Source: Platerodrilus igneus (taxonomy: Eukaryota > Arthropoda > Insecta > Coleoptera > Lycidae). Taken from it: a DNA stretch of 64,000 bases. A program made the translations under genes and the position numbers. Each line of letters starts with the position of its first letter. Position 1 is the stretch's first letter. The stretch covers positions 1,798,001 through 1,862,000 of the forward strand of contig JARFIW010001088.1 of assembly GCA_036346225.1 (NCBI GenBank), in the 5' to 3' direction. Shown in pieces: positions 1 to 64,000 of the stretch. The notes beneath the pieces were generated by a model, which was not told the origin of the DNA, made no database searches, and worked only from the letters and a program-made list of their open reading frames with translations.

Positions 1-3000
1 GTGGTAACCGATGTTAACAAAGTTGCTAAACCGGCGCGAGAGATTTTCTAATGGACTGTCAAATTCATACTAATTACGACGACCTTTATTGTTGCGATAA
101 CAGAGTCCTCCTCCCTTTGGTCAATCGACGTAAGATAGCGTGCGCTTTGATTACTGAGGAACTTACTTTTTATTTAACAATAGACTGAGGCCTCAACATA
201 TCAGACAAATTGTTTTAGATTTATCAGTAAGTTTATATAGCTAACTATTAAAAGTTTCTAGTCACTGGCAAATTGGTCTAGAAGTTTTATACAGATAATC
301 TGTCAAACTAAAATATTTTGATTGGTAATATTAAACGTCATTTGACTAGAATAGTGGGCGTTTTTTCATTATTGACCTAGGGACTTTGACTGTTATTATT
401 GACCTAGGGAAAGAAGAACTACTTCTCGTTTAAGCAATGGAGTAAATAATGGCACTTCTTAAGTTAGTGGTTAAGAAAATCCACTATTAACTATCTTTTT
501 AATAAGTGACAGTAAAAGCAATCCTCAATAACTGTCGATAATGATAACTTAAGAAGCTTAGCGGTGAAAAATTAGTTTTTCATACTTTAAATTGTGAGAG
601 AACTTATTGTATCTCCGAGACGTACAAGAAACTTTACGAGTTTTAATTGTAGGGATTTTCCGGTTTAATTGATTTTGGATATGAATGTGTATTAATGATT
701 TGTTACGTTCAAAATCCTACAAGCGATTTTTTCTGCATAAATATAAATTCATACCACTTCTATTTAAAACGCCCTAAAATTTCTAAACAAATCATAAAAG
801 CTATCGATCAACGAGCGTGATTTCTCTCCGTTTGAAATTAGTTTTCATCAAGTATTTACTCTATAATATTTTGCCTTATAAAATCAAATAGCTACTTAGA
901 AATTTCACGTTACAAAGTCACTTCAAATAAGTTCTACACTTGCAGCGAATGTGTTTCAACCACAGCTGCACAGAAATTCATTGCTTTCTCTTAGAAGGTA
1001 AGACCGCTTAACCATCTGTTTTGTAGATGAACAGTTGGAATGGGTTGGTTATCTATACTAAGTTTATACTTTCATTAAGCGAGATATTTTATGTTGTAGC
1101 TGTGCAGATGTCAGAAATAATAAGATTGTCCTCCTTTGTTAACAATTTTTGGTAGCCGTTATCTCCTTGTTTGCACGCTGTTACAGCTGGTGTTTTTGCA
1201 GCTGCTTCTTCACACTTAATCTTTCGGCGATATTTTTAAAAACCAACTACCTTGCCCATACATGGTTCTTTTCTTATAAATACAGACCATGCTTTGAAAG
1301 CGGGACATTCAATACAGTATCCTTTTAGCGAAAACGTGTTGTGAATCGCGAGACTAAAATGCTTTTTGTCTTATATAAGTTAAGTTGGTGGTTCCAGCAC
1401 CCAGCCGCCTATAAGTGCAGTCGCATTTCCTTTTCCTAAGATAGTACCAGAAAAAAGCCGATAGCTCATGGTACAATAAATTATTGTTTGCTTTATTTGT
1501 GTTGCTGTTTTGGAAGATAGACACATCCTTTTTATGTTGATTCCACACTAAATTGCAGACTATGTGTTACCAAATGCACGCTCACAACACAAACGATTAT
1601 GTACCTTATTTTTAAAGCTTGCGTTAGAGCACTTTCTACTGTTTATTTTTCTATGTAAATTAATGTTAACGTCAAAAACTTGCTGGTTACTATTTGATTA
1701 AGCTGTTTAAAATTTTATGTTACGTTCTTAAATTTTACGAGGCGCACTCGTCAAAGCAGATGTTACTGTATCATTTCTATATTTCTTGTACATATTTAGG
1801 ACTGATCATGTTGTAAGTATTTTCGTATTGTAACACTTAAAAATTTCTAGTAAAATTATTTGTCGACATTACCGCTATAAATTCGTTATTTTAGTATTTA
1901 CTCAACAACGTTTTATTCTATTATTGGTTCTAGTACTCTTGTAGATTTAATAACCCAACAAATTGCAAAGCACACTACAATTTTACTCGGATTTGCAATC
2001 TGCAACGTATTGTGTGGTTACAGCTGATAACATATTTACAAACCATTTTACGTGCTCTCAATTCTTTAACTATAGTATTTAAGATATACCAGTTCGATCG
2101 TCTATTCGTGACAGATAATCACTTTTCGTTTTCTTATTGAAGTGAAAGGTCGCTTGCTGTTATCAGACAGTAAAGGTGGTGCCGAAAATTAAGTTTTCCT
2201 GGCAAAAACGTCGAAATAGAAAGGTCAGCTGGTTAAGAGTTGTCTGATACAACTCATGTGTTAATTATAACTACATCCTCGTAACGGTTTGTTTGAATAT
2301 GAAATCAAGCTAAATTTATAATGAAATTTATTACAGTGCAACTTAATTTACGTTCAACTTATTTTATTTTCATGCAACCCATTTATTATATAAACTTGTA
2401 TGCAGTTATGTTGGACTAAAAATGGATTTCCGGTCCGCACCTAGACATGCAGTAAATTGTTGGTTGAACAACATGTGATTTAAATGTTAGCAGGTCATTG
2501 GATGTCACTGGGTAAGACTGTTAAGGTTTTTTTTGGTTATGCTGCATTTTACGATGACTCATTCCGTACAAATGTAGTGATTTGTTGAGAGGTTGTAGAT
2601 TACCTCATGTTGCAGTATGGAATCAACTACTTATTTGTTTTATGAATAATTTTATGATGTATTTTGTTGAAAGGGTTACCATCTTTTTAAATTGGTATAT
2701 AATTGATGATGTGTTCAAGTTCACAAATTATTCTCAAACTTTACCAGCTTTACACTGTAAGTATTTTGTCAGATAAGTGATCCCCACTTGTTATTTATAA
2801 AATCAGGTTTAATATTCAATTTTAATGATACTGTTTATCTTGTTTACCTCAAATTACGTGTAAAGATGTTGACTTAATAAAACCTAAAACCAGAAAGGTG
2901 AAGGTTAAACTTAAATTAAACATTTAATAATTTTGTTGAAAGTTGAATAATTCTAAAAGAAACGTAAGGTCTTTCGTAGCGCTACCCCAGACTATTAATT

Positions 3001-4817
3001 ATTAAAAATAAATTTTGTCACATAAAAATCATAAATCATTTTAAGATTTAGTAGTAATTAAAGCTTAAAAATTTGTTTTACGCGCTCTGTGTAAAACTTG
3101 GAAATTACGGTAATAAGAATTTTGTTTTTATTAAATTACATTTATAATGGCTCATAACTTGTCTTAAAAAGGAATATATATTAAAGTGTCAGTAAGAAAA
3201 AGGGTATAAAGGTTATTTGTTGAAGGTAGTGTGTGCCAAAAGAAAGCCAAATATCAGATCCCGTAACTGAAAATTTTATGTTTGCCGTACTTTACAAATG
3301 TTAAAGTATTTGAAATATATTAGTCAAAGTATAAATGCCAAGACGTAAAAAACAATGACTTGATAACGTGATAAAGCACAGTATTCAAGGATTTACACTG
3401 AGTTGTATATTAATAAGCCATAGAATGTACATTTGCTAATCGAAAAACCGGATGCGTCTGTAGAAATTCCACTATTTACCACGCAGATCCAGGTTTATAT
3501 GTGAAACATTTCGGCACTTATTTTAGTAGAATCAACCTTTGGACAAACTTGTAATATCAAAATCATAAGTGAAAAATATTGTCAAATATGATTGAAGGGT
3601 GATGCAGTATTAGGGACCAATGATTGAACATTTAGATATAAAATAGGAAAGTGTAAAAGAAGGATTATAAGGTATCAGTGACACAGACTTGTTGGGACGA
3701 TTTTTTTGGATGGAAAATGTATAAAATGTATTAAAGAGTAGGCATATTTTAATTATTATAATCACCTAGGGAAAAGATAAATAAGAGTCGATTTATAAAC
3801 ATTTTGGTAGTAAGACATGTTTTATATACTGCGCTAAATTTTGAATATTACAAAGAGTTAATAAATGAATTTGAAAAGTTTAAGAGTTTAATTTATATAA
3901 AGAAGAGTACGGATAAGCGAGAGTAATAAATAAATAATAGTAACGACGAGTAGAAAAGTGTAAGAGTGGATTAGAGCGACAGTGGAACAGGCGAAATAAA
4001 TAGTTGGATATTGGAACAAGTTGATTAAAGGCAGAAAGGTATTGAATAGGATTTATGAAACTGAAGGAGATATTATTGGAATTGATTTGGATATTGTATT
4101 ATGGATAGAATGGTATCGAGTGGTAATTAGAAGAAAGCAGTGATTTGGAAAGAGCAGGTAAAGGAAAAGGAAATATTGAATTAGAACGAGCAGATTTGAA
4201 AAAGGAAAGCATTGGAGTAGCAGGAATAGTACGAGTAAAGAAGATTCAACATCAGGAAAATTAGCGCAGGGGAAGTAGAATTGAAATTAGTCAAAATTCT
4301 AAATTTGGTCATATTTATTTTAGATTTGGAGGATATCAAAATTAATATAAAGAAACCTGGAGTCTGGACAGCAGATTATTCGTAGTGATAGTGCCACGCA
4401 TTGTAAAGACGCATACGGCGAGTGAGATTTTGAGCCAGTTTTCATAGAGGCCGACGGCGACGTTTAAATCAGGTGAGTACTGTGTGTTTTGAACGTCAAA
4501 GTCAAAATTTGGTAATATTAATTTATTTGGCACAAGGCTACGTGGATCTGTTATAAAAATTTTGGCATATACAAATAAAAGATTACAGGTACAAAAATAA
4601 AGGTAGTGCAGTTTGGTTGGTGCATTGCACATCTACTTATCACTGAACCCACGGTAAGTAGGTGGATACCCTGGGAAGGCGAGTTTCAAATAGTCGAGGC
4701 ATATTAATACAGTTTTGTTTTCTAAACCGACCAAACGTAGATAAAGCACGAAATAAAAAGTAAATATTTTCATATCATATATAAAATCATAAATTAAATA
4801 ATAAATAAGGAGCATAA
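1..4817. other. Non-coding AT-rich stretch
   Basis: No coding region, RNA gene or recognisable transposon could be supported on either strand. Open frames here are short, low-complexity and lack family motifs. The part from about 3,700 to 4,300 is purine-rich on the plus strand. It may be intron or intergenic DNA of the host gene whose exon lies at 7.3 kb. Confidence 0.5.

Positions 4818-4868
<51 letters not shown>
4818..4868. repeat. (TA)n microsatellite
   Basis: About 50 bp of nearly pure TA dinucleotides. It directly abuts the left end of a TA-flanked MITE, so the MITE probably chose this TA tract as target. Confidence 0.95.
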
Positions 4869-4870
<2 letters not shown>

Positions 4871-5298
4871 CTATTCACGTTAAATATGGAATGACGTCAT
4901 AAACAGTAATAAAGTGTAGCAATTGTAAAATGTAAACGTAACTATGAACGTAGGTTTAATGATATTAGGATTTAGTGTGTAACAGTTTGCAGTTCTGTTC
5001 GGTGTTGCAACAATTTTTACTTCTATTACGTTGACATTTCTCATTTTATTGTCATTGTTTAGTTTTGTAGTAAATCGTTTGTTCTTTATATTTGCTAAAT
5101 AAAACAGTTTTTTTCAGTACTAAAACACTTTATACATTGCAAGTTTCGAGTATTTGACATTTAGAATGCCTAAACATTTGGATTCGCACGCACAAGAAAT
5201 GGTTACTCTGATCAGGAAATACACATAAAATAACTTAATCATGACAACGCAGCATTTATTTGAATTATTACGTCATCCCATATTTAACATGAATAGGG
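4869..5298. mobile_element. 430-bp MITE with TA target duplication
   Basis: The ends are inverted repeats of about 30 bp: CCCTATTCACGTTAAATATG at the left and its complement, with few mismatches, at the right, running on into ATGACGT. TA dinucleotides flank both ends (4867-4868 and 5299-5300), as in the Tc1/mariner/IS630 superfamily. The interior is non-coding except for a short ATG frame that looks like the first codons of a transposase, so this is probably an internally deleted derivative of an autonomous element. Confidence 0.8.
5166..5228 (+). pseudogene. Possible transposase N-terminal stub inside the MITE
   Basis: A 20-codon frame starts at ATG 5166 (MPKHLDSHAQEMVTLIRKYT) and ends at a stop. 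It lies about 300 bp inside the left MITE end and is followed within 70 bp by the right inverted repeat. The peptide resembles the start of a helix-turn-helix transposase, but it is too short to assign. If real, it marks the deletion point of the parent element. This is inference from position and composition. Confidence 0.3.
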
Positions 5299-5439
5299 TA
5301 TAATTATTTTTGACTTCAGTTTATTATTGAAGAATTATTGACTTACTCCAAAATGATACGATATAAATTAATTGAAACTGAAAATAAGGATTTTGTGTTT
5401 ATACAGGACTATAAGATATATATGGTAGCTTTGTGGATA

Positions 5440-5770
5440 GTGTTTATGTTTCAGAGCTATCCTAGGACTTCGTCAGTCCATTGAAGAAGACGAACAGAAG
5501 TAAGTAACATATTTGTGGTAATCAATCTTTGAATTTAACGAGGCTGGTCATAATTTATGTTTCCAAATTTTCCTTTTTTGCAAATTGATTCAGTCAGTTG
5601 CATTATAAAAAATTTAGGTGGCGTCCATTATTTTATTTCCCAAATTTAATAAACCCACTGACCCAATCTTATGCGGCCGCGGGTCAAAACCCAATTAGCT
5701 AAAAGTCTTTCAAGAGTTTTCTTTCACTAAATACAGTTTTCTATCCTAACTTTACCCTGGGCTTGCTATT
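5440..5770 (+). repeat. Dispersed repeat, copy 1
   Basis: This stretch is matched in inverted orientation at 26,527-26,830. Shared landmarks, in order, are the GGCGTCC block, the AAACCCA/TGGGTTT block and the GCCCAGGG block. A third, more diverged relative lies near 55,535-55,690. No open frame or terminal structure was found, so the class is unknown. Confidence 0.6.
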
Positions 5771-7263
5771 ATGATATAAGAATTCTCGAAGGGTTAAATA
5801 AAAAAAAAATCAACCTCAAATTTTTACACTTACAGTATTTAGATAATAGAAATGTATTCCCTGTATTTTAGAATGTTTAAGTTTATCTGTACTATATGTA
5901 AATTGACGCTTTGTATACATCACATTATACCGAACCATACGTAAATGTGTTTTGATTTTTGTAAATAGTCTTTTTGGGACTCTATGTTGGTAATATGTTT
6001 TTTACTGAGGTTTCCAATTTGTTCTTTCTGTATCACCCACCCCCATTCTACGATTTTTTTAGCTAGCCTGAAATCTAATTCTATTCAAGTTCGATTCTAC
6101 CGTTCAGTCCCTGTTTTGTTGCGATATTCGGTGTAGGCGATTTCCTTTATTTACTTTGCTGCTTTTTTTCTTGTCTGCACGGAATGCCGTAACAGATTGC
6201 TTAATTATTAATTCTGATATAGTCAATATGTAATAGCTAATTATACACAAAAAACAAGAGATAATTTTACATATTTACTAAATTATAACTTTTTGTTAAT
6301 TTAAGTTTATTAATTGTTGTTTGTTAACCTAATCACAGCTGTGGTGAAATATTTATTATAACAAGATAAATTATTTAAACGTTTGTTGAAATTCTGACAA
6401 TCATAACCGCAATATTTTGCAACACATAATATTTTCAATGCCTATAACTTTTAAAACAATAAAGTCAATACAATCTCTTCAAGTTAGGTATTATCAAACT
6501 ATCTTATACTAAAAAACAATTTTATAAAATTTTTCGAACATATTTTTCAAAGTCGAATAACTCGAAAACCAATCAACATAGAGTATTGATGCTATGTAAA
6601 AATATGCTCAGGAGGTCGATATTAACCTAAAAATAATATTTATATTTTGTTATATTGAAGTTTTATATAACCAAAATTTCGACTTTAAAGTCGAATTACT
6701 CGAAAACTAGATGAGATATCGAAAATTGGCTAGCATATTCTTAATCATCGTAAAAAACTGAACAAGATCCATATATCAAATGTTTGTAAAACGAAAAAAA
6801 CGTGCAACGGACGACGGCGGCGACGACGGCGACGTAGCGATCCTATTAACCTAACTTACTTCGTAAGTTTGGTTGATATTGAAAGTAGATTAAATGGAGT
6901 AACAACAAATTTAATTTTGATTTATTAATAATGACACCTATCTTACTATTAAAAGTGACTACAAATTTTATATTTTGTCTACAATTTGAACTCTTACGTT
7001 AATTAGTTTTAAGTACTGTTAGGTCAATGTTAGCCTACAACTTTATTAGTATGGAATTAGCAGTTCCTTGCCTTTTAGTGCAATCCTTTTGAGGCTTTTA
7101 ACCGCTACAGAGGTTTGGTTTGTCCATACCTCACTTGTTCAACCTTAATGTGATAATCAAGCTTGCTCTTTCCGCTGACCCTTATATACCTTCTCTTTTT
7201 TAATGAAATATAATGTACGTACATAATTATTTAGAATAATAAAAACATAGTGCACAAACTTAC
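5771..7263. other. Non-coding stretch below the dehydrogenase exon
   Basis: No gene is supported. A short GC-rich trinucleotide-like patch (about 6,795-6,840, GAC/GGC units) stands out from the AT-rich surroundings. Short phrases of the form TCGAATAACTCGAAAAC recur around 6,550 and 6,690, which suggests an old repeat. On the minus strand this region would be the intron downstream of the exon at 7,264-7,431; I did not find the next exon. Confidence 0.5.
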
Positions 7264-7431
7264 ATCTGCTGGAACAAATATACATTTATCTTCGCCCAAT
7301 TGTTTAGCAACGTCTACACCATTACTTGTGGGCAGATCGCATATTGTTACAAAACCACCAAGTTTTACAAGATATTCAGCAGTAATTTTGCCTAATCCAG
7401 AAGCACCTCCAGTTATAAGTGTTACACTTCC
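7264..7431 (-). CDS. Single exon of a 3-hydroxyacyl-CoA dehydrogenase type-2 (HSD17B10)-like gene
   Basis: On the minus strand this is a 56-codon phase-0 exon. It is preceded by a pyrimidine-rich AG acceptor (AG at 7433-7432) and followed by a GTAAGT donor starting at 7263. The peptide carries the Rossmann nucleotide-binding motif TGGASGLG near its start, then the second-strand acidic motif ICDLPTSNG, and ends FVPAD. This is the N-terminal NAD-binding part of classical short-chain dehydrogenases. The CDLP(T/S) motif is characteristic of the mitochondrial HSD17B10/scully group, which oxidises short branched-chain 3-hydroxyacyl-CoAs and is a subunit of mitochondrial RNase P. The first exon (higher coordinates) and later exons (lower coordinates) were not found, so the introns are long, the exons lie outside, or this is an isolated relic. 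It could be another SDR, but the motif set fits this group best. Confidence 0.8.
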
Positions 7432-7745
7432 CTAAAAAATTAATTCAATTTGGGGTTTATTTTTTGATATAACTTAAAACCTTAATCATTGCTGCTGTTT
7501 TATTGTATATAGTTCTGTTGAATGATATGCTTTTTTGAAAGGTTATTCATAATGTAGTTACTTTAACAGCTTTAATTAGATTTAGATAAAGTTCATTTAT
7601 AATACCATAAAGATAGCAATATCTTGCAATACTTGAGTTGCCACACAAATAATAGGTATATCCTTTTAGCAGTTTTGTATGTTCCATTTGACTTTTATAA
7701 AATGATGCACATTATTTTTTAAAGTTTAGACGATTTGTTTAAAAA
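7432..7745. other. Upstream intron of the dehydrogenase exon
   Basis: AT-rich, with no coding signal and no recognisable element. Read on the minus strand it ends in the pyrimidine tract and AG that precede the exon. Confidence 0.5.
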
Positions 7746-8089
7746 TACATTTGTGTGTGTACACGCGTGTGTGGACACGTGTGTGTGACACGTGTGTGTG
7801 CACACGTGTGCGTGTGTGGGTTTGTGCGTGCGTACATAAGTGCGTGCGTGCCTAAGTGTGGATGTGGATATGTGTGCATGCATTCGTGAGTGTGTGTGTG
7901 CGTGTGTATTGTGTAGGCGTGGGTGTGTGCGCGGGCGTCGGTGTGTGCGTACACGGGTGAGGGTACGGGCGTGGGTGCATGCGTACGTGCGTGCATGAGT
8001 GCGTGCGTGACTACTTGGGCGCGCGTATGTCTGCGTGGATGGGTGCGTGCGTGTGAGTGTGTGTGTGTATGCGGGCGGGCGTGCGTGCA
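7746..8089. repeat. GT/GTGC-rich minisatellite, left part
   Basis: Irregular GTGTGT and GTGCGTGC units. The same kind of sequence resumes at 9,877-10,035 beyond the mariner-type element, so the transposon split one minisatellite. Open frames across it in several phases (His/Thr- or Val/Cys-rich) are artefacts of the repeat. Confidence 0.9.
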
Positions 8090-8302
8090 TATACAGGGTG
8101 TTTTAAAACATCGTTTAAAAATTTTAAGGGCATGTAGTGCGATCTAAAATAAGGTTGAAAGTCATAATAAACATGTCCACACATTAACTGTTTACGAGAT
8201 AATAAATAAGTAAACGATAACATATCCCAGTAAACAGCTGCTTATCAGTTTTTGTTTTATGACAGTTTAATTTTACGTTTTGTGCAATTTGTAGCAATTA
8301 CA

Positions 8303-9690
8303 ATGGTTGCGTATTCTAATGCTGAAATGAACTATATGGTGTTCATATACGGTCGTGCCAATGGGAATTCTTTACAAACACATCGCTTCTATGCTGAAAC
8401 GTTTCCTGAACGCCAACTCCTTTCGCATGTGATATTTCAGGCGGTATTTGAACGCCTACGAGAAACTGGTTTGTTTGAGAAGCAGTCTTATGATACTAGA
8501 CGGCAGAGAATAGCATGTACTCTACAGATAGAAAATTGAATGTTGAATATTGTTGCTGAAAATCCCGAAACTAGTCTTAGAAAAATTTCTACTCAAGTGG
8601 GTGTAAGCAGCCATCTTGTCTGAAGAATTCTTTATGAGCAGCTTTTATACCCCTACCATATCCAAAAGGTACAAGCCCTTACTGCTGCGGATTAAGAAGC
8701 GAGAATGACTTTCTGTGAGTGGTTTTTGCGAACAGCTGCTGATCGGCAAGATTTCACTGATAACATCCTTTTCACTGATGAAACCGGTTTTACTAAAAAT
8801 GGAATATTTAATTTACACAACAATCACGTTTGGTGTGACGAGAATCCTCATGCTATCGTTGAAATCAGACACCAGCAACGTTTTTCTCTAAACATCTAGT
8901 TAAGCATGATAGGGAACAGTTGTTAGAACCGATTGTTTTGCCACAATTAACAGGTCTTGCATACCTTACATGTGATTTTCCTATGCTCCACCCGAAGATA
9001 CTACATTGGCCAGGAAGCGAGTTGTTTTTACCTGGAATATTTGGAATTTTGCCGAACCCTTGCTGTTCCACGCAAGGTAGGGATCTTAAACGTGCATGAC
9101 AACTCTCACACACGGGACCTCCATTTTACCTCTCATCCGAACGAGGGTGTATTTTTGTGAAAAATGCTCGCCTAACATTTTTCAAGCGGACCGTGTCGGG
9201 ATTCGAACCTGGGACCTTGTGCGTAGTAGTCACACACATACCAACTACGCCACGAAGCCGCCCAGGTCTTGCATACCTCGAGTTCTTGGAAAATACTTTA
9301 CCTGAACTTTTGGAAGATTTACCTCTAAATCTGAGACTGAACCTCTGGTTTATGCAGGATGGAGCTCCATCGCACTTTACGCTTGCTGTCAGAGAACATC
9401 TTAACAATGAATTTCTTGGGAGATGGATAGGGCGAGCAGGTCCCATTGTTTGAACTCCAAGATCTCCCGATCTAAACCCGTTGGTCTTTTGTATCTGGGG
9501 TTGTTTGAAAAGTTTAGTATACGCAACAACGATAGACGATCTTCCAGAGTTGCGCCAACGAGTAGAACGCTGTTGCCAGATAATTCGAGAAACCCCCTTT
9601 TTTTGAAAAAGTGCGCGCTTCCTTTGAAAGAAGATGTAGATCCTGTGTCGAAATGGAAGGACGTCATTTTAAACAACTTCTTTAGTTATA
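8303..9690 (+). pseudogene. Mariner-type DDE transposase, broken
   Basis: The first fragment (ATG at 8303) contains the N-terminal DNA-binding region with GRANGNSLQTHRFYAETFPER, trimmed here to RANGNSLQTHRFYAETFPER, followed by RLRETGLF, as in insect transposases with a DUF4817-like helix-turn-helix. A second fragment (about 8,705-8,899) carries the first catalytic Asp in LFTDETGF. A third (about 9,280-9,410) carries the second in WFMQDGAPSHF. A fourth reads as the DLNP region of the last catalytic acid (about 9,470). In-frame stops and frameshifts separate the parts, and a SINE interrupts the gene between the second and third. It cannot make an active enzyme. Confidence 0.85.
8967..9262 (-). 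mobile_element. tRNA-derived SINE, full-length copy A
   Basis: On the minus strand the element starts GGCGGCTTCGTGGCGTAG at 9262, with a pol III A-box-like TGGCGTAGTTGG and a perfect B box GGTTCGAATCC. A roughly 220-bp body follows. It is flanked by a perfect 16-bp duplication, CAGGTCTTGCATACCT (8951-8966 and 9263-9278), proving insertion by target-primed retrotransposition into the transposase gene. Other copies are at 31,567-31,863 and 60,387-60,676. Confidence 0.9.
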
Positions 9691-9876
9691 ATCTATTTTA
9701 TGTTAAAATGCAATAACATCTTAATAAAGTAAAGTTATTCTGCGATAAAATCGCTGTTATCTCGTAAACAGGTAATTTGTGGACATATGTTTATTACGAC
9801 TTTCAACCTTATTTTCGATCGTACTACATGCCCTTAAAATCTTTAAACGATATTTCAAAAACCCCGTATATATGCC

Positions 9877-10035
9877 AAATGCATGTGAATGCACGTGTAC
9901 TCATGCGCGTGCTTTTGTGTTGGTGTGAGCATGCGTGCGTGTGTGCGTACGTGTGTGTGTGTGTGACTTCCTGTGTGTACGAGTGCGTGGATGCGTGCGT
10001 ACATGCGTGCGTGTATGCCTGCGCGCGTGTGTATA
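9877..10035. repeat. GT/GTGC-rich minisatellite, right part
   Basis: Continuation of the minisatellite at 7,746-8,089 on the other side of the mariner-type element. Confidence 0.85.
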
Positions 10036-10149
10036 CAAAGTAATCCACGTGCGTTTTGCCAATTTACCTTACTTTTAAACATTTTCTTAAACACCATTAA
10101 GTGTCGAATTGATGTTACTTTACTATTTTGAATTTTACCCTACAGGGGC

Positions 10150-11460
10150 GATATGATGCAACCGGAGGGTTGCCATTTTTAGCATGGAAACCAATGCAGA
10201 AAGTGATATGGGAACCAACGGTTCAGAGCCGATATAGCTCTGAGCTGAACCAAGTTTCGCCAGATTCGTCCGACTGCTCGTTACCATGCGCTCGCGAGTA
10301 TCCTTCGATCCAGACAAGTTCGAGGACATTACTGCAGGAACTAATCTCTAACGTGTGGTGGCACTGTAATACCACCTCTGAGAGGAGCTTCTGCATGTTT
10401 AGGGTCATTGAAGCTGTCCTACTGTCGCACGAAATTGCGTTTTGTTTGTTTTGAGTCCACGTTCCAAAATGGCAGATTCGCCGGCATGATGGCAACTACC
10501 TCTGCTTGAAAGAGGGTAGCTACCGAGCTTAGTGTCACACTAATATGAAGGGTCAGATCATCCGAATAGATGCCTGCCCCTAAACCTTGATTTGATTTTG
10601 ATCCAGGGTCCTCAGGGTCGATAAAGACACTGAAGTGCTTCCTGAATATTATTTTGGATGCGATCGAATCCACCACCTCATTTAAAAGTGGCATCGTGCA
10701 CACCGCCTCCCTTAGGTTACTGTGATGTCTTCCTCCGCAACCCTTATCGATCCACAACCCTTTGACCCGTAGCCTTATTGTCGCCATCTCCACCACATGA
10801 AGATCAAGCGTAGTGAGGCTGAGAATGACCTCCAAAGCTGTAGAGTGTCAGCCTGATCCTGGGCTCCCAGACTACAGCGCCATAGCAAAGCATTGGTCTG
10901 GAAAACAAACACAGAACAGCATTTGGGAAAAAAGGCCCCGAAGTTTACCTATAGCTCGTCTGCACTACCAGAAGACCATGATAGCATTTTGTAGTTTTGG
11001 TTTGGAGACGTTTGGCCCAATTCAGCTTTTGTCAAGTATGATACCCGGATACTTGACCTCATCCAAAAGAGCTAAAAAGATTTGGAAAAGTAATGGCACT
11101 CTTGTTAACAGTAGCTTCCTTTTATTGGTGGAGAGCATCAGCCCCGTTTTGTTGGGGTTGATGGTCAGGGAGTTTTCAACGCACTATCGTTCTGTTAGCT
11201 TACGAGCAGTTTGCATCAAGTTGCACAGCACTTGCTCGAATTTTCCGACTACCTCTATATCTATGTCGTCCGTTTATCATATCGTATAAAAGTCCGCCTC
11301 GTTAAGACGTCGAAGAAAGTCGTCCACTACCAGATTCCACAGTAGTGGTGACAAGACGCCGCCTTGAGAACAGCCTTTCCCCACCGTCCTAATAATTGAG
11401 GTGTCGCCTACACTAACATGTACCCTACGACATCGCAGAATATGTAGGATTAGTTGTCAA
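10150..11460 (-). pseudogene. Non-LTR retrotransposon ORF2 fragment (reverse transcriptase and RNase H)
   Basis: Read on the minus strand, the part near 11,400-11,330 shows the reverse-transcriptase motif around GKG..QGGVLSPLLWN in shifting frames. Further on come a degraded YADD-region, NSLTINPNKTGLMLSTNK, and the EVKYPGIILDK motif. From about 10,660 to 10,480 an RNase H domain follows (GAGIYSDDLTLHISVTL, FQAEVVAIM), then a CDS...A region and WIEGYSRAHGNE, equivalent to the RNase H WV-GH-G--GNE motif. An RNase H domain downstream of RT points to the I/R1-like LINE group. Several frameshifts and stops; 5' truncated. An open frame on the plus strand at 10,813-11,289 is the antisense shadow. 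Confidence 0.8.
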
Positions 11461-13014
11461 AGAGCTTATATGGCTTTTTCAGTATCCTTTATCGCAATTA
11501 AATTTAGGGTATGTAAAATACAACGATAATATTTTATCCTCATCATAATTTAGTCCGTCTTCAAAATCTGGTAAGTATTTTATTATTATATCATAACAAT
11601 TTTGTAACAAATTGATATTTTTAATTGAAATACTCTGGAACACTATACATTTTAAAAGATTTTGCCATGTTGGAAGCATTATCAGTCACAGCAAACATAA
11701 TTGTTCTTTCTGAAAACAAGTTATAACTATTATGTATGTTATATGACGTTTTTCCTATTCCTTTATAGGAATTTTATATTACTCTAAATTTTGCAAAGCA
11801 ATAGTATATGTGTTAAACAAGGAGAGATAGCATGTATAACTAGAACGATATTACTTGGAATAAACGCCGCGATTTTAGACGCTAATTGGTTTTTCTGAGA
11901 ATCTTGCATCATAATGTTTCTCATTTCTCTAGTAGCTTTTAGATATAGATAATTTTAAGTATATATAGAAGCCTTTATTGATTAGGATTTATTTATTCAA
12001 GTCTGTTATTAAATCGCGAAACGTAATTTTAATTAAAGCACGAACTGTTGCTATGCGAAGATAGTAATTAGAGTATATAGCAAAAATACTGTAATTTAAT
12101 AGTTGCGAGGTTGTAATAATTATGGAAGTGATGTTTTGTAAACGAAAATTACATTTAAAAGTGGAATTACAATGAATAAAATTCTTCAAAATAAAGCTAT
12201 TTTAAAATGAAAATTTTATTAAATAATCCAAAGTAAGATTTAACCAGATATTTACTTTGGTAATCCCTGTTTTCAACATGGAGAAACTTGTAAGCTGAAT
12301 TAGAAATCAATTTAAAAATAAGAAGATTTTAATTAGGAGGTGCATTTTTGTGGATTTTGCAAGTATTAATTTTAGATTTATTTTAACTGATATTATAGTA
12401 TTTGGATATAGTTTAAGGTAGTCCTAATAATTTTTTCTTGTAACGTATTTTTTTATCAGGAGTTTGTGTTTAGAGTTCAAAATACTCTGACCTTTTAATA
12501 GATTGCCTGACAAGGATTTTTTTGGCCAAAACAAATCTTACAAGCGTGGAAATAATTATAACCAGGTAAACCATCCACAAAAAAAAAAGTTTAATTCTGT
12601 AAATTTAAAATAAGGTAAGCAATAATTTCTGTGTAATAAATACTTTTTAGAAATTATTTTATGCTTGAAAGAAACAATGTTGTAAATGTTCTAAATGCTT
12701 TTTATGAGAGAAAATATTTCATACTGTATAAATGGTAATTAAAAGAAGGAAAATATAAGGTCTTGAACAGGAGTTAAATTTGTATCTTAGTCTTTCAGGG
12801 ATTATGCGTTTACCAATTACGCCACCGAGGTTGATGACTATAATTGGAAAATTTACAAATCTGAATCGTGTACACAAACATACATTAGTCTAACTTTTAA
12901 TTACGTTCAGCATTTTTATCAATCCTATCTGACATTGTCAAGTTTTTGACTCATGTCAGTTATAGACAGGAAGCAACGCTCAAAATTACGGCTATAAGTC
13001 AAGTATTAAATGTA

Positions 13015-13054
<40 letters not shown>

Positions 13055-14099
13055 GTTTTAAAAGATTAAAAATAAATATAAACGAAGCAATTTTAAAACA
13101 CCCTGTATAAAGGAATAAACAGAATTTACGGGCGAAATTTATTCCAGTTAGTTCATTTTTAAGTAACGGGTATTAATCAAATTGTACAAATAATGATAAA
13201 TATTTAGTAGGTTTGCAATGAAATTAAATGGTAGAAGTCAATGTCATTAATTTATTAATTTAATTGAAATTAATTAAACGGTTATTGACGTATCATATGC
13301 ATAAAAGCGTGTAAAGGTCAATAATACCAAGGTGAGACGCGTTGCTAACAAACAAATATACAAGTGGGGTTGCAATACGTGGAAAATCCAACTCGTAGAA
13401 GTGTTATTTAAAACGCTCGTTAAGATTAAACACCTGCAGAATTTTAAATGTCAAGTTCCAATAATTTTGTATAGATAAAGATGAAGATTCTACGTATATC
13501 GGGTAAACCGTCGCATGCGTTCTCTGGAAATACTTATGAGGGGTTATTTAAATCACGTAGTAAGTCCACGTGATGTAGATAGCAAATAAACAGAAATATT
13601 GATTTTCTACCACTCAAGCAAGGTTAGAAAGAGACGTAAAAAACGCATAAGCATAGGACAACGGTTGTATAGGCGGGATTTGTGAAGCGTCAGTAGGTCT
13701 ACGATTGGTCGATATGGTTAATTTGACTTGAAACAAACACGAGGATAGTGTAGCGTTGTTTTCTGAAAATATTATAACAACGTGCTAAAATTCGCGGGAT
13801 TAAATATTGGTTGAGTGCAAAATTGTAAGAATGTGTTGTTGTAGATGGGGATGTCGGATGAAAAGGCGGCCAGGAGGTGGCAGCCTAAGTGTATAAATGT
13901 TTTTGGACAACGTGGTGAAGGCCCTTAATGTTTCGATCGCTTAAAACGACGTATGAAAGTATCACGTGTTGTAAGTATTATAAAATCATTTAAATTATAT
14001 TGCATGGTGGTAGCCTCTTAATTAGTACGCGGTTAGTGTGCCGAGATTACATTTTTTAATTCAGGTATCACCTATAATTTTTAACCAACTCGTGTCGGG
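11461..14099. other. Non-coding stretch with a (TA)n tract
   Basis: No gene was supported. A (TA)n run lies at about 13,019-13,048. From about 13,320 to 14,000 CpG content rises relative to neighbours and an ATG frame with a GTAAGT-like donor near 13,970 could be a promoter-proximal exon, but nothing recognisable is encoded. Confidence 0.4.
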
Positions 14100-16010
14100 A
14101 CATTAAGTAACGTGGTTTTAAGCAACTAATTGTGAAAGACGTATGTTTAAATGGAATTTGGAATTTGATTACACCGTGAAGGCGGCATTAGCAGTTCAAC
14201 TTAGATTTGGTTCGTCTAGTAACAGCGAGAAACGGCCTGCAGACCAGATAGAAGAAATACATGGCATCGTTCACAGAGTGGAGATCGTCTAGAAATTTCC
14301 AGGTAACGATTTGAAATTGTGATTCTTATAAACTGTGAATATTGAGTGACGTATGAGAGTGTTTTTGAAGGTAAGGTGGATTATTTGCGTATTAAACATA
14401 ATACGTGTAAATAACTTTATTATGGTATTTAACTAGAAATTTGAAGGTGTCTATAAAGCTTTTTAACGTTCCATCAGAACGTGAAATTTTTTGAAGAGTA
14501 CATGGCTTTGTTTTGTTAATTTGTTGTAAGAGTATGCAAAGTAGAAGGGCATACATTATGCATAATTAGCTGGGTTATCATGAGCTCACCATACCCCAGA
14601 GTTTACTTAGGAAAAAAACAAAATAAATTATAAAGAAAGAATTTTAGAGAAGGTATTATTCAAGGCCCATTTACTCCGGGTACATTTTATGTGTTTGCTG
14701 ATTTAAAAATAAAATACAGGACATTACTAAATAAGATTTACTGAAGTGTAACGTGATCAATGAAATATGGACAATATTGAATTTCATTTGTAAATAGTAA
14801 TAAATAAAAGATTGTATGTTGGTTGTATTTTGTGGTTTTATTGCGAGTGTGTGTGTACGATTGAGAATATGAGAGTGAATCTAGATATCTAAGAGGAAGT
14901 CCAAATGAGCTAGCCGGAAGCAGGGGCAGAAAATTGGCAATTTAACTGAGGAAGAGAGGAAAACGGGTAGAAATATTTTTTTTGTAAATTATTTAATTTT
15001 TGAAAATTTTTCTATTTTTGAATTTGAAAATTTAATAAGATTTCGAATATAATTTTTATTGGTGAGGATTTTACCTAAGATCCACGGCAATTTATGACGG
15101 CCCAAAGTTGGGGCTCGAATGTTTTTTGAAAGAGTACTAAATCAGAGCGGTGTTCCACGGCAATATATATTGCTATGGTCGGGGACTTAAACTTTTAACA
15201 TTACCAGTGTCATCAAATACTTTTCAAAAATAAAAAATTTCAAAAAAAACATTTCTTACCCGTTTATTCTGCTGCAACAATCTTCAGGCAGCTTCCCTGG
15301 CTAGCTCAGCTGTACCTCTTCTCGGATACCTAAATATAAAACCATTCTTCCTTCACACTCGCACACCATTCAATAAAATCACCAAATAATACAACAATCA
15401 TACAATTCTTTATTTATCGCTATTTACAGACAAATTATTCACATGTATAAAACCAGTTTAATATACACTAATTACAAACTCAAAATAAGATATGTTTTTA
15501 AAGTCCTTGCTTTTCTAATTATTTGCAAACAAATATAATACGATATGAGTAAATGGGCCCCACATATTACCCTAATTGATTGTACACTGGAGTATGGTGA
15601 GCTCATAATAACCCAGTTTATTTAATATATGCCTTTTACCTTGCATAAATTAATACAAAATTGATAGAACCGTTTACCCTTTACAATCTAATTTATATTC
15701 AGAATAAAATTTTGTAAGTTTTAAATACCCCTTTTCAATATTTAAATAACCACAATAGATTGTCCAGTACAGGTATCTTTTCCAATAAGTTTATATAACC
15801 ATAAATAAACCCCAAAATTCACTCACACAGCACAAAATTTTACAAAAGTTTCTCAGACAACAGAAATTTCAAATAAATTACCTGGAGAATGCTTCAGGCC
15901 TCCATTCCTTCGACGAAGATCACCAGAACACCTTAGCTTCGTGCCCATGCGCTGTCAGACTGAGCGGATTCACAGACGATAACCCCAATTAATTCGTCAA
16001 GCGCCTTGTT
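14100..16010. mobile_element. Inverted-repeat element (two diverged arms around a short core)
   Basis: The stretch 14,560-14,990 is repeated in inverted orientation at 15,240-15,620. Shared landmarks are the TATGGTGAGCTCA/TGAGCTCACCATA block (14,579-14,592 and 15,594-15,606), the AAGCAGGGGCAG/CTAGC block and the AAAACGGGTA/TACCCGTTT block. Similarity fades outward to about 14,100 and 16,010. The core (about 15,000-15,230) has no coding capacity. A third copy of one arm and core is at 63,135-63,600. Either a fold-back transposon or two LTR-like copies inserted head to head. Confidence 0.55.
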
Positions 16011-17227
16011 TCAAAGTACCATTCCATACCAGCATACAATCCGGTTGTTTGTGATGCTTACCCACCTATATTATGTTTCTATTTATTGGTTTTCTAGCTT
16101 GGTATGGTAGTAGCAAGACCTCTATTAATTTAATTTACACTACACGTATCTCTCGTTAGTAAATAGAAGGCCACTACTACCAAGTTACACGTGCTAGCAC
16201 AATATTTACTGTATTATGAACATATCTAATACTCACATAACAAAACTTCTACTATAATGTTGGTCTATCGTAGTAAAGTAGTATACAAGCAACGAGAAGA
16301 CAAAGAGAACCCCCCTAATTTAGCTAGAGTATTTATATCTTTCAAAATACTACTTCCCGGACACACTTCACGCGAAAAGCTTATTTTCAAATTAAGATTC
16401 TGCAAATTTTGATATCACCGTGTTGAAGATTCCTAAAATTTACTCCGTGAACGTGCCGTGCCGTACGTATCCGAAATCGCTTCCACCTGTCGCGTTTGTC
16501 TACGTTTGGAAGACTATCTGTTCCTATCCAATGATACTATTCTGTGCCGTCATAAAACCCTGCCTGTAATATTTTTATCTCTGTCGCGTTCAAACCCCCA
16601 CTTGAGTTGTAGAAAATCGATATTGCTGACAGCTCATCTCCACTCCACGTGTATTAGTACGTGCGTATTCAATATCAACGCTTTTATCTCTGTCTGTATC
16701 TGTAACATATAACCGTCGTGCATCTCCCTTGCTCTTTAAGAAATTTGTTAGCTTGTTGTTCAAACCAACTGACGGTTGAAATTATTTTCTATGAAGTCCT
16801 GTCTTATTATGCTCATAATTTCGACGAATGTAACCTTTTAAAAATGCAGGTGTTCGTTAATTATAAACCGTTTAGCACAACAATTCTTGGAGTTTATTTT
16901 TCGTCGTATTAGATAAACTGACGTTTGCTTGTTACAAAGAAACCTCTTGCCTTGGAATTATTGATTTTCCTTACCCTAGTGGGTTTTATTATGCTTTTAC
17001 TTGTTGAATTAACATAAATTAAAATTAACTATGCGTTTCTATTTGTTTTACAACTGTTTTTCTTTATGTACTTTCTAACCTACCATTATTAATTATAAAA
17101 ATACGTCAATACTTGTCCGTTCTCCCTAAATGAATTAAATAAATTTTGCGCGTAAATAATTTATTCTTTTCTCTATACAGGGTGGTCTAAATTGTACTGT
17201 TAATCCCAAATTTAACCCTTTGAAACC

Positions 17228-17232
<5 letters not shown>
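16011..17232. other. Non-coding stretch
   Basis: No supported gene. Short open frames between 16,458 and 16,912 have no recognisable motif, and the one at 16,458 has no strong coding signature. The stretch may hold upstream sequence of the zinc-finger gene. Confidence 0.4.

Positions 17233-17286
<54 letters not shown>
17233..17286. repeat. (TA)n microsatellite
   Basis: About 54 bp of TA repeats, upstream of the zinc-finger gene. Confidence 0.95.
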
Positions 17287-17289
<3 letters not shown>

Positions 17290-17790
17290 GTAGTTGATTA
17301 CACAAGGTAAGTTGATAAATATTAACGTATTACAATTATTAAAATGAAATAATAACTAAGCCTTTTATGCAAAGCCCAAATGACTGTTAATACGACCTGC
17401 CCTCTAGTTTATTCTATCGTGGACCGGTTATAGAGGTGCGTTAATTCTTCCGTAATTGCAACTATAATATTAAAGCACATTTGTGAAGATGTTTGAGAAC
17501 GTACGCAACTTTACCACAACTATAAAATTCACTTCAATAAGCATGTGTTTGATTGATGTAAGTTTATGTTTGAAGAATTATTAGCCGAAGATCTTCAATA
17601 TTTAGTTACAAAAAACGTCTTTAAGTCTTCAACTAACCTGTATATTCAACATCTCTACAATTAAAGCATGCGCTAATACACAAAGAAAATGTAAACGTAG
17701 GTATAAGTTCATCCCCGCAATGCGAAAAAAAAACTATTGAAATAACATTTGTGTGACTATATAACGTACCTGAAAGCTTTTCTAAAACAT

Positions 17791-18822
17791 ATGGATTCCC
17801 ATAATAAACAAAGGTTCTTGAAATGCAAATTATGTAATTATTCTACATTACATAAAGGTCACTTGCAATATCATTTGCGGCTACATACTGACGAACGACC
17901 ATATGAATGCAATGTATGTAGTTACTCTTCAAATTTTAAATCAAATTTGCTACGCCATGTCCGTTCACATACAAACAAACAACCATCGGATTACAATTTA
18001 TACCATTATTTGACCTCACAGAAAGGTACTTTGCAAAACGATGTGCAGGTACATACTAATAAACGACTATACGTATGTAATTTTTGCGAATATGCCACAT
18101 CACAAAAAAGTACTTTGAGAAACCATTTGCGATGTCACACTCACGAGCAAACATATGCCTGTAACTTTTGTGATTATTCTACATCACAAAAAAATAATTT
18201 GAAACACCATAAATGGTCACATACCAAAGAACGACCGTTTGCATGCAGTTTATGCGATTATTCTGGGGCACTGAGTAGTGATTTGCAAAACCATTTTAGG
18301 AGGTCTCATACTTATGAAAGACTATTTTCATGTAGTTTGTGTGATTACTCTGCATCGGTCAAATCTAATTTGCAGAGCCACATGCTGTCACATGCTAAGA
18401 AACAAAAATTTGAGTGTTATCTATGTGGTTATTCTACTCGTTGGAAGCAAGCTTTGGGACCTCATATGCACTTGCACGCTCAGAAACGACCCTTTGCGTG
18501 TAATTTCTGCGACTTTACTACATCATGGAAAGATAGTTTGCGAAATCATTTGCGTTTCCATACAAACATTCGACCGTTTGTATGTAAATTGTGTAGTTAT
18601 TCTGCATTACGAAAACAGCGTCTAAAACTTCATATGCGCTTGCATACTAAAGGAAGACCATTTGAATGCAATTTGTGTATCTATTCTTCAACCAGCAAAA
18701 GTAACTTGATGCAGCATATGCCTTCGCATACTAATGAACGACCGTTTTCGTGTAATGTTTGTAATTACTCTGCATCGCTGAAAAGTACTTTGCAAAATCA
18801 TATACGAATGCACACTAACTAA
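17791..18822 (+). CDS. C2H2 zinc-finger array protein
   Basis: The open frame runs from a stop at 17,743 to 18,822. The first ATG is 17,791, giving 343 residues. It encodes about a dozen tandem C2H2 fingers of the arthropod type C..C.Y(S/A)....K..L..H...H, joined by TGERP-like linkers (TNERP, TKERP). The frame before the ATG already reads the second half of a finger (CDY...H), so the true start may lie in an upstream exon. One finger near 17,990-18,050 has lost its first cysteines (YNLYHYLTSQ) and cannot bind zinc. After the stop, a further decayed finger (CKFCNCC) can be read in another frame at about 18,830-18,900, so the gene was once longer or is a retained part of a duplicate. Probable nuclear DNA-binding protein; target unknown. 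Confidence 0.75.
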   Translation: MDSHNKQRFLKCKLCNYSTLHKGHLQYHLRLHTDERPYECNVCSYSSNFKSNLLRHVRSHTNKQPSDYNLYHYLTSQKGTLQNDVQVHTNKRLYVCNFCEYATSQKSTLRNHLRCHTHEQTYACNFCDYSTSQKNNLKHHKWSHTKERPFACSLCDYSGALSSDLQNHFRRSHTYERLFSCSLCDYSASVKSNLQSHMLSHAKKQKFECYLCGYSTRWKQALGPHMHLHAQKRPFACNFCDFTTSWKDSLRNHLRFHTNIRPFVCKLCSYSALRKQRLKLHMRLHTKGRPFECNLCIYSSTSKSNLMQHMPSHTNERPFSCNVCNYSASLKSTLQNHIRMHTN

Positions 18823-19084
18823 CGACAGTTAAATGTAAGTTTTGTAATTGTTGCGCATTCCCAGAAACAAGCTTCTCAAAACTAGGTGTGGTCTTCATCA
18901 ACGAATTTCTTGATGCAATTAGTGTAGTCATGCAGAAATTCATAGAGATCATTTGAGGCTTTAGGTGTGTGTACTCATACTAACGAAGGAACATTTTAAA
19001 TCAAGTGAAGACATATTCAACTCAATAACATTGAATTAGTATAAACAACGATCGAGCCTAAGCTAGACAATTAATAATAAGGTA
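18823..19084. other. 3' flank of the zinc-finger gene
   Basis: Contains a decayed extra finger in a different frame just after the stop, then nothing recognisable up to the pogo-like element. Confidence 0.4.
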
Positions 19085-19201
19085 CACCGGGGCAAATGAA
19101 ACCGTAAAAATCAATAATTGAAACCTTTGCGTCTATAAAAGTCGAAAAAACTTGTCTAATTCGTAATAATTGTAGCATGTTATAGTATTAACCTTGCTTT
19201 T

Positions 19202-19621
19202 CAACGAACTTCGTTCGTTTATGAAATCGATTTGTCGTCCGTCTGTCTGTCCGTGTGTCCGTCCGAGGCCTTTCTAATGGTCGGACATCAATGTGTGATA
19301 CATCAATCGATTCAGCTCGGTGTCCTGAGCTTAAGTTTTGATGTCAGTTGAAATCGGGCCACGGGGACGCCGTGCCCCCGCGATATTCCGTCGGGAAAAT
19401 TAAAATTTCAAATAGGTCCAAAATTAATGTGCGATACATATTTGGACTCCCCTAACATAGCTGAGTCGAAATATGGTACCCCCCACAAAATCTGACCACG
19501 GATACCCGACCCCCCCGGGGAATTAATTTTTATTTTATCTGAATACTTATAATTATTACAACATAATAATTTTAATTTCTTTAAATTGTTTTAAAGTAAG
19601 TCTACATTTGGAAGTTCGTTG
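19202..19621. mobile_element. Small nested element in the pogo remnant
   Basis: Ends are inverted: CAACGAACTTC at 19,202 and GAAGTTCGTTG ending 19,621. The interior is much more GC-rich than the surroundings, with a CGTCCGTCTGTCTGTCCGTG tract. The flanks CCTTGCTTTTCAAC and CCTTGCATTTTCAAC (left, and right from about 19,628) are a near-identical direct pair, which could be a long target duplication of a SINE-like insertion. No coding capacity. Confidence 0.45.
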
Positions 19622-19847
19622 CGACAATGCCTTGCATTTTCAACTTGTTAAAAGTACATTGGTACAAAAGTGCTTACTTAAAAATAACCAAAATTCTAAT
19701 GGGGAATTGCAGTTTGTTGTAATAATCTCCACTTTCCCCTTTATATGGGGTAAGTGGACAATATGCTGAGTTTCTTCGTAAAACTATGTATATACGGCAC
19801 GGGGATAGTGGAAACAAATAGTTTATCAAAGCTTTATTTTATTTATT

Positions 19848-20263
19848 TATTTATAAAAAATTTTATCGAACATATATTGGCCTAAATCAACACAAAATGA
19901 AAGATAAGATTGCTGTCGTTTTGTACACGACTGAGAACTCGTAGCTATAGGTAAAATTAGCACAATTTGGTCTTGAAATGCAATTGAAACATCTGGCACT
20001 GTTGGGAAAAAGAATTTGCCATCACTTTTAGATGACTTGCGAAAGCAGCTGATTTCAACTTCTTGATCGAAACATTGTAGAACCTGTGCAACATAATGAT
20101 GGTAATTATTAGGATTAGTTGCAATTGGAATTTTTATAAGGACAAAATCGTCTGGTAATGCATCTCGATGAATTTCTTCTTCTATAGCAGAGGATGAAGA
20201 GTTATGCCATTCATTGTCTTCATGAGATTCAGTTTGACCAAAGTTTTCTTCATCACTAGGTCT
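19848..20263 (-). pseudogene. C-terminal tail of a pogo-like transposase
   Basis: Minus-strand frame with acidic Ser/Glu-rich start, then YHHYVAQVLQCFDQEVEISC, a basic FRKSSKSDGKFFFPTVPDV stretch and TKRQQSYLSFCVDL near the end. This order matches the tail that follows the DDE domain in Tigger/jerky-type transposases, which bears a V.Y.A.V / FLRK / F.FP..PD pattern. The DDE core itself is missing, so the copy is not functional. Confidence 0.5.
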
Positions 20264-20493
20264 GAAGTTGCTTGCACCGATTTTCTGTTAAGCTTCTTTC
20301 TTGCTTTGTCTGTAGCAACTTTGTGTTTCTTCATTTACGGTAACCGAAAAACAACTCCCTAAAAATATATTCAGGAACTAAAAGGGACTAAGTTTTGCTG
20401 TTATATAGCAGATGGCAGCCCGAGTGCTATTTTAAATACTTTTAAAATTTCAGATTTCCACTTGCCCCATATATTCACTTGCTCCGGTGTACC

Positions 20494-21065
20494 TTAATCG
20501 AAGTTACTAACAGAATAGTGTAAAATTTGTAATCGAAACAGTATAGTTTAGGCGAATGTAACTAATATAGCTTACGCTTTCATTTGTTTTATCGCCCGAG
20601 TTCTGCGGCTATAGCGAGTGACAATCTAACCAAAATTGTATTATTGCGTGAGTCATTGTTTATTTAACGTGTTAAATAATTCAAAGGTATAATTTTTGTA
20701 TCTTGTATGGCACAAGTAATTCACTTGCACGTTGCTATACTTAAATAGTTACTAAGTACTCACCTCAATAATGTATTGATTTAAAAGTATATCTAGAATA
20801 CAGTACGTAAACTTGAATAACAATGCTTTCATTCCTGTTTTCAACTATATCCCACTGAACAAGAGAAAAATTGTTTTTCAAGACGGAAAAGGAGGCACTC
20901 GTTAGCTATTCTTGGTGATATTTGATGGGCGGCATTACACTATTGGCTAGATTGCGGTAATTCGGTATTGCTCGACTAATACCATATTAGTGTTGAACTA
21001 TTATAATATGTACAATTCTACTAGAGTCTGTGTTTTAAGTTAGTTACTTTTAGATGTAAGTTAGC
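20494..21065. other. Non-coding stretch
   Basis: No gene, repeat or terminal structure recognised. Confidence 0.4.
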
Positions 21066-21199
21066 AGTACTGGCTGTGTTACCAATTTGCGGATAATTAT
21101 CCGATTTGAGGATAATTAGAAAGCATCGCGGATAATTTTCTAACCCTATCATTATGCGGATAATTTATGGATATTTTTGATTCCCCAAGAACTTCGAAG

Positions 21200-23919
21200 C
21201 AGCGATGTGCCGTATAGTTTACAGGTACTCTTTACGCAATATTTTACACGTAAAGAATGCATTTTTTATATCACCTTTGTTTTACTTTTTACGTAAAGAA
21301 TACCAGTAATAGCTTTTCTAACCTCAAAATTTAAAGCTTTAATAGTATTTGACTTTTTTTTAGAAAAGAATAGTATATACGAAGTTACGTTGTTAAAAGT
21401 ACAAAATATATACAGATATGAATATTATCCTAAAATAAAAATCAAATATAAAAACATACAAAACGAAATTAATATTCATCACTTGCATTTTTATCAACAA
21501 TTTTTAATGAGAAATATATATGTAACAACTTTTTAGAACGTTCAAGGTTAACATATTTCTCATAGATGAGTGCACGTACGACCAATTTGAAAAAAGTCTT
21601 TCTATTTGAACTGGTATCTGCATAATTTAATTGCAACTTCCGAGGGATTTGGATGCTTAATTTTTGACATATTCCAAAAGACCATTGGATCGACAACATT
21701 TTTTTCACTTAAAGTTTGGAAAACTCCTGTACTTTCCTTAAAATTATGTAAGCTATTAATGCCTCCTTCGTCCAGATTTTCAAGTAAAAAATTGTGAATC
21801 TTTTCAAGTTGCGTCGTCAAAAGTCTTGAATCTGCACTTTTATGGTAAACAGAATGTGGGTAAAAAGCAGTCAGATTATAAACATTTAATGCCAGAGTGC
21901 GTCGGTATTCTGGATTTGTACTTAGATGTATAAATTCATCTAAGAACTTAAAATTTTACTATAAATCTGTGGCTTCCTATGCAGAAAAGTTTGCACTTTG
22001 TGCTCTGTTAATTAATGTACAAATTGGATTAAAAATCAAAATATGTGCTTTGACTTCGTGAGCAAAATCATTATTAAAAACTAACGACTTTATACAAGAT
22101 TTAATTTTCTTGAAATTGTCATCATTAACAATGAGATTTTGCATAATGTGCAAATTTTTTATTAGACAAACATAAGAATCTCTGTACAAACAGCGTCTTT
22201 TATCACAAGGTAGTTTTATTCGAGAACCATGATTATCAAATAATGCTCGTTCAAAGTCAGATTGTTTAAATTCTCTTAAAACAGTAATGACATTTTTTTG
22301 TAAATTCTTCATCCAGTATATCTTTACCTAATAAATTAACTGCTTGGGCATTGCGATTCAAATGCCATATTTGAACAGTTCGACCCATTTTAAGCATAGC
22401 TGAAGCATTATCGGAAAGGACAGCATAAACATTTGTATTATATAAGTTCTTTGCTAACTGAATAGATTCGTTAGCAATCTCTGTTAGTTCATCTCCTGTT
22501 TCAGAGTCCCCAGTCAAATCCCACGCATTCAGAAAAGCTTGGGAACCTCCTGTATCATGAAGCATAGATACTACTGTTTTTGTATTGCTGGATGTGTTTT
22601 TCCAGCCATCAATTAAAAGGGCCGAATATACATTTAATGATTTAGAATTTGTATCTATACATTGTTGACATACAGTGTCTAATAGTGTTGTTGACAACAC
22701 TTTACGGATAGGTAATTTAGGTAAATCTGCCGGGCGAAGCCTATTAACAAAATTTTTGAAGTGATCCGATTCTATTACAGAAAGTGGTATATTACACCCA
22801 AAAAAAATTTGCCAATGCATTATTCATTTCTTCAATTTCCTTAGGATTTGTTTGATCAACAAAAGAGGAAACTTTGTTATTATTTTTTACGCCATGCAAT
22901 TTCCTGATTTTATTGTTGAAACTCCCAATTGACTTCAGTGACTGTGTCCTAAGGACATAGTGGTAGTGGACAACTGGAACTTGATAAACGAGTCGAGAGA
23001 TTAGACTGTGAATACTGTGATTCTGTGTCAGAACTACAATAAGATTTCTGACTGCCCGTCGATAGTGAAGATGCAGAAATTGACTTATGTCTTTTTCTGT
23101 TACATCAGGAAAAGGCGATGGCATGCTCCGCAGTAAGGATTTAAGGTCTATATTCTAAAATAAAGATAAACATGGTATAGATCGCCTACAAATTCTATAA
23201 CGCGTACATTCTCATTTCTAATAGTAATCATTTGGCCAGTTATTGAATCAAACAGCAATTCTGCTACACATGCTGCTTCAGAATTAGAATTAATAACACT
23301 GGTATTAGTTGTGTCTATAACAGCAGAGTCTTCTATTACCGAAAGTGCATCTGAATCTGAGTCATGAAGTGAAATGGATTTTTGCGAATCATAGGAATCG
23401 TAATCAAAATTTGAACGTTTTTCTTTTTTGAAGTCCTGCAAGCCAACACCACAAGCTGTCATAGTAGTGATGTTTGCTTTACATTTGAGGCGTTTCTTTG
23501 ACATATGTTTTTACAAATTTTAAATTAAACACAGTATTTAAATAAGAAATCACTTACCTGTGTGCTTGTAACCTAGAAATGTATTTGTTAAATTTTCCTT
23601 ACAAACTTCACATGCAGCAACATACTTTTTTTTGTTTACATTTACAAGGATAAATCCTAACTCATTAAATGCATCTACATTTTGTTTTCTATCCCCCCAT
23701 TTTAAACAAATTAATTTTTAGCCCTTTAATATTGACACTTCGGGTTAGGTATGAAACTATGAAGTATAATAGTATAAGTACGTATGATATGATTATAACC
23801 GCAATTAGGCGTTGTTTACATTCTACATATTGTATACATTGTTTACTTATTCTTTACACATTCTTTACATCAAAATACTAAATTGTATTCTCTACGTATA
23901 AACGCACGTCACAGCTTTG
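21200..23919 (-). mobile_element. hAT transposon (hAT-1), nested, about 2.7 kb
   Basis: The ends CAGCGATGTGCCGT (21,200) and the complement of CAAAGCTGTGACGT (ending 23,919) are similar inverted repeats with the hAT-like CAGNG start on one side, and subterminal TCTTTAC motifs on both sides. The interior encodes a hAT transposase on the minus strand. I could not see a convincing 8-bp target duplication. Confidence 0.65.
21475..23690 (-). pseudogene. hAT-1 transposase, broken
   Basis: Order on the minus strand: a BED-type zinc-finger exon (about 23,690-23,565, CEVCKENLTNTF...H) ending in a GTAAGT donor; a Ser/Asp-rich linker exon (about 23,504-23,148); a segment with SIHSLISRLVYQVP (about 23,124-22,792); the RNase H-like core (22,820-22,266) with GCNIPLSVIESDHF, LLIDGWKN and YAVLSDNASAM; and the C-terminal dimerisation region (about 21,820-21,475) with DPMVFWNM and KLLHIYFSLKIVD. 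These are hallmarks of hAT (Ac/hobo) transposases. At least four frame changes break it, the conserved SSNRKTFF region is shifted, and the protein is not expressible as it stands. Confidence 0.8.
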
Positions 23920-24129
23920 AAGCTACACTTCAAATAATATTTTAAGTTCTATTTAAATAGTAACGTGAAAATTTTTCTCGTATATTCCTGCCAAGATAAA
24001 TAGATGTGGCAACATCCAGTCAAATACAAATATCGCTCCAGTTCCTTTAAGCATCGTTTGTAATTCCCCGCAGCATAAATAAGTTAATAACACACACAAC
24101 AGGCGACACGCAGTAAATTAGAAGGTGCT

Positions 24130-24981
24130 TTTATATTATAAAGCAACATTCTTTTTATTTTATTAGTGTGGTTTATGGCTTAAGTTACGAGTATTTCCTT
24201 ATCCTCTTACACTTTAAAAGTTCATAAATACAACACCGCAAGCGCGGTTTACTAGACACAACGGCAGTTGGTAACGCTAATCTTTGTACAGATTTTGGCG
24301 CGCCCATCTGTCAATGACGTCACCAATATACAAATTAAATACGCCATTGACGGAAAATATGCCAATTTTGGTACAATAGTTTGTAACAGCGAAATGATCA
24401 CATGAATATGTCCCTGAGTTAAAGTTGGCTTCTGTTGACGTCCATCAGGGCTACTGATGGCCCCTTTAAGGCAATTAACGGAGGGTACGCCTAACGTCCA
24501 TCCAAATGGCTTCGACTGGATCTCAGGGCTCCACTCCGGAGTGTTTAAAGATGGTGACTGCTCCGGTGCTGTTGGCGGAGCATGGCCTCCAATTTGTTCC
24601 CGGGGTCGTGCACTCGGTTGCCCTAGACGGCTTCAAATTGTCTCCTACCTATGTAGGGAATAAACAGGGAAAACCAGGTATAGGAGCGACAAACAGTTAA
24701 ACAAGGCAAGGAAATCTACATAGATACAAGATAGGGCACGATACGATACCTGAACAAAACCGCTCTTCACGAAGGGCAGAGGCAAAAAGCCACGTTAAAA
24801 GACCACCGGAAAAAAAACCCACTTTTCTGTCCTTTCACGCGTCGGCGCGAAATTATTCGTCCAACCCACTTTTAACGTGACGGAAATACGCGCACCGAGT
24901 CTTTTAAATTTAAAGGCGCCTAAACTTCCGCACATAAAAATTAAGCTAAGAAAATGTTTAGTGCCACTTTGGCACGTAACA
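24130..24981 (+). repeat. LTR copy of the copia-associated family, diverged solo
   Basis: Matches 29,333-30,192 along its length with many differences. Shared landmarks are the GCGCAAGCG-type block, GATTT(T)GGCGCG, TGACGTCA, a GGGCTCC...GGTG block, an ACAAG...GGAATC/AAATC block, and the same terminal phrase GGCACGTAACA. The left boundary is approximate. Open frames at 24,457-24,700 are in this non-coding repeat. Confidence 0.6.
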
Positions 24982-25019
24982 ATTCTTCCACATATGTGTT
25001 AAATATGACAACAGGTAAT

Positions 25020-25470
25020 ATGTTAAGTAAATGGTTATTGAAGGTAAGTAATAAAAAATTATTCTACTTGTGTTAACTGTTTACACATTATGTAGAAAGG
25101 CGCTGACGGTGATAATTCTGAAAATGGTAACGATGGAGAAAATTCGAAATCAAACAGTATATTTGAAGCTTCTTCTACAAAAAATGTTCAGGTACGTATT
25201 TATTTTTATTTTTGGTTTTAATTAGAGTACGTCTATCTTTTAGAATGTAGAATCAGACAATTCTGATACCGAATACGAGGCAGATAGCGACTCGAAAAGT
25301 GACAGTACTGAGGCTACTACCCCAACCTCCAGTAAAAAACGAAAAATATCGAGGTTGTGTGCTGTTTGGTTAAAAGTTCCAGAACTTAAGTATTGGGTCA
25401 CAAAATCAAGCAAACTTCTAAAAGAGGCAATGATTTGGCATTTTGTAAAGTTTGTAAATACGATTTAGTA
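25020..25470 (+). pseudogene. hAT-2 transposase N-terminal exons
   Basis: Three phase-0 exons can be read. 25,020-25,043 starts at ATG and ends with a GTAAGT donor. 25,096-25,191 is preceded by TGTAG, ends with a GTACGT donor and encodes an Asn/Asp/Ser-rich stretch. 25,244-about 25,470 is preceded by TTTTAG and encodes DTEYEADSDSKSDSTEATTP, a nuclear-localisation-like KKRK and a start of a BED-type finger. A frameshift breaks the finger: CKFCKYDLVAYKS appears in the next frame at about 25,450-25,485, followed by a stop. The gypsy-like LTR at 25,563 then interrupts the gene. Confidence 0.6.
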
Positions 25471-25562
25471 GCATATAAAAGTGTTTGAATGAAACATAGT
25501 ATAAGCGAAAAGTACAAATTTAATATGCAACAAGTTAGTAGCAACATGAAAATTAGTAATAT

Positions 25563-26277
25563 TGTTACGAACTACTATTAGGCAACCCATCAAACACACA
25601 GCTGCATAACCGAAGGTATATTCCACAGAAGTCTGGAACATTCCGGCAAACAGTAGAATATGAGTCATCTATTTAATTATAGGGTATATATAGGATCCGT
25701 GATGAATGTAGGAGTTAGTCTATATCAAAATGTCTTATATAAATCATTTTGTGTAAAGTTGGTTAGTTACGCTTTTGAAAGTCCTATAGTAAATATAAAT
25801 TTGTGTTATGTGAACGTGTTTATTGTACCGACAGCTTGTACATAAATAGACAAAAATGTAATAAATAAATTATAGTAGTGTTAGTGTTTTTCTTAATCTT
25901 CTTTGTTAATTAAACCATGATGATGATGACATGGATGAAATGTTGTTCATAATGATGATGACAGGATGGCACGCAAAATCGTGAAACGTTCCACATTTTT
26001 AATAAAAATGATTGTAAAAACTATGAATGGTTTAATTCCCAAAGAAGATTAAGAAAAATGCTAAAACCACAACAAACATCTATGGTTAAGGATTTTGTTT
26101 AAGAAGATATTAGTGCTTGTAAATAGCATTAGTGTGATAGTGCTTCATTGTTAATTGGACGGAAAAATATCTATAAATAAGGCATATACTGTTAATTAGA
26201 CGTGTGAACAGTTAGTAATAAAGACTTGTTATTACTTGTTTTAATTTTGTGAAACGTGTTAATAGTAGCCAGCTACA
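25563..26277 (+). repeat. Gypsy-like LTR (copy 1), split by a MITE
   Basis: Begins TGTTACGAACTACTATTAGG and ends GTAGCCAGCTACA (TG...CA). It aligns with the solo LTR at 30,547-31,088 once a 173-bp insertion is removed (715 against 542 bp). A TATAAATAAGG-like promoter box and an AATAAA polyadenylation signal lie in the 3' half. The leader TGGTGTCAGG immediately after the LTR could be a tRNA primer-binding site, and a gag-like ATG follows 100 bp later, so this is the 5' LTR of a truncated element. Confidence 0.75.
25886..26059. mobile_element. 174-bp MITE inside the LTR
   Basis: Inverted ends TTTTTCTTAATCTTCTTTG and CAAAGAAGATTAAGAAAAA enclose a core with GATGATGATGAC repeats. Its presence in this LTR and its absence from the related solo LTR at 30,547 show it is a separate insertion. 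Boundaries are good to a few bases. Confidence 0.75.
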
Positions 26278-26378
26278 CTGGTGTCAGGCTGTGTTGGGTG
26301 TATCAAAAGAAAAAAAAAACACAAATCTAAAGACATTCGAGTAGTTTGTATATACCAGTTACAAGAAGCCAAAGTAAA

Positions 26379-26492
26379 ATGGACGCAGAAACTTTAATGA
26401 ATTTCCTTAAGGATTATGAATCCGGTATGGAAGAAAAGTTTATTATCTATATTTTTCTATCAATCTATTCTACCATAAAATTGTGGTAGATT
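26379..26492 (+). pseudogene. Gag start of the gypsy-like element
   Basis: ATG at 26,379 opens a frame beginning MDAETLMNFLKDYESGMEEK, located where gag should start after the 5' LTR and leader. The frame becomes non-gag-like after about 22 codons and stops, so the internal region was deleted. A different repeat follows. Confidence 0.5.
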
Positions 26493-26526
26493 AATATTAC
26501 CTATCGAGAATTCTTATGTAACTGTG

Positions 26527-26830
26527 TCAAGCCCAGGGTAAGGTTTCGATGGAAATTGGCTTATAGTAAAAGAACACTCTTAAGACATTTAGCTAACTGG
26601 GTTTTTGGCCCACGGTCGCATGAGCTTGGGTTAGTGGGTATATTTAAGTTGAACGAAACAAAATAAAGGACGCCACCTAAATTTTTTATAAAGCAACTGA
26701 CTAAATGAATTTGCTTAAAGGAAAATTTGGAAACCTATATTATCACAAACCACTTTAAATACAAAGTTTGATTGTCACACATATCATACTTACATCTGAT
26801 CGTCTTCTTCAAGGATCTAACGATGAGTGG
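26527..26830 (-). repeat. Dispersed repeat, copy 2
   Basis: Inverted copy of 5,440-5,770, with the GCCCAGGG, TGGGTTT and GGACGCCACC landmarks in mirrored order. Confidence 0.6.
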
Positions 26831-28326
26831 GGTGACTCTGAAACATAATTTCTACCAACATAGACACCCTATATATATTATGGATCAGTATGAATCTGTA
26901 ATCTTTAAATTAAGTTCAATTGGTTTCTACTATATTGATGCTCTTTCGGATAAGTTTACCTTGTTAACACCGAACAAAATTTGGAGAATTTAATATTACT
27001 AAAAAATGAACTGAAGTCCAAAAAAAATAATTCTGTATTCTCTTTTAAGAAAAGTAAATAACATCATAATAAATAAGAGTACTTAATAAAATTCAATTCT
27101 TATGAAAGTAATTTTTAAATCAGATATTTAATTATGGACATTATTTTTTTTATTAGGTAGTCACTGTAGCGCTACTCGACCTCACAATGTTTAAATATTT
27201 CTTATTTAACTTTTGGCAATTATCAAAATTGACAGATTACTTTAAGTTCCAATTTTCATCATTTAGGACTCAGGTCTTATAAATTAACATATTAAAATTT
27301 TAATTTGTCATAAACAAGATAACTGTGACGAAGTATGTCTACACCTGTACAATCGACGAGATATGATATCTTAAGTTGAACACACTATTAATTAGAAAAG
27401 GTTATACTACTCATTGTACTTTATACTTTACAAAATGATCTATTGGAAATTAATTAACAAAATTATTTATACAAGTTATAATAAATTGCATACGGCAACC
27501 TGAAGTAAAACAAGCTTCAAAAGGAAATCATTACATGCAAAATTTACGTAATGGACTTTGTAACGTTAACATTATTTTAGAAACTAATACTTTCTTACCG
27601 ATAGCGGCAATGACCTGTAACCTTCAAATGACATGTGCATCAGTAGAACACGCCGGCTGCATAGCGACGTCGGCCACGTGTGGATCAAAGTTGCTTACTC
27701 ATTTACCTTCTAAACGAGTTCCATAAATTTAATTAAATCAAACCAAATAAAATATTTTCGTTGATCCAAAACTGCATCGATATTACGAGAAATTACATCA
27801 AAATTATTACAAAACTATCCACATTTCCAGAGTTATCAAAGTTTTGGAAGTTTTCAAAGTTTTAACATTTCAGAGTTTCAAAGTTTCAAAGTTTTCAAAG
27901 TTGCACGTTCGCCAAGGGATTTGTACACTACATTTCTACTTTAGTTGTCTTGGACAACTTTTAACATTCTGTCCGTCTTTTACGACGTCTTCGCCAGGAA
28001 AACTTGATTTTTCCTGCACATGTTGAGTGTTCTCAACACCAAGCGACCTTCCAGTTCAACTAAGAAACGAAAAGTGACAAACGATCGCCAATCGTCGGAA
28101 CAATTTGAAATCTTAGATACTTTAAGAAGTAGGAACACGTTAACAAGTTTGTATATATAAATGTTATAAATGTTATGTGTTATAAATGTTAAGGAATATG
28201 TAGTATATAGTAGATTTTAATTGTAATCAGAATTAAAGTGTGCTTTTGGAGTTTATTGGTTATTAAATATGCAATAATGACTGAATGAATTATATAAATG
28301 TTGTTAAATAATGACTAAAATAACAA
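26831..28326. other. Non-coding stretch within hAT-2
   Basis: No gene supported. A run of TTTCAAAGTTTTCAAAGTT-type repeats lies at about 27,835-27,905. A short basic frame near 28,040-28,130 (STKKRKVTNDRQSSEQF) could be a leftover hAT-2 exon with a nuclear localisation signal, but I cannot confirm it. Confidence 0.4.
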
Positions 28327-28894
28327 ATGCACCGCGCTAAAGTCAATGAACAAATTTATAGAAAATTTATATGTTACAAGTTAAGTGAAAATGCTGCGAA
28401 AATGAAAAGGTTAAGTGAAAATGTTGAGAAAATGAAAGAGAGGTCAGTTAAACTAAAAGTGACACTTAGTAAAAACATAGTGAGGTCAGTTGAACTGGAT
28501 TCAACCCTTAACGAGTTTAAATATAGTAGCTCTGGATTCAGAATTGCGGCAGCATGCTCTTTTAGGTTTTAATAAATTGGAACTAGATGTACACGATGTC
28601 AATGAGTATTGGGCAGATGTCTTCAATTTAAAAAATATGCTGCTAATAAAGAAATATTTCCTAACTTAAAAGAAGTTATTTCTATGCTACTCATACTACC
28701 CTTTTCAAATGCGTCAGTTGAGAGAATATTGTGATCTGCATAATGTAAAATCAGACAAGAGGAACCTCTTAAATACCTCTACCTTAAAAGCTATTTTAGC
28801 TACCAAACAGGGCATTAAAGATGTGGCTGGCTGCGTTTTATTCACACCGAACAAAGAAATGCTAAATACAAAAATTTGGGATCAAAATAAATAA
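28327..28894 (+). pseudogene. hAT-2 transposase C-terminal region
   Basis: Several frames together show a coiled-coil-like KLSENAAKMKRLSENVEKM stretch, the NEYWADVFNLKN motif (about 28,594-28,630), an LLILPFSNASV-type hAT dimerisation motif (28,688-28,720, in a different frame) and HNVKSDKRNLLNTSTLKAIL. This is the conserved hAT C-terminal dimerisation domain. Frameshifts between the segments make it a pseudogene. Confidence 0.65.
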
Positions 28895-29332
28895 GTGCCA
28901 CAGCCTATGTATATGTAGCGTTACATATTTTTGTTCTTATAGAGTTAACTTAGAGAAAATGCATAAATATTAGAAACTTTTAGAAAAATGTATTCTTTTT
29001 ATAAAACTTTGTTTTTGTTTACTATTAAAAATTGTTTTTTTACTACAATTATACAATAAAACAAGAGTTCATTTTTTATTTTCACGACAGAAATTTATAA
29101 TTATGGGGGATAAAATCTGATAATTTAGAACCACTTTGTGGATAATTTTCAATTTCAACATTGGCAACTCTGAGTTCTGGTCTTGTGAAACTTGAAGGTG
29201 TAGTCTTGCAAAAACGAAAACTAATTGCAGAAGGTTTTTACTTTCTTTTTATCAAATAGAACAAATATAAATTTCATCTTGTTGTTTAATTACACAGTTG
29301 CAGTTCTTATGTTATTAATTGAACTACGCTTG

Positions 29333-30192
29333 TGTTATACATCCCGAATTTTAATAGGCTATGGGCCCAGTGTATAACACTTTTATTGGTGAAAGTTTAT
29401 ATGGTCGGTAAAACAGTTAACAAAGTATTACACTTTAGATGGTGAAACATTTATATGGTGATAGATAGTTCCTAAAAGCCGGTAATACAGTTACCAAAGT
29501 TCATAAGATACCTCGCGCAAGCGCAATGAATAAGGCGAGTGACGCCTCTAGCGGAGGAAAGCGCAAACCTTTTACAGATTTGGGCGCGGCCATCCACCAT
29601 GACGTCATCGATACAAAAGGTATATTACGCAATAATCAGAAATATAAAAATTAAACAGTGAAAGATAAAATCGAATAATTTTAACAAACAAATTACTCAC
29701 ATAAGATATCCGGCTTTTCCCAGGTACGCCTATCATCCTTCCGGGTCAATAATGAAGGTATTGCTCCGGGCTCCGGTGGTGTTGGCTGAGCATGGACATC
29801 CGGTCGTGGGCTGCTCCAGGGGTTGTATCAGTCCTAAATGTAGTGGAACGACAGGAATAGGTTAATTAGGGAAAGACAAACAAAGATAAGCAAGACAAGG
29901 GAATCCACATAATAAGATAAGATATGATACCCGGCACGACTATTTCACTTCAAGATTAAAGGAAAACAGCCACGATTTAGCGCGTCACGAAAACACTTCT
30001 CCCCACTCTTTGTCTAGTATTGCTCTACCCCTCTAGGGATAAGCACACTGCGCAAATGCACTACTCTAACGTACGGAAGTACCGCCTAGTCCATTTAAAA
30101 TTCCCGCGCACTGCGTATTTAAATTTATGCCGCGAAACTTCCATACATAAAAACTTAACCTAAAACATGTTTAAGTGCAATGGCACGTAACA
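29333..30192 (+). repeat. Copia-type LTR, 860 bp
   Basis: Starts TGTTATACATCCCG and ends GGCACGTAACA, so it has TG...CA ends with a TGTTA/TAACA inverted pair. A copia-like gag start follows within 60 bp, making this the 5' LTR of a truncated element. A diverged copy lies at about 24,130-24,981 and a near-identical inverted copy at 62,028-62,884. Confidence 0.65.
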
Positions 30193-30245
30193 AGTGTTGG
30201 TTCTTTAAATAAGGCATAATACGGGAAACAACGGAACAGTAAGAT

Positions 30246-30443
30246 GTGGTATATTTATTGTGTGTAGCATTCGTAAAATTGAAACTAATAGCGAATTCAC
30301 CTACTGTAAACACAATTAAACCTTTTAATGGGGAAGGTTATCGTAATTGGAAATTTAGAGTTAAATTAATTTTAAAACAGAAATGTATTGTTGAAATTCT
30401 GGAAGACGAGTTACGTTTCGGGTTTTGGGAGCGGTGTTTTTAA
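30246..30443 (+). pseudogene. Copia gag fragment
   Basis: The frame includes NTIKPFNGEGYRNWKFRVKL, close to the conserved start of Ty1/copia Gag (F.G.NY..W). It ends in a stop soon after. No ATG is well placed, since the first codon of the frame is GTG. A copy occurs inverted at 61,777-61,974. Non-functional fragment. Confidence 0.6.
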
Positions 30444-30546
30444 AAACTTCTTTCAAAACTTCGTAACAATTTATTTATTTTTCAAACAGATATTAAATAT
30501 GGAATTTTAACAAACTGGTTTAAAATTACTCTAAGTCGAAAAATAA

Positions 30547-31088
30547 TGTTGCGAGCTACTATTAGGCAATCCGTCAAACATACAATCGCCGCAAGCACTG
30601 TATATGCTCCATGGTCCGAGAAGCTTCTGGCAATTACTGGAGGATGAGTCATCCTTTTTAATTCACGGTGTAAATAAGACCGATGATGAAGTACAGAGTT
30701 AGTCTATATCAGAATGTCGAATATAAATTATATCGTGTAAAGTTATATAGTTGAGCTTTAGGAAGACTAACAGTAAACATAAATGTTGTATTATGTGAAC
30801 GTGTCAAATGTACATGCAGCTTGTAGAATACATAAATAGACAAAAGTGTAATAAATAAATTATAGTAGTGTTTAGTGTTGCTAAGAAGACTTATAGTTAA
30901 GGAACTAGTTTAAGAAGTTATTAGTGCTTGTAAAGTCAATAGTGTGATAGTGCTTCATTGTTAATTGGACTGTAAACATCTATAAATAAGGCATATACTG
31001 TTAATTATACTTGTGAACAGTGAGTAATAAAGACTCTTGTTATTACTTGTTTTAAATTAGTGAAACGCGCTAGTAGTAGCCCGCTACA
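30547..31088 (+). repeat. Solo gypsy-like LTR (copy 2), 542 bp
   Basis: TGTTGCGAGCTACTATTAGG to GTAGCCCGCTACA, flanked by the 4-bp duplication ATAA (30,543-30,546 and 31,089-31,092). No internal region follows, so it is a solo LTR formed by LTR-LTR recombination. It lies just behind the copia gag fragment. Confidence 0.8.
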
Positions 31089-31329
31089 ATAATTAATAAT
31101 TGTCATATTATTAGTGAGTAGCCTAAGCAAACTGCTATGTTAAAGCTGAAATATTTATGACTGACTTACTGTCGTGATCTGGGGCTCCCGGACTATTTAT
31201 GTTGTCCCTGTCCCTCACAATTCTGTGGGAACTTGCAGAGCTCATAATTTTTTTTATTGGTTCTAACGTTTCAGTAGTCTGCTACCTGAAATTTAAGCAG
31301 ACCTGGCTTCCCCACAGAAAGTAACCGTC

Positions 31330-31335
31330 AGTAAG

Positions 31336-31376
<41 letters not shown>

Positions 31377-31403
31377 TGTGTGCGCGCGCTTGAAGGCATG
31401 TGT

Positions 31404-31450
<47 letters not shown>

Positions 31451-32160
31451 TGTTGATGTCCGTGTTACGTTCCCCCTCTAGGACCAGGACCATCGGCAGC
31501 CGGATATCCCAGTCGTCAAAGAAGAACATTTAACGGACATTGCCTTGTCAGTCCGGACCATCGGCATTACATGTGATTTACCAATGCTCCACCCGAAGGT
31601 ACTACATTGGCCAGGAAGCGAGTTTTTTTTACCTGGAAAATTTTGAATTTTTCCGAATCCTTGCTGTTCCAAGCAAGGTAGGGATCTTTAACGTGCGTGA
31701 CAACACTCACACACGGGACCTCCATTTTACCTCTCATCCGAACGAGGGTGTATTTTTGAGAAAAATGCTCGCCTAACATTTTTCAAGCGGACCGTGTCGG
31801 GATTCGAACCCGGGACCTTGGGCGTAGTAGTCACACACATACCACTACGCCACGGAGCCGCCTCGGACCATCGGCAGCCGGAAATCTAGATGTTAAAAAG
31901 CAATGTAAGTGTGTGAATAGGTTGTGTTTGTAAAGTGTGTGTGTGTATGTGTGCGGGCTTGAGGGCGTGTGTTGTGTGTGTGTGTGTGTGTATGTGTGTT
32001 CGTGTGCGTGTGTGTGTGTGGGTTGTGTATATGTGTGTTGTGTTTGTGATGATGTCCGTGTTACGATTCCCTTCTAGAACCAGGACCATCACCAGCCGGA
32101 TACCCTATCGTCAAAAAAGAACACTCGACGGATTTGCCTTATCAATCAGGACCTAAGTAA
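31330..32160. repeat. Two GT-rich repeat units flanking the SINE
   Basis: Unit 1 (about 31,330-31,560) and unit 2 (about 31,890-32,160) share the order: long GT tract, TTGA(A/G)GGC(A/G)TGTGTT, second GT tract, GATGTCCGTGTTACG, CTAGGACCAGGACCATC, GCCGGATA, GTCAAAGAAGAACA. The SINE lies between them. The frames across the GT/CA tracts are repeat artefacts. Confidence 0.8.
31567..31863 (-). mobile_element. tRNA-derived SINE, copy B
   Basis: Same element as at 8,967-9,262, minus strand, with intact B box GGTTCGAATCC. Flanked by the duplication CGGACCATCGGCA (31,554-31,566 and 31,864-31,876). Confidence 0.85.
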
Positions 32161-32646
32161 TGGCGGTTTCTTAACCGTCTGTGACCTGCCACCTGCAGTA
32201 TCACTATCGTCTGGGATACAATGTATTGCATCCGTTCTTATGAACTGTTAATAACCTTTATTTAATTATCCGTGGATTACATTGTTGCACTTGACTTAAT
32301 AACTTCTTTAACAATTTATAATAATTCCTAATAACTTCTATTTTGTTATACATACATAAATTGGGGGATACATAACTGACGTAGCTCCTTTTGACATAAT
32401 GAAATTCTTGGAATTTAAGAAAAATGATGCCATTGCGAGATATGTAATCGTTGCTAATTTAGGAATGTTATCAATATTAAAAGTAACCTATGAAAAGAAA
32501 TGTATATCTAACCAAATTACCTACAACGCAAGTTGAGAACTATCAGATTCTCTGGAAGTGGTTCGTTAAGTGAATAATTCCGCCAACAAATAAACACGGT
32601 ACAAACAAAGCTTTTCTAAGGCATCGTCGCCCTTGTTTATATTTCC
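32161..32646. other. Non-coding flank left of the Maverick
   Basis: No gene. It has an inverted match at about 59,680-60,130. Confidence 0.6.
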
Positions 32647-32652
32647 ATCACC
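32647..32652. repeat. Maverick target duplication, left
   Basis: ATCACC immediately outside the left terminal repeat; identical to 51,274-51,279. Confidence 0.95.
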
Positions 32653-33440
32653 AGTAGGGTAGCTAAGCCGGTTTGGCAACAGAGATCCACAGCAAGATAT
32701 GTATACGCCGGTTCGAGAACAATATGAACAGCTAAGCCGCTTTGGGAAACAAAACGTGCAGCAAGATATGTATACGCCGCTTTGAGAACAAAATTGTCTT
32801 TGTGTGTAAATTTGTTGCGTCGTGGGGTCGTTAGGTCTTTGGGGTGTGCGTTCGGCGGGGTCGTTAGATTTTTGTTGTGGGGTGGTGCGCGTGCGCTGGG
32901 GTGGAGATATTTTCTTAGGAAATTTTTTAGCAGCGTTCCCGACGTTAAATATTAAATATTAAATTTTAAAAAAATGTTGTGTGTGTAGAAAATGGAGTTC
33001 ACGTGTTGGTTCGTATTTTTCTGGGGTAGGTTAAGCTAAAAATTAAAACGCCGCTGTGAAGAATTTTTAATATTAGGCAAACGCGTGCAAGTGATAAAGA
33101 GTGTTTTAGCTCTCCTCATAAGCTGCGTTTTGTACGAAGTAGCAAATAAAATTGAGAAAATATACGAAATGTTATATGATGGAGGTCAAATTTTAAACGT
33201 TTGCAGGTAAAATCTTGTAAAAAAGAAGTCGTTCACATCTCGCAATTTCAATGTCGCGATAAAATACTAAGAATTTGCATGCAGTCGAATATAACAACGT
33301 GTTTGGAATTATAAATCTATGGTAATATATGTAAATCACGTCGACATTCGACTTTTAATATAATGTATTTAATTAACATAAGGTGTGTGTGTTTTGCAAA
33401 AACATGTCAAGACAGGTATGCCGTATATTTCCTTATTGGT
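32653..33440 (+). repeat. Maverick left terminal inverted repeat
   Basis: About 788 bp matching the complement of 50,341-51,273. The match is very close over the first 650 bp and weakens near the inner end (around CAAGACAGGTATGCCGTATA). It holds a strongly G/T-biased tract (about 32,815-32,910). Confidence 0.9.
32661..32791 (+). repeat. Subterminal tandem repeat in the Maverick end
   Basis: Two units of about 65-69 bp, each starting AGCTAAGCCG(G/C)TTTGG and each containing CAGCAAGATATGTATACGCC and GAGAACAA. The same pair occurs inverted at the right end. The position suggests integrase or terminal-protein recognition sites; that role is inference. Confidence 0.8.
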
Positions 33441-33648
33441 ATGCAAATTATACCATCTTGCATCACGATTTATTTGACTTTTAAATAAAAATTAATTTAA
33501 TCTTATATCAAGGATGTCTTGCTTACATTTTAGCAATTTGAATATATTTAAATATTTAAATGTAATTATACATTTAATTTATGTGGCAATAAAAATTCTT
33601 TTACTTTTAGCGGTTTGGTGATTGAATGTAGATGACGCATTAGACATT

Positions 33649-33820
33649 GTATATATATATAACTCGTTTAATTTCACCATTATTTGAACCTGCGTTTTTG
33701 AAGTGCTCAGTATACGTGCAGCGTTAGTATAAAAAGTAAGTTACATTTTTCTTTATTTGTAAAAGAATATTTTACTTTATAATATTTGCAAGTTTGTAAC
33801 AGCATTGCTGTTGTTTGTAG
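33649..33820 (+). promoter_or_regulatory. Promoter and 5'-UTR intron of the first Maverick gene
   Basis: A TATATATATATAA box lies at about 33,649-33,663. A consensus donor (GTAAGT from 33,736) and a pyrimidine-rich TTTGTAG acceptor ending at 33,820 fit a leader intron that would place the ATG directly after the splice. Predicted from sequence only. Confidence 0.45.
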
Positions 33821-34087
33821 ATGGATCAAGTAATACAAAACAATAATAAACAGTCCGTTGTAGGCCCTAGAAAAGAGGCAAAGAGGTTAGCCGAATTGCC
33901 ACTAAACGTTCCACAAAGAATCTACAGAGCAAGAATAGTACATTCCAAATATGGTGATTGTGTACTGATTGAGTTAGCGGACAATATTTCATTTCTACCA
34001 CAACGCAACACGGAATTGTGGAGAAAAACATTGAGGAATTGGGTTCTGGAAAATACGCAAAACCGTATTAGAACTAATAGATATTAA
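33821..34087 (+). CDS. Small Maverick protein, possibly OB-fold ssDNA-binding
   Basis: Intact 88-codon gene starting at ATG 33,821. After a basic N-terminal segment comes a beta-rich core (YRARIVHSKYGDCVLIEL, then NISFLPQR), a pattern seen in small OB-fold-like proteins that many Mavericks encode near the polymerase. A replication accessory role (single-strand binding) would suit its place upstream of PolB. The assignment is by general pattern, not by a decisive motif. It is one of the few core-side genes without a break. Confidence 0.55.
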   Translation: MDQVIQNNNKQSVVGPRKEAKRLAELPLNVPQRIYRARIVHSKYGDCVLIELADNISFLPQRNTELWRKTLRNWVLENTQNRIRTNRY

Positions 34088-34178
34088 AAGACCCAATCAT
34101 CTTGTTTCCTACAGAATAGAACACATTTAGAAAAAAAAAATAATTGGTATGTTTTATAATTATTGCTTGTTTTGAATA

Positions 34179-34424
34179 ATGACTGAACATATTAATACTT
34201 TAAGTAGCGAAATTGTTTTTAAAGTTAATAACGCATGCAATATTTTATTTAAAAGGTATACAATTAAAGAAGCTGAAATTTTGTTAAAATATATCAAACG
34301 ATACTTAAGGTTATTTGTAAAGGCGGTTAGACATGGCGACTTAAATTTAGGTCAGTTAAGGCAAATTCAAACCAATATGGGATTGTTAAAAGCATCCAAT
34401 CATCAATTAAAAATTTTCATGTAG
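34179..34424 (+). CDS. Hypothetical Maverick protein, or detached PolB N-terminus
   Basis: ATG at 34,179, 81 codons, mainly alpha-helical and basic (ILLKYIKRYLRLFVKAVRHG). No family recognised. It ends at a stop exactly where an adjacent frame opens into the N-terminal region of PolB. It could therefore be either a separate helical protein or the first part of the polymerase gene cut off by a frameshift. Confidence 0.4.
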   Translation: MTEHINTLSSEIVFKVNNACNILFKRYTIKEAEILLKYIKRYLRLFVKAVRHGDLNLGQLRQIQTNMGLLKASNHQLKIFM

Positions 34425-37400
34425 GAAGCGGCATTCAATCGGTTTCACAACCATCACGTTTGGGGGTCAAATGGATTGATTTGGTTTCCGCTTTTGCAAG
34501 AAGAATTAGAACAGGCGTTATAATAAACATGCATCATAAGGACTTAATGGCATTTTTAATGATTGCTTTAAGGTAATTAAAATTAAAATAAAAATAGTTT
34601 AAAAAATTAAATTTAATAAAATTAATATTACACTTTGCGGAGAATTCATTAAAACATCTAATATTGATGAAAATAATATAACGGATTTTAAACATTTTAA
34701 TACGAAAAATGTGGCGATTGACGTAGCGACGGATTTAACATCATGGTTTCGTGATGATGTGGTTGATAAACTAAGAACAAAACTATCGGAGTTTCAGGAA
34801 TCAAAATCAGGCTGGGCTTTGAAAAAATTGTATCGATGGAAGTTAATATTAATAAATACGAAATGGGCAATGGACGTGTTTCATCTTTTATTCCGCTTCC
34901 AAAGCAAATTTCAAATAAATATGCATGCATCAACGTGAAAAATTCAGATGAGTGTTGCTTTTTTTGGGCAATTGTTTCAGCATTATTTCCTCTAAAATAA
35001 GAAGTAATCTCACATCCTCATATCCACACTACAGATTAGTTTTGAATGTTGAAGGATTGGAAATGCCGATGTCGATTAAAAATATTTCAAAATTTGAAAA
35101 TATGAATAAAATTTCCATAAATGTATACAGTTTAGAATTAAATTGCGCTAAAGAAAAATCGTTCTATAGTGTGGTGCCAACAAGGCTTACTATGCAGAAA
35201 GCTGAGAAGCATGTAAATTTACTCATAATTCAAAATCAATATTTTCCAAACGTAAACAATTATAATACTCCAAGTGAGGATTTTGAAAATGTTGAAATAA
35301 AATACCATTATGTTTGGATAAAAGTTTATCGCGGCTTATTGGCAGTCAACTAAATAAACATAATCATAAAAAATATATTTGCGATCGTTGTCTGAATTAC
35401 TTTAACACCCTCGATAAATTAAATGATCACTCTAAATATTGCGAACAAGTAAATATCTGTAGAATTTCATATCCTAGGCATCGTCATGTTGAATTTAAGA
35501 ATTATGTTTATAAGCAAAAAGTACCTTTTATAATTTATTCCGATTTTGAGACTATTTTAAAACCTGTTAAAAATCATAGTTATCAAAATATTCCAAGCAC
35601 TTTAAAGTATCAACATCATAAAGCTTTTAGTGCTGGTTATTATTTAAAATGTGACTATGATGAATCGTTATCATTTTTTAAAAATTATTTGGGGGAAGAT
35701 TGTATAGATTGGTTTGCAAACGAAATGGTGGAAGTTGCAAAATTTGTTCGAAGTAAATTCAAACATATTGAACCAATGATTGAACCTCATAATAACATTA
35801 TTGCAACACATTGCTCTATATGTGAAAATGCATTTTCTGAAAACGCTATCATCGTTAGAGACCACTGCCACTTTACTGGCAACTTCAGAGGTTTTGCACA
35901 CCAACATTGTAACCTCAACTTTAGAAATAGTTTTGTTGTACCGGTTGTGTTTCATAATATGAGTGGATACGATTCCCATTTCATGATACGAGAATTATCA
36001 AAAAAGGGTAATATTAGTTTATTGCCATTAAACAAAGAGAAATACATTTCATTTACTCTGAACGATCTAGATGCTGATGATGATGGTGATGCTAAGATAA
36101 AGTTTCGTTTCATTGATTCTTTGAGATTTTTAAATTCATCTTTAGACAGTTTAGTGGCCACATTGCAACCTTCAGATTTCAAATATTTATCAAAGAATTT
36201 TCAAATGTCTGTTCAAATAAATTGAACTTATTAACAAGAAAAGGTGTATTTCCATACGACTACATTGATTCATTGTCTAAACTGGATGAATTTGAACTTC
36301 CAAAAATTGAAAACTTCTATAGCATGTTGACTGGTGAACATGTCACTGAGGATATGTATAACCATGCTCTAAAAGTTTGGAATGCATTTCAAATAAAAAA
36401 CATTTCGGAGTATGCCTTACTTTATATGAAAACCGATATAATGTTGTTAACGTGTGTTTTTGAACAATTTCCGGAAAAGTCGTTTGCCACATATGGGCTC
36501 GATCCTGCTTGGTACTTCACCTTACCAGGGTATGCTTGGGATTGCATGCTTAAGCATACAAAATATAAGTTAGAGTTGCTTATGGACATTGATAAAATTA
36601 TGTTTATTGAAAACGCTATTAGAGGTGGTATTAGTCAGGTGAGCAACCGATATTCCGAAGCTAACAATAGATACATGCATAATTATGATGCATCTAAACA
36701 ATCCAAATATCTTTTATATTTGGATGCTAACAATCTTACGGGTGGGCAATGTCGCAAGCATTACCATACGGAGACTTTGAATGGGTTGACATTAATCTCG
36801 ATATTATTTCAATTCCAGATGATGCTCCAGATGGATATATTTTGGAGGTTGATTTGGAGTATCCTGAATATTTACATGATTTACACCGCGATATGCCGTT
36901 TTGTGCAGAACATCAGATCCCTCCAGGATCAAAATTGCCTAAATTAATGACCACCTTATCCAATAAAACTAAGTACATTTTACATTACAGGAATCTTAAA
37001 CAGGCGTTGTTAAACGGACTTAAATTGACAAAAATCCATCGAGTTCTAAAATTTAAACAAAGTTGTTGGTTAAAACCCTATATTGATTTGAATACTGAGC
37101 TTCGGAAACTTGCAAAGAATGAGTTCGAGAAAATTTATTCAAATTAATGAACAATGCGGTATTTGGAAAAACAATGGAAAATATTCGAAAGCACCGTGTT
37201 GTAAAGCTAGTTAAACGTTGGGAGGGCCGTTATGGAGCAAAAATTGGATGGCAAGCCCCATGTTTCATAGTTACACAATTTTCGATGATGAGTTAATGGC
37301 TATTGAGCTAAACAAAACCGAATTAATCTTTAATAAACCATTATATGTTGGTATGTCCATATTAGATATTTCTAAAATTTGTATGTACAATTTTCACTAC

Positions 37401-37969
37401 AATTTTATGCTTCCAATCATGAAGGTGGAAAATTGCAAGCTCATGTATAGCGATACCGATTCGTTTATTTATGAGTTAACTTGTGACGATGTATATAACG
37501 AACTTATTAAGTCAAATCTCTCAAAGTTTGACACTTCTGGGTATGATGTAAATAATCGCTATGGAATACCTCGGGTTAACAACAAAGCTTTGGGGCTCAT
37601 GAAGGATGAAACAAACGGTGTAATAATAACACATTTTGCTGGGTTACGATCGAAAATGTATAGTTACAAGTTGGAATGCAATCCAAATGAGAAGGAAAAT
37701 AAAACACGTAATCATGGTGTTATAAAAATCCAAAGGTATCAAATATAATGTAGTAAAAATGAAATAACTTTTGAAGACTATGTTTCATGTTTAAAAGATT
37801 TTAAAGAAAAGAAACTTAAGCAAGCCACGTTCCGTTCCTACGCTCATGATGTATTTACAATAATTCAGGAAAAATTGCATTAAGTCCATATGATGATAAA
37901 CGTAGTCTAATACCACATTCACATGATACATTACCGTGGGGACATTATAGTATCGCGATGATGGAATAA
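34425..37969 (+). pseudogene. Protein-primed family B DNA polymerase (PolB), frameshifted
   Basis: Spans about 1,180 codons, the usual length for Maverick PolB, which copies the element using a protein primer. Landmarks in order: N-terminal RIRTGVIINMHHKD; C2H2-like CDRCLNYFNTLDKL (35,380); exonuclease motif SDFET (Asp 35,542, Glu 35,548); a Cys/His endonuclease-VII-like CSIC...VRDHCHFTGNFRG (35,815-35,890); polymerase motif A LDANNL (Asp 36,723); motif B NNAVFGK (about 37,150); motif C YSDTDS (Asp 37,452 and 37,458). Frame changes near 34,570, 34,835, 34,980, 35,330, 36,220, 36,745, 37,145, 37,240, 37,745 and 37,870 break it. Stops arise almost only through these shifts; the catalytic residues themselves remain. 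Not functional as written. Confidence 0.95.
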
Positions 37970-38068
37970 ATATATTTTTTAGAAGTTTAAAACAAGCAAT
38001 TATTAAGAAAAACTTACTAAATATTTTATTTGTTTTACAGATAACCGCTTCCCATTATAGTTAACAGT

Positions 38069-38877
38069 ATGGATGTTGAACAATTAGTAGAAAATCAAAA
38101 AGAAATTGAAGTGCCTAGTTTACTGACAATTAGCATAAAAACAATACTGAATCAAATTGGGTTAACCAACCAGAGTCATATTGGTATGTTAAAATCAATA
38201 CTTCCAAAAACAGTATACAAAGACATAAAAGAACCGTTATTGGAATGTTTAATAGTGCAGATATTTATGAAGTTAACCTCAAATTTCTTAAGTCTGTGCT
38301 ACTACAAAATGATTTTGAAAAGCATGCGTCGAAGTATTTGGAGAAGTTGGTCAACTGCCACAACGATCCAACTAGAATCAATATAATGTATATAAAAGAA
38401 CACATCAATCCAATAATGTATTCCAATTTTCTGGCAGAATACCTATACATATTTGAGGAAATTGGATGGGATCATTTTTTGGCTACTGTTTTAACAACAG
38501 GTGAAGAGGACATACTTCATAAGTGGGATTTTACAAAACCTTTGTCTGAAGAGCAATACATGTGTTTAATGTATATTCCAACAAATCGCATGCCTCAATT
38601 TGCAGAGCGATACAATCGTGTAGTTGTACATTCTTGGGAAAAATTAAGTACTATCACAGCTTCTACTGAGAGTTATTCATGTTGCAAGGAATGTATGAGA
38701 GGTGTTAAGGGTGTAATTAAAAATACAAAATTTATGGTATTTGAAGATGCTTGTATAGTACCAGATCTTATATGGAACATGAGTTATTGGTGTTGCAGAT
38801 GTGAAAGAATGCCTTTATTTCAAGTAATCGATGAGTCAGAATATTATACTCATATTGATTATATTACACAAGTTTAA
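38069..38877 (+). pseudogene. Maverick accessory protein with Cys pairs, one frameshift
   Basis: ATG at 38,069; the first frame runs to 38,386 and the better continuation runs in another frame to 38,877, with the change near 38,250. About 270 codons in all. The C-terminal third has two cysteine clusters, SCCKECMRG and YWCCRCERMPLF, that could bind zinc. Family not recognised. It lies just downstream of PolB on the same strand, after an acceptor-like TTTGTTTTACAG (ending at 38,040), so the leader may be spliced. Confidence 0.5.
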
Positions 38878-38966
38878 ATGTTGTATAATGGATTGCGGTT
38901 GTTGTATATGTAATAATAGAAATAAAAAATGTTTTTCTCAATTTGTATATTATTGAACTGAATACA

Positions 38967-39697
38967 CTATTTTAAATCATTCAAATCGCATAAAATTCTA
39001 TCATAATAGTAAAAGATGCATTGCTTTAGACCAATACACAAACTGCATAAACTGCATAAATTATTAAAAGTCTCCAAAGTCTGAAACATGCAATATTCAT
39101 CATTATTAGAATAATTTTTCACTAAATCTAAAACATTTCTATAGTATGCATAAAAGTTCATTTCTTTTAAGAGGTTTACTTGATCAACCACTATACATTG
39201 ATTTGCTTCCAAAATCTGAACTACATCATTTTCACAAAGCATATATTCAACATCATGTTTAGTAAGTTTTAAAACTTTTCATCATTGTATACGACTTGTT
39301 GTAACTTGCACGTGTCAATGATTGAATCATCGTCATTACCATTGCCATCCAATGGTTGTTGCATAGTAAAGAAGTTAACTTTGTTATTAAGCAATTCCAT
39401 AAGGTGATTCCACTCAACATCGCTTAAACTAATTTTATTGTTACCATCATCATTTAAGTAGCTATGTCGATTTAAATCAATTGCAGGTGTAAACTGTCGA
39501 GCTGGAGATAAACCTACTTTGATGTTATAGTATGAGAGTGGAAATGTGGTTTGTAGCAGTAAATAATGTTCACTTTTGCTAGCATGTTCAACTTTATCTA
39601 GATATTGATTGATTGCAGCATCATAATCAACATCTTCGGATGATGATGATACATCAAAATCATAATAATCACTTTCAACACTACTTTCTTCAACCAT
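38967..39697 (-). pseudogene. Acidic Maverick protein, possible PC4-like domain, one frameshift
   Basis: On the minus strand ATG 39,697 opens an acidic Ser/Asp/Tyr-rich N-terminus (SSVESDYYDFDVSSSSEDVD), then a core with ARQFTPAIDLNRHSYL and KISLSDVEWNHLMELL. The last piece resembles the end of PC4/p15 transcription-coactivator domains (ISL...W..L). Near 39,275 the frame changes and the next frame continues (LTKHDVEYMLCENDV...) to a stop at 38,967. Together this is about 240 residues. A single-strand-binding or transcription role is plausible, but the similarity is weak. Confidence 0.4.
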
Positions 39698-39726
39698 GAT
39701 TGCAAAGACCTTTTGCGATACTGAAA

Positions 39727-40675
39727 TCACGTGAGAAAAATGTTCATTATATTTTTTGGAAACCCCACTTCCCCGCCATTACAAATTGGATTTTTTATCC
39801 ATGAATTGTGAGAATTATCAAACCCCAACCATTTTACAAATAGACGATCTCCTTTTGGCGTAACACTTTTCAACAAGAAAAACATCAGGATGTGAGGTTT
39901 TCTGCAGTTCTTCTGCATAAAATTGCCCCAAAATCGGTTCACCTTTGTAATCTTGAAGTAGATAGGTAGCAGGATTGCCAACTACTATTTTAACAATTTT
40001 AAAGATTTCTGTGGAATAATTTGGCATGTAACCTTTGGGAAAATCAGACTTATATTTCGAAATTCGAACATGGTCGCCAACTTTAAGTTTTATCACCCCA
40101 TTACTTTCAAGGCATTAAACTGTGGTAAATATGTGAATTCGGTGACATCTTTAGGCTTCATTTTAATTTTCGAATGTTTTTGTTATTATACTGTTGAGTA
40201 ATATTAGGCAATGCATCCAACCATTTACATTTACGTCTAAGGCTAAATTGTTTGAATAATTCATTCTTTAACGTTCTAATTACTCGTATAACTATGGCAG
40301 CCTTTTTGTACTGAATGTAGAGTAATGATTAATGTTATGCATCTTCATTAATTTTTCATATCTGCTGTTGTAAAATTCTTTACCATTATCGGTTTGTAAA
40401 TTATCAGGCACACGACCTTCGTTAAAAATGGATGTCATTGCCCGGCAAACATCAATTGCATTTTTTGATTTTAAAGGACGTGTCCATAGATATTTTGAAT
40501 AACAATCTATCACCACTAACACATACCTATAATTGGCATTTTCCTTAAAATATTGATCAAATTCGATAAAGTCGGCTTGCCAGAGATCGTCTCTGTGTTT
40601 AATAATGGTACGTTTTCTAGGAAAATTTTTTCTGGCTGCTTTATACAATTCTTCAACAACGGTAAGCTTTGACAT
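39727..40675 (-). pseudogene. Maverick integrase (DDE, chromodomain-like tail), frameshifted
   Basis: Start at ATG 40,675 (MSKLTVVEELYKAARKNFPR). The RNase H-like core has WQADFIEF (Asp35) and NLQTDNGKEF (Asp96), the first two catalytic acids of a retroviral-type integrase. A frame change near 40,310 follows. In the frame that continues, the stretch before IRTLKN has Ile where the third catalytic residue (Glu) is expected. The C-terminal SH3-like part (KVGDHVRISKYKSDFPKGYM, 40,085-39,820) lies in another frame, and the end has a chromodomain-like VKWLGF...HNSWI (39,850-39,780). It would have joined the element ends to target DNA with 6-bp staggers. Inactive here. Confidence 0.9.
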
Positions 40676-40763
40676 TATAAGGAAAGTGCACAATACTGGG
40701 TAACTATTATTTTTTCTCTTGATGTGCAATCGACAGTCGAAACCGTTGACATCAATAATAATA

Positions 40764-41110
40764 CTAACGATTAGAACCTTGCAACGTTGGAGATGACAAA
40801 GCTGGTGTTGTAGTTAGTGAGATTGACGAGGTTATAGAGGTTGATGCTGGTGAAGTTGTTATTGTCGAGATCGGTGATGTTGTTGAAGTTGATGTTGTTT
40901 GCACATTACACTTTTCCTCAATTGTATTCAGCAGCTGTTTGTGTAAATTACTAATACAGGTATCCACGTATCGCTTATTGGCAGCATCATAATCAGCTTG
41001 TGGTTCTATAACATTACAAAGTTTTTGTATTGCATATCATATTGATCATCAAATGTATAATGAAGCCGATATTTTGTGGATGAATGTGTACCAAACTTAT
41101 CGATACTCAT
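40764..41110 (-). pseudogene. Small Maverick protein with phage-fibre-like motif and Ser/Thr-rich tail
   Basis: ATG at 41,110 (MSIDKFGTHSSTKYRL), a frame change near 41,030, then DYDAANKRYVD, a helical segment (ISNLHKQLLNTIEEK) and a Thr/Ser/Pro-rich tail to 40,764. The (T/Y)DA(A/V)NK(R/K)YVD phrase is common in phage tail-fibre and related virion proteins, where it precedes trimeric coiled coils. A virion-surface role is possible, by inference only. Confidence 0.45.
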
Positions 41111-41124
41111 CTTTCAAAATGCTA

Positions 41125-41998
41125 TTATGCAATGATCCCTTCTTCTCTGAGCTCTTCTTCAATACTAATTATTTCATTATTGTGACCAGTATGACCTGCC
41201 GATTTTGATGCGTGTAACAATCTAAGTCGCTCAACTAGTTCGTGAGGTGTGTTCCAGTCACATACTCCTTTGTTTTAGCGTTGACTTCTTTCAACAGACC
41301 ATATCCTACTGGTGCATCTAGTATTGGTTTAATAATTTTGATGTACTTATACGATCTGGAGCCAATAATTTTGTTTTGAGGATCATAGTTCCGTTTAAGA
41401 GCGTTAGTAGCTTCTAAAATCTTTCTGTACTCCTTTTGATCATTCTTGGTATACTTTTCAGGTTTTTAAGTATTAAAAGTTCATATAATCCTGGAGTGCC
41501 TTTATAAGTTTTACCATTTATAACTAAATCAGCTGATTTAGGTGTTATGGTAACTAAAGCATTTCCCATACTCCAGTGATCTGTACTAGCATCGTATCGG
41601 AGGGCACTATGACCATAATCGATTTCATCTTCTGAATTTTGAATGATTAGTTCTATATATTTTCTAGGTAAAGGATGCTCATATCGCTCTAGAAATTCAC
41701 CAGTAACAACATGATCATCATCATCATCATCATCATCCTTTACTTCAACTTTAGGCAAAATGCCAAGAGCAGCAACATCAGCAGAACTATCTGCAACTGC
41801 CAACTTTGATTTCAATTTATGGTTAACAGATGCATATTTTTTGTTTTAGCAATCTGCAGTAATGGTTCAATTATTGGTTTATATGCTGTTTCAACCATTC
41901 GCTGAGTATCAAGTTCACCCTCTTAAGAGCTTTAAGTTTACGATTAATTGAACGTCTAGTTTTCGTTAATCTTTCTTTAATCGTTCTATCAGTGACAT
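41125..41998 (-). pseudogene. Conserved Maverick protein of unknown function, frameshifted
   Basis: ATG at 41,998 starts a basic helical N-terminus (RTIKERLTKTRRSINRKLKA). A poly-Asp run follows (encoded at about 41,715-41,740), then FLERYEHPLPRKYIELI, YGHSALRYD, HWSMGNALVTI and a YKGTPGLYELL motif (to 41,480). In a further frame come KNDQKEYRKILEATNALKRN and VERLRLLHASKSAGHTG (41,440-41,160). I recognise this GT-GLYELL / ILEATNA arrangement as recurring in animal Mavericks next to the ATPase. Its function is not known to me. Breaks near 41,430, 41,820-41,930 and 41,260. Confidence 0.6.
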
Positions 41999-42055
41999 CC
42001 ATCTTGTTGGCTTGCAGAGTAGAAACTGAGCTGCAGTAAAGTGGTTATAGAAAGT

Positions 42056-42731
42056 TTATATTGTTATATAACAATCAAATCCCTTTCGATATCGTCCATA
42101 ATTAAAGTCTTTTGCAATGCATAGAAAATCATATTTTTCCAGCCAACATCGCGAGCACATTAATTTAAAATGATCAAAAGTCATATCGGTACCAACATGT
42201 TCATCATATATGTGTTTTAAATTTAAATGATCTTGTTTAAATAGGACAACTATGTTAACATTATCACGTATTAATTGTTTTGGTACTTTAGAATACGTTT
42301 GACACAGATAAAATGAATCTACACCCGAATGTCGACCCCTGCTAAAATATTCGCGAATTATATCCTGATTTAAGCATGAAATATCGTCAAATATCATTAT
42401 CGTATTTTTACTGATTGCTTCTGGAGGGGTGACATTCTCTTTATCGCTATAGGCGTAGTACTTAATGCCCTTTATAGATTTAAAAGTTGCTCTAAATATT
42501 TGTATTTAGCTTGTTCCAATGATTTGGAATACACGCCACATTTTCAAACCTTAATCCGTGTGGTGCCTCCAATAAACTAATCATTACATTGGTCTTTCCA
42601 CATCCTGATGGTCCGCATATTATCGCCCTGATTGATGTTGGAAATAAAGGTCCATGCTTTCCCACGACTTCAGATTTTAAAAAATTATGATCGTCTATAC
42701 TTAATTGTTGAGGCTGCCGTATAAACTTCAT
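42056..42731 (-). pseudogene. FtsK/HerA-type genome-packaging ATPase, frameshifted
   Basis: ATG at 42,731. The Walker A motif GPSGCGKTN occupies residues 40-47 (42,614-42,594), followed by the LLEAPHGLRFENV region. A second frame (42,397-42,056) begins with the Walker B MIFDDI, then the arginine-rich YFSRGRHSGVDSFYLCQTYS stretch typical of adenovirus/Maverick packaging ATPases. The frame changes between 42,490 and 42,400. It would pump DNA into the capsid. About 225 residues, normal for Mavericks. Confidence 0.9.
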
Positions 42732-42766
42732 ATTAAGTCGAATGTTTTAATAATACTAATCAGTTG

Positions 42767-43130
42767 ATGGCTAAACGTTGTAAAGGAAGGGGTGTTCTAA
42801 ACACCTTGATAAACAAATTACCGGTAGAGCTTCATGTACCGGGATACCAATTTTGTGGGCCAGGCACCAAGTTACAAGAACGATTAGTACGAGGTGATTC
42901 CGGCATTAACGATCTAGATAGATTGTGTCGCGATCACGATATTGCTTATGCTCAAAACCCTGACGACTTGACCGCACGACACAGAGCTGATAAAGTTCTA
43001 GCAGAAGGCGCTTGGAACCGAGTGAAATCGAACAACGCTCAGTTTGGAGAAAGCAGCCGCTTGGGCCGTAACCAATGCAATGAAAATTAAAACCAAACTG
43101 GGTATGGGGTTACATCAAGAAGGATAAAGA
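42767..43130 (+). pseudogene. Phospholipase A2-domain virion protein
   Basis: ATG at 42,767, head-to-head with the ATPase gene (36 bp apart). The PLA2 core resembles the parvovirus VP1 unique region: the calcium loop FCGPGT at residues 29-34 and the catalytic HD..Y (His57-Asp58, Tyr61) preceded by GINDLDRLCRD. In parvoviruses this lipase lets particles escape endosomes. Adintovirus-like Mavericks carry related domains. The catalytic residues are present and continuous. After about residue 95 the frame appears shifted, and the protein probably once continued into the next segment. Confidence 0.85.
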
Positions 43131-43159
43131 GGAAGAAAAGAGACAGTGTTGTTCATTTA

Positions 43160-43560
43160 AAGGGGCATATTGACACCAATTAGAACTGCTGTAAAGCATA
43201 TTGTCAAAGATTCAAATGTGAAGAAATTTATCAATATGAGTTTACTTGCTGCAAGAAAAGCAGTTAAAACCGCAGGTGGAAAAAAGAGTGCGATTTCCTC
43301 GAATTATTCCCATACCCAAAGCAGGAGGCTTTCTTCCATTTCTAGTGCCACTATTTGCAGGTCTTTCAGCTGCAGGAGCACTAGCTGGCGGTGTTGCAGG
43401 GGTCGCTAAAGCTGTCAACGATGCTTCGGCAGCTAAAAACAATTGGAGGAAAATCAACGTCATAATGTCACCTTAGAGGATATAGCTTTAGGTAAAAAGG
43501 TGAAGGGTTATATCTTTCATCGCGCAATAAAAAGGATTTGCCTTATACTTAAAACCCAAT
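43160..43560 (+). pseudogene. Adenovirus pX/pVI-like hydrophobic core protein
   Basis: Fragments in shifting frames. A basic part (AVKHIVKDSNVKKFINMSLL) is followed by PRIIPIPKAGGFLPFLVPLF and a Gly/Ala-rich hydrophobic helix (FAGLSAAGALAGGVAGVAKA), then a polar tail starting KNNWRKINVIM or LEENQRHNVTLEDIALGKK. This Pro-Gly-hydrophobic-Gly-Ala arrangement is characteristic of small membrane-active core proteins in adintovirus-like Mavericks. It may be the C-terminal half of the PLA2 protein. Frame changes near 43,290 and 43,440-43,500. Confidence 0.65.
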
Positions 43561-43921
43561 CGAAAAAACTTGTAAACTTGCCACGTAGAGCACTATTTGA
43601 TTCAGATCTAAAGAAATATGCTAAAGGTTTACCTTTCTTTAGAGGAGTATTTATGCGTGATGCACTGCCAGCAAAGCCTCATGTTAACGAATCTGCTATT
43701 GTAAACTTAGATGACAACGTTGGAAATGGAACGCACTGGGTTGCATACAAAAACGTGGCAAGAAAGTTATTTACTATGATAGTTTTGGAGATTTAACACC
43801 ACCGCTTGAAATAGTGAGATACTTAAGAGACTGTAATCTTACTTATAATTACAATCGGGAGCAAAATTTTAATACCTCAATATGTGGACATTTATGTTTG
43901 AACTTCTTATACAATAAATAA
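43560..43921 (+). pseudogene. Adenain-like maturation protease, frameshifted
   Basis: Begins around LPRRALFDSDLKKYAKGLPF. His of the catalytic triad in NGTHWVAY (43,734). A frame change near 43,760. The acidic residue in YYDSFGDL (43,778). The nucleophile region CGHLCLNFLYNK (Cys codons 43,883 and 43,895), ending at 43,921. This order His-Asp-Cys is that of adenovirus protease (Ulp1-like clan), which cleaves capsid precursors. Spacing and residues are preserved apart from the shift. Confidence 0.88.
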
Positions 43922-43955
43922 TTTTATGGTATATAGTTGTTTGATTTTAAATTTA

Positions 43956-44807
43956 ATGGTAGTCATGACACAAACGTTTACGTTGACAGGTGTGGAAACG
44001 TGCTTTCTGCCAACTATTTCCTCCAATTGAACTTGATTCAGAATATAAATATGGGTTAGGTTTGGTGGGGTTTTACGGATGCAACTCTATACGCAATATT
44101 CATGCAGGTAATAACAAGTTTTATTATTTGGATGATAAAAGGATAATAATAATAATGTTATTGATAACGATGATGATAATAATGCTAAAATAAAATGATT
44201 ACAATTCCACCTGGAGCATATGAAATTTCTGAACTTGGAAAATATATAAACAATGCAATAGATAGCCCCCAAGTAGTGCATTGAAGTTTATTCTAAAGGC
44301 TAACAATAACACATTGCAATGCGAAATGAAATCCATGTACACAGTGATTTTTAAACGCAATGATGCTATTGGTCAAATGCTTGGGTTCACTCCTGGCACA
44401 TATCAGGCAAATAAAAATCATTTCTCTCAACAATCAGTACAAATATTTGATGCGACCAATATACATGTGGAGTGTAATCTTACTGGTGGAGCGTATAGGA
44501 ATAGCGAGCAGTCACATACAATTTTGAATTTGATGTACACGTAGAGCCTGGATATAAATTAATTAAAGAACCTGTATCCATCACATACTTGCCTGTGATC
44601 GTTCAACAAATAGATAACATTACGCTACGGTTGGTCAATCAAGAGGGTAAATTGGTGGACTTTGGTGCAGAGAAAGTATCTATTAGATTAGAACTTAAAA
44701 ATATGGGGCTTAATATTTTTGGTGCTAGAGTATACTCAATCAGTTCACCTCAACCTGCAGGTCAGCAAACACCTGGTGCATTAACAGATCAGGACGTTCA
44801 ATTTTAG
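43956..44807 (+). pseudogene. Minor capsid protein (penton-like single jelly roll), frameshifted
   Basis: ATG at 43,956 or 43,965 leads into TQTFTLTG. Landmarks: FPPIELDSEYKYGLGLVGFY (44,018-44,080), NKFYYLDD, IPPGAYEISELGKYI (44,190-44,260), NNNTLQCEMKS, GQMLGFTPGTYQ (44,365-44,410), HVECNLTGGAYRNSEQSH and VNQEGKLVDFGAEKVSIRLE (44,630-44,700). These are conserved beta-strand regions of Maverick minor capsid proteins that occupy capsid vertices. Breaks near 44,000, 44,165, 44,270 and 44,540. It lies between protease and major capsid, the usual synteny. Confidence 0.85.
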
Positions 44808-44837
44808 AATATCTCGGTTATAAAGTGCTTAATAAAC

Positions 44838-46047
44838 ATGGAAGGCGCAATAAGAGGGCTATTCAACAGTGTAGCGTCCGAAGATACGATTACAGAATAT
44901 GATCGTCGAACATATCACCCATATACGACAAACGCCTATGGAAACTCGGATGAAATCAATATTGTTATCCAAAAGCTGATCTTATGACTGCAACTTATGA
45001 CAGCATTATATACTTGGAAGGTACTCTTAGTCCAACAGAAGCTCAAATTAAGGATTATGCTTTCACGAATAATGCCATGTTGTTTCTTTTGAAGAAATTA
45101 GATTTACGCTGGGTGATCAGGTTATCGAAACGGTTAGATTGCCCGGAATTAACAGCACAATCAAAGGCGTTTGTTCGTATACACGCGAGCAAAGTCGTTG
45201 TATGATGCATGCAGGATGGAGTGTGGAAAATAAACCCTTACCTTTGCTTAATGAAGCTAAAGATTCTTTTGCGCTTCAATACCATTAAAGCACGTGCTTG
45301 GATTTGCCGAAGGATACAAAACACCGTTGCTCAACGTTCGACAAGAATTAACGTTGGTACGTTCAAAGTCTGATATTGATTGTTGTAAGGGTACTTCTAT
45401 ACCAAAAATTACTCTCACAAAAGTAGTATGGAAAGTACCACACGTAATGCTCAACGATGCCACAAAATTGTCTATTTACAAAGAAATTAACAAAATTCGC
45501 GAATACAAGTAGCTTTTCATGCACGTGACTTGTATACCTATCCAAGCCTACCGTCCACTACATCTTTGGTTTGGCCTGTTAAGAGTAGTACGGGTTTTCA
45601 GCGCCCTCAATGGATATTCATCACCTTTCAAACCAAAAAGCGCAACCATAAGGATGCAGATGCGTCTACATTTAATCATGCAAACGCTACAAATATAAAG
45701 GCTAATATCAACAATAGAAGATACCCGTATGAGCAGCAAAACCTTTCTTTTACCGACAACAAGTACATGGATGCTTATAATGAATATTTGAATTATCGAT
45801 CTCAATATTATGAACCGTTCGAGAGTTCGGTATGTTCTCTTCTCAGTTATGAGGAGTTTAAACAGCAGCCAATTTTTGTAATCAACTGCACCAGACAAAA
45901 TGAAAGCATCCATAATATAGTAGCAGATTTAAAATTGAAATTGAAGCATCAAAAGCATTTGAAGTTGAAACTGTTGCTTACTGCATGATTATGCATGACG
46001 TACTTATTGAATATGAACCATTTACTGGCATTATACGTAAACTTTAA
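44838..46047 (+). pseudogene. Major capsid protein (double jelly roll), frameshifted
   Basis: ATG at 44,838 (MEGAIRGLFNSVASEDTITE). Landmarks: DSIIYLEGTLSP (44,999-45,035), FTNNAMLFLLKKL, NVRQELTLVRSKSDID (45,330-45,380), KVVWKVPHVMLNDATKL, YTYPSLPSTTSLVWPVKSST (45,533-45,592), YPYEQQNLSF (45,728) and an HDVLIEYEPF end near 46,000, stop 46,045. About 400 residues, typical for Maverick major capsid. Breaks near 44,970, 45,090, 45,270, 45,515 and 45,940. Evidence that this lineage was virion-forming. Confidence 0.88.
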
Positions 46048-46060
46048 AATCGTTATTTCT

Positions 46061-46068
46061 TATAAAAG
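46061..46068 (+). promoter_or_regulatory. TATA box of the metalloproteinase gene
   Basis: TATAAAAG, 68 bp before the ATG at 46,136 and 14 bp after the end of the capsid gene; a fitting core promoter distance for a separately transcribed cargo gene. Sequence-based prediction. Confidence 0.5.
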
Positions 46069-46135
46069 ATGATTGAAATACATATGTAATATATTATTTA
46101 AATAACAGTGTTTTGTTAGTATATTATTGATAGTC

Positions 46136-47772
46136 ATGGAGGTTGTTGCTGTTCCACTCGCAGTGCTTTTAATCTTCCTTAATTTCCCCATCGGCAGGGA
46201 AGTGAGGTGTGAAGATGAAATTTACACAAACAGTGAATTTGGCTTAGAAATGGCAAACGTTTATCTAAACAAATATGGATATATTGAAACTCATAATGTT
46301 AGTGGGGCCTCTATTGAAAATCGCAAATCGATAATTAAAATGCCTTAAAAGCATTTCAAACATATTACCAACTGCCGGTTGATGGTGAACTAAATAAAGA
46401 AACTTTAAAGTTAATGTCAAAACCTAGATGTACAAATAAAGACAATATTTCTGAAGCATACAATGTACATCAAACCAAATTGACAAAGCGTGTTTTAAAT
46501 TACACAGTATTAACGAATGATTTTCGCATCTTAGCTCGGACGGTTGAAGCATTTAAAGTTTGGGCAAAACACACAAATCTTGTATTTATATACAATCCAC
46601 AGAGTTATGATATATTAATAACATTCCAACAACAAAATCATTACATGAGGGCTTCAACAAACCCTAATGAGCGGTGTAAGGATGATTTTGATGGACCTGG
46701 TGGTGGGTTAGCACATGCTTTCTTTCCATCCAGCGACGATGTTGTGTCTGAAATACACATGGATTATGATGAGTCTTGGTATATGGAACACTCAAATTCA
46801 CCACCCAGTGGATATATAAGTTATTATGAGGTGCTACTTCATGAAATTGGTCATACATTAGGGTTAAGACATTCAAATAATGTTAATGCAGTTATGTATT
46901 CATATTTAGAAAATCATCATCTTGATTTACATGAGGATGATATTGCAGGAATACAGTCCCTGTACCCACCACCATCATCAGCATCTACCACCGTTAAATC
47001 AACTACCGCTGCTTTTAAACCTAACTCCCCCAATAAGCCGACCTCACCGAACAAACTACCGCCAGACCTATGTAACATTGAAATTGAACATTTTCTAATT
47101 CTAAATAAACGCATATATATGTTTTATGAAAAATGGGTTTGGATATCAGCTCTAAATAGCACTTACATTGAACCGGCTAAGAACATAATAGATTGGCTAC
47201 CTTTTCTTCCACACACGTTTAAACGTTTAGATGCCGTATATCAGAAACCAAATGGTGATGTGGTTTTCTTTAGCAACAATCAAGTATATCTGTTGCAATT
47301 TCCTAGCATGCAGCTAGTCAATGGATGGCCTAGAGCATACACTCACTTTTACATTCCTAATCGTGTTCGGGTCAATGCGGCTGTAAATACCTATACTGGA
47401 CGTACATTGATATTTTATGGCGAAAATCAACTCATGGAATACGATGAATGTACTAAGCAACCCAAAGCACATTTTTACAATCACATGCATTTCCAGATAT
47501 TCCTTCGCATATTACAACCATTTTCGATATACCAATGGTCATCTATATTTTATCAATAAAACAAATTTCACGAATATAGTGAATTTCTAGGCAAAGTAGT
47601 TCAATCTGGCCACTTTGATCTATCCATATTTAACATTTATTGTGCAAACAAAGGATTAATGCAACAACTTTACGATGTATTGACAAAGTTATTAAAATTG
47701 GACAAACTAGTGAATTCGTACTTACAATCTAGCAGTATGTATGATAATTATGATGATGAAAGTTTATCGTAA
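46136..47772 (+). pseudogene. Matrix metalloproteinase with hemopexin domain (cargo gene)
   Basis: ATG 46,136 begins a signal peptide (MEVVAVPLAVLLIFLNFPIG), then a peptidoglycan-binding-like prodomain (YLNKYGYIE, FQTYYQLPVDGELNKETL). The cysteine switch is PRCTNKD (Cys 46,429). The catalytic domain has a GGGLAHAFFP calcium/zinc region, the zinc site HEIGHTLGLRH (46,840-46,872) and Met-turn AVMYSYL. A Thr/Pro/Ser-rich hinge (PNSPNKPTSPNKLPP) leads to a hemopexin propeller (DLCNIE; DAVYQKPNGDVVFF; AAVNTYTGRTLIFYG). Frame changes lie near 46,345 (prodomain), 47,485 and 47,570, with the tail read to 47,772. The core 46,414-47,559 is one uninterrupted 381-codon frame. Mammalian-type full domain order suggests capture from an animal host. 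It would be secreted and degrade extracellular matrix. MMPs also occur in baculoviruses and relatives. Confidence 0.93.
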
Positions 47773-47824
47773 TGTTAAAAATGTACAAAATATAATAAAA
47801 AATTAATTTTAGTTCATTTTATTT

Positions 47825-48637
47825 TTACATCACATAAAAATTTATTTGGAAAAGCAACAATAATTTCATATAAAACTTAAATTCTAAAGAATGTTGAATA
47901 AAGTAGCTGGTTCTTGATAATTTCGTAAGTGCTTGCATATTTTCCGCAACCAATTTACCTGTAGATATAATACAATCATCGTTGATTGCACCACACTGTT
48001 TGGTAAAAGAGGACGCTATGTTATCTATAAATTGATTATAGATGTAATCAATTGAAGAATCATTAATTGTAAATAAACAATCGTTAACTATGAATGCCAT
48101 TGAAAATAATTTATTAATTGCTTCCTCAGAAAACACGAGCGTAGCACTACCATTATGACTTATTCCAATATATGGAAAGTTGCTGCAGATATCGTAAATG
48201 GCATGCAGCTTTATTCCATAACCAATGGATATTTCTTGATCTCTATATTCAGGTTCCTTTTGTAGAATTAGCATATTACGAAGGAAATGTTCGCTTCTTA
48301 AACTTGAAATTTCATTCCATTCCTTAACATTAAAACATAGAAAGCTTTGTGGAGCAATAACATTAGATATTTGCACTACTGCATTTAGTTCATACCGCGT
48401 TGAAATACCAACTTCCAGTAATAAACCCAATTCCACATGTAAAAATGTTGACCATGTTGATACTAATTCCTCGCGATACTTATTAAATGCTGTAGGACGT
48501 GTTGATTTTAGTGATAATTCTGCGTTTGCATCAGCCCATGAAAAATTTGCATTATCATTTTGAATTGCATCGACCGATAAACAATTTGCATTACCACCAT
48601 TCTTATTCAAGTTTTTATTAACTGTTGCAGCATACAT
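47825..48637 (-). CDS. Unknown Maverick protein, 270 residues, intact
   Basis: Uninterrupted frame from ATG 48,637 to 47,825. No signal peptide or membrane segment. It has an Asn-rich start (NKNLNKNGGNANCLSVDAIQ) and mixed alpha/beta character, with motifs EELVSTWSTFLHVELGLLLE and SIGYGIKLHAIYDICSNFPY. I do not recognise the family. It is convergent with the metalloproteinase gene (52 bp apart) and follows the 180-residue-class gene on the same strand (58 bp gap). Being unbroken while the core genes are shifted could reflect chance or selection. Confidence 0.6.
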   Translation of the reverse strand: MYAATVNKNLNKNGGNANCLSVDAIQNDNANFSWADANAELSLKSTRPTAFNKYREELVSTWSTFLHVELGLLLEVGISTRYELNAVVQISNVIAPQSFLCFNVKEWNEISSLRSEHFLRNMLILQKEPEYRDQEISIGYGIKLHAIYDICSNFPYIGISHNGSATLVFSEEAINKLFSMAFIVNDCLFTINDSSIDYIYNQFIDNIASSFTKQCGAINDDCIISTGKLVAENMQALTKLSRTSYFIQHSLEFKFYMKLLLLFQINFYVM

Positions 48638-48695
48638 GTTTCTACTTTGAACGCAAAACTCTAACTATTTACGATGGTGGATTTTACCGGTTGAA

Positions 48696-49205
48696 TTATT
48701 GACTATAATTATTCATCCAATACTTCAGTACAATCGCATTTTCCGCTGCACAACTGAATGATGTGCAATGTCTTGCGTGATATGAACATTTTGAAGTGTT
48801 GGGGCAATTCCACTCCTTTAACTCTTGTAAAGAAGGTGGACACCCCAAAGCTTCAACATTGATGATGTTGAGGTTAGAAAATTCGGACATTACCCATGCC
48901 CGTTTTTCTAACCCCTTTACATATACATTCGTCGCTTCATTTAATATTGGACTTAATACATGTTGCAAGCATCCATAGGGCAACTCACCACACTCCCACT
49001 TAATACCATGAAAATGTTCTATTAGCCATGCATTTTGACGTTTATGGTCTAGCAATAATTCACCCCATGGATGCGGTGGTTTTAGTATGTAAGTACTTAC
49101 ATCATTTGATGATGCCAATAATGGAACAATAGCGACTTCTTTATATATGAACTTATTGTTTACAGTTTTGAACCCTTGAACATCTAACACTATTGAAGTA
49201 TTCAT
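48696..49205 (-). CDS. Maverick accessory protein, exonuclease/RNase H-like pattern, intact
   Basis: ATG at 49,205 gives 169 residues without a break. Pattern: SIVLDVQGFKTVNNKFIYKE, then KPPHPWGELLLDHKRQNAWL, HFHGIKWECGELPY, NVYVKGLEKRAWV, then CPPSLQELKEW and Cys/His residues SKCSYHARHC. A buried acidic strand (VLDVQ), a central HG.KW and a VYVKG strand recall DEDD-type RNase H-fold exonucleases, and similar proteins occur in arthropod transposons, but the catalytic acids are not all evident. Function unassigned. A TATA box lies 65 bp upstream. Confidence 0.55.
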   Translation of the reverse strand: MNTSIVLDVQGFKTVNNKFIYKEVAIVPLLASSNDVSTYILKPPHPWGELLLDHKRQNAWLIEHFHGIKWECGELPYGCLQHVLSPILNEATNVYVKGLEKRAWVMSEFSNLNIINVEALGCPPSLQELKEWNCPNTSKCSYHARHCTSFSCAAENAIVLKYWMNNYSQ

Positions 49206-49269
49206 TTTGCAATATTGACGCTGGCTGTTCAATAACAAACAGAAACTAACATCTTAACTCAATGTCTCC

Positions 49270-49281
49270 ATATATATATAT
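49270..49281 (-). promoter_or_regulatory. TATA box for the minus-strand gene pair
   Basis: TATATATATATG-type run about 65-75 bp upstream of the ATG at 49,205 on the minus strand. It could drive both minus-strand genes. Confidence 0.4.
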
Positions 49282-49795
49282 GCTTTGCAACAAGATTCCC
49301 CACATAGAAACGACGTGATTACTTTAAATTTATGCGATTGTATAATTATATACAATCCCATTATATTTAATGTATGCATTAAAACATTCCAATGTGGTTA
49401 TAAAATTATTCACGTTTTGTAGAAAACCATTAAAATTTACATTTTAATCTCATTGCAACTTTGTAACCTTGATGCTAATGAACGCTATTATTAACTTCTA
49501 TTGTTTGAGAATGACGCAAAGAAAGAATACCTGATGCTACACCTTGAATTATAAAAGTTAATACATGTAAATTCTTCAAAATTAGTATGCTAAATACAGT
49601 GTTGATGTTTCATCATGACCAAATAACTACATCAATTGAATATATATCAAACAGGATTCTGAATAGTACACGGTTGATGTGGATATAAAATTATTCATGG
49701 TTTTAGCAATAAAAATTTAAAATATAACCTTGCTTATAAGTTTATTACATTTCTAAGTATATATAATACAGTAAATTTAACCATTAACTAACAAA
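49282..49795. other. Intergenic Maverick stretch with diverged direct repeats
   Basis: No gene. The phrases (A/G)ATGTGG(T/A)TATAAAATTATTCA and the following ...AACCTTG... recur at about 49,392 and 49,677, and GATGCTACACC(T/C)TGA(A/G)TT recurs at about 49,533 and 50,246. The AT-rich TATATATAA at about 49,760-49,768 is a likely promoter for the next gene. Confidence 0.45.
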
Positions 49796-50146
49796 ATGAA
49801 ACCAACTGCAATTATATCGCCAACAAATAGAACTGGGGTGCCCTGGTTCGCAAAGCCGACAGTGAAGCGTCAAATGCTTAGACTCTTAAACCCGTAAGTA
49901 ACAAATATTTATTTGTATAAACTAATTTTCAATTTATATTTACTACTGAAAAAATTGTTATATAATAAAACTTAGGTTTATTTTTCTTATTGTTACAGTA
50001 ATATGCGATATACGGAGGTGGCAGACCGACATACGCCAGCACAAATGTCACCACCACCACCACAACCACCACAACCATGGTCCCCAGATGATGGCGAAGA
50101 TTTACTTACTTTGCTAAATGAATTTATAGAAAGAAGTATTCATTAA
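49796..50146 (+). CDS. Small spliced Maverick gene, intact
   Basis: Two exons, 49,796-49,893 and 49,999-50,146, joined across a 105-bp intron with GTAAGT donor and TTGTTACAG acceptor; the frame is kept and encodes 81 residues. The N-terminus is basic (FAKPTVKRQMLRLLNP). A polyproline stretch (MSPPPPQPPQPWSP) follows, then an acidic amphipathic end (DDGEDLLTLLNEFIERSIH). Proline-rich plus acidic hydrophobic helix is reminiscent of transcription-activation or host-factor-binding modules of small DNA viruses, but no known family or LxCxE motif is seen. It sits just inside the right terminal repeat, where early genes often lie. It is unbroken. Confidence 0.65.
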
Positions 50147-50340
50147 ATAAATATTAAAGAAACACATATTTTCTAAATGATATTGGTGCTAAGGAAAGCT
50201 ATTATTATTAAGTTATATAGTTTGAGAGTGATGTTAAAACCTTGATGCTACACCCTGAGTTGTAAAGTTAATCCATAAGCAAGAAATCCTTGATAATAGC
50301 AAGTTCAGTGTACTTGTATAAATTATTTTGGGATGATGTA

Positions 50341-51273
50341 ACCAAAAGGATATACGACATACCTGCCTTGAAATGTTTTTGCAAACACACACACACCTTA
50401 TGTTAATTAAATACATTATATTAAAAGTCGAATGTCGGTGCGATTTACATATATATTACCAGAGATTTATAATTCCAAACACGTTGTTATATTCGACTGC
50501 ATGCAGATTCTTAGTATTTTATCGTGACATTGAAATTGGAGAAGTGAACGACTTCTTTTTACAAGATTTTACCTGCAGACGTTTAAAAATTTGACCTCCA
50601 TCATATAACCATAGATTTATAATTCCAAACACGTTGTTATATTCGACTGCATGCAAATTCTTAGTATTTTATCGCGACATTGAAATTGCGAGATGTGAAC
50701 GACTTCTTTTACAAGATTTTACCTGCAAACGTTTAAAATTTGACCTCCATCATATAACATTTCGTATATTTTCTCAATTTTATTTGCTACTTCGTACAAA
50801 ACGCAGCTTATGAGGAGAGCTAAAACACTCTTTATCACTTGCACGCGTTTGCCTAATATTAAAAATTCTTCACAGCGGCGTTTTAATTTTTAGCTTAACC
50901 TACCCCAGAAAATACGAACCAACACGTGAACTCCATTTTCTACACACACAACATTTTTTAAAATTTAATATTTAATATTTAACGTCGGGAACGCTGCTAA
51001 AAAATTTCCTAAGAAAATATCTCCACCCAGCGCACGCGCACCACCCCACAACAAAAATCTAACGACCCCGCCGAACGCACACCCCAAAGACCTAACGACC
51101 CCACGACGCAACAAATTTACACACAAAGACAATTTTGTTCTCAAAGCGGCGTATACATATCTTGCTGCACGTTTTGTTTCCCAAAGCGGCTTAGCTGTTC
51201 ATATTGTTCTCGAACCGGCGTATACATATCTTGCTGTGGATCTCTGTTGCCAAACCGGCTTAGCTACCCTACT
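50341..51273 (-). repeat. Maverick right terminal inverted repeat
   Basis: About 933 bp. It is longer than the left repeat because a 150-bp unit is present twice in tandem (50,463-50,612 and 50,613-50,760), but once in the left repeat. Confidence 0.9.
50463..50760 (-). repeat. 150-bp tandem duplication in the right terminal repeat
   Basis: Two copies with about 95% identity (start AGATTTATAATTCCAAACAC at 50,463 and 50,613). The left terminal repeat has only one. Frames reading through it are not genes. Confidence 0.85.
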
Positions 51274-51279
51274 ATCACC
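51274..51279. repeat. Maverick target duplication, right
   Basis: ATCACC immediately outside the right terminal repeat. Confidence 0.95.
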
Positions 51280-51890
51280 CTTAGATAACTTCGAAATAAC
51301 TGGGATAGAGGGCGTATCACTTAGCAAGATATTCCTATAGAAATTATTGGCAACGAGGAGCGAAAGACTCTGTTATCAAGGGTATAGATGGCCAACTACG
51401 TAATGCTACTGTGAGAACAATTACTGGTTTGTTGACACGATCTGCTGTAAAATTAGCCAAGATAGACATAAAGAAGAGTTAACCTGATTGCAAGCAACTA
51501 TTCAGGTTACTGGGGAGGAGAATGTCGATAATTTGAATAAGACTTGACACATGGCTAACCAATAGCAAAATAATTTATTATAATCATGGTGCTTGTGTTA
51601 ACACGTTCACTACTCATTGGCATTGGACCATCTTCACCAGGAGCTGACTGGCGTTTTTGATAAATTGCTAAATTAAATATATAGAAAGTGGTTGAGATTG
51701 CATGGTTTGGTACCACATGTCAAGATCAGACTTACTGTCAAAGGGCCGCGGATCTGCGCTGTGAGCACTCGGGAACAAATGTTATTGGGTTATTCTATAG
51801 GACATGGATTTGCGCTTTACAATTTAGGCCATTATATGTGAAAATCAGTTCTCTATTGAATGATAAAACGAGTTTATTATTAGGGGTGGG

Positions 51891-52200
51891 CGATACGGGA
51901 TTTTGCGTATCGAATATCGATACATATTCTATATCGATATGTATCGATATATCGAATATCGATACGTATCGATACGTATCGATGCGTATCGATATGTATC
52001 GATGCGTATCGGTGCGTATCGATACATATCGATGCGTATCGATACGTATCGATGCGTATCGATGCATATCGATACGTAGCGGTATGTATAGATATATATA
52101 GCGATTTGTATCGGAACGCTTAGACGTGTAGATTAAGTATACATATCGAGACGTAGCGATACCTATCGGCACGAATCGATACGCATCTATAAATTTTTCT
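51891..52200. repeat. TCGATA-array element, copy 1
   Basis: Begins GGGGTGGGCGATACGGGATT after TA and runs into dozens of units of the 10-bp palindromic pattern GTATCGATAC. The right end lacks the mirrored terminus seen in copy 2. Frames of Tyr-Arg-Ile-Asp repeats on both strands are artefacts. Confidence 0.8.
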
Positions 52201-52340
52201 ACTCTTTCTTTGGAAATAAAATCACAAGATCGTTTTGAAATAATGTATTTACTGACAATTCGATCTTTCACTTAAGATTGTTTGTTATCAAAATAATTAA
52301 AGTTTCAAGTTTAATATTTGTGACATAAGTATGTATATAG

Positions 52341-52567
52341 GGGTGGGCGATACGGGATTTTGCGTATCGAATATCGATACATATTCTATACCGAATATCG
52401 ATACGTATCGATACGTATCGATACATATCGATACATATCGATACGTATCGATACATATCGATACATATCGAGTATCGATATATCGATATTTATTTTTTGC
52501 TGTATCGGGGGGGTCGATACGGGTGTCGTATCGATACGTATCGATATATCGATACGCCGACCCAGCC
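52341..52567. repeat. TCGATA-array element, copy 2, with inverted ends
   Basis: Starts GGGGTGGGCGATACGG and ends CGATACGCCGACCCAGCCC, both flanked by TA. So the ATCGATAC minisatellite is carried inside a small transposon-like unit with GGGNTGGGCGATA inverted ends. Confidence 0.75.
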
Positions 52568-52844
52568 CTATTTATTATTACATAACATATCAATTAAATA
52601 TAAAAAAAAATGATAATTTAAAGATTAAACTCGCAAACACATTACACGAATTAATCGTTTCTAATTCTAAAAGGCCGATAAACAAAAAAGTTTAAAAAAT
52701 AATGGAAATTAAGTAAAACGAATATTAGAAAGATGGTAAACCTATTAAAATAACAATTAATGATGATTAAAAAGGAATTAAATAAAATAACATAAAAAAA
52801 AACACCAAGCCCGGAACGAAAATAAATATAAACCACAATCAAAA

Positions 52845-55057
52845 CTACCGATGATACAATGCAAAACATTCGTTTAAACATAGGCCAGGTATATCTGGGC
52901 ATATGTAACATTCGTATATTGTACCCTTTCTTAATTTTTTTGTTGTAGAAATTTTACATTTTTTTCTTTGAGTTTCTCCCTTCTTATTTTTAGTTGTTAT
53001 TTTAGGTAGAAAATGTTGAAAGTTTACTGTTGCTTTCATCGGATTAATTGGTTTATATAGTAGTTGTTTAATGACCAGTAAGCGAAAATCGTACACTGAC
53101 ATTTTTTTGCCAGAAAATTTATTAAATAGATAATAGGAATTTAACATCATCACATGAAAAATATGATTGGCCAATTTTTTATACCAGAGCAACGTATTTC
53201 TCTCGCAAGGGTAGTACACTAACATATGGTCTTTGCGATCAACGCCACACATATAATCGTTATATTTTAAAATCGGTAATGGTTTATTTACATTCTGTTC
53301 TTTTTCGTTTTTAGTATCCTTTAAAATATTTTCAAACTCTGTAGATAGGTACAAGACATCCTTTTTGTCCTTCCATTTTCCAACTAAAATATCATTCCTG
53401 TATTTTCCTTTAGTCTCGCCTTTTTTTAAATTTGCTTCCTTTACTTCCCTAGGAAGTTCCTGACGTTTTGAATTCAAACAATCCTCAGCTAAATCAACTG
53501 CTGTGTAATAATTGTCAATAAACAGCAAATGGCCATATCCAAAATAATTCTTCATTAAATGCAGTACAACTTTTTCTTGAATAGCCCTTTCCTCCTAAAG
53601 AATTCAGTGCACCAGTTGTAACGCGTCATATATGTAAACATATATTAATCTTATATTTCATAAGTTTATTTAAAATATGGGCGCTGCGCGATAAATACAT
53701 GAGCATGGTATTTCCAGCCGTGCTTGATAAAATACGGGGTGCTTAGTTAGCAAGGTCAATCGAGGGGACGGGTAGTTAGTTGATGTTTAGATGCGCGTGG
53801 ATACAGGTGGCTATGCCAGCTGTCTATGCCGAGGGTGTATCAGGTTTATTAATTATAAGGTATTTTAGTCGGATGTTCACATACCTCTAGTATAAAAGCT
53901 TTGATATTTACTCTGTAAATATCAAGTGCAAATATTTGCTAGTAGTTTTTTAGAGATTTATTGAGTTATTATGTAAATCTTTACGGGTAATGAAGATGCT
54001 TGTGTAGCGTAATTAAGGGTGTTGACGATGGTGTTAGTGTAAACTCCGAGTGAAAGATAACGTGATGAAGCCACCCGGCGCACCGGCATGTATTTATACA
54101 CTTGCACCTGCAAGGACTTCTAGAACGTAAATGTTCAACTTTTATTTAACCAGATAATTTGTGCGCTAGCACGTGCCGTAATCGGTTCGCATTAAGAGGT
54201 ATTTAATTGGACGTATTATAAAACGTTATAAACATTGTTAAGTTGGCTTTTTATTACCAGCGGTACGACGTGTGAAATAATTTCTGTATGTATTTCAACT
54301 GTTAATAATAAATGTTATACTGCCCTCGGCCTGTTGTTGTATATTTGCTAACCCGAACCCCTGAAAACAATTAAGAGTATCACGTCTTTCTTTGTGCTCG
54401 GCACGGATTCACATCTACACAGTGTATATATTCATGTTCAAAACCATACCCGCAAACTCTGTCAAAACGTACTGACGCCATATTTATGACGTTTGTTTTT
54501 GATGAATTGCTTAAAGACTAATCGTCCTCGCCACAGTATCATTGACTCATCAAGCGAGAGGTTTTTTCCTGGCTATTTATCAAGTGCATTTTATTGTTGA
54601 AGAATTCAAGTAATGGACGTATTTTATAAATTCTATCCTCAATAGCAGCTTGTCATGTAAGATTTTTAGCAAATTGCTGACACTTATAAATGATTAAAAA
54701 GCCATCCCCGCTCATGATACCATGAAAACATTTTAAATTAAAAAGAGCATCAGTTTTCCAATAGTCTTGTATTCGGTTTGTTCTTCAAGTCCCCCTGTGC
54801 AACAACAATTCAATTAATGTATGGAATTCTGGAACTGTAAGGGGTTTCCACCGAGTTATCCTAGAATTTGCGCCAACTCCCGTCAAAAATAGTTTCTCCG
54901 CACATTCATTTGTCTCTGTAATATTTAAATCAGAAAGACTTTCGTCGGCTATAAGAAAGAAGTAATCAGCAGGATGGTCACTTTGGAGTTTTCGAACCAA
55001 CAATTCAACCCCTCTTGTACAGTGAAATTGTTTCAGATCAGGGTTGTGTAGCCACAA
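52845..55057 (-). pseudogene. piggyBac transposase (PGBD-like), interrupted
   Basis: Minus strand. The N-terminal segment (55,057-54,785) has SRITRWKPLTVPEFHTLIEL, the piggyBac lead-in. Around 54,780-54,480, in several frames, are an RIQDYWKTD-like region and a catalytic-Asp-containing LSLDESM-type / RHKYG region. The C-terminal frame (53,555-52,845, 236 codons open) has LLFIDNYYTAVDLAEDCL, YMCGVDRKDHMLVYYPCERN and a Cys-rich ending (YECYICPDIPGLCLNECF). This is a typical piggyBac domain order. A roughly 750-bp LTR-like insertion (53,617-54,369) and frameshifts split the gene. Confidence 0.85.
53617..54369 (+). repeat. LTR-like insertion in piggyBac
   Basis: Starts TGTAACGCGTCATATATG and ends CCTGAAAACA (TG...CA). 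It has a TATAAAAG box at about 53,892 and an AATAAA signal near 54,307, in LTR order. It interrupts the transposase between its catalytic core and the DNYY region. No clear target duplication, so the class is tentative. Confidence 0.45.
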
Positions 55058-55534
55058 TTATATATGTGAGGTTTGTAAATCATCTGAGTGAGGTTCGTCT
55101 ACATTATTTACAGTCAACTGCCTATATCCTGGAACCGCCACATTGTCATCATTTCTTGAAATAACTAAACAATCTACAGTATATAATACTATAAAGAATG
55201 TTTACCCGAATCAGAGCAAGATTCTGACGAACCATCATCATTTGGTATATATTCGTCTTCACTTTCTTCAAAGTCATATTCATTATCTGAATGTGTTTAA
55301 AAATATTCTAATTCTTGATCAGTTAGATTAACTGGGTCTTTAACGGTTATTTTTTGCCCTTTAAGACGTGAACAACCCGTCTGATTATCGTCTATATTTG
55401 CAGTAACTTTAATATCGAATAAAATCAGCACATTGTTACATACTAAATTCCTCAAAAGGTAAATAGTGTGTCTACTCTACCTTATAGACGGCAGAGCCTT
55501 GATAGATTATGAGGGGTTCCTGTTTAACGTTTAA

Positions 55535-55690
55535 GCCCAGGGTAAAAAGGATGTTAAATGGCTTTGAGAGAAAAAGGTCCCTCTAATGAGATCTTCCAGC
55601 CAGCTAAGCTTCTTCAACTTAGGGCAGAGCTATGATCTAGGGTCGTAGGATGGTATACGATAAAACGAAAGAAATTTTATTGGACGCCAC
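55535..55690 (+). repeat. Dispersed repeat, diverged copy 3
   Basis: Contains AAGCCCAGGGTAA and a later GGACGCCACC, as in the repeats at 5,440-5,770 and 26,527-26,830, with diverged spacing. Confidence 0.35.
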
Positions 55691-56825
55691 CGTATCTTAA
55701 TGAATGTTATAAAGAGAATCTATCCGAAGATCAGATACGGAAATCTTCGAAAAAAAATCCTTAAGACGAGCAACGTATAAAAAAAATAATACTTACTTTT
55801 GACTTTGCAATCTGGAATGGGAACGACTTCCTCGTACAACCTGAAAATTTAATCACTCCTAAATAATTTTAGACTAGGGCTACGTTAGAGCCTAGTCACT
55901 TTATCACAAAAAATTAAAGTAAAGACAGAGCAAATGGCGAAAATTATGCTTAAAAAAAATTAAAACCAACACCAATAATATATCTCTTCTCTACAAAAAA
56001 ATTATAAATGTGGTTGGTTGCTTCTATGGAATAATTATTGCTGACTTCAATGAAAGAAAGCTTTACAACAACTTATTATTCTTTCTATTAATTGAAATAT
56101 ATATATATATATAAGTTGTTGTAAAACTTTCTTTCATTGAAGTCAGCAATATTCCATAAAACCAACCACATTAATTTTTGTGAAAGAAGATATTGTGTTG
56201 GTTATTTAATAATTTTCCATTCTCGCCATTTGCACTTTAATTTTGTGATAATGTTCAGGCTCTAACGTAGTATTTAAAATGATAAATTTTCGGGTTGTAC
56301 GAGGAAGTCATTCCATTGCAAAGTCAAAAAGTATTATTTTTTTATTCGTCGAGATCTCGGATAGATTCTCTTCTATAACATTCGTCGTAACGTTTCGTTG
56401 GCGATCATGCGTTTATCATAGCCCTCCTGAGATTAGCTGGCTGAAAAGATCTGGAGGACCTTTTCTCAAAAGCCATTGTTGTCCTCAAAACAACAGGCTC
56501 TGCATCTAAGGTAGAGTAGAACACACTGTACCTGAGGAATTTGTGTAATGTGATTTTCGATGATAAAGTTACTGCAAATATAGACGATAATCGAACGGTT
56601 GTTCACGTCTTAAAGGGCAAAAACAGGTTAAGTTAATCACTGATATGGTTATTCTAATGAATATGACTTTGACGAAGTGTATATACCAAATGATGATGGT
56701 TCGTCATCTTGCTCTGGTCGGTAAACGTGCTTTATAGTATTATGCTGTGGATTGTTTAGTTATTTCGAAGAAATGATGACGGTTCCAGGATATAGGCAGT
56801 TGACTGTAAATAATGTAGACGAACC

Positions 56826-58560
56826 TCACTCAGATGATTTACAAACCTCGCATATGACTGCACACCCTGATCTGAAACTTTCACTGTACAAGAGGGGTTG
56901 AATTGTTTCACCCAAAGTTTCATCTGATTCTTTCGTAAGTCTTTCTGATTTAAATATTACATGAATGAATGGAGGACGATTGCGGGAGTTGGCGCAAATT
57001 CTAGGATAACTCGGTGAAACCCCTACAGTTCCAGAATTCCATACATTAATTGAATGTGTTGGGACTTGAACAAACGAATACTGACGCTGCTGGTGAAATG
57101 TTTTCATGGTATCATGAGCGGGGATGGCTTTGTCATTTATAAGTGTCAGCAATTTGCTGATGACAAGCTGGCTAATTTATAAAATACGTCCACGTAAAAT
57201 GCATGATAACCGGGCGGTGATGAGTACTGTGGCGAGACGGTGACGTCTTTAAGCAATTCATCAAAACAAACGTCATAAATATGGCGTCAGTACATTTTGC
57301 GGGTATGGTTTTGAACATATATCACGTGTAGATGTGAATCGTGCCGGCACTGAAAGACGTGATGTTTTCAGGGGTTCGTTCAACATACAACAACAGGCCG
57401 AACATTATTATTGATAATTTGTTGAAATACATGTATTTCACGTCGTACAAAAGCCAGCAACAATGTTTATAACGTTTATAATGCGATTCTCTGTGCGAAC
57501 CGATTCACGCACAAATTATCTGGTTAAATAAAGTTGAACATTCTGATTGTCTAGAAGTCTGGTATGCAATAATGCCGGTGCACGGTGTCGTGTTATCATC
57601 GTCGGCTAACGCCATCGTGCAACACCGCTTCACAAGCCGTCTTACCCGTAATAACTGTAAATCTCAAGCTGCAAATGTTGCGCGGATACAGGTGAAATAT
57701 CAGCTTTATAAGTACGTCGACTAATGTACCTGATACTCGGCATGGCGCGGCTGGCATCGCTGCATCGTTCACGCCCGTACCATCAACTGGCTTTACCGCT
57801 CATCGTTTATCGCGCAGCGCATATTTTAAATAAACTGTGAAATATAAGATATGTTTATATATATGACGCGTTACAACTGGTGCACTGTAGGAGGAAAGGG
57901 CTATTCGAAAAAGTTCTGCAATGAATGACGGATGCAGACCTGTTTGACATGTTTGATACACAGCGGTTGATTTAGCTGAGGATTGTTTGAATTTAAACGT
58001 CAGGAACTTCCTGGAAAAAGCTGTTAAAAAGGCGAGACTAAAAAAATACAGAATGATATTTAGTGGAAATGAAGGACAAAAGGATGTCTTCACCTATCTG
58101 AAAATATTTTAAAGGATACTAAAACGAAAAGAACAGAATGTAAATAAACCGTGCATTTTAAAATATAACGATTATATGTGGCGTTGATCGCGACCATATG
58201 TTAGTGCTGCGAGCTGTGGAAATACGTTGCTCTGCCCATTCATATTTTCATGTGATAATGTTAAACATTATCGGCAATAAATTTTCTGTTGCTGCCGTTG
58301 GTCTGACTATAACAACTACTGATCGATTGGCAACAGGTAAACTTTCACCTAAAATAACTAAAATAAGAAGGAGAAACTCAAAGAAAAATGTAAAATTTCT
58401 ACAACAAAGAAAGTTACGAATGTCATTGCCCAGATATACCTGGCCTATGTTTAAACGAATGTTTGCGTCATCGGTAGTTTTGATTGTGGTTTATATTTAT
58501 TTTCGTTCCGCGAGCTGTGTTATTATGTTATTTGTTTCATCGTTGTTATTTTAATAGGTT
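56826..58560 (+). pseudogene. Mirrored piggyBac copy, heavily degraded
   Basis: Plus-strand counterpart of the minus-strand piggyBac. Short matching phrases (for example the TTGATTTAGCTGAGGATTGT region near 57,967 and GAAAAATGTAAAATTTCTAC near 58,383) lie between many frame changes, and no segment longer than about 40 codons keeps the transposase frame. Confidence 0.7.
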
Positions 58561-58693
58561 TACCATCTTTCTAATTCGTTTATAATTTCCATTATTTTTA
58601 AACTTTTTGTTTATCGGCCTTTAGAATTAGAAACGATTAATTGTAATGTTGCGATTAATCATTTTTTTATATTTAATTGATATGTTATGTAAT

Positions 58694-59265
58694 AAGGGCT
58701 GGTCGGCGTATCGATATCGTGTCGATACGCATCGATACGACCTCGGCATACAGCAAAAACGATATATCGATACTCGATATGTATCGATATGTATCGATAT
58801 CGATATGTGTCGATATGTATCGTACGTCGATACGTATCGATATTCGATATATCGATATTCGTACATCGCCCACCCTGTATAATACTGTCACAAATATTAA
58901 ACTTGAAACTTTAATTGATAACAAACAATCTTAAGTGAAGATCGGTGTCAATACATTATTTCAAAACGATCTTGTGATTTTATTTCAAAGAAAAGTAGAA
59001 AAATTTATAGATGCGTATCATGTCGATATCGATATCGTCTCGATATGTATATCGTCTGCGTTCCGACCGCTATCATGCTATACGCCGCTACGTATCGATA
59101 TGCATCGATACGCATCGATACGTATCGATACGCATCGATATATCGACCGCGCCGATACGCATCGATACCATATCGATACGCATCGATACGTCGTACGATA
59201 TCGATATATCGTACGATATGTAATCGATATCGATATTCGATATCGCCCATCGCCCCCAATAAACT
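58694..59265. repeat. TCGATA arrays of the right arm
   Basis: Two blocks (about 58,700-58,875 and 59,012-59,250) mirroring the arrays at 51,891-52,567, with GGGCGAT/ATCGCCC-type ends. Yr-Ile-Asp-type open frames here are repeat artefacts. Confidence 0.8.
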
Positions 59266-60386
59266 CGTTTTATCATTCAATGAGAACTGATTTTCACATA
59301 TAATGGCCTAAATTGTAAAGCGCAAATCCATAGACCCGACGTTGCAGATCCGCGTGACAGTAATCTGATCTTGACATGTGGTACCAAACCATGCAATCTC
59401 TGTTGATTTGCGGTTATCAAAACGCCAGTGTCCTGATGCCAATGGTAATGAACGTGTTAACACAAGCCAATGATTTATTTTGCTATTGGTTAGGCATGTC
59501 AAGTCTTATTCAAATTATCGACATTCTCCCAGTAACCTGAATAGTTGCTGCTCAACTTCTGTCTGACGGAAACCAGTAATTGTTCTCACGGTCTACCCTT
59601 GATAATCGCTCTCTCTATAGGAATATCTTGCTAGTCGCCCTCTATCCCAGTTATTTCAGTTATCTAACAAGGGCGACGATGCCTTAGAAAAGCTTTGTTT
59701 GTACCGTGTTTTGTTGTTGGCGGAATTATTCATAACGAACCACTTCCAGAGAATCTGATAGTTCTCAACTTGCGTTGTAGGTAATTTGGTTAGATATACA
59801 TTTCTTTTCATAGGTTACTTTTAATATTGATAACATTCCTAAATTAGCAACGATTACATATCTCGCAATGGCATCATTTTTCTTAAATTCCAAGAATTTC
59901 ATTATGTCAAAAGGAGCTACGTCAGTTATGTATCCCCAATTTATGTATGTATAACAAAATAGAAGTTATTAGGAATTATTATAAATTGTTAAAGAAGTTA
60001 TTAAGTCAAGTGCAACAATGTAATCACGGATAATTAAATAAAGGTTATTAACAGTTCATAAGAACGGATGCAATACATTGTATCCCAGACGATAGTGATA
60101 CTGCAGGTGGCAGGTCACAGACGGTTAAGAAACCGCCATTACTTAGGTCCTGATTGATAAGGCAAATCCGTCGAGTGTTCTTTTTGACGATAGGGTATCC
60201 GGCTGGTGATGGTCCTGGTTCTAGAAGGAATCGTAACACGGACATCATCACAAACACAACACACATATACACAACCACACACACACACACACGCACACAT
60301 ACACATACACACACACACACATACAAACACAACCTATTCACACACATTGCTTTTTAACATCTAGATTTCCGGCTGCCGATGGTCCG

Positions 60387-60676
60387 AGGCGGCTCCGTGG
60401 CGTAGTGGTATGTGTGTGACTACTACGCCCAAGGTCCCGGGTTCGAATCCCGACACGGTCCGCTTGAAAAATGTTAGGCGAGCATTTTTCTCAAAAATAC
60501 ACCCTCGTTCGGATGAGAGGTAAATGAGGTCCCGTGTGTGAGTGTTGTCACGCACGTTAAAGATCCCTACCTTGCTTGGAACAGCAAGGATTCGGAAAAT
60601 TCAAAATTTTCCAGGTAAAAACTCGCTTCCTGGCCAATGTAGTACCTTCGGGTGAGCATTGGTAAATCACATGTAA
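60387..60676 (+). mobile_element. tRNA-derived SINE, copy C
   Basis: Plus-strand counterpart of copy B. A box TGGCGTAGTGG (60,398-60,408) and B box GGTTCGAATCC (60,440-60,450). Same flanking duplication. CA tracts at about 60,265-60,335 and 60,793-60,890 mirror the GT-rich units. Confidence 0.85.
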
Positions 60677-60791
60677 TGCCGATGGTCCGGACTGACAAGG
60701 CAATGTCCGTTAAATGTTCTTCTTTGACGACTGGGATATCCGGCTGCCGATGGTCCTGGTCCTAGAGGGGAACGTAACACGGACATCAACA

Positions 60792-60834
<43 letters not shown>

Positions 60835-60851
60835 CCTTCAAGCGCGCACAC

Positions 60852-60887
<36 letters not shown>

Positions 60888-61134
60888 GCCTTACTGACGG
60901 TTACTTTTGTGGGAAGCCAGGTCTGCTTAAATTTCAGGTAGCAGACTACTGAAACGTTAGAACCAATAAAAAAAATTATGAGCTCTGCAAGTTCCCACAG
61001 AATTGTGAGGGACAGGGACAACATAAATAGTCCGGGAGCCCCAGATCACGACAGTAAGTCAGTCATAAATATTTCAGCTTTAACATAGCAGTTTGCTTAG
61101 GCTACTCACTAATAATATGACAATTATTAATTAT

Positions 61135-61674
61135 TGTAGCGGGCTACTACTAGCGCGTTTCACTAATTTAAAACAAGTAATAACAAGAGTCTTTATTACT
61201 CACTGTTCACAAGTATAATTAACAGTATATGCCTTATTTATAGATGTTTACAGTCCAATTAACAATGAAGCACTATCACACTATTGACTTTACAAGCACT
61301 AATAACTTAAACTAGTTCCTTAACTATAAGTCTTCTTAGCAACACTAAACACTACTATAATTTATTTATTACACTTTTGTCTATTTATGTATTCTACAAG
61401 CTGCATGTACATTTGACACGTTCACATAATACAACATTTATGTTTACTGTTAGTCTTCCTAAAGCTCAACTATATAACTTTACACGATATAATTTATATT
61501 CGACATTCTGATATAGACTAACTCTGTACTTCATCATCGGTCTTATTTACACCGTGAATTAAAAAGGATGACTCATCCTCCAGTAATTGCCAGAAGCTTC
61601 TCGGACCATGGAGCATATACAGTGCTTGCGGCGATTGTATGTTTGACGGATTGCCTAATAGTAGCTCGCAACAT
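61135..61674 (-). repeat. Solo gypsy-like LTR, right-arm copy
   Basis: Inverted counterpart of 30,547-31,088, nearly identical, same TTAT/ATAA flanks. Confidence 0.8.
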
Positions 61675-61776
61675 TATTTTTCGACTTAGAGTAATTTTAA
61701 ACCAGTTTGTTAAAATTCCATATTTAATATCTGTTTGAAAAATAAATAAATTGTTACGAAGTTTTGAAAGAAGTTT

Positions 61777-61974
61777 TTAAAAACACCGCTCCCAAAACCC
61801 GAAACGTAACTCGTCTTCCAGAATTTCAACAATACATTTCTGTTTTAAAATTAATTTAACTCTAAATTTCCAATTACGATAACCTTCCCCATTAAAAGGT
61901 TTAATTGTGTTTACAGTAGGTGAATTCGCTATTAGTTTCAATTTTACGAATGCTACACACAATAAATATACCAC
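61777..61974 (-). pseudogene. Copia gag fragment, right-arm copy
   Basis: The 65-codon frame is identical in predicted residues to the one at 30,246-30,443, in inverted orientation. Non-functional fragment. Confidence 0.6.
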
Positions 61975-62027
61975 ATCTTACTGTTCCGTTGTTTCCCGTA
62001 TTATGCCTTATTTAAAGAACCAACACT

Positions 62028-62884
62028 TGTTACGTGCCATTGCACTTAAACATGTTTTTAGGTTAAGTTTTTATGTATGGAAGTTTCGCGGCATAAATTT
62101 AAATACGCAGTGCGCGGGAATTTTAAATGGACTAGGCGGTACTTCCGTACGTTAGAGTAGTGCATTTGCGCAGTGTGCTTATCCCTAGAGGGGTAGAGCA
62201 ATACTAGACAAAGAGTGGGGAGAAGTGTTTTCGTGACGCGCTAAATCGTGGCTGTTTTCCTTTAATCTTGAAGTGAAATAGTCGTGCCGGGTATCATATC
62301 TTATCTTATTATGTGGATTCCCTTGTCTTGCTTATCTTTGTTTGTCTTTCCCTAATTAACCTATTCCTGTCGTTCCACTACATTTAGGACTGATACGACC
62401 CCTGGAGCAGCCCACGACCGGATGTCCATGCTCAGCCAACACCACCGGAGCCCGGAGCAATACCTTCATTATTGACCCGGAAGGATGATAGGCGTACCTG
62501 GGAAAAGCCGGATATCTTATGTGAGTAATTTGTTTGTTAAAATTATTCGATTTTATCTTTCACTGTTTAATTTTTATATTTCTGATTATTGCGTAATATA
62601 CCTTTTGTATCGATGACGTCATGGTGGATGGCCGCGCCCAAATCTGTAAAGGTTTGCGCTTTCCTCCTAGAGGCGTCACTGCCTTATTCATTGCGCTTGC
62701 GCGAGGTATCTTATGAACTTTGGTAACTGTATTACCGGCTTTTAGGAACTATCTATCACCATATAAATGTTTCACCATCTAAAGTGTAATACTTTGTTAA
62801 CTGTTTTACCGACCATATAAACTTTCACCAATAAAAGTGTTATACACTGGGCCCATAGCCTATTAAAATTCGGGATGTATAACA
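62028..62884 (-). repeat. Copia-type LTR, right-arm copy
   Basis: Inverted counterpart of 29,333-30,192 (857 against 860 bp), same TGTTA...TAACA ends. Confidence 0.65.
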
Positions 62885-62974
62885 CAAGCGTAGTTCAATT
62901 AATAACATAAGAACTGCAACTGTGTAATTAAACAACAAGATGAAATTTATATTTGTTCTATTTGATAAAAAGAA

Positions 62975-63099
62975 CACCAATAATATATCTCTTCTCTACA
63001 AAAAAATTATAAATGTGGTTGGTTGCTTCTATGGAATAATTATTGCTGACTTCAATGAAAGAAAGCTTTACAACAACTTATTATTCTTTCTATTAATTG

Positions 63100-63125
<26 letters not shown>
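62975..63125 (+). repeat. Direct repeat of the palindrome-centre sequence
   Basis: Same as 55,965-56,110 (from CACCAATAATATATCTCTTC through the ATTGAAATATATATA run), in the same orientation. The sequence left of the fold thus resumes here after the right arm. It is followed by a (TA)n tract (about 63,103-63,140). Confidence 0.85.
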
Positions 63126-63134
<9 letters not shown>

Positions 63135-63145
<11 letters not shown>

Positions 63146-63600
63146 GCCCTGAAACTCGGGTAAGAACCTCACCAACAAAAATATTTTCGAAAATTTTACA
63201 AAATTTTCAAAACTCGAAAATTCACAAATTAAATAATGCAAAAAAATATTTCTTACCCGTTTTCCTCTTTTCCTCGGTTGAACGGCCTTCTTCAACTGCT
63301 TCCGGCTAGCTCATTTGGACCTCCTCTTGGGTATCTAGATTCACTCTCATATTCTCAATCGTACACACACACTCGCAATAAAACCACAAAATACAACCAA
63401 CATACAATTTTTTACTTATTACTATTTACACATGAAATTTAATATTGTCCACATTACATTGATCACATTACACTTCAGTAAACCCTATTTTGTAATGTCC
63501 TGTATTATATTTTTAAATCATCAAACTCATAAAATGTACCCGGAGTGAATGGGCCTTGAATAATACCTTCTTTGAAATTCCTTCTGTATAATTTATTTTG
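63135..63600 (-). repeat. Copy of the 14.6-15.1 kb repeat family
   Basis: On the minus strand this follows 14,600-15,100: TACCCGGAGTGAATGGGCC/GGCCCATT block, ATTGCGAGTGTGTGTGTACG block, AAATGAGCTAGCCGGAAGC block and GGAAAACGGGTAAGAAATAT block in the same order. The family is thus dispersed. Confidence 0.7.
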
Positions 63601-64000
63601 TTTCAGTAAATAAAATTTCATTATAATTAAATAAAATAAATATTTGATATTCTTGCAAAATTGTTGTAAGGTTTATCAACTGATCCTTACTCAAATATAT
63701 TACAGTTTAGTGTAACTAACAATATTAAGTTTTTTTATAACCCAACCAGATCTGTGTAGGTCACTTACAAATGAATATACGAAATTTTCTCATTAATTTA
63801 ACAAAATTAATATTAGTTTGAAGTCAAAGAATCACCAAGATATTCTCTAATTTTATCAAAAGTGGCAGTACTGTAATGCTAAACATCTGTTAGCCATTGT
63901 GCAATTGTTGACGGCATTGTTCAAACAAACAGGTGACGTAATAGCAGCTGTTAATTTACGTTGTAGCCACGTGTAGTCACATATTTACGGAACTAAGTGA
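63601..64000. other. Non-coding right end of the window
   Basis: AT-rich. No gene or recognisable element. Confidence 0.4.

What the first reader, a model, noticed from the sequence alone, without database searches (positions are those of the whole stretch)
46136..47772. A matrix metalloproteinase captured by a Maverick/Polinton
The gene lies inside the terminal repeats, between the major capsid gene and two unknown genes. Seen directly: signal peptide, prodomain with a PRC cysteine switch, HEIGHTLGLRH zinc site, Met-turn, Pro/Thr-rich hinge and hemopexin blades, with 381 codons uninterrupted through the catalytic core. Established: Maverick core genes do not include an MMP, while some insect DNA viruses carry MMPs and nematode Mavericks have been reported to carry protease cargo. 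Inference: the element took the gene from an animal host and used it for spread through tissue or basement membrane, making it a virus-like element with a tissue-remodelling effector.
Basis: partly seen in the sequence, partly recalled or inferred. Interest (0 to 1): 0.88.

Follow-up and report, generated by a model that had tools for sequence, protein, structure and literature searches.

The report
Tissue-digesting enzyme gene in insect Maverick
A virus-like jumping element, present in over a hundred copies in what is probably a beetle genome, carries a gene for a secreted matrix-digesting protease that selection has kept working, which suggests that such elements behave like real viruses that must get through host tissue.

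Summary
Window 32653-51273 is a Maverick/Polinton (AGTAGGG...CCCTACT ends, ~680-bp near-identical inverted repeats, 6-bp target duplication). Between its capsid gene and two orphan genes lies an intronless animal-type matrix metalloproteinase (MMP) gene, 46136-47772. Its frame is broken in this copy, probably by assembly indels; copies with an open frame exist.

It is a standing gene of the family: all 46 distinct places fetched by MMP or Peptidase_M10 match have the capsid gene beside it, and 97 of the first 100 capsid matches have at least the MMP start (truncated in four). Six of six further copies with both ends in view have different target duplications.

It is under selection: among 68 copies, private changes look neutral (ratio ~1.0), changes shared by three or more copies look purified (~0.4; 0.2 without four ragged copies). 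Wrong-frame controls do not show this; the capsid gene does.

The host's own MMP exons are only 31-34% identical. Nearest relatives are two firefly proteins (51-54%) in an insect clade with Cys near the usual structural-zinc Asp position and an extra C-terminal helix. Tissue penetration is inferred. Whether other clade members are Maverick-borne is untested. My searches found no earlier report.

The parts
32647..32652 (.). left target-site duplication ATCACC
51274..51279 (.). right target-site duplication ATCACC
32653..51273 (.). whole Maverick/Polinton element, 18,621 bp
   Evidence: ends, TIRs and TSD
32653..33331 (+). left terminal inverted repeat
   Evidence: 673 of 674 aligned bases identical to the right one, 5 gaps
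50599..51273 (-). right terminal inverted repeat
35296..36222 (+). piece of the B-family DNA polymerase (frame-broken gene); YSDTDS motif (recalled as a PolB motif) in 37215-37745
   Evidence: DNA_pol_B_2 E 5.9e-6, just over its cut-off; motif read
40292..40813 (-). retrovirus-type integrase piece
   Evidence: rve E 2.7e-15
42056..42505 (-). A32-type packaging ATPase piece
   Evidence: Pox_A32 E 5.7e-5, just over its cut-off
42737..43090 (+). phospholipase A2-like domain protein
   Evidence: Phospholip_A2_4 E 9.9e-10
43437..43918 (+). possible adenain-like maturation protease, in two frames
   Evidence: weak: Peptidase_C5 E 0.038 and Peptidase_C48 E 0.083, under cut-off
44838..46047 (+). major capsid protein gene, frame-broken here (404-aa open frame in another copy)
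   Evidence: DJR-like_dom E 1.4e-30 for 45491-45988; frames; open frame
46136..47772 (+). matrix metalloproteinase gene: signal-like start, prodomain with PRC switch, catalytic domain, hinge, hemopexin domain, C-terminal helix; frame broken near 46,340 and between about 47,470 and 47,560
47828..48664 (-). orphan gene 1 (279-aa frame)
   Evidence: no Pfam match; none of 309 candidates at E <= 1e-3
48699..49253 (-). orphan gene 2 (185-aa frame)
   Evidence: no Pfam match; not searched further

Best explanation
The MMP is a standing, selected gene of a recently active Maverick/Polinton family, not chance cargo. SHOWN: it sits after the capsid gene in nearly all copies examined; copies are separate insertions with 6-bp duplications where tested; changes shared between copies spare the protein, while private changes do not. 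INFERRED: the element makes virions; the MMP is made beside the capsid protein, secreted as a latent zymogen through its signal peptide, activated when the Cys-switch prodomain is cut off, and cuts extracellular matrix (basement membrane is the likeliest target), so that particles can reach other tissues, the germ line or new hosts. The hemopexin domain and a conserved C-terminal helix may dock it on substrate, membrane or virion.
For: At least 103 scored MMP matches in the genome; capsid C-terminus beside the MMP in 50 of 50 loci, 46 distinct places; 97 of the first 100 capsid rows with at least the MMP start; 6 of 6 complete end pairs with different perfect TSDs; ratio 1.02 for private against 0.38 for changes shared by three or more of 68 copies, Fisher p 5e-6, robust to dropping ragged copies, absent in two wrong frames, same in the capsid C-terminus; full MMP domain order; MMPs in other insect DNA viruses.
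Against: No expression, protein or activity data. This copy's frame is broken; only 1 of 64 fetched copies has a frame of 530 aa or more from the first Met, though 14 of 103 rows (13 places) list an open frame of at least 540 aa. Seven of the first 100 capsid copies lack the MMP or have it cut short. Vertebrate MMPs put into a baculovirus did not raise its virulence (PMC3153225, passage), so an MMP need not help spread. Copies are not independent in the selection test; gene conversion and haplotype duplicates were not modelled.
Confidence: 0.65

Rival explanations
1. The MMP is virion-associated: it works on or in the particle (maturation, or cutting the host surface at entry), not as a free tissue-remodelling enzyme.
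For: Gene directly after the capsid gene, same strand; a C-terminal helix kept across the clade.
Against: Signal-like start, Cys-switch prodomain and hemopexin domain point to secretion; the element has its own candidate maturation protease, though weakly matched.
Confidence: 0.15
2. The MMP acts on host defence or physiology (for example cutting immune or melanization factors), or is a selfish or conflict gene like the protease cargo of nematode Mavericks.
For: Nematode Mavericks carry wosp protease cargo (PMC10680173, passage); a granulovirus MMP changed melanization when expressed from another baculovirus (PMC4192325, passage).
Against: Those proteases were not compared with this one here; full MMP architecture favours matrix substrates.
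Confidence: 0.13
3. Passive cargo: the gene hitchhikes and has no use to the element.
For: Many copies are frame-broken, and some have lost the gene.
Against: Shared changes are purified about as strictly as in the capsid gene, private ones are not.
Confidence: 0.06
4. Misassembly or a recent insertion of a host gene into one element.
For: The frame breaks in this copy.
Against: Same arrangement at 46 distinct places, six different TSDs, host MMP exons elsewhere on contig C976 and only 31-34% identical.
Confidence: 0.01

Closest known systems
MMPs of insect DNA viruses (granuloviruses, Helicoverpa zea nudivirus 2, ascoviruses, entomopoxviruses, iridescent viruses)
   Same: An MMP-type gene in an insect DNA virus; first structure matches in BFVD. 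MMP was in every betabaculovirus sequenced at the time of PMC4192325 (passage).
   Different: Structure-based matches of 16-27% identity only; carrier here is an integrating Maverick in many genomic copies. No Polinton or adintovirus protein is named among the 50 rows shown.
Nematode Mavericks with wosp protease and krma kinase cargo (Widen et al. 2023; seen through passages of PMC10680173 and PMC12941216)
   Same: A Maverick carrying a protease gene beside its virion genes.
   Different: Nematodes there, insect here; no sequence comparison was made here; here the gene is nearly fixed in the family and shows purifying selection.
Animal secreted MMPs such as MMP-1
   Same: Pro-, catalytic and hemopexin domains, PRC switch, HExxHxxGxxH, Met-turn.
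   Different: HxD of the structural zinc site (assignment recalled) absent in 24 of 24 scorable clade rows, present in 46 of 55 others; Cys nearby in 25 of 26; extra C-terminal helix; one uninterrupted exon.
Insect adintoviruses and Drosophila-associated polintons (PMC8363768, passages)
   Same: PolB, integrase, capsid, packaging ATPase.
   Different: No match for 'metallo' in that text.

Membership tests
Maverick/Polinton | long terminal inverted repeats with AG...CT ends | tested here: met
Maverick/Polinton | 6-bp target-site duplication | tested here: met
   window ATCACC, and 6 of 6 further copies with both ends in view
Maverick/Polinton | PolB, retrovirus-type integrase, packaging ATPase, double-jelly-roll capsid protein | tested here: met
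   Pfam matches over cut-off for all four, PolB and ATPase barely
Maverick/Polinton | adenain-type maturation protease | tested here: inconclusive
   E 0.038 and 0.083, under cut-off, in broken pieces
Matrix metalloproteinase (M10A) | zinc site HExxHxxGxxH with Met-turn, Peptidase_M10 domain | tested here: met
   all 26 clade rows keep H168, E169, H172 and H178, 25 of 26 the Met
Matrix metalloproteinase (M10A) | prodomain with PRC cysteine switch | tested here: met
   PRCTNKD in the window; Cys in 22 of 26 clade rows, 2 gaps, 2 other residues
Matrix metalloproteinase (M10A) | hemopexin domain | tested here: met
   Pfam under cut-off, but aligned with MMP-1 hemopexin; model matches full-length MMPs
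Matrix metalloproteinase (M10A) | structural zinc site with HxD | tested here: not met
   0 of 24 scorable clade rows, 46 of 55 others; Cys proposed as replacement. Not a defining feature of every MMP relative
Granulovirus-type viral MMP | same sequence clade as baculovirus MMPs | not tested
   no baculovirus MMP was put in the tree; only structure matches
Matrix metalloproteinase (M10A) | proteolytic activity on extracellular matrix | not testable with these tools
   needs the enzyme

The most novel reading that the evidence does not exclude
The 19-row insect clade (SH-aLRT 100, long stem; beetles, an ant, a locust and unnamed rows) is a whole lineage of virus-like MMPs that live on Mavericks: captured once long ago, rebuilt at the structural zinc site (Asp to Cys) and with a C-terminal amphipathic helix, and passed between insect orders by these elements as infectious agents.
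Probability: 0.45. Interest if true: 0.88.

Novelty: new variant of a known kind. Interest (0 to 1): 0.75.

Why it matters
Whether animal Mavericks still are viruses that move between cells and hosts is open. A secreted protease under purifying selection makes little sense for a transposon that never leaves its cell, so this is sequence evidence for an extracellular stage, and it names a protein that can be assayed. It adds an integrating element to the insect DNA viruses known to hold MMPs, and offers a family of more than 100 copies in which selection on an effector can be compared with selection on the capsid.

Tried and rejected
Viral contigs (IMG/VR): the MMP frame alone found nothing. 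The capsid piece and the capsid alignment found no relative. So no Maverick context in another species could be seen.

Contig-length fingerprint (does a neighbour's homologue lie on a contig of the same length as an MMP homologue?): orphan gene 1 had no homologue. The capsid search (15 rows at E <= 1e-20) gave only one shared length, a 70.9-Mb Photinus chromosome, which is weak.

Another MMP lineage in this genome: the query P0014 (Lamprigera) gave 126 matches; the best rows (36%) are copies of this same family and no closer match appeared (list limited to scored candidates).

Host gene as recent source: rejected. The short-exon tree (81 columns) is poorly resolved and is used only for that contrast.

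Decay as cause of the frame breaks: judged less likely than assembly indels, not excluded. The homopolymer count there (61 of 64) used a loose definition without a background rate, so I lean on the indel-to-substitution ratio and the recurrence at the same sites.

Literature: eight searches found no MMP in a Maverick. The one paper (PMC4981718) mentions a poxvirus metalloproteinase only (passages). Term searches inside PMC11071308, PMC11071296, PMC8363768 and PMC12567637 gave none. The adintovirus paper PMC8502044 is not held. One search was swamped by MMP papers and is weak evidence. Most subscription papers are not in the library.

Full report
The element. Window 32653-51273 has the marks of a Maverick/Polinton: termini AGTAGGG...CCCTACT, terminal inverted repeats of about 680 bp identical at 673 of 674 aligned bases with 5 gaps, and ATCACC on both sides as a 6-bp target duplication. 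Pfam finds DNA polymerase B, integrase, A32-type ATPase, a phospholipase A2-like domain and a double-jelly-roll capsid protein. The adenain-like protease is only a weak match under its cut-off.

The gene. 46136-47772 on the + strand encodes a full secreted-type MMP. The open 406-codon piece 46339-47556 matches Peptidase_M10 at 1.3e-34 and human proMMP-1 over residues 3-373 at 1e-31. The AlphaFold model (16-row alignment, mean pLDDT 81, pTM 0.54) has proMMP-1 as first PDB match. The signal-like start and the last part of the protein are in other frames; breaks lie near 46,340 and between about 47,470 and 47,560. Of 64 fetched copies, 22 differ from the window by at most one substitution here; together they hold 8 substitutions and 64 indels, 60 of one base, repeated at the same few sites. 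That pattern suggests sequencing error rather than decay. In one search, 14 of 103 rows (13 places) list an open frame of at least 540 aa without a stop inside the match; among the 64 fetched copies one has a frame of at least 530 aa from the first Met. So copies with the frame open exist.

Other copies. The genome (2.71 Gb, 1,723 contigs) has 103 scored matches to this MMP out of 499 candidates, and 150 scored of 234 candidates for the Pfam model, the limit of that list. All 50 loci fetched (46 distinct places, the window included; chosen by best score) have the capsid C-terminus directly upstream, and 47 of 50 have orphan gene 1 downstream. Of the first 100 of 150 capsid rows, 82 have a listed MMP 0.3-2.5 kb downstream. 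The other 18 were among 20 pieces of about 520 bp fetched; 15 of these 18 (17 of all 20) begin with the MMP, one has an internal deletion that removes it, and two lack it in the piece seen. In four of the 15 the MMP match stops after about 150-210 bases, so the gene is cut short there. In all, 97 of 100 have at least the MMP start and 93 show no truncation in what was seen. I fetched the ends of ten further copies; both ends fell inside the 400-bp pieces in six, and all six have perfect and different 6-bp duplications.

Selection. 68 copies (window plus 67, duplicate loci removed) were placed on window columns. Over 446 codons, changes found in one copy only are 289 nonsynonymous and 88 synonymous, ratio to expectation 1.02. 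Changes shared by three or more copies are 32 and 35 (0.38), by five or more 11 and 22 (0.20); Fisher p for private against three or more 5e-6. Without the four most ragged copies the figures are 1.16 and 0.23, p 1.2e-7; with the closest 57 copies 1.09 and 0.13, p 5e-5. The same columns in the two wrong frames give 1.49 and 1.95 for shared and 0.83 and 1.13 for private changes. By domain, private against shared changes give 1.59 and 0.35 (prodomain), 0.76 and 0.18 (catalytic), 2.95 and 0.33 (hinge), 1.31 and 0.17 (hemopexin), on small counts. The capsid C-terminus behaves alike: 1.06 against 0.28 in 64 copies, p 0.02. The plain reading is that inserted copies decay freely while lineages that go on copying keep the MMP about as strictly as the capsid. 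Limits: copies are related, and haplotype duplicates, gene conversion and recurrent mutation were not modelled.

Origin. The protein search gave 88 homologues at E <= 1e-5. The best are two Photinus pyralis proteins (54%, 51%); further named rows include Cylas, Cryptolaemus, Camponotus (five rows), Schistocerca, Lamprigera, Tribolium and Tenebrio. I put 64 of the 88 on a tree with the window (P0001-P0075 less eleven rows; P0076-P0088 left out). The window stands with the two Photinus rows (SH-aLRT 100) in a 19-row clade (100) on a stem of 1.1 changes per column (quick method, midpoint root). All named rows of that clade are insects. Lamprigera, like Photinus a lampyrid, does not join Photinus there, though the forks around it are weak. 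The host's own MMP exons lie on contig C976; the two catalytic exons fetched are 31-34% identical to the element and 73% to each other. So the present host's gene is not a recent source. The closest capsid protein is also from Photinus (72%). The host is therefore probably an elateroid beetle; this is inference.

Clade traits. In an alignment of the window with all 88 homologues, HxD at the structural-zinc place (assignment recalled from MMP-1) is found in 0 of 24 scorable clade rows and in 46 of 55 scorable others. Instead 25 of 26 clade rows have a Cys in the column of window residue 113, against 2 of 63 others, P0049 and P0076; 54 of the 63 others have a gap in that column, so the two measures belong together. 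That the Cys binds zinc is inference. After the last hemopexin Cys most clade tails resemble LxQLxxLLxKL. Of 13 tails measured (some near-identical), 7 have a helical moment above 95% of shuffles of the same residues, four lie at 5-7% and two do not stand out (0.10 and 0.27). The 11 host-type MMPs printed there end differently, most in hydrophobic tails.

Function. The structure search against viral proteins puts MMPs of a nudivirus, granuloviruses, ascoviruses, iridescent viruses and entomopoxviruses first. MMP was in every betabaculovirus sequenced at the time of PMC4192325 (passage). Basement membrane is described as a barrier to virus movement in PMC3153225, which also reports that vertebrate MMPs put into a baculovirus did not raise its virulence (passages). 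From domain set, gene position after the capsid and selection I infer a secreted enzyme that helps particles through tissue. This is not shown.

Print. Eight searches of the held open library gave no report of an MMP in a Maverick; most subscription papers are not held there. Nematode Mavericks with protease and kinase cargo were seen only through passages of a meeting report and a review.

Noticed in passing
window 52845-53594 (-) and 58162-58554 (+): piggyBac-type transposase piece (DDE_Tnp_1_7 E 1.1e-21); the second stretch looks by eye like a more decayed copy and was not searched.
   Followed up: no
window 51928-52112 and 52357-52493: Arrays of a 10-bp unit around ATCGATACGT just outside the right end of the element, partly in inverted orientation.
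   Followed up: no
window 50453-50538 and 50603-50688: The inner part of the right terminal repeat is duplicated (95% identical, 150 bp apart) on the right side.
   Followed up: no
window 47828-49253 (-): Two orphan genes downstream of the MMP; the first has no homologue among 309 candidates but lies beside the MMP in 47 of 50 loci.
   Followed up: partly
window 17746-18822 (+): 358-aa open frame of many C2H2-type zinc fingers, by eye.
   Followed up: no
P0049 (Oculina patagonica protein): A coral protein outside the insect clade shares the Cys in the presumed structural-zinc region.
   Followed up: no
own genome, capsid search: 6,093 first-look candidates for a 165-aa capsid piece, only 150 scored: there may be many more Mavericks, of other families too.
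   Followed up: no
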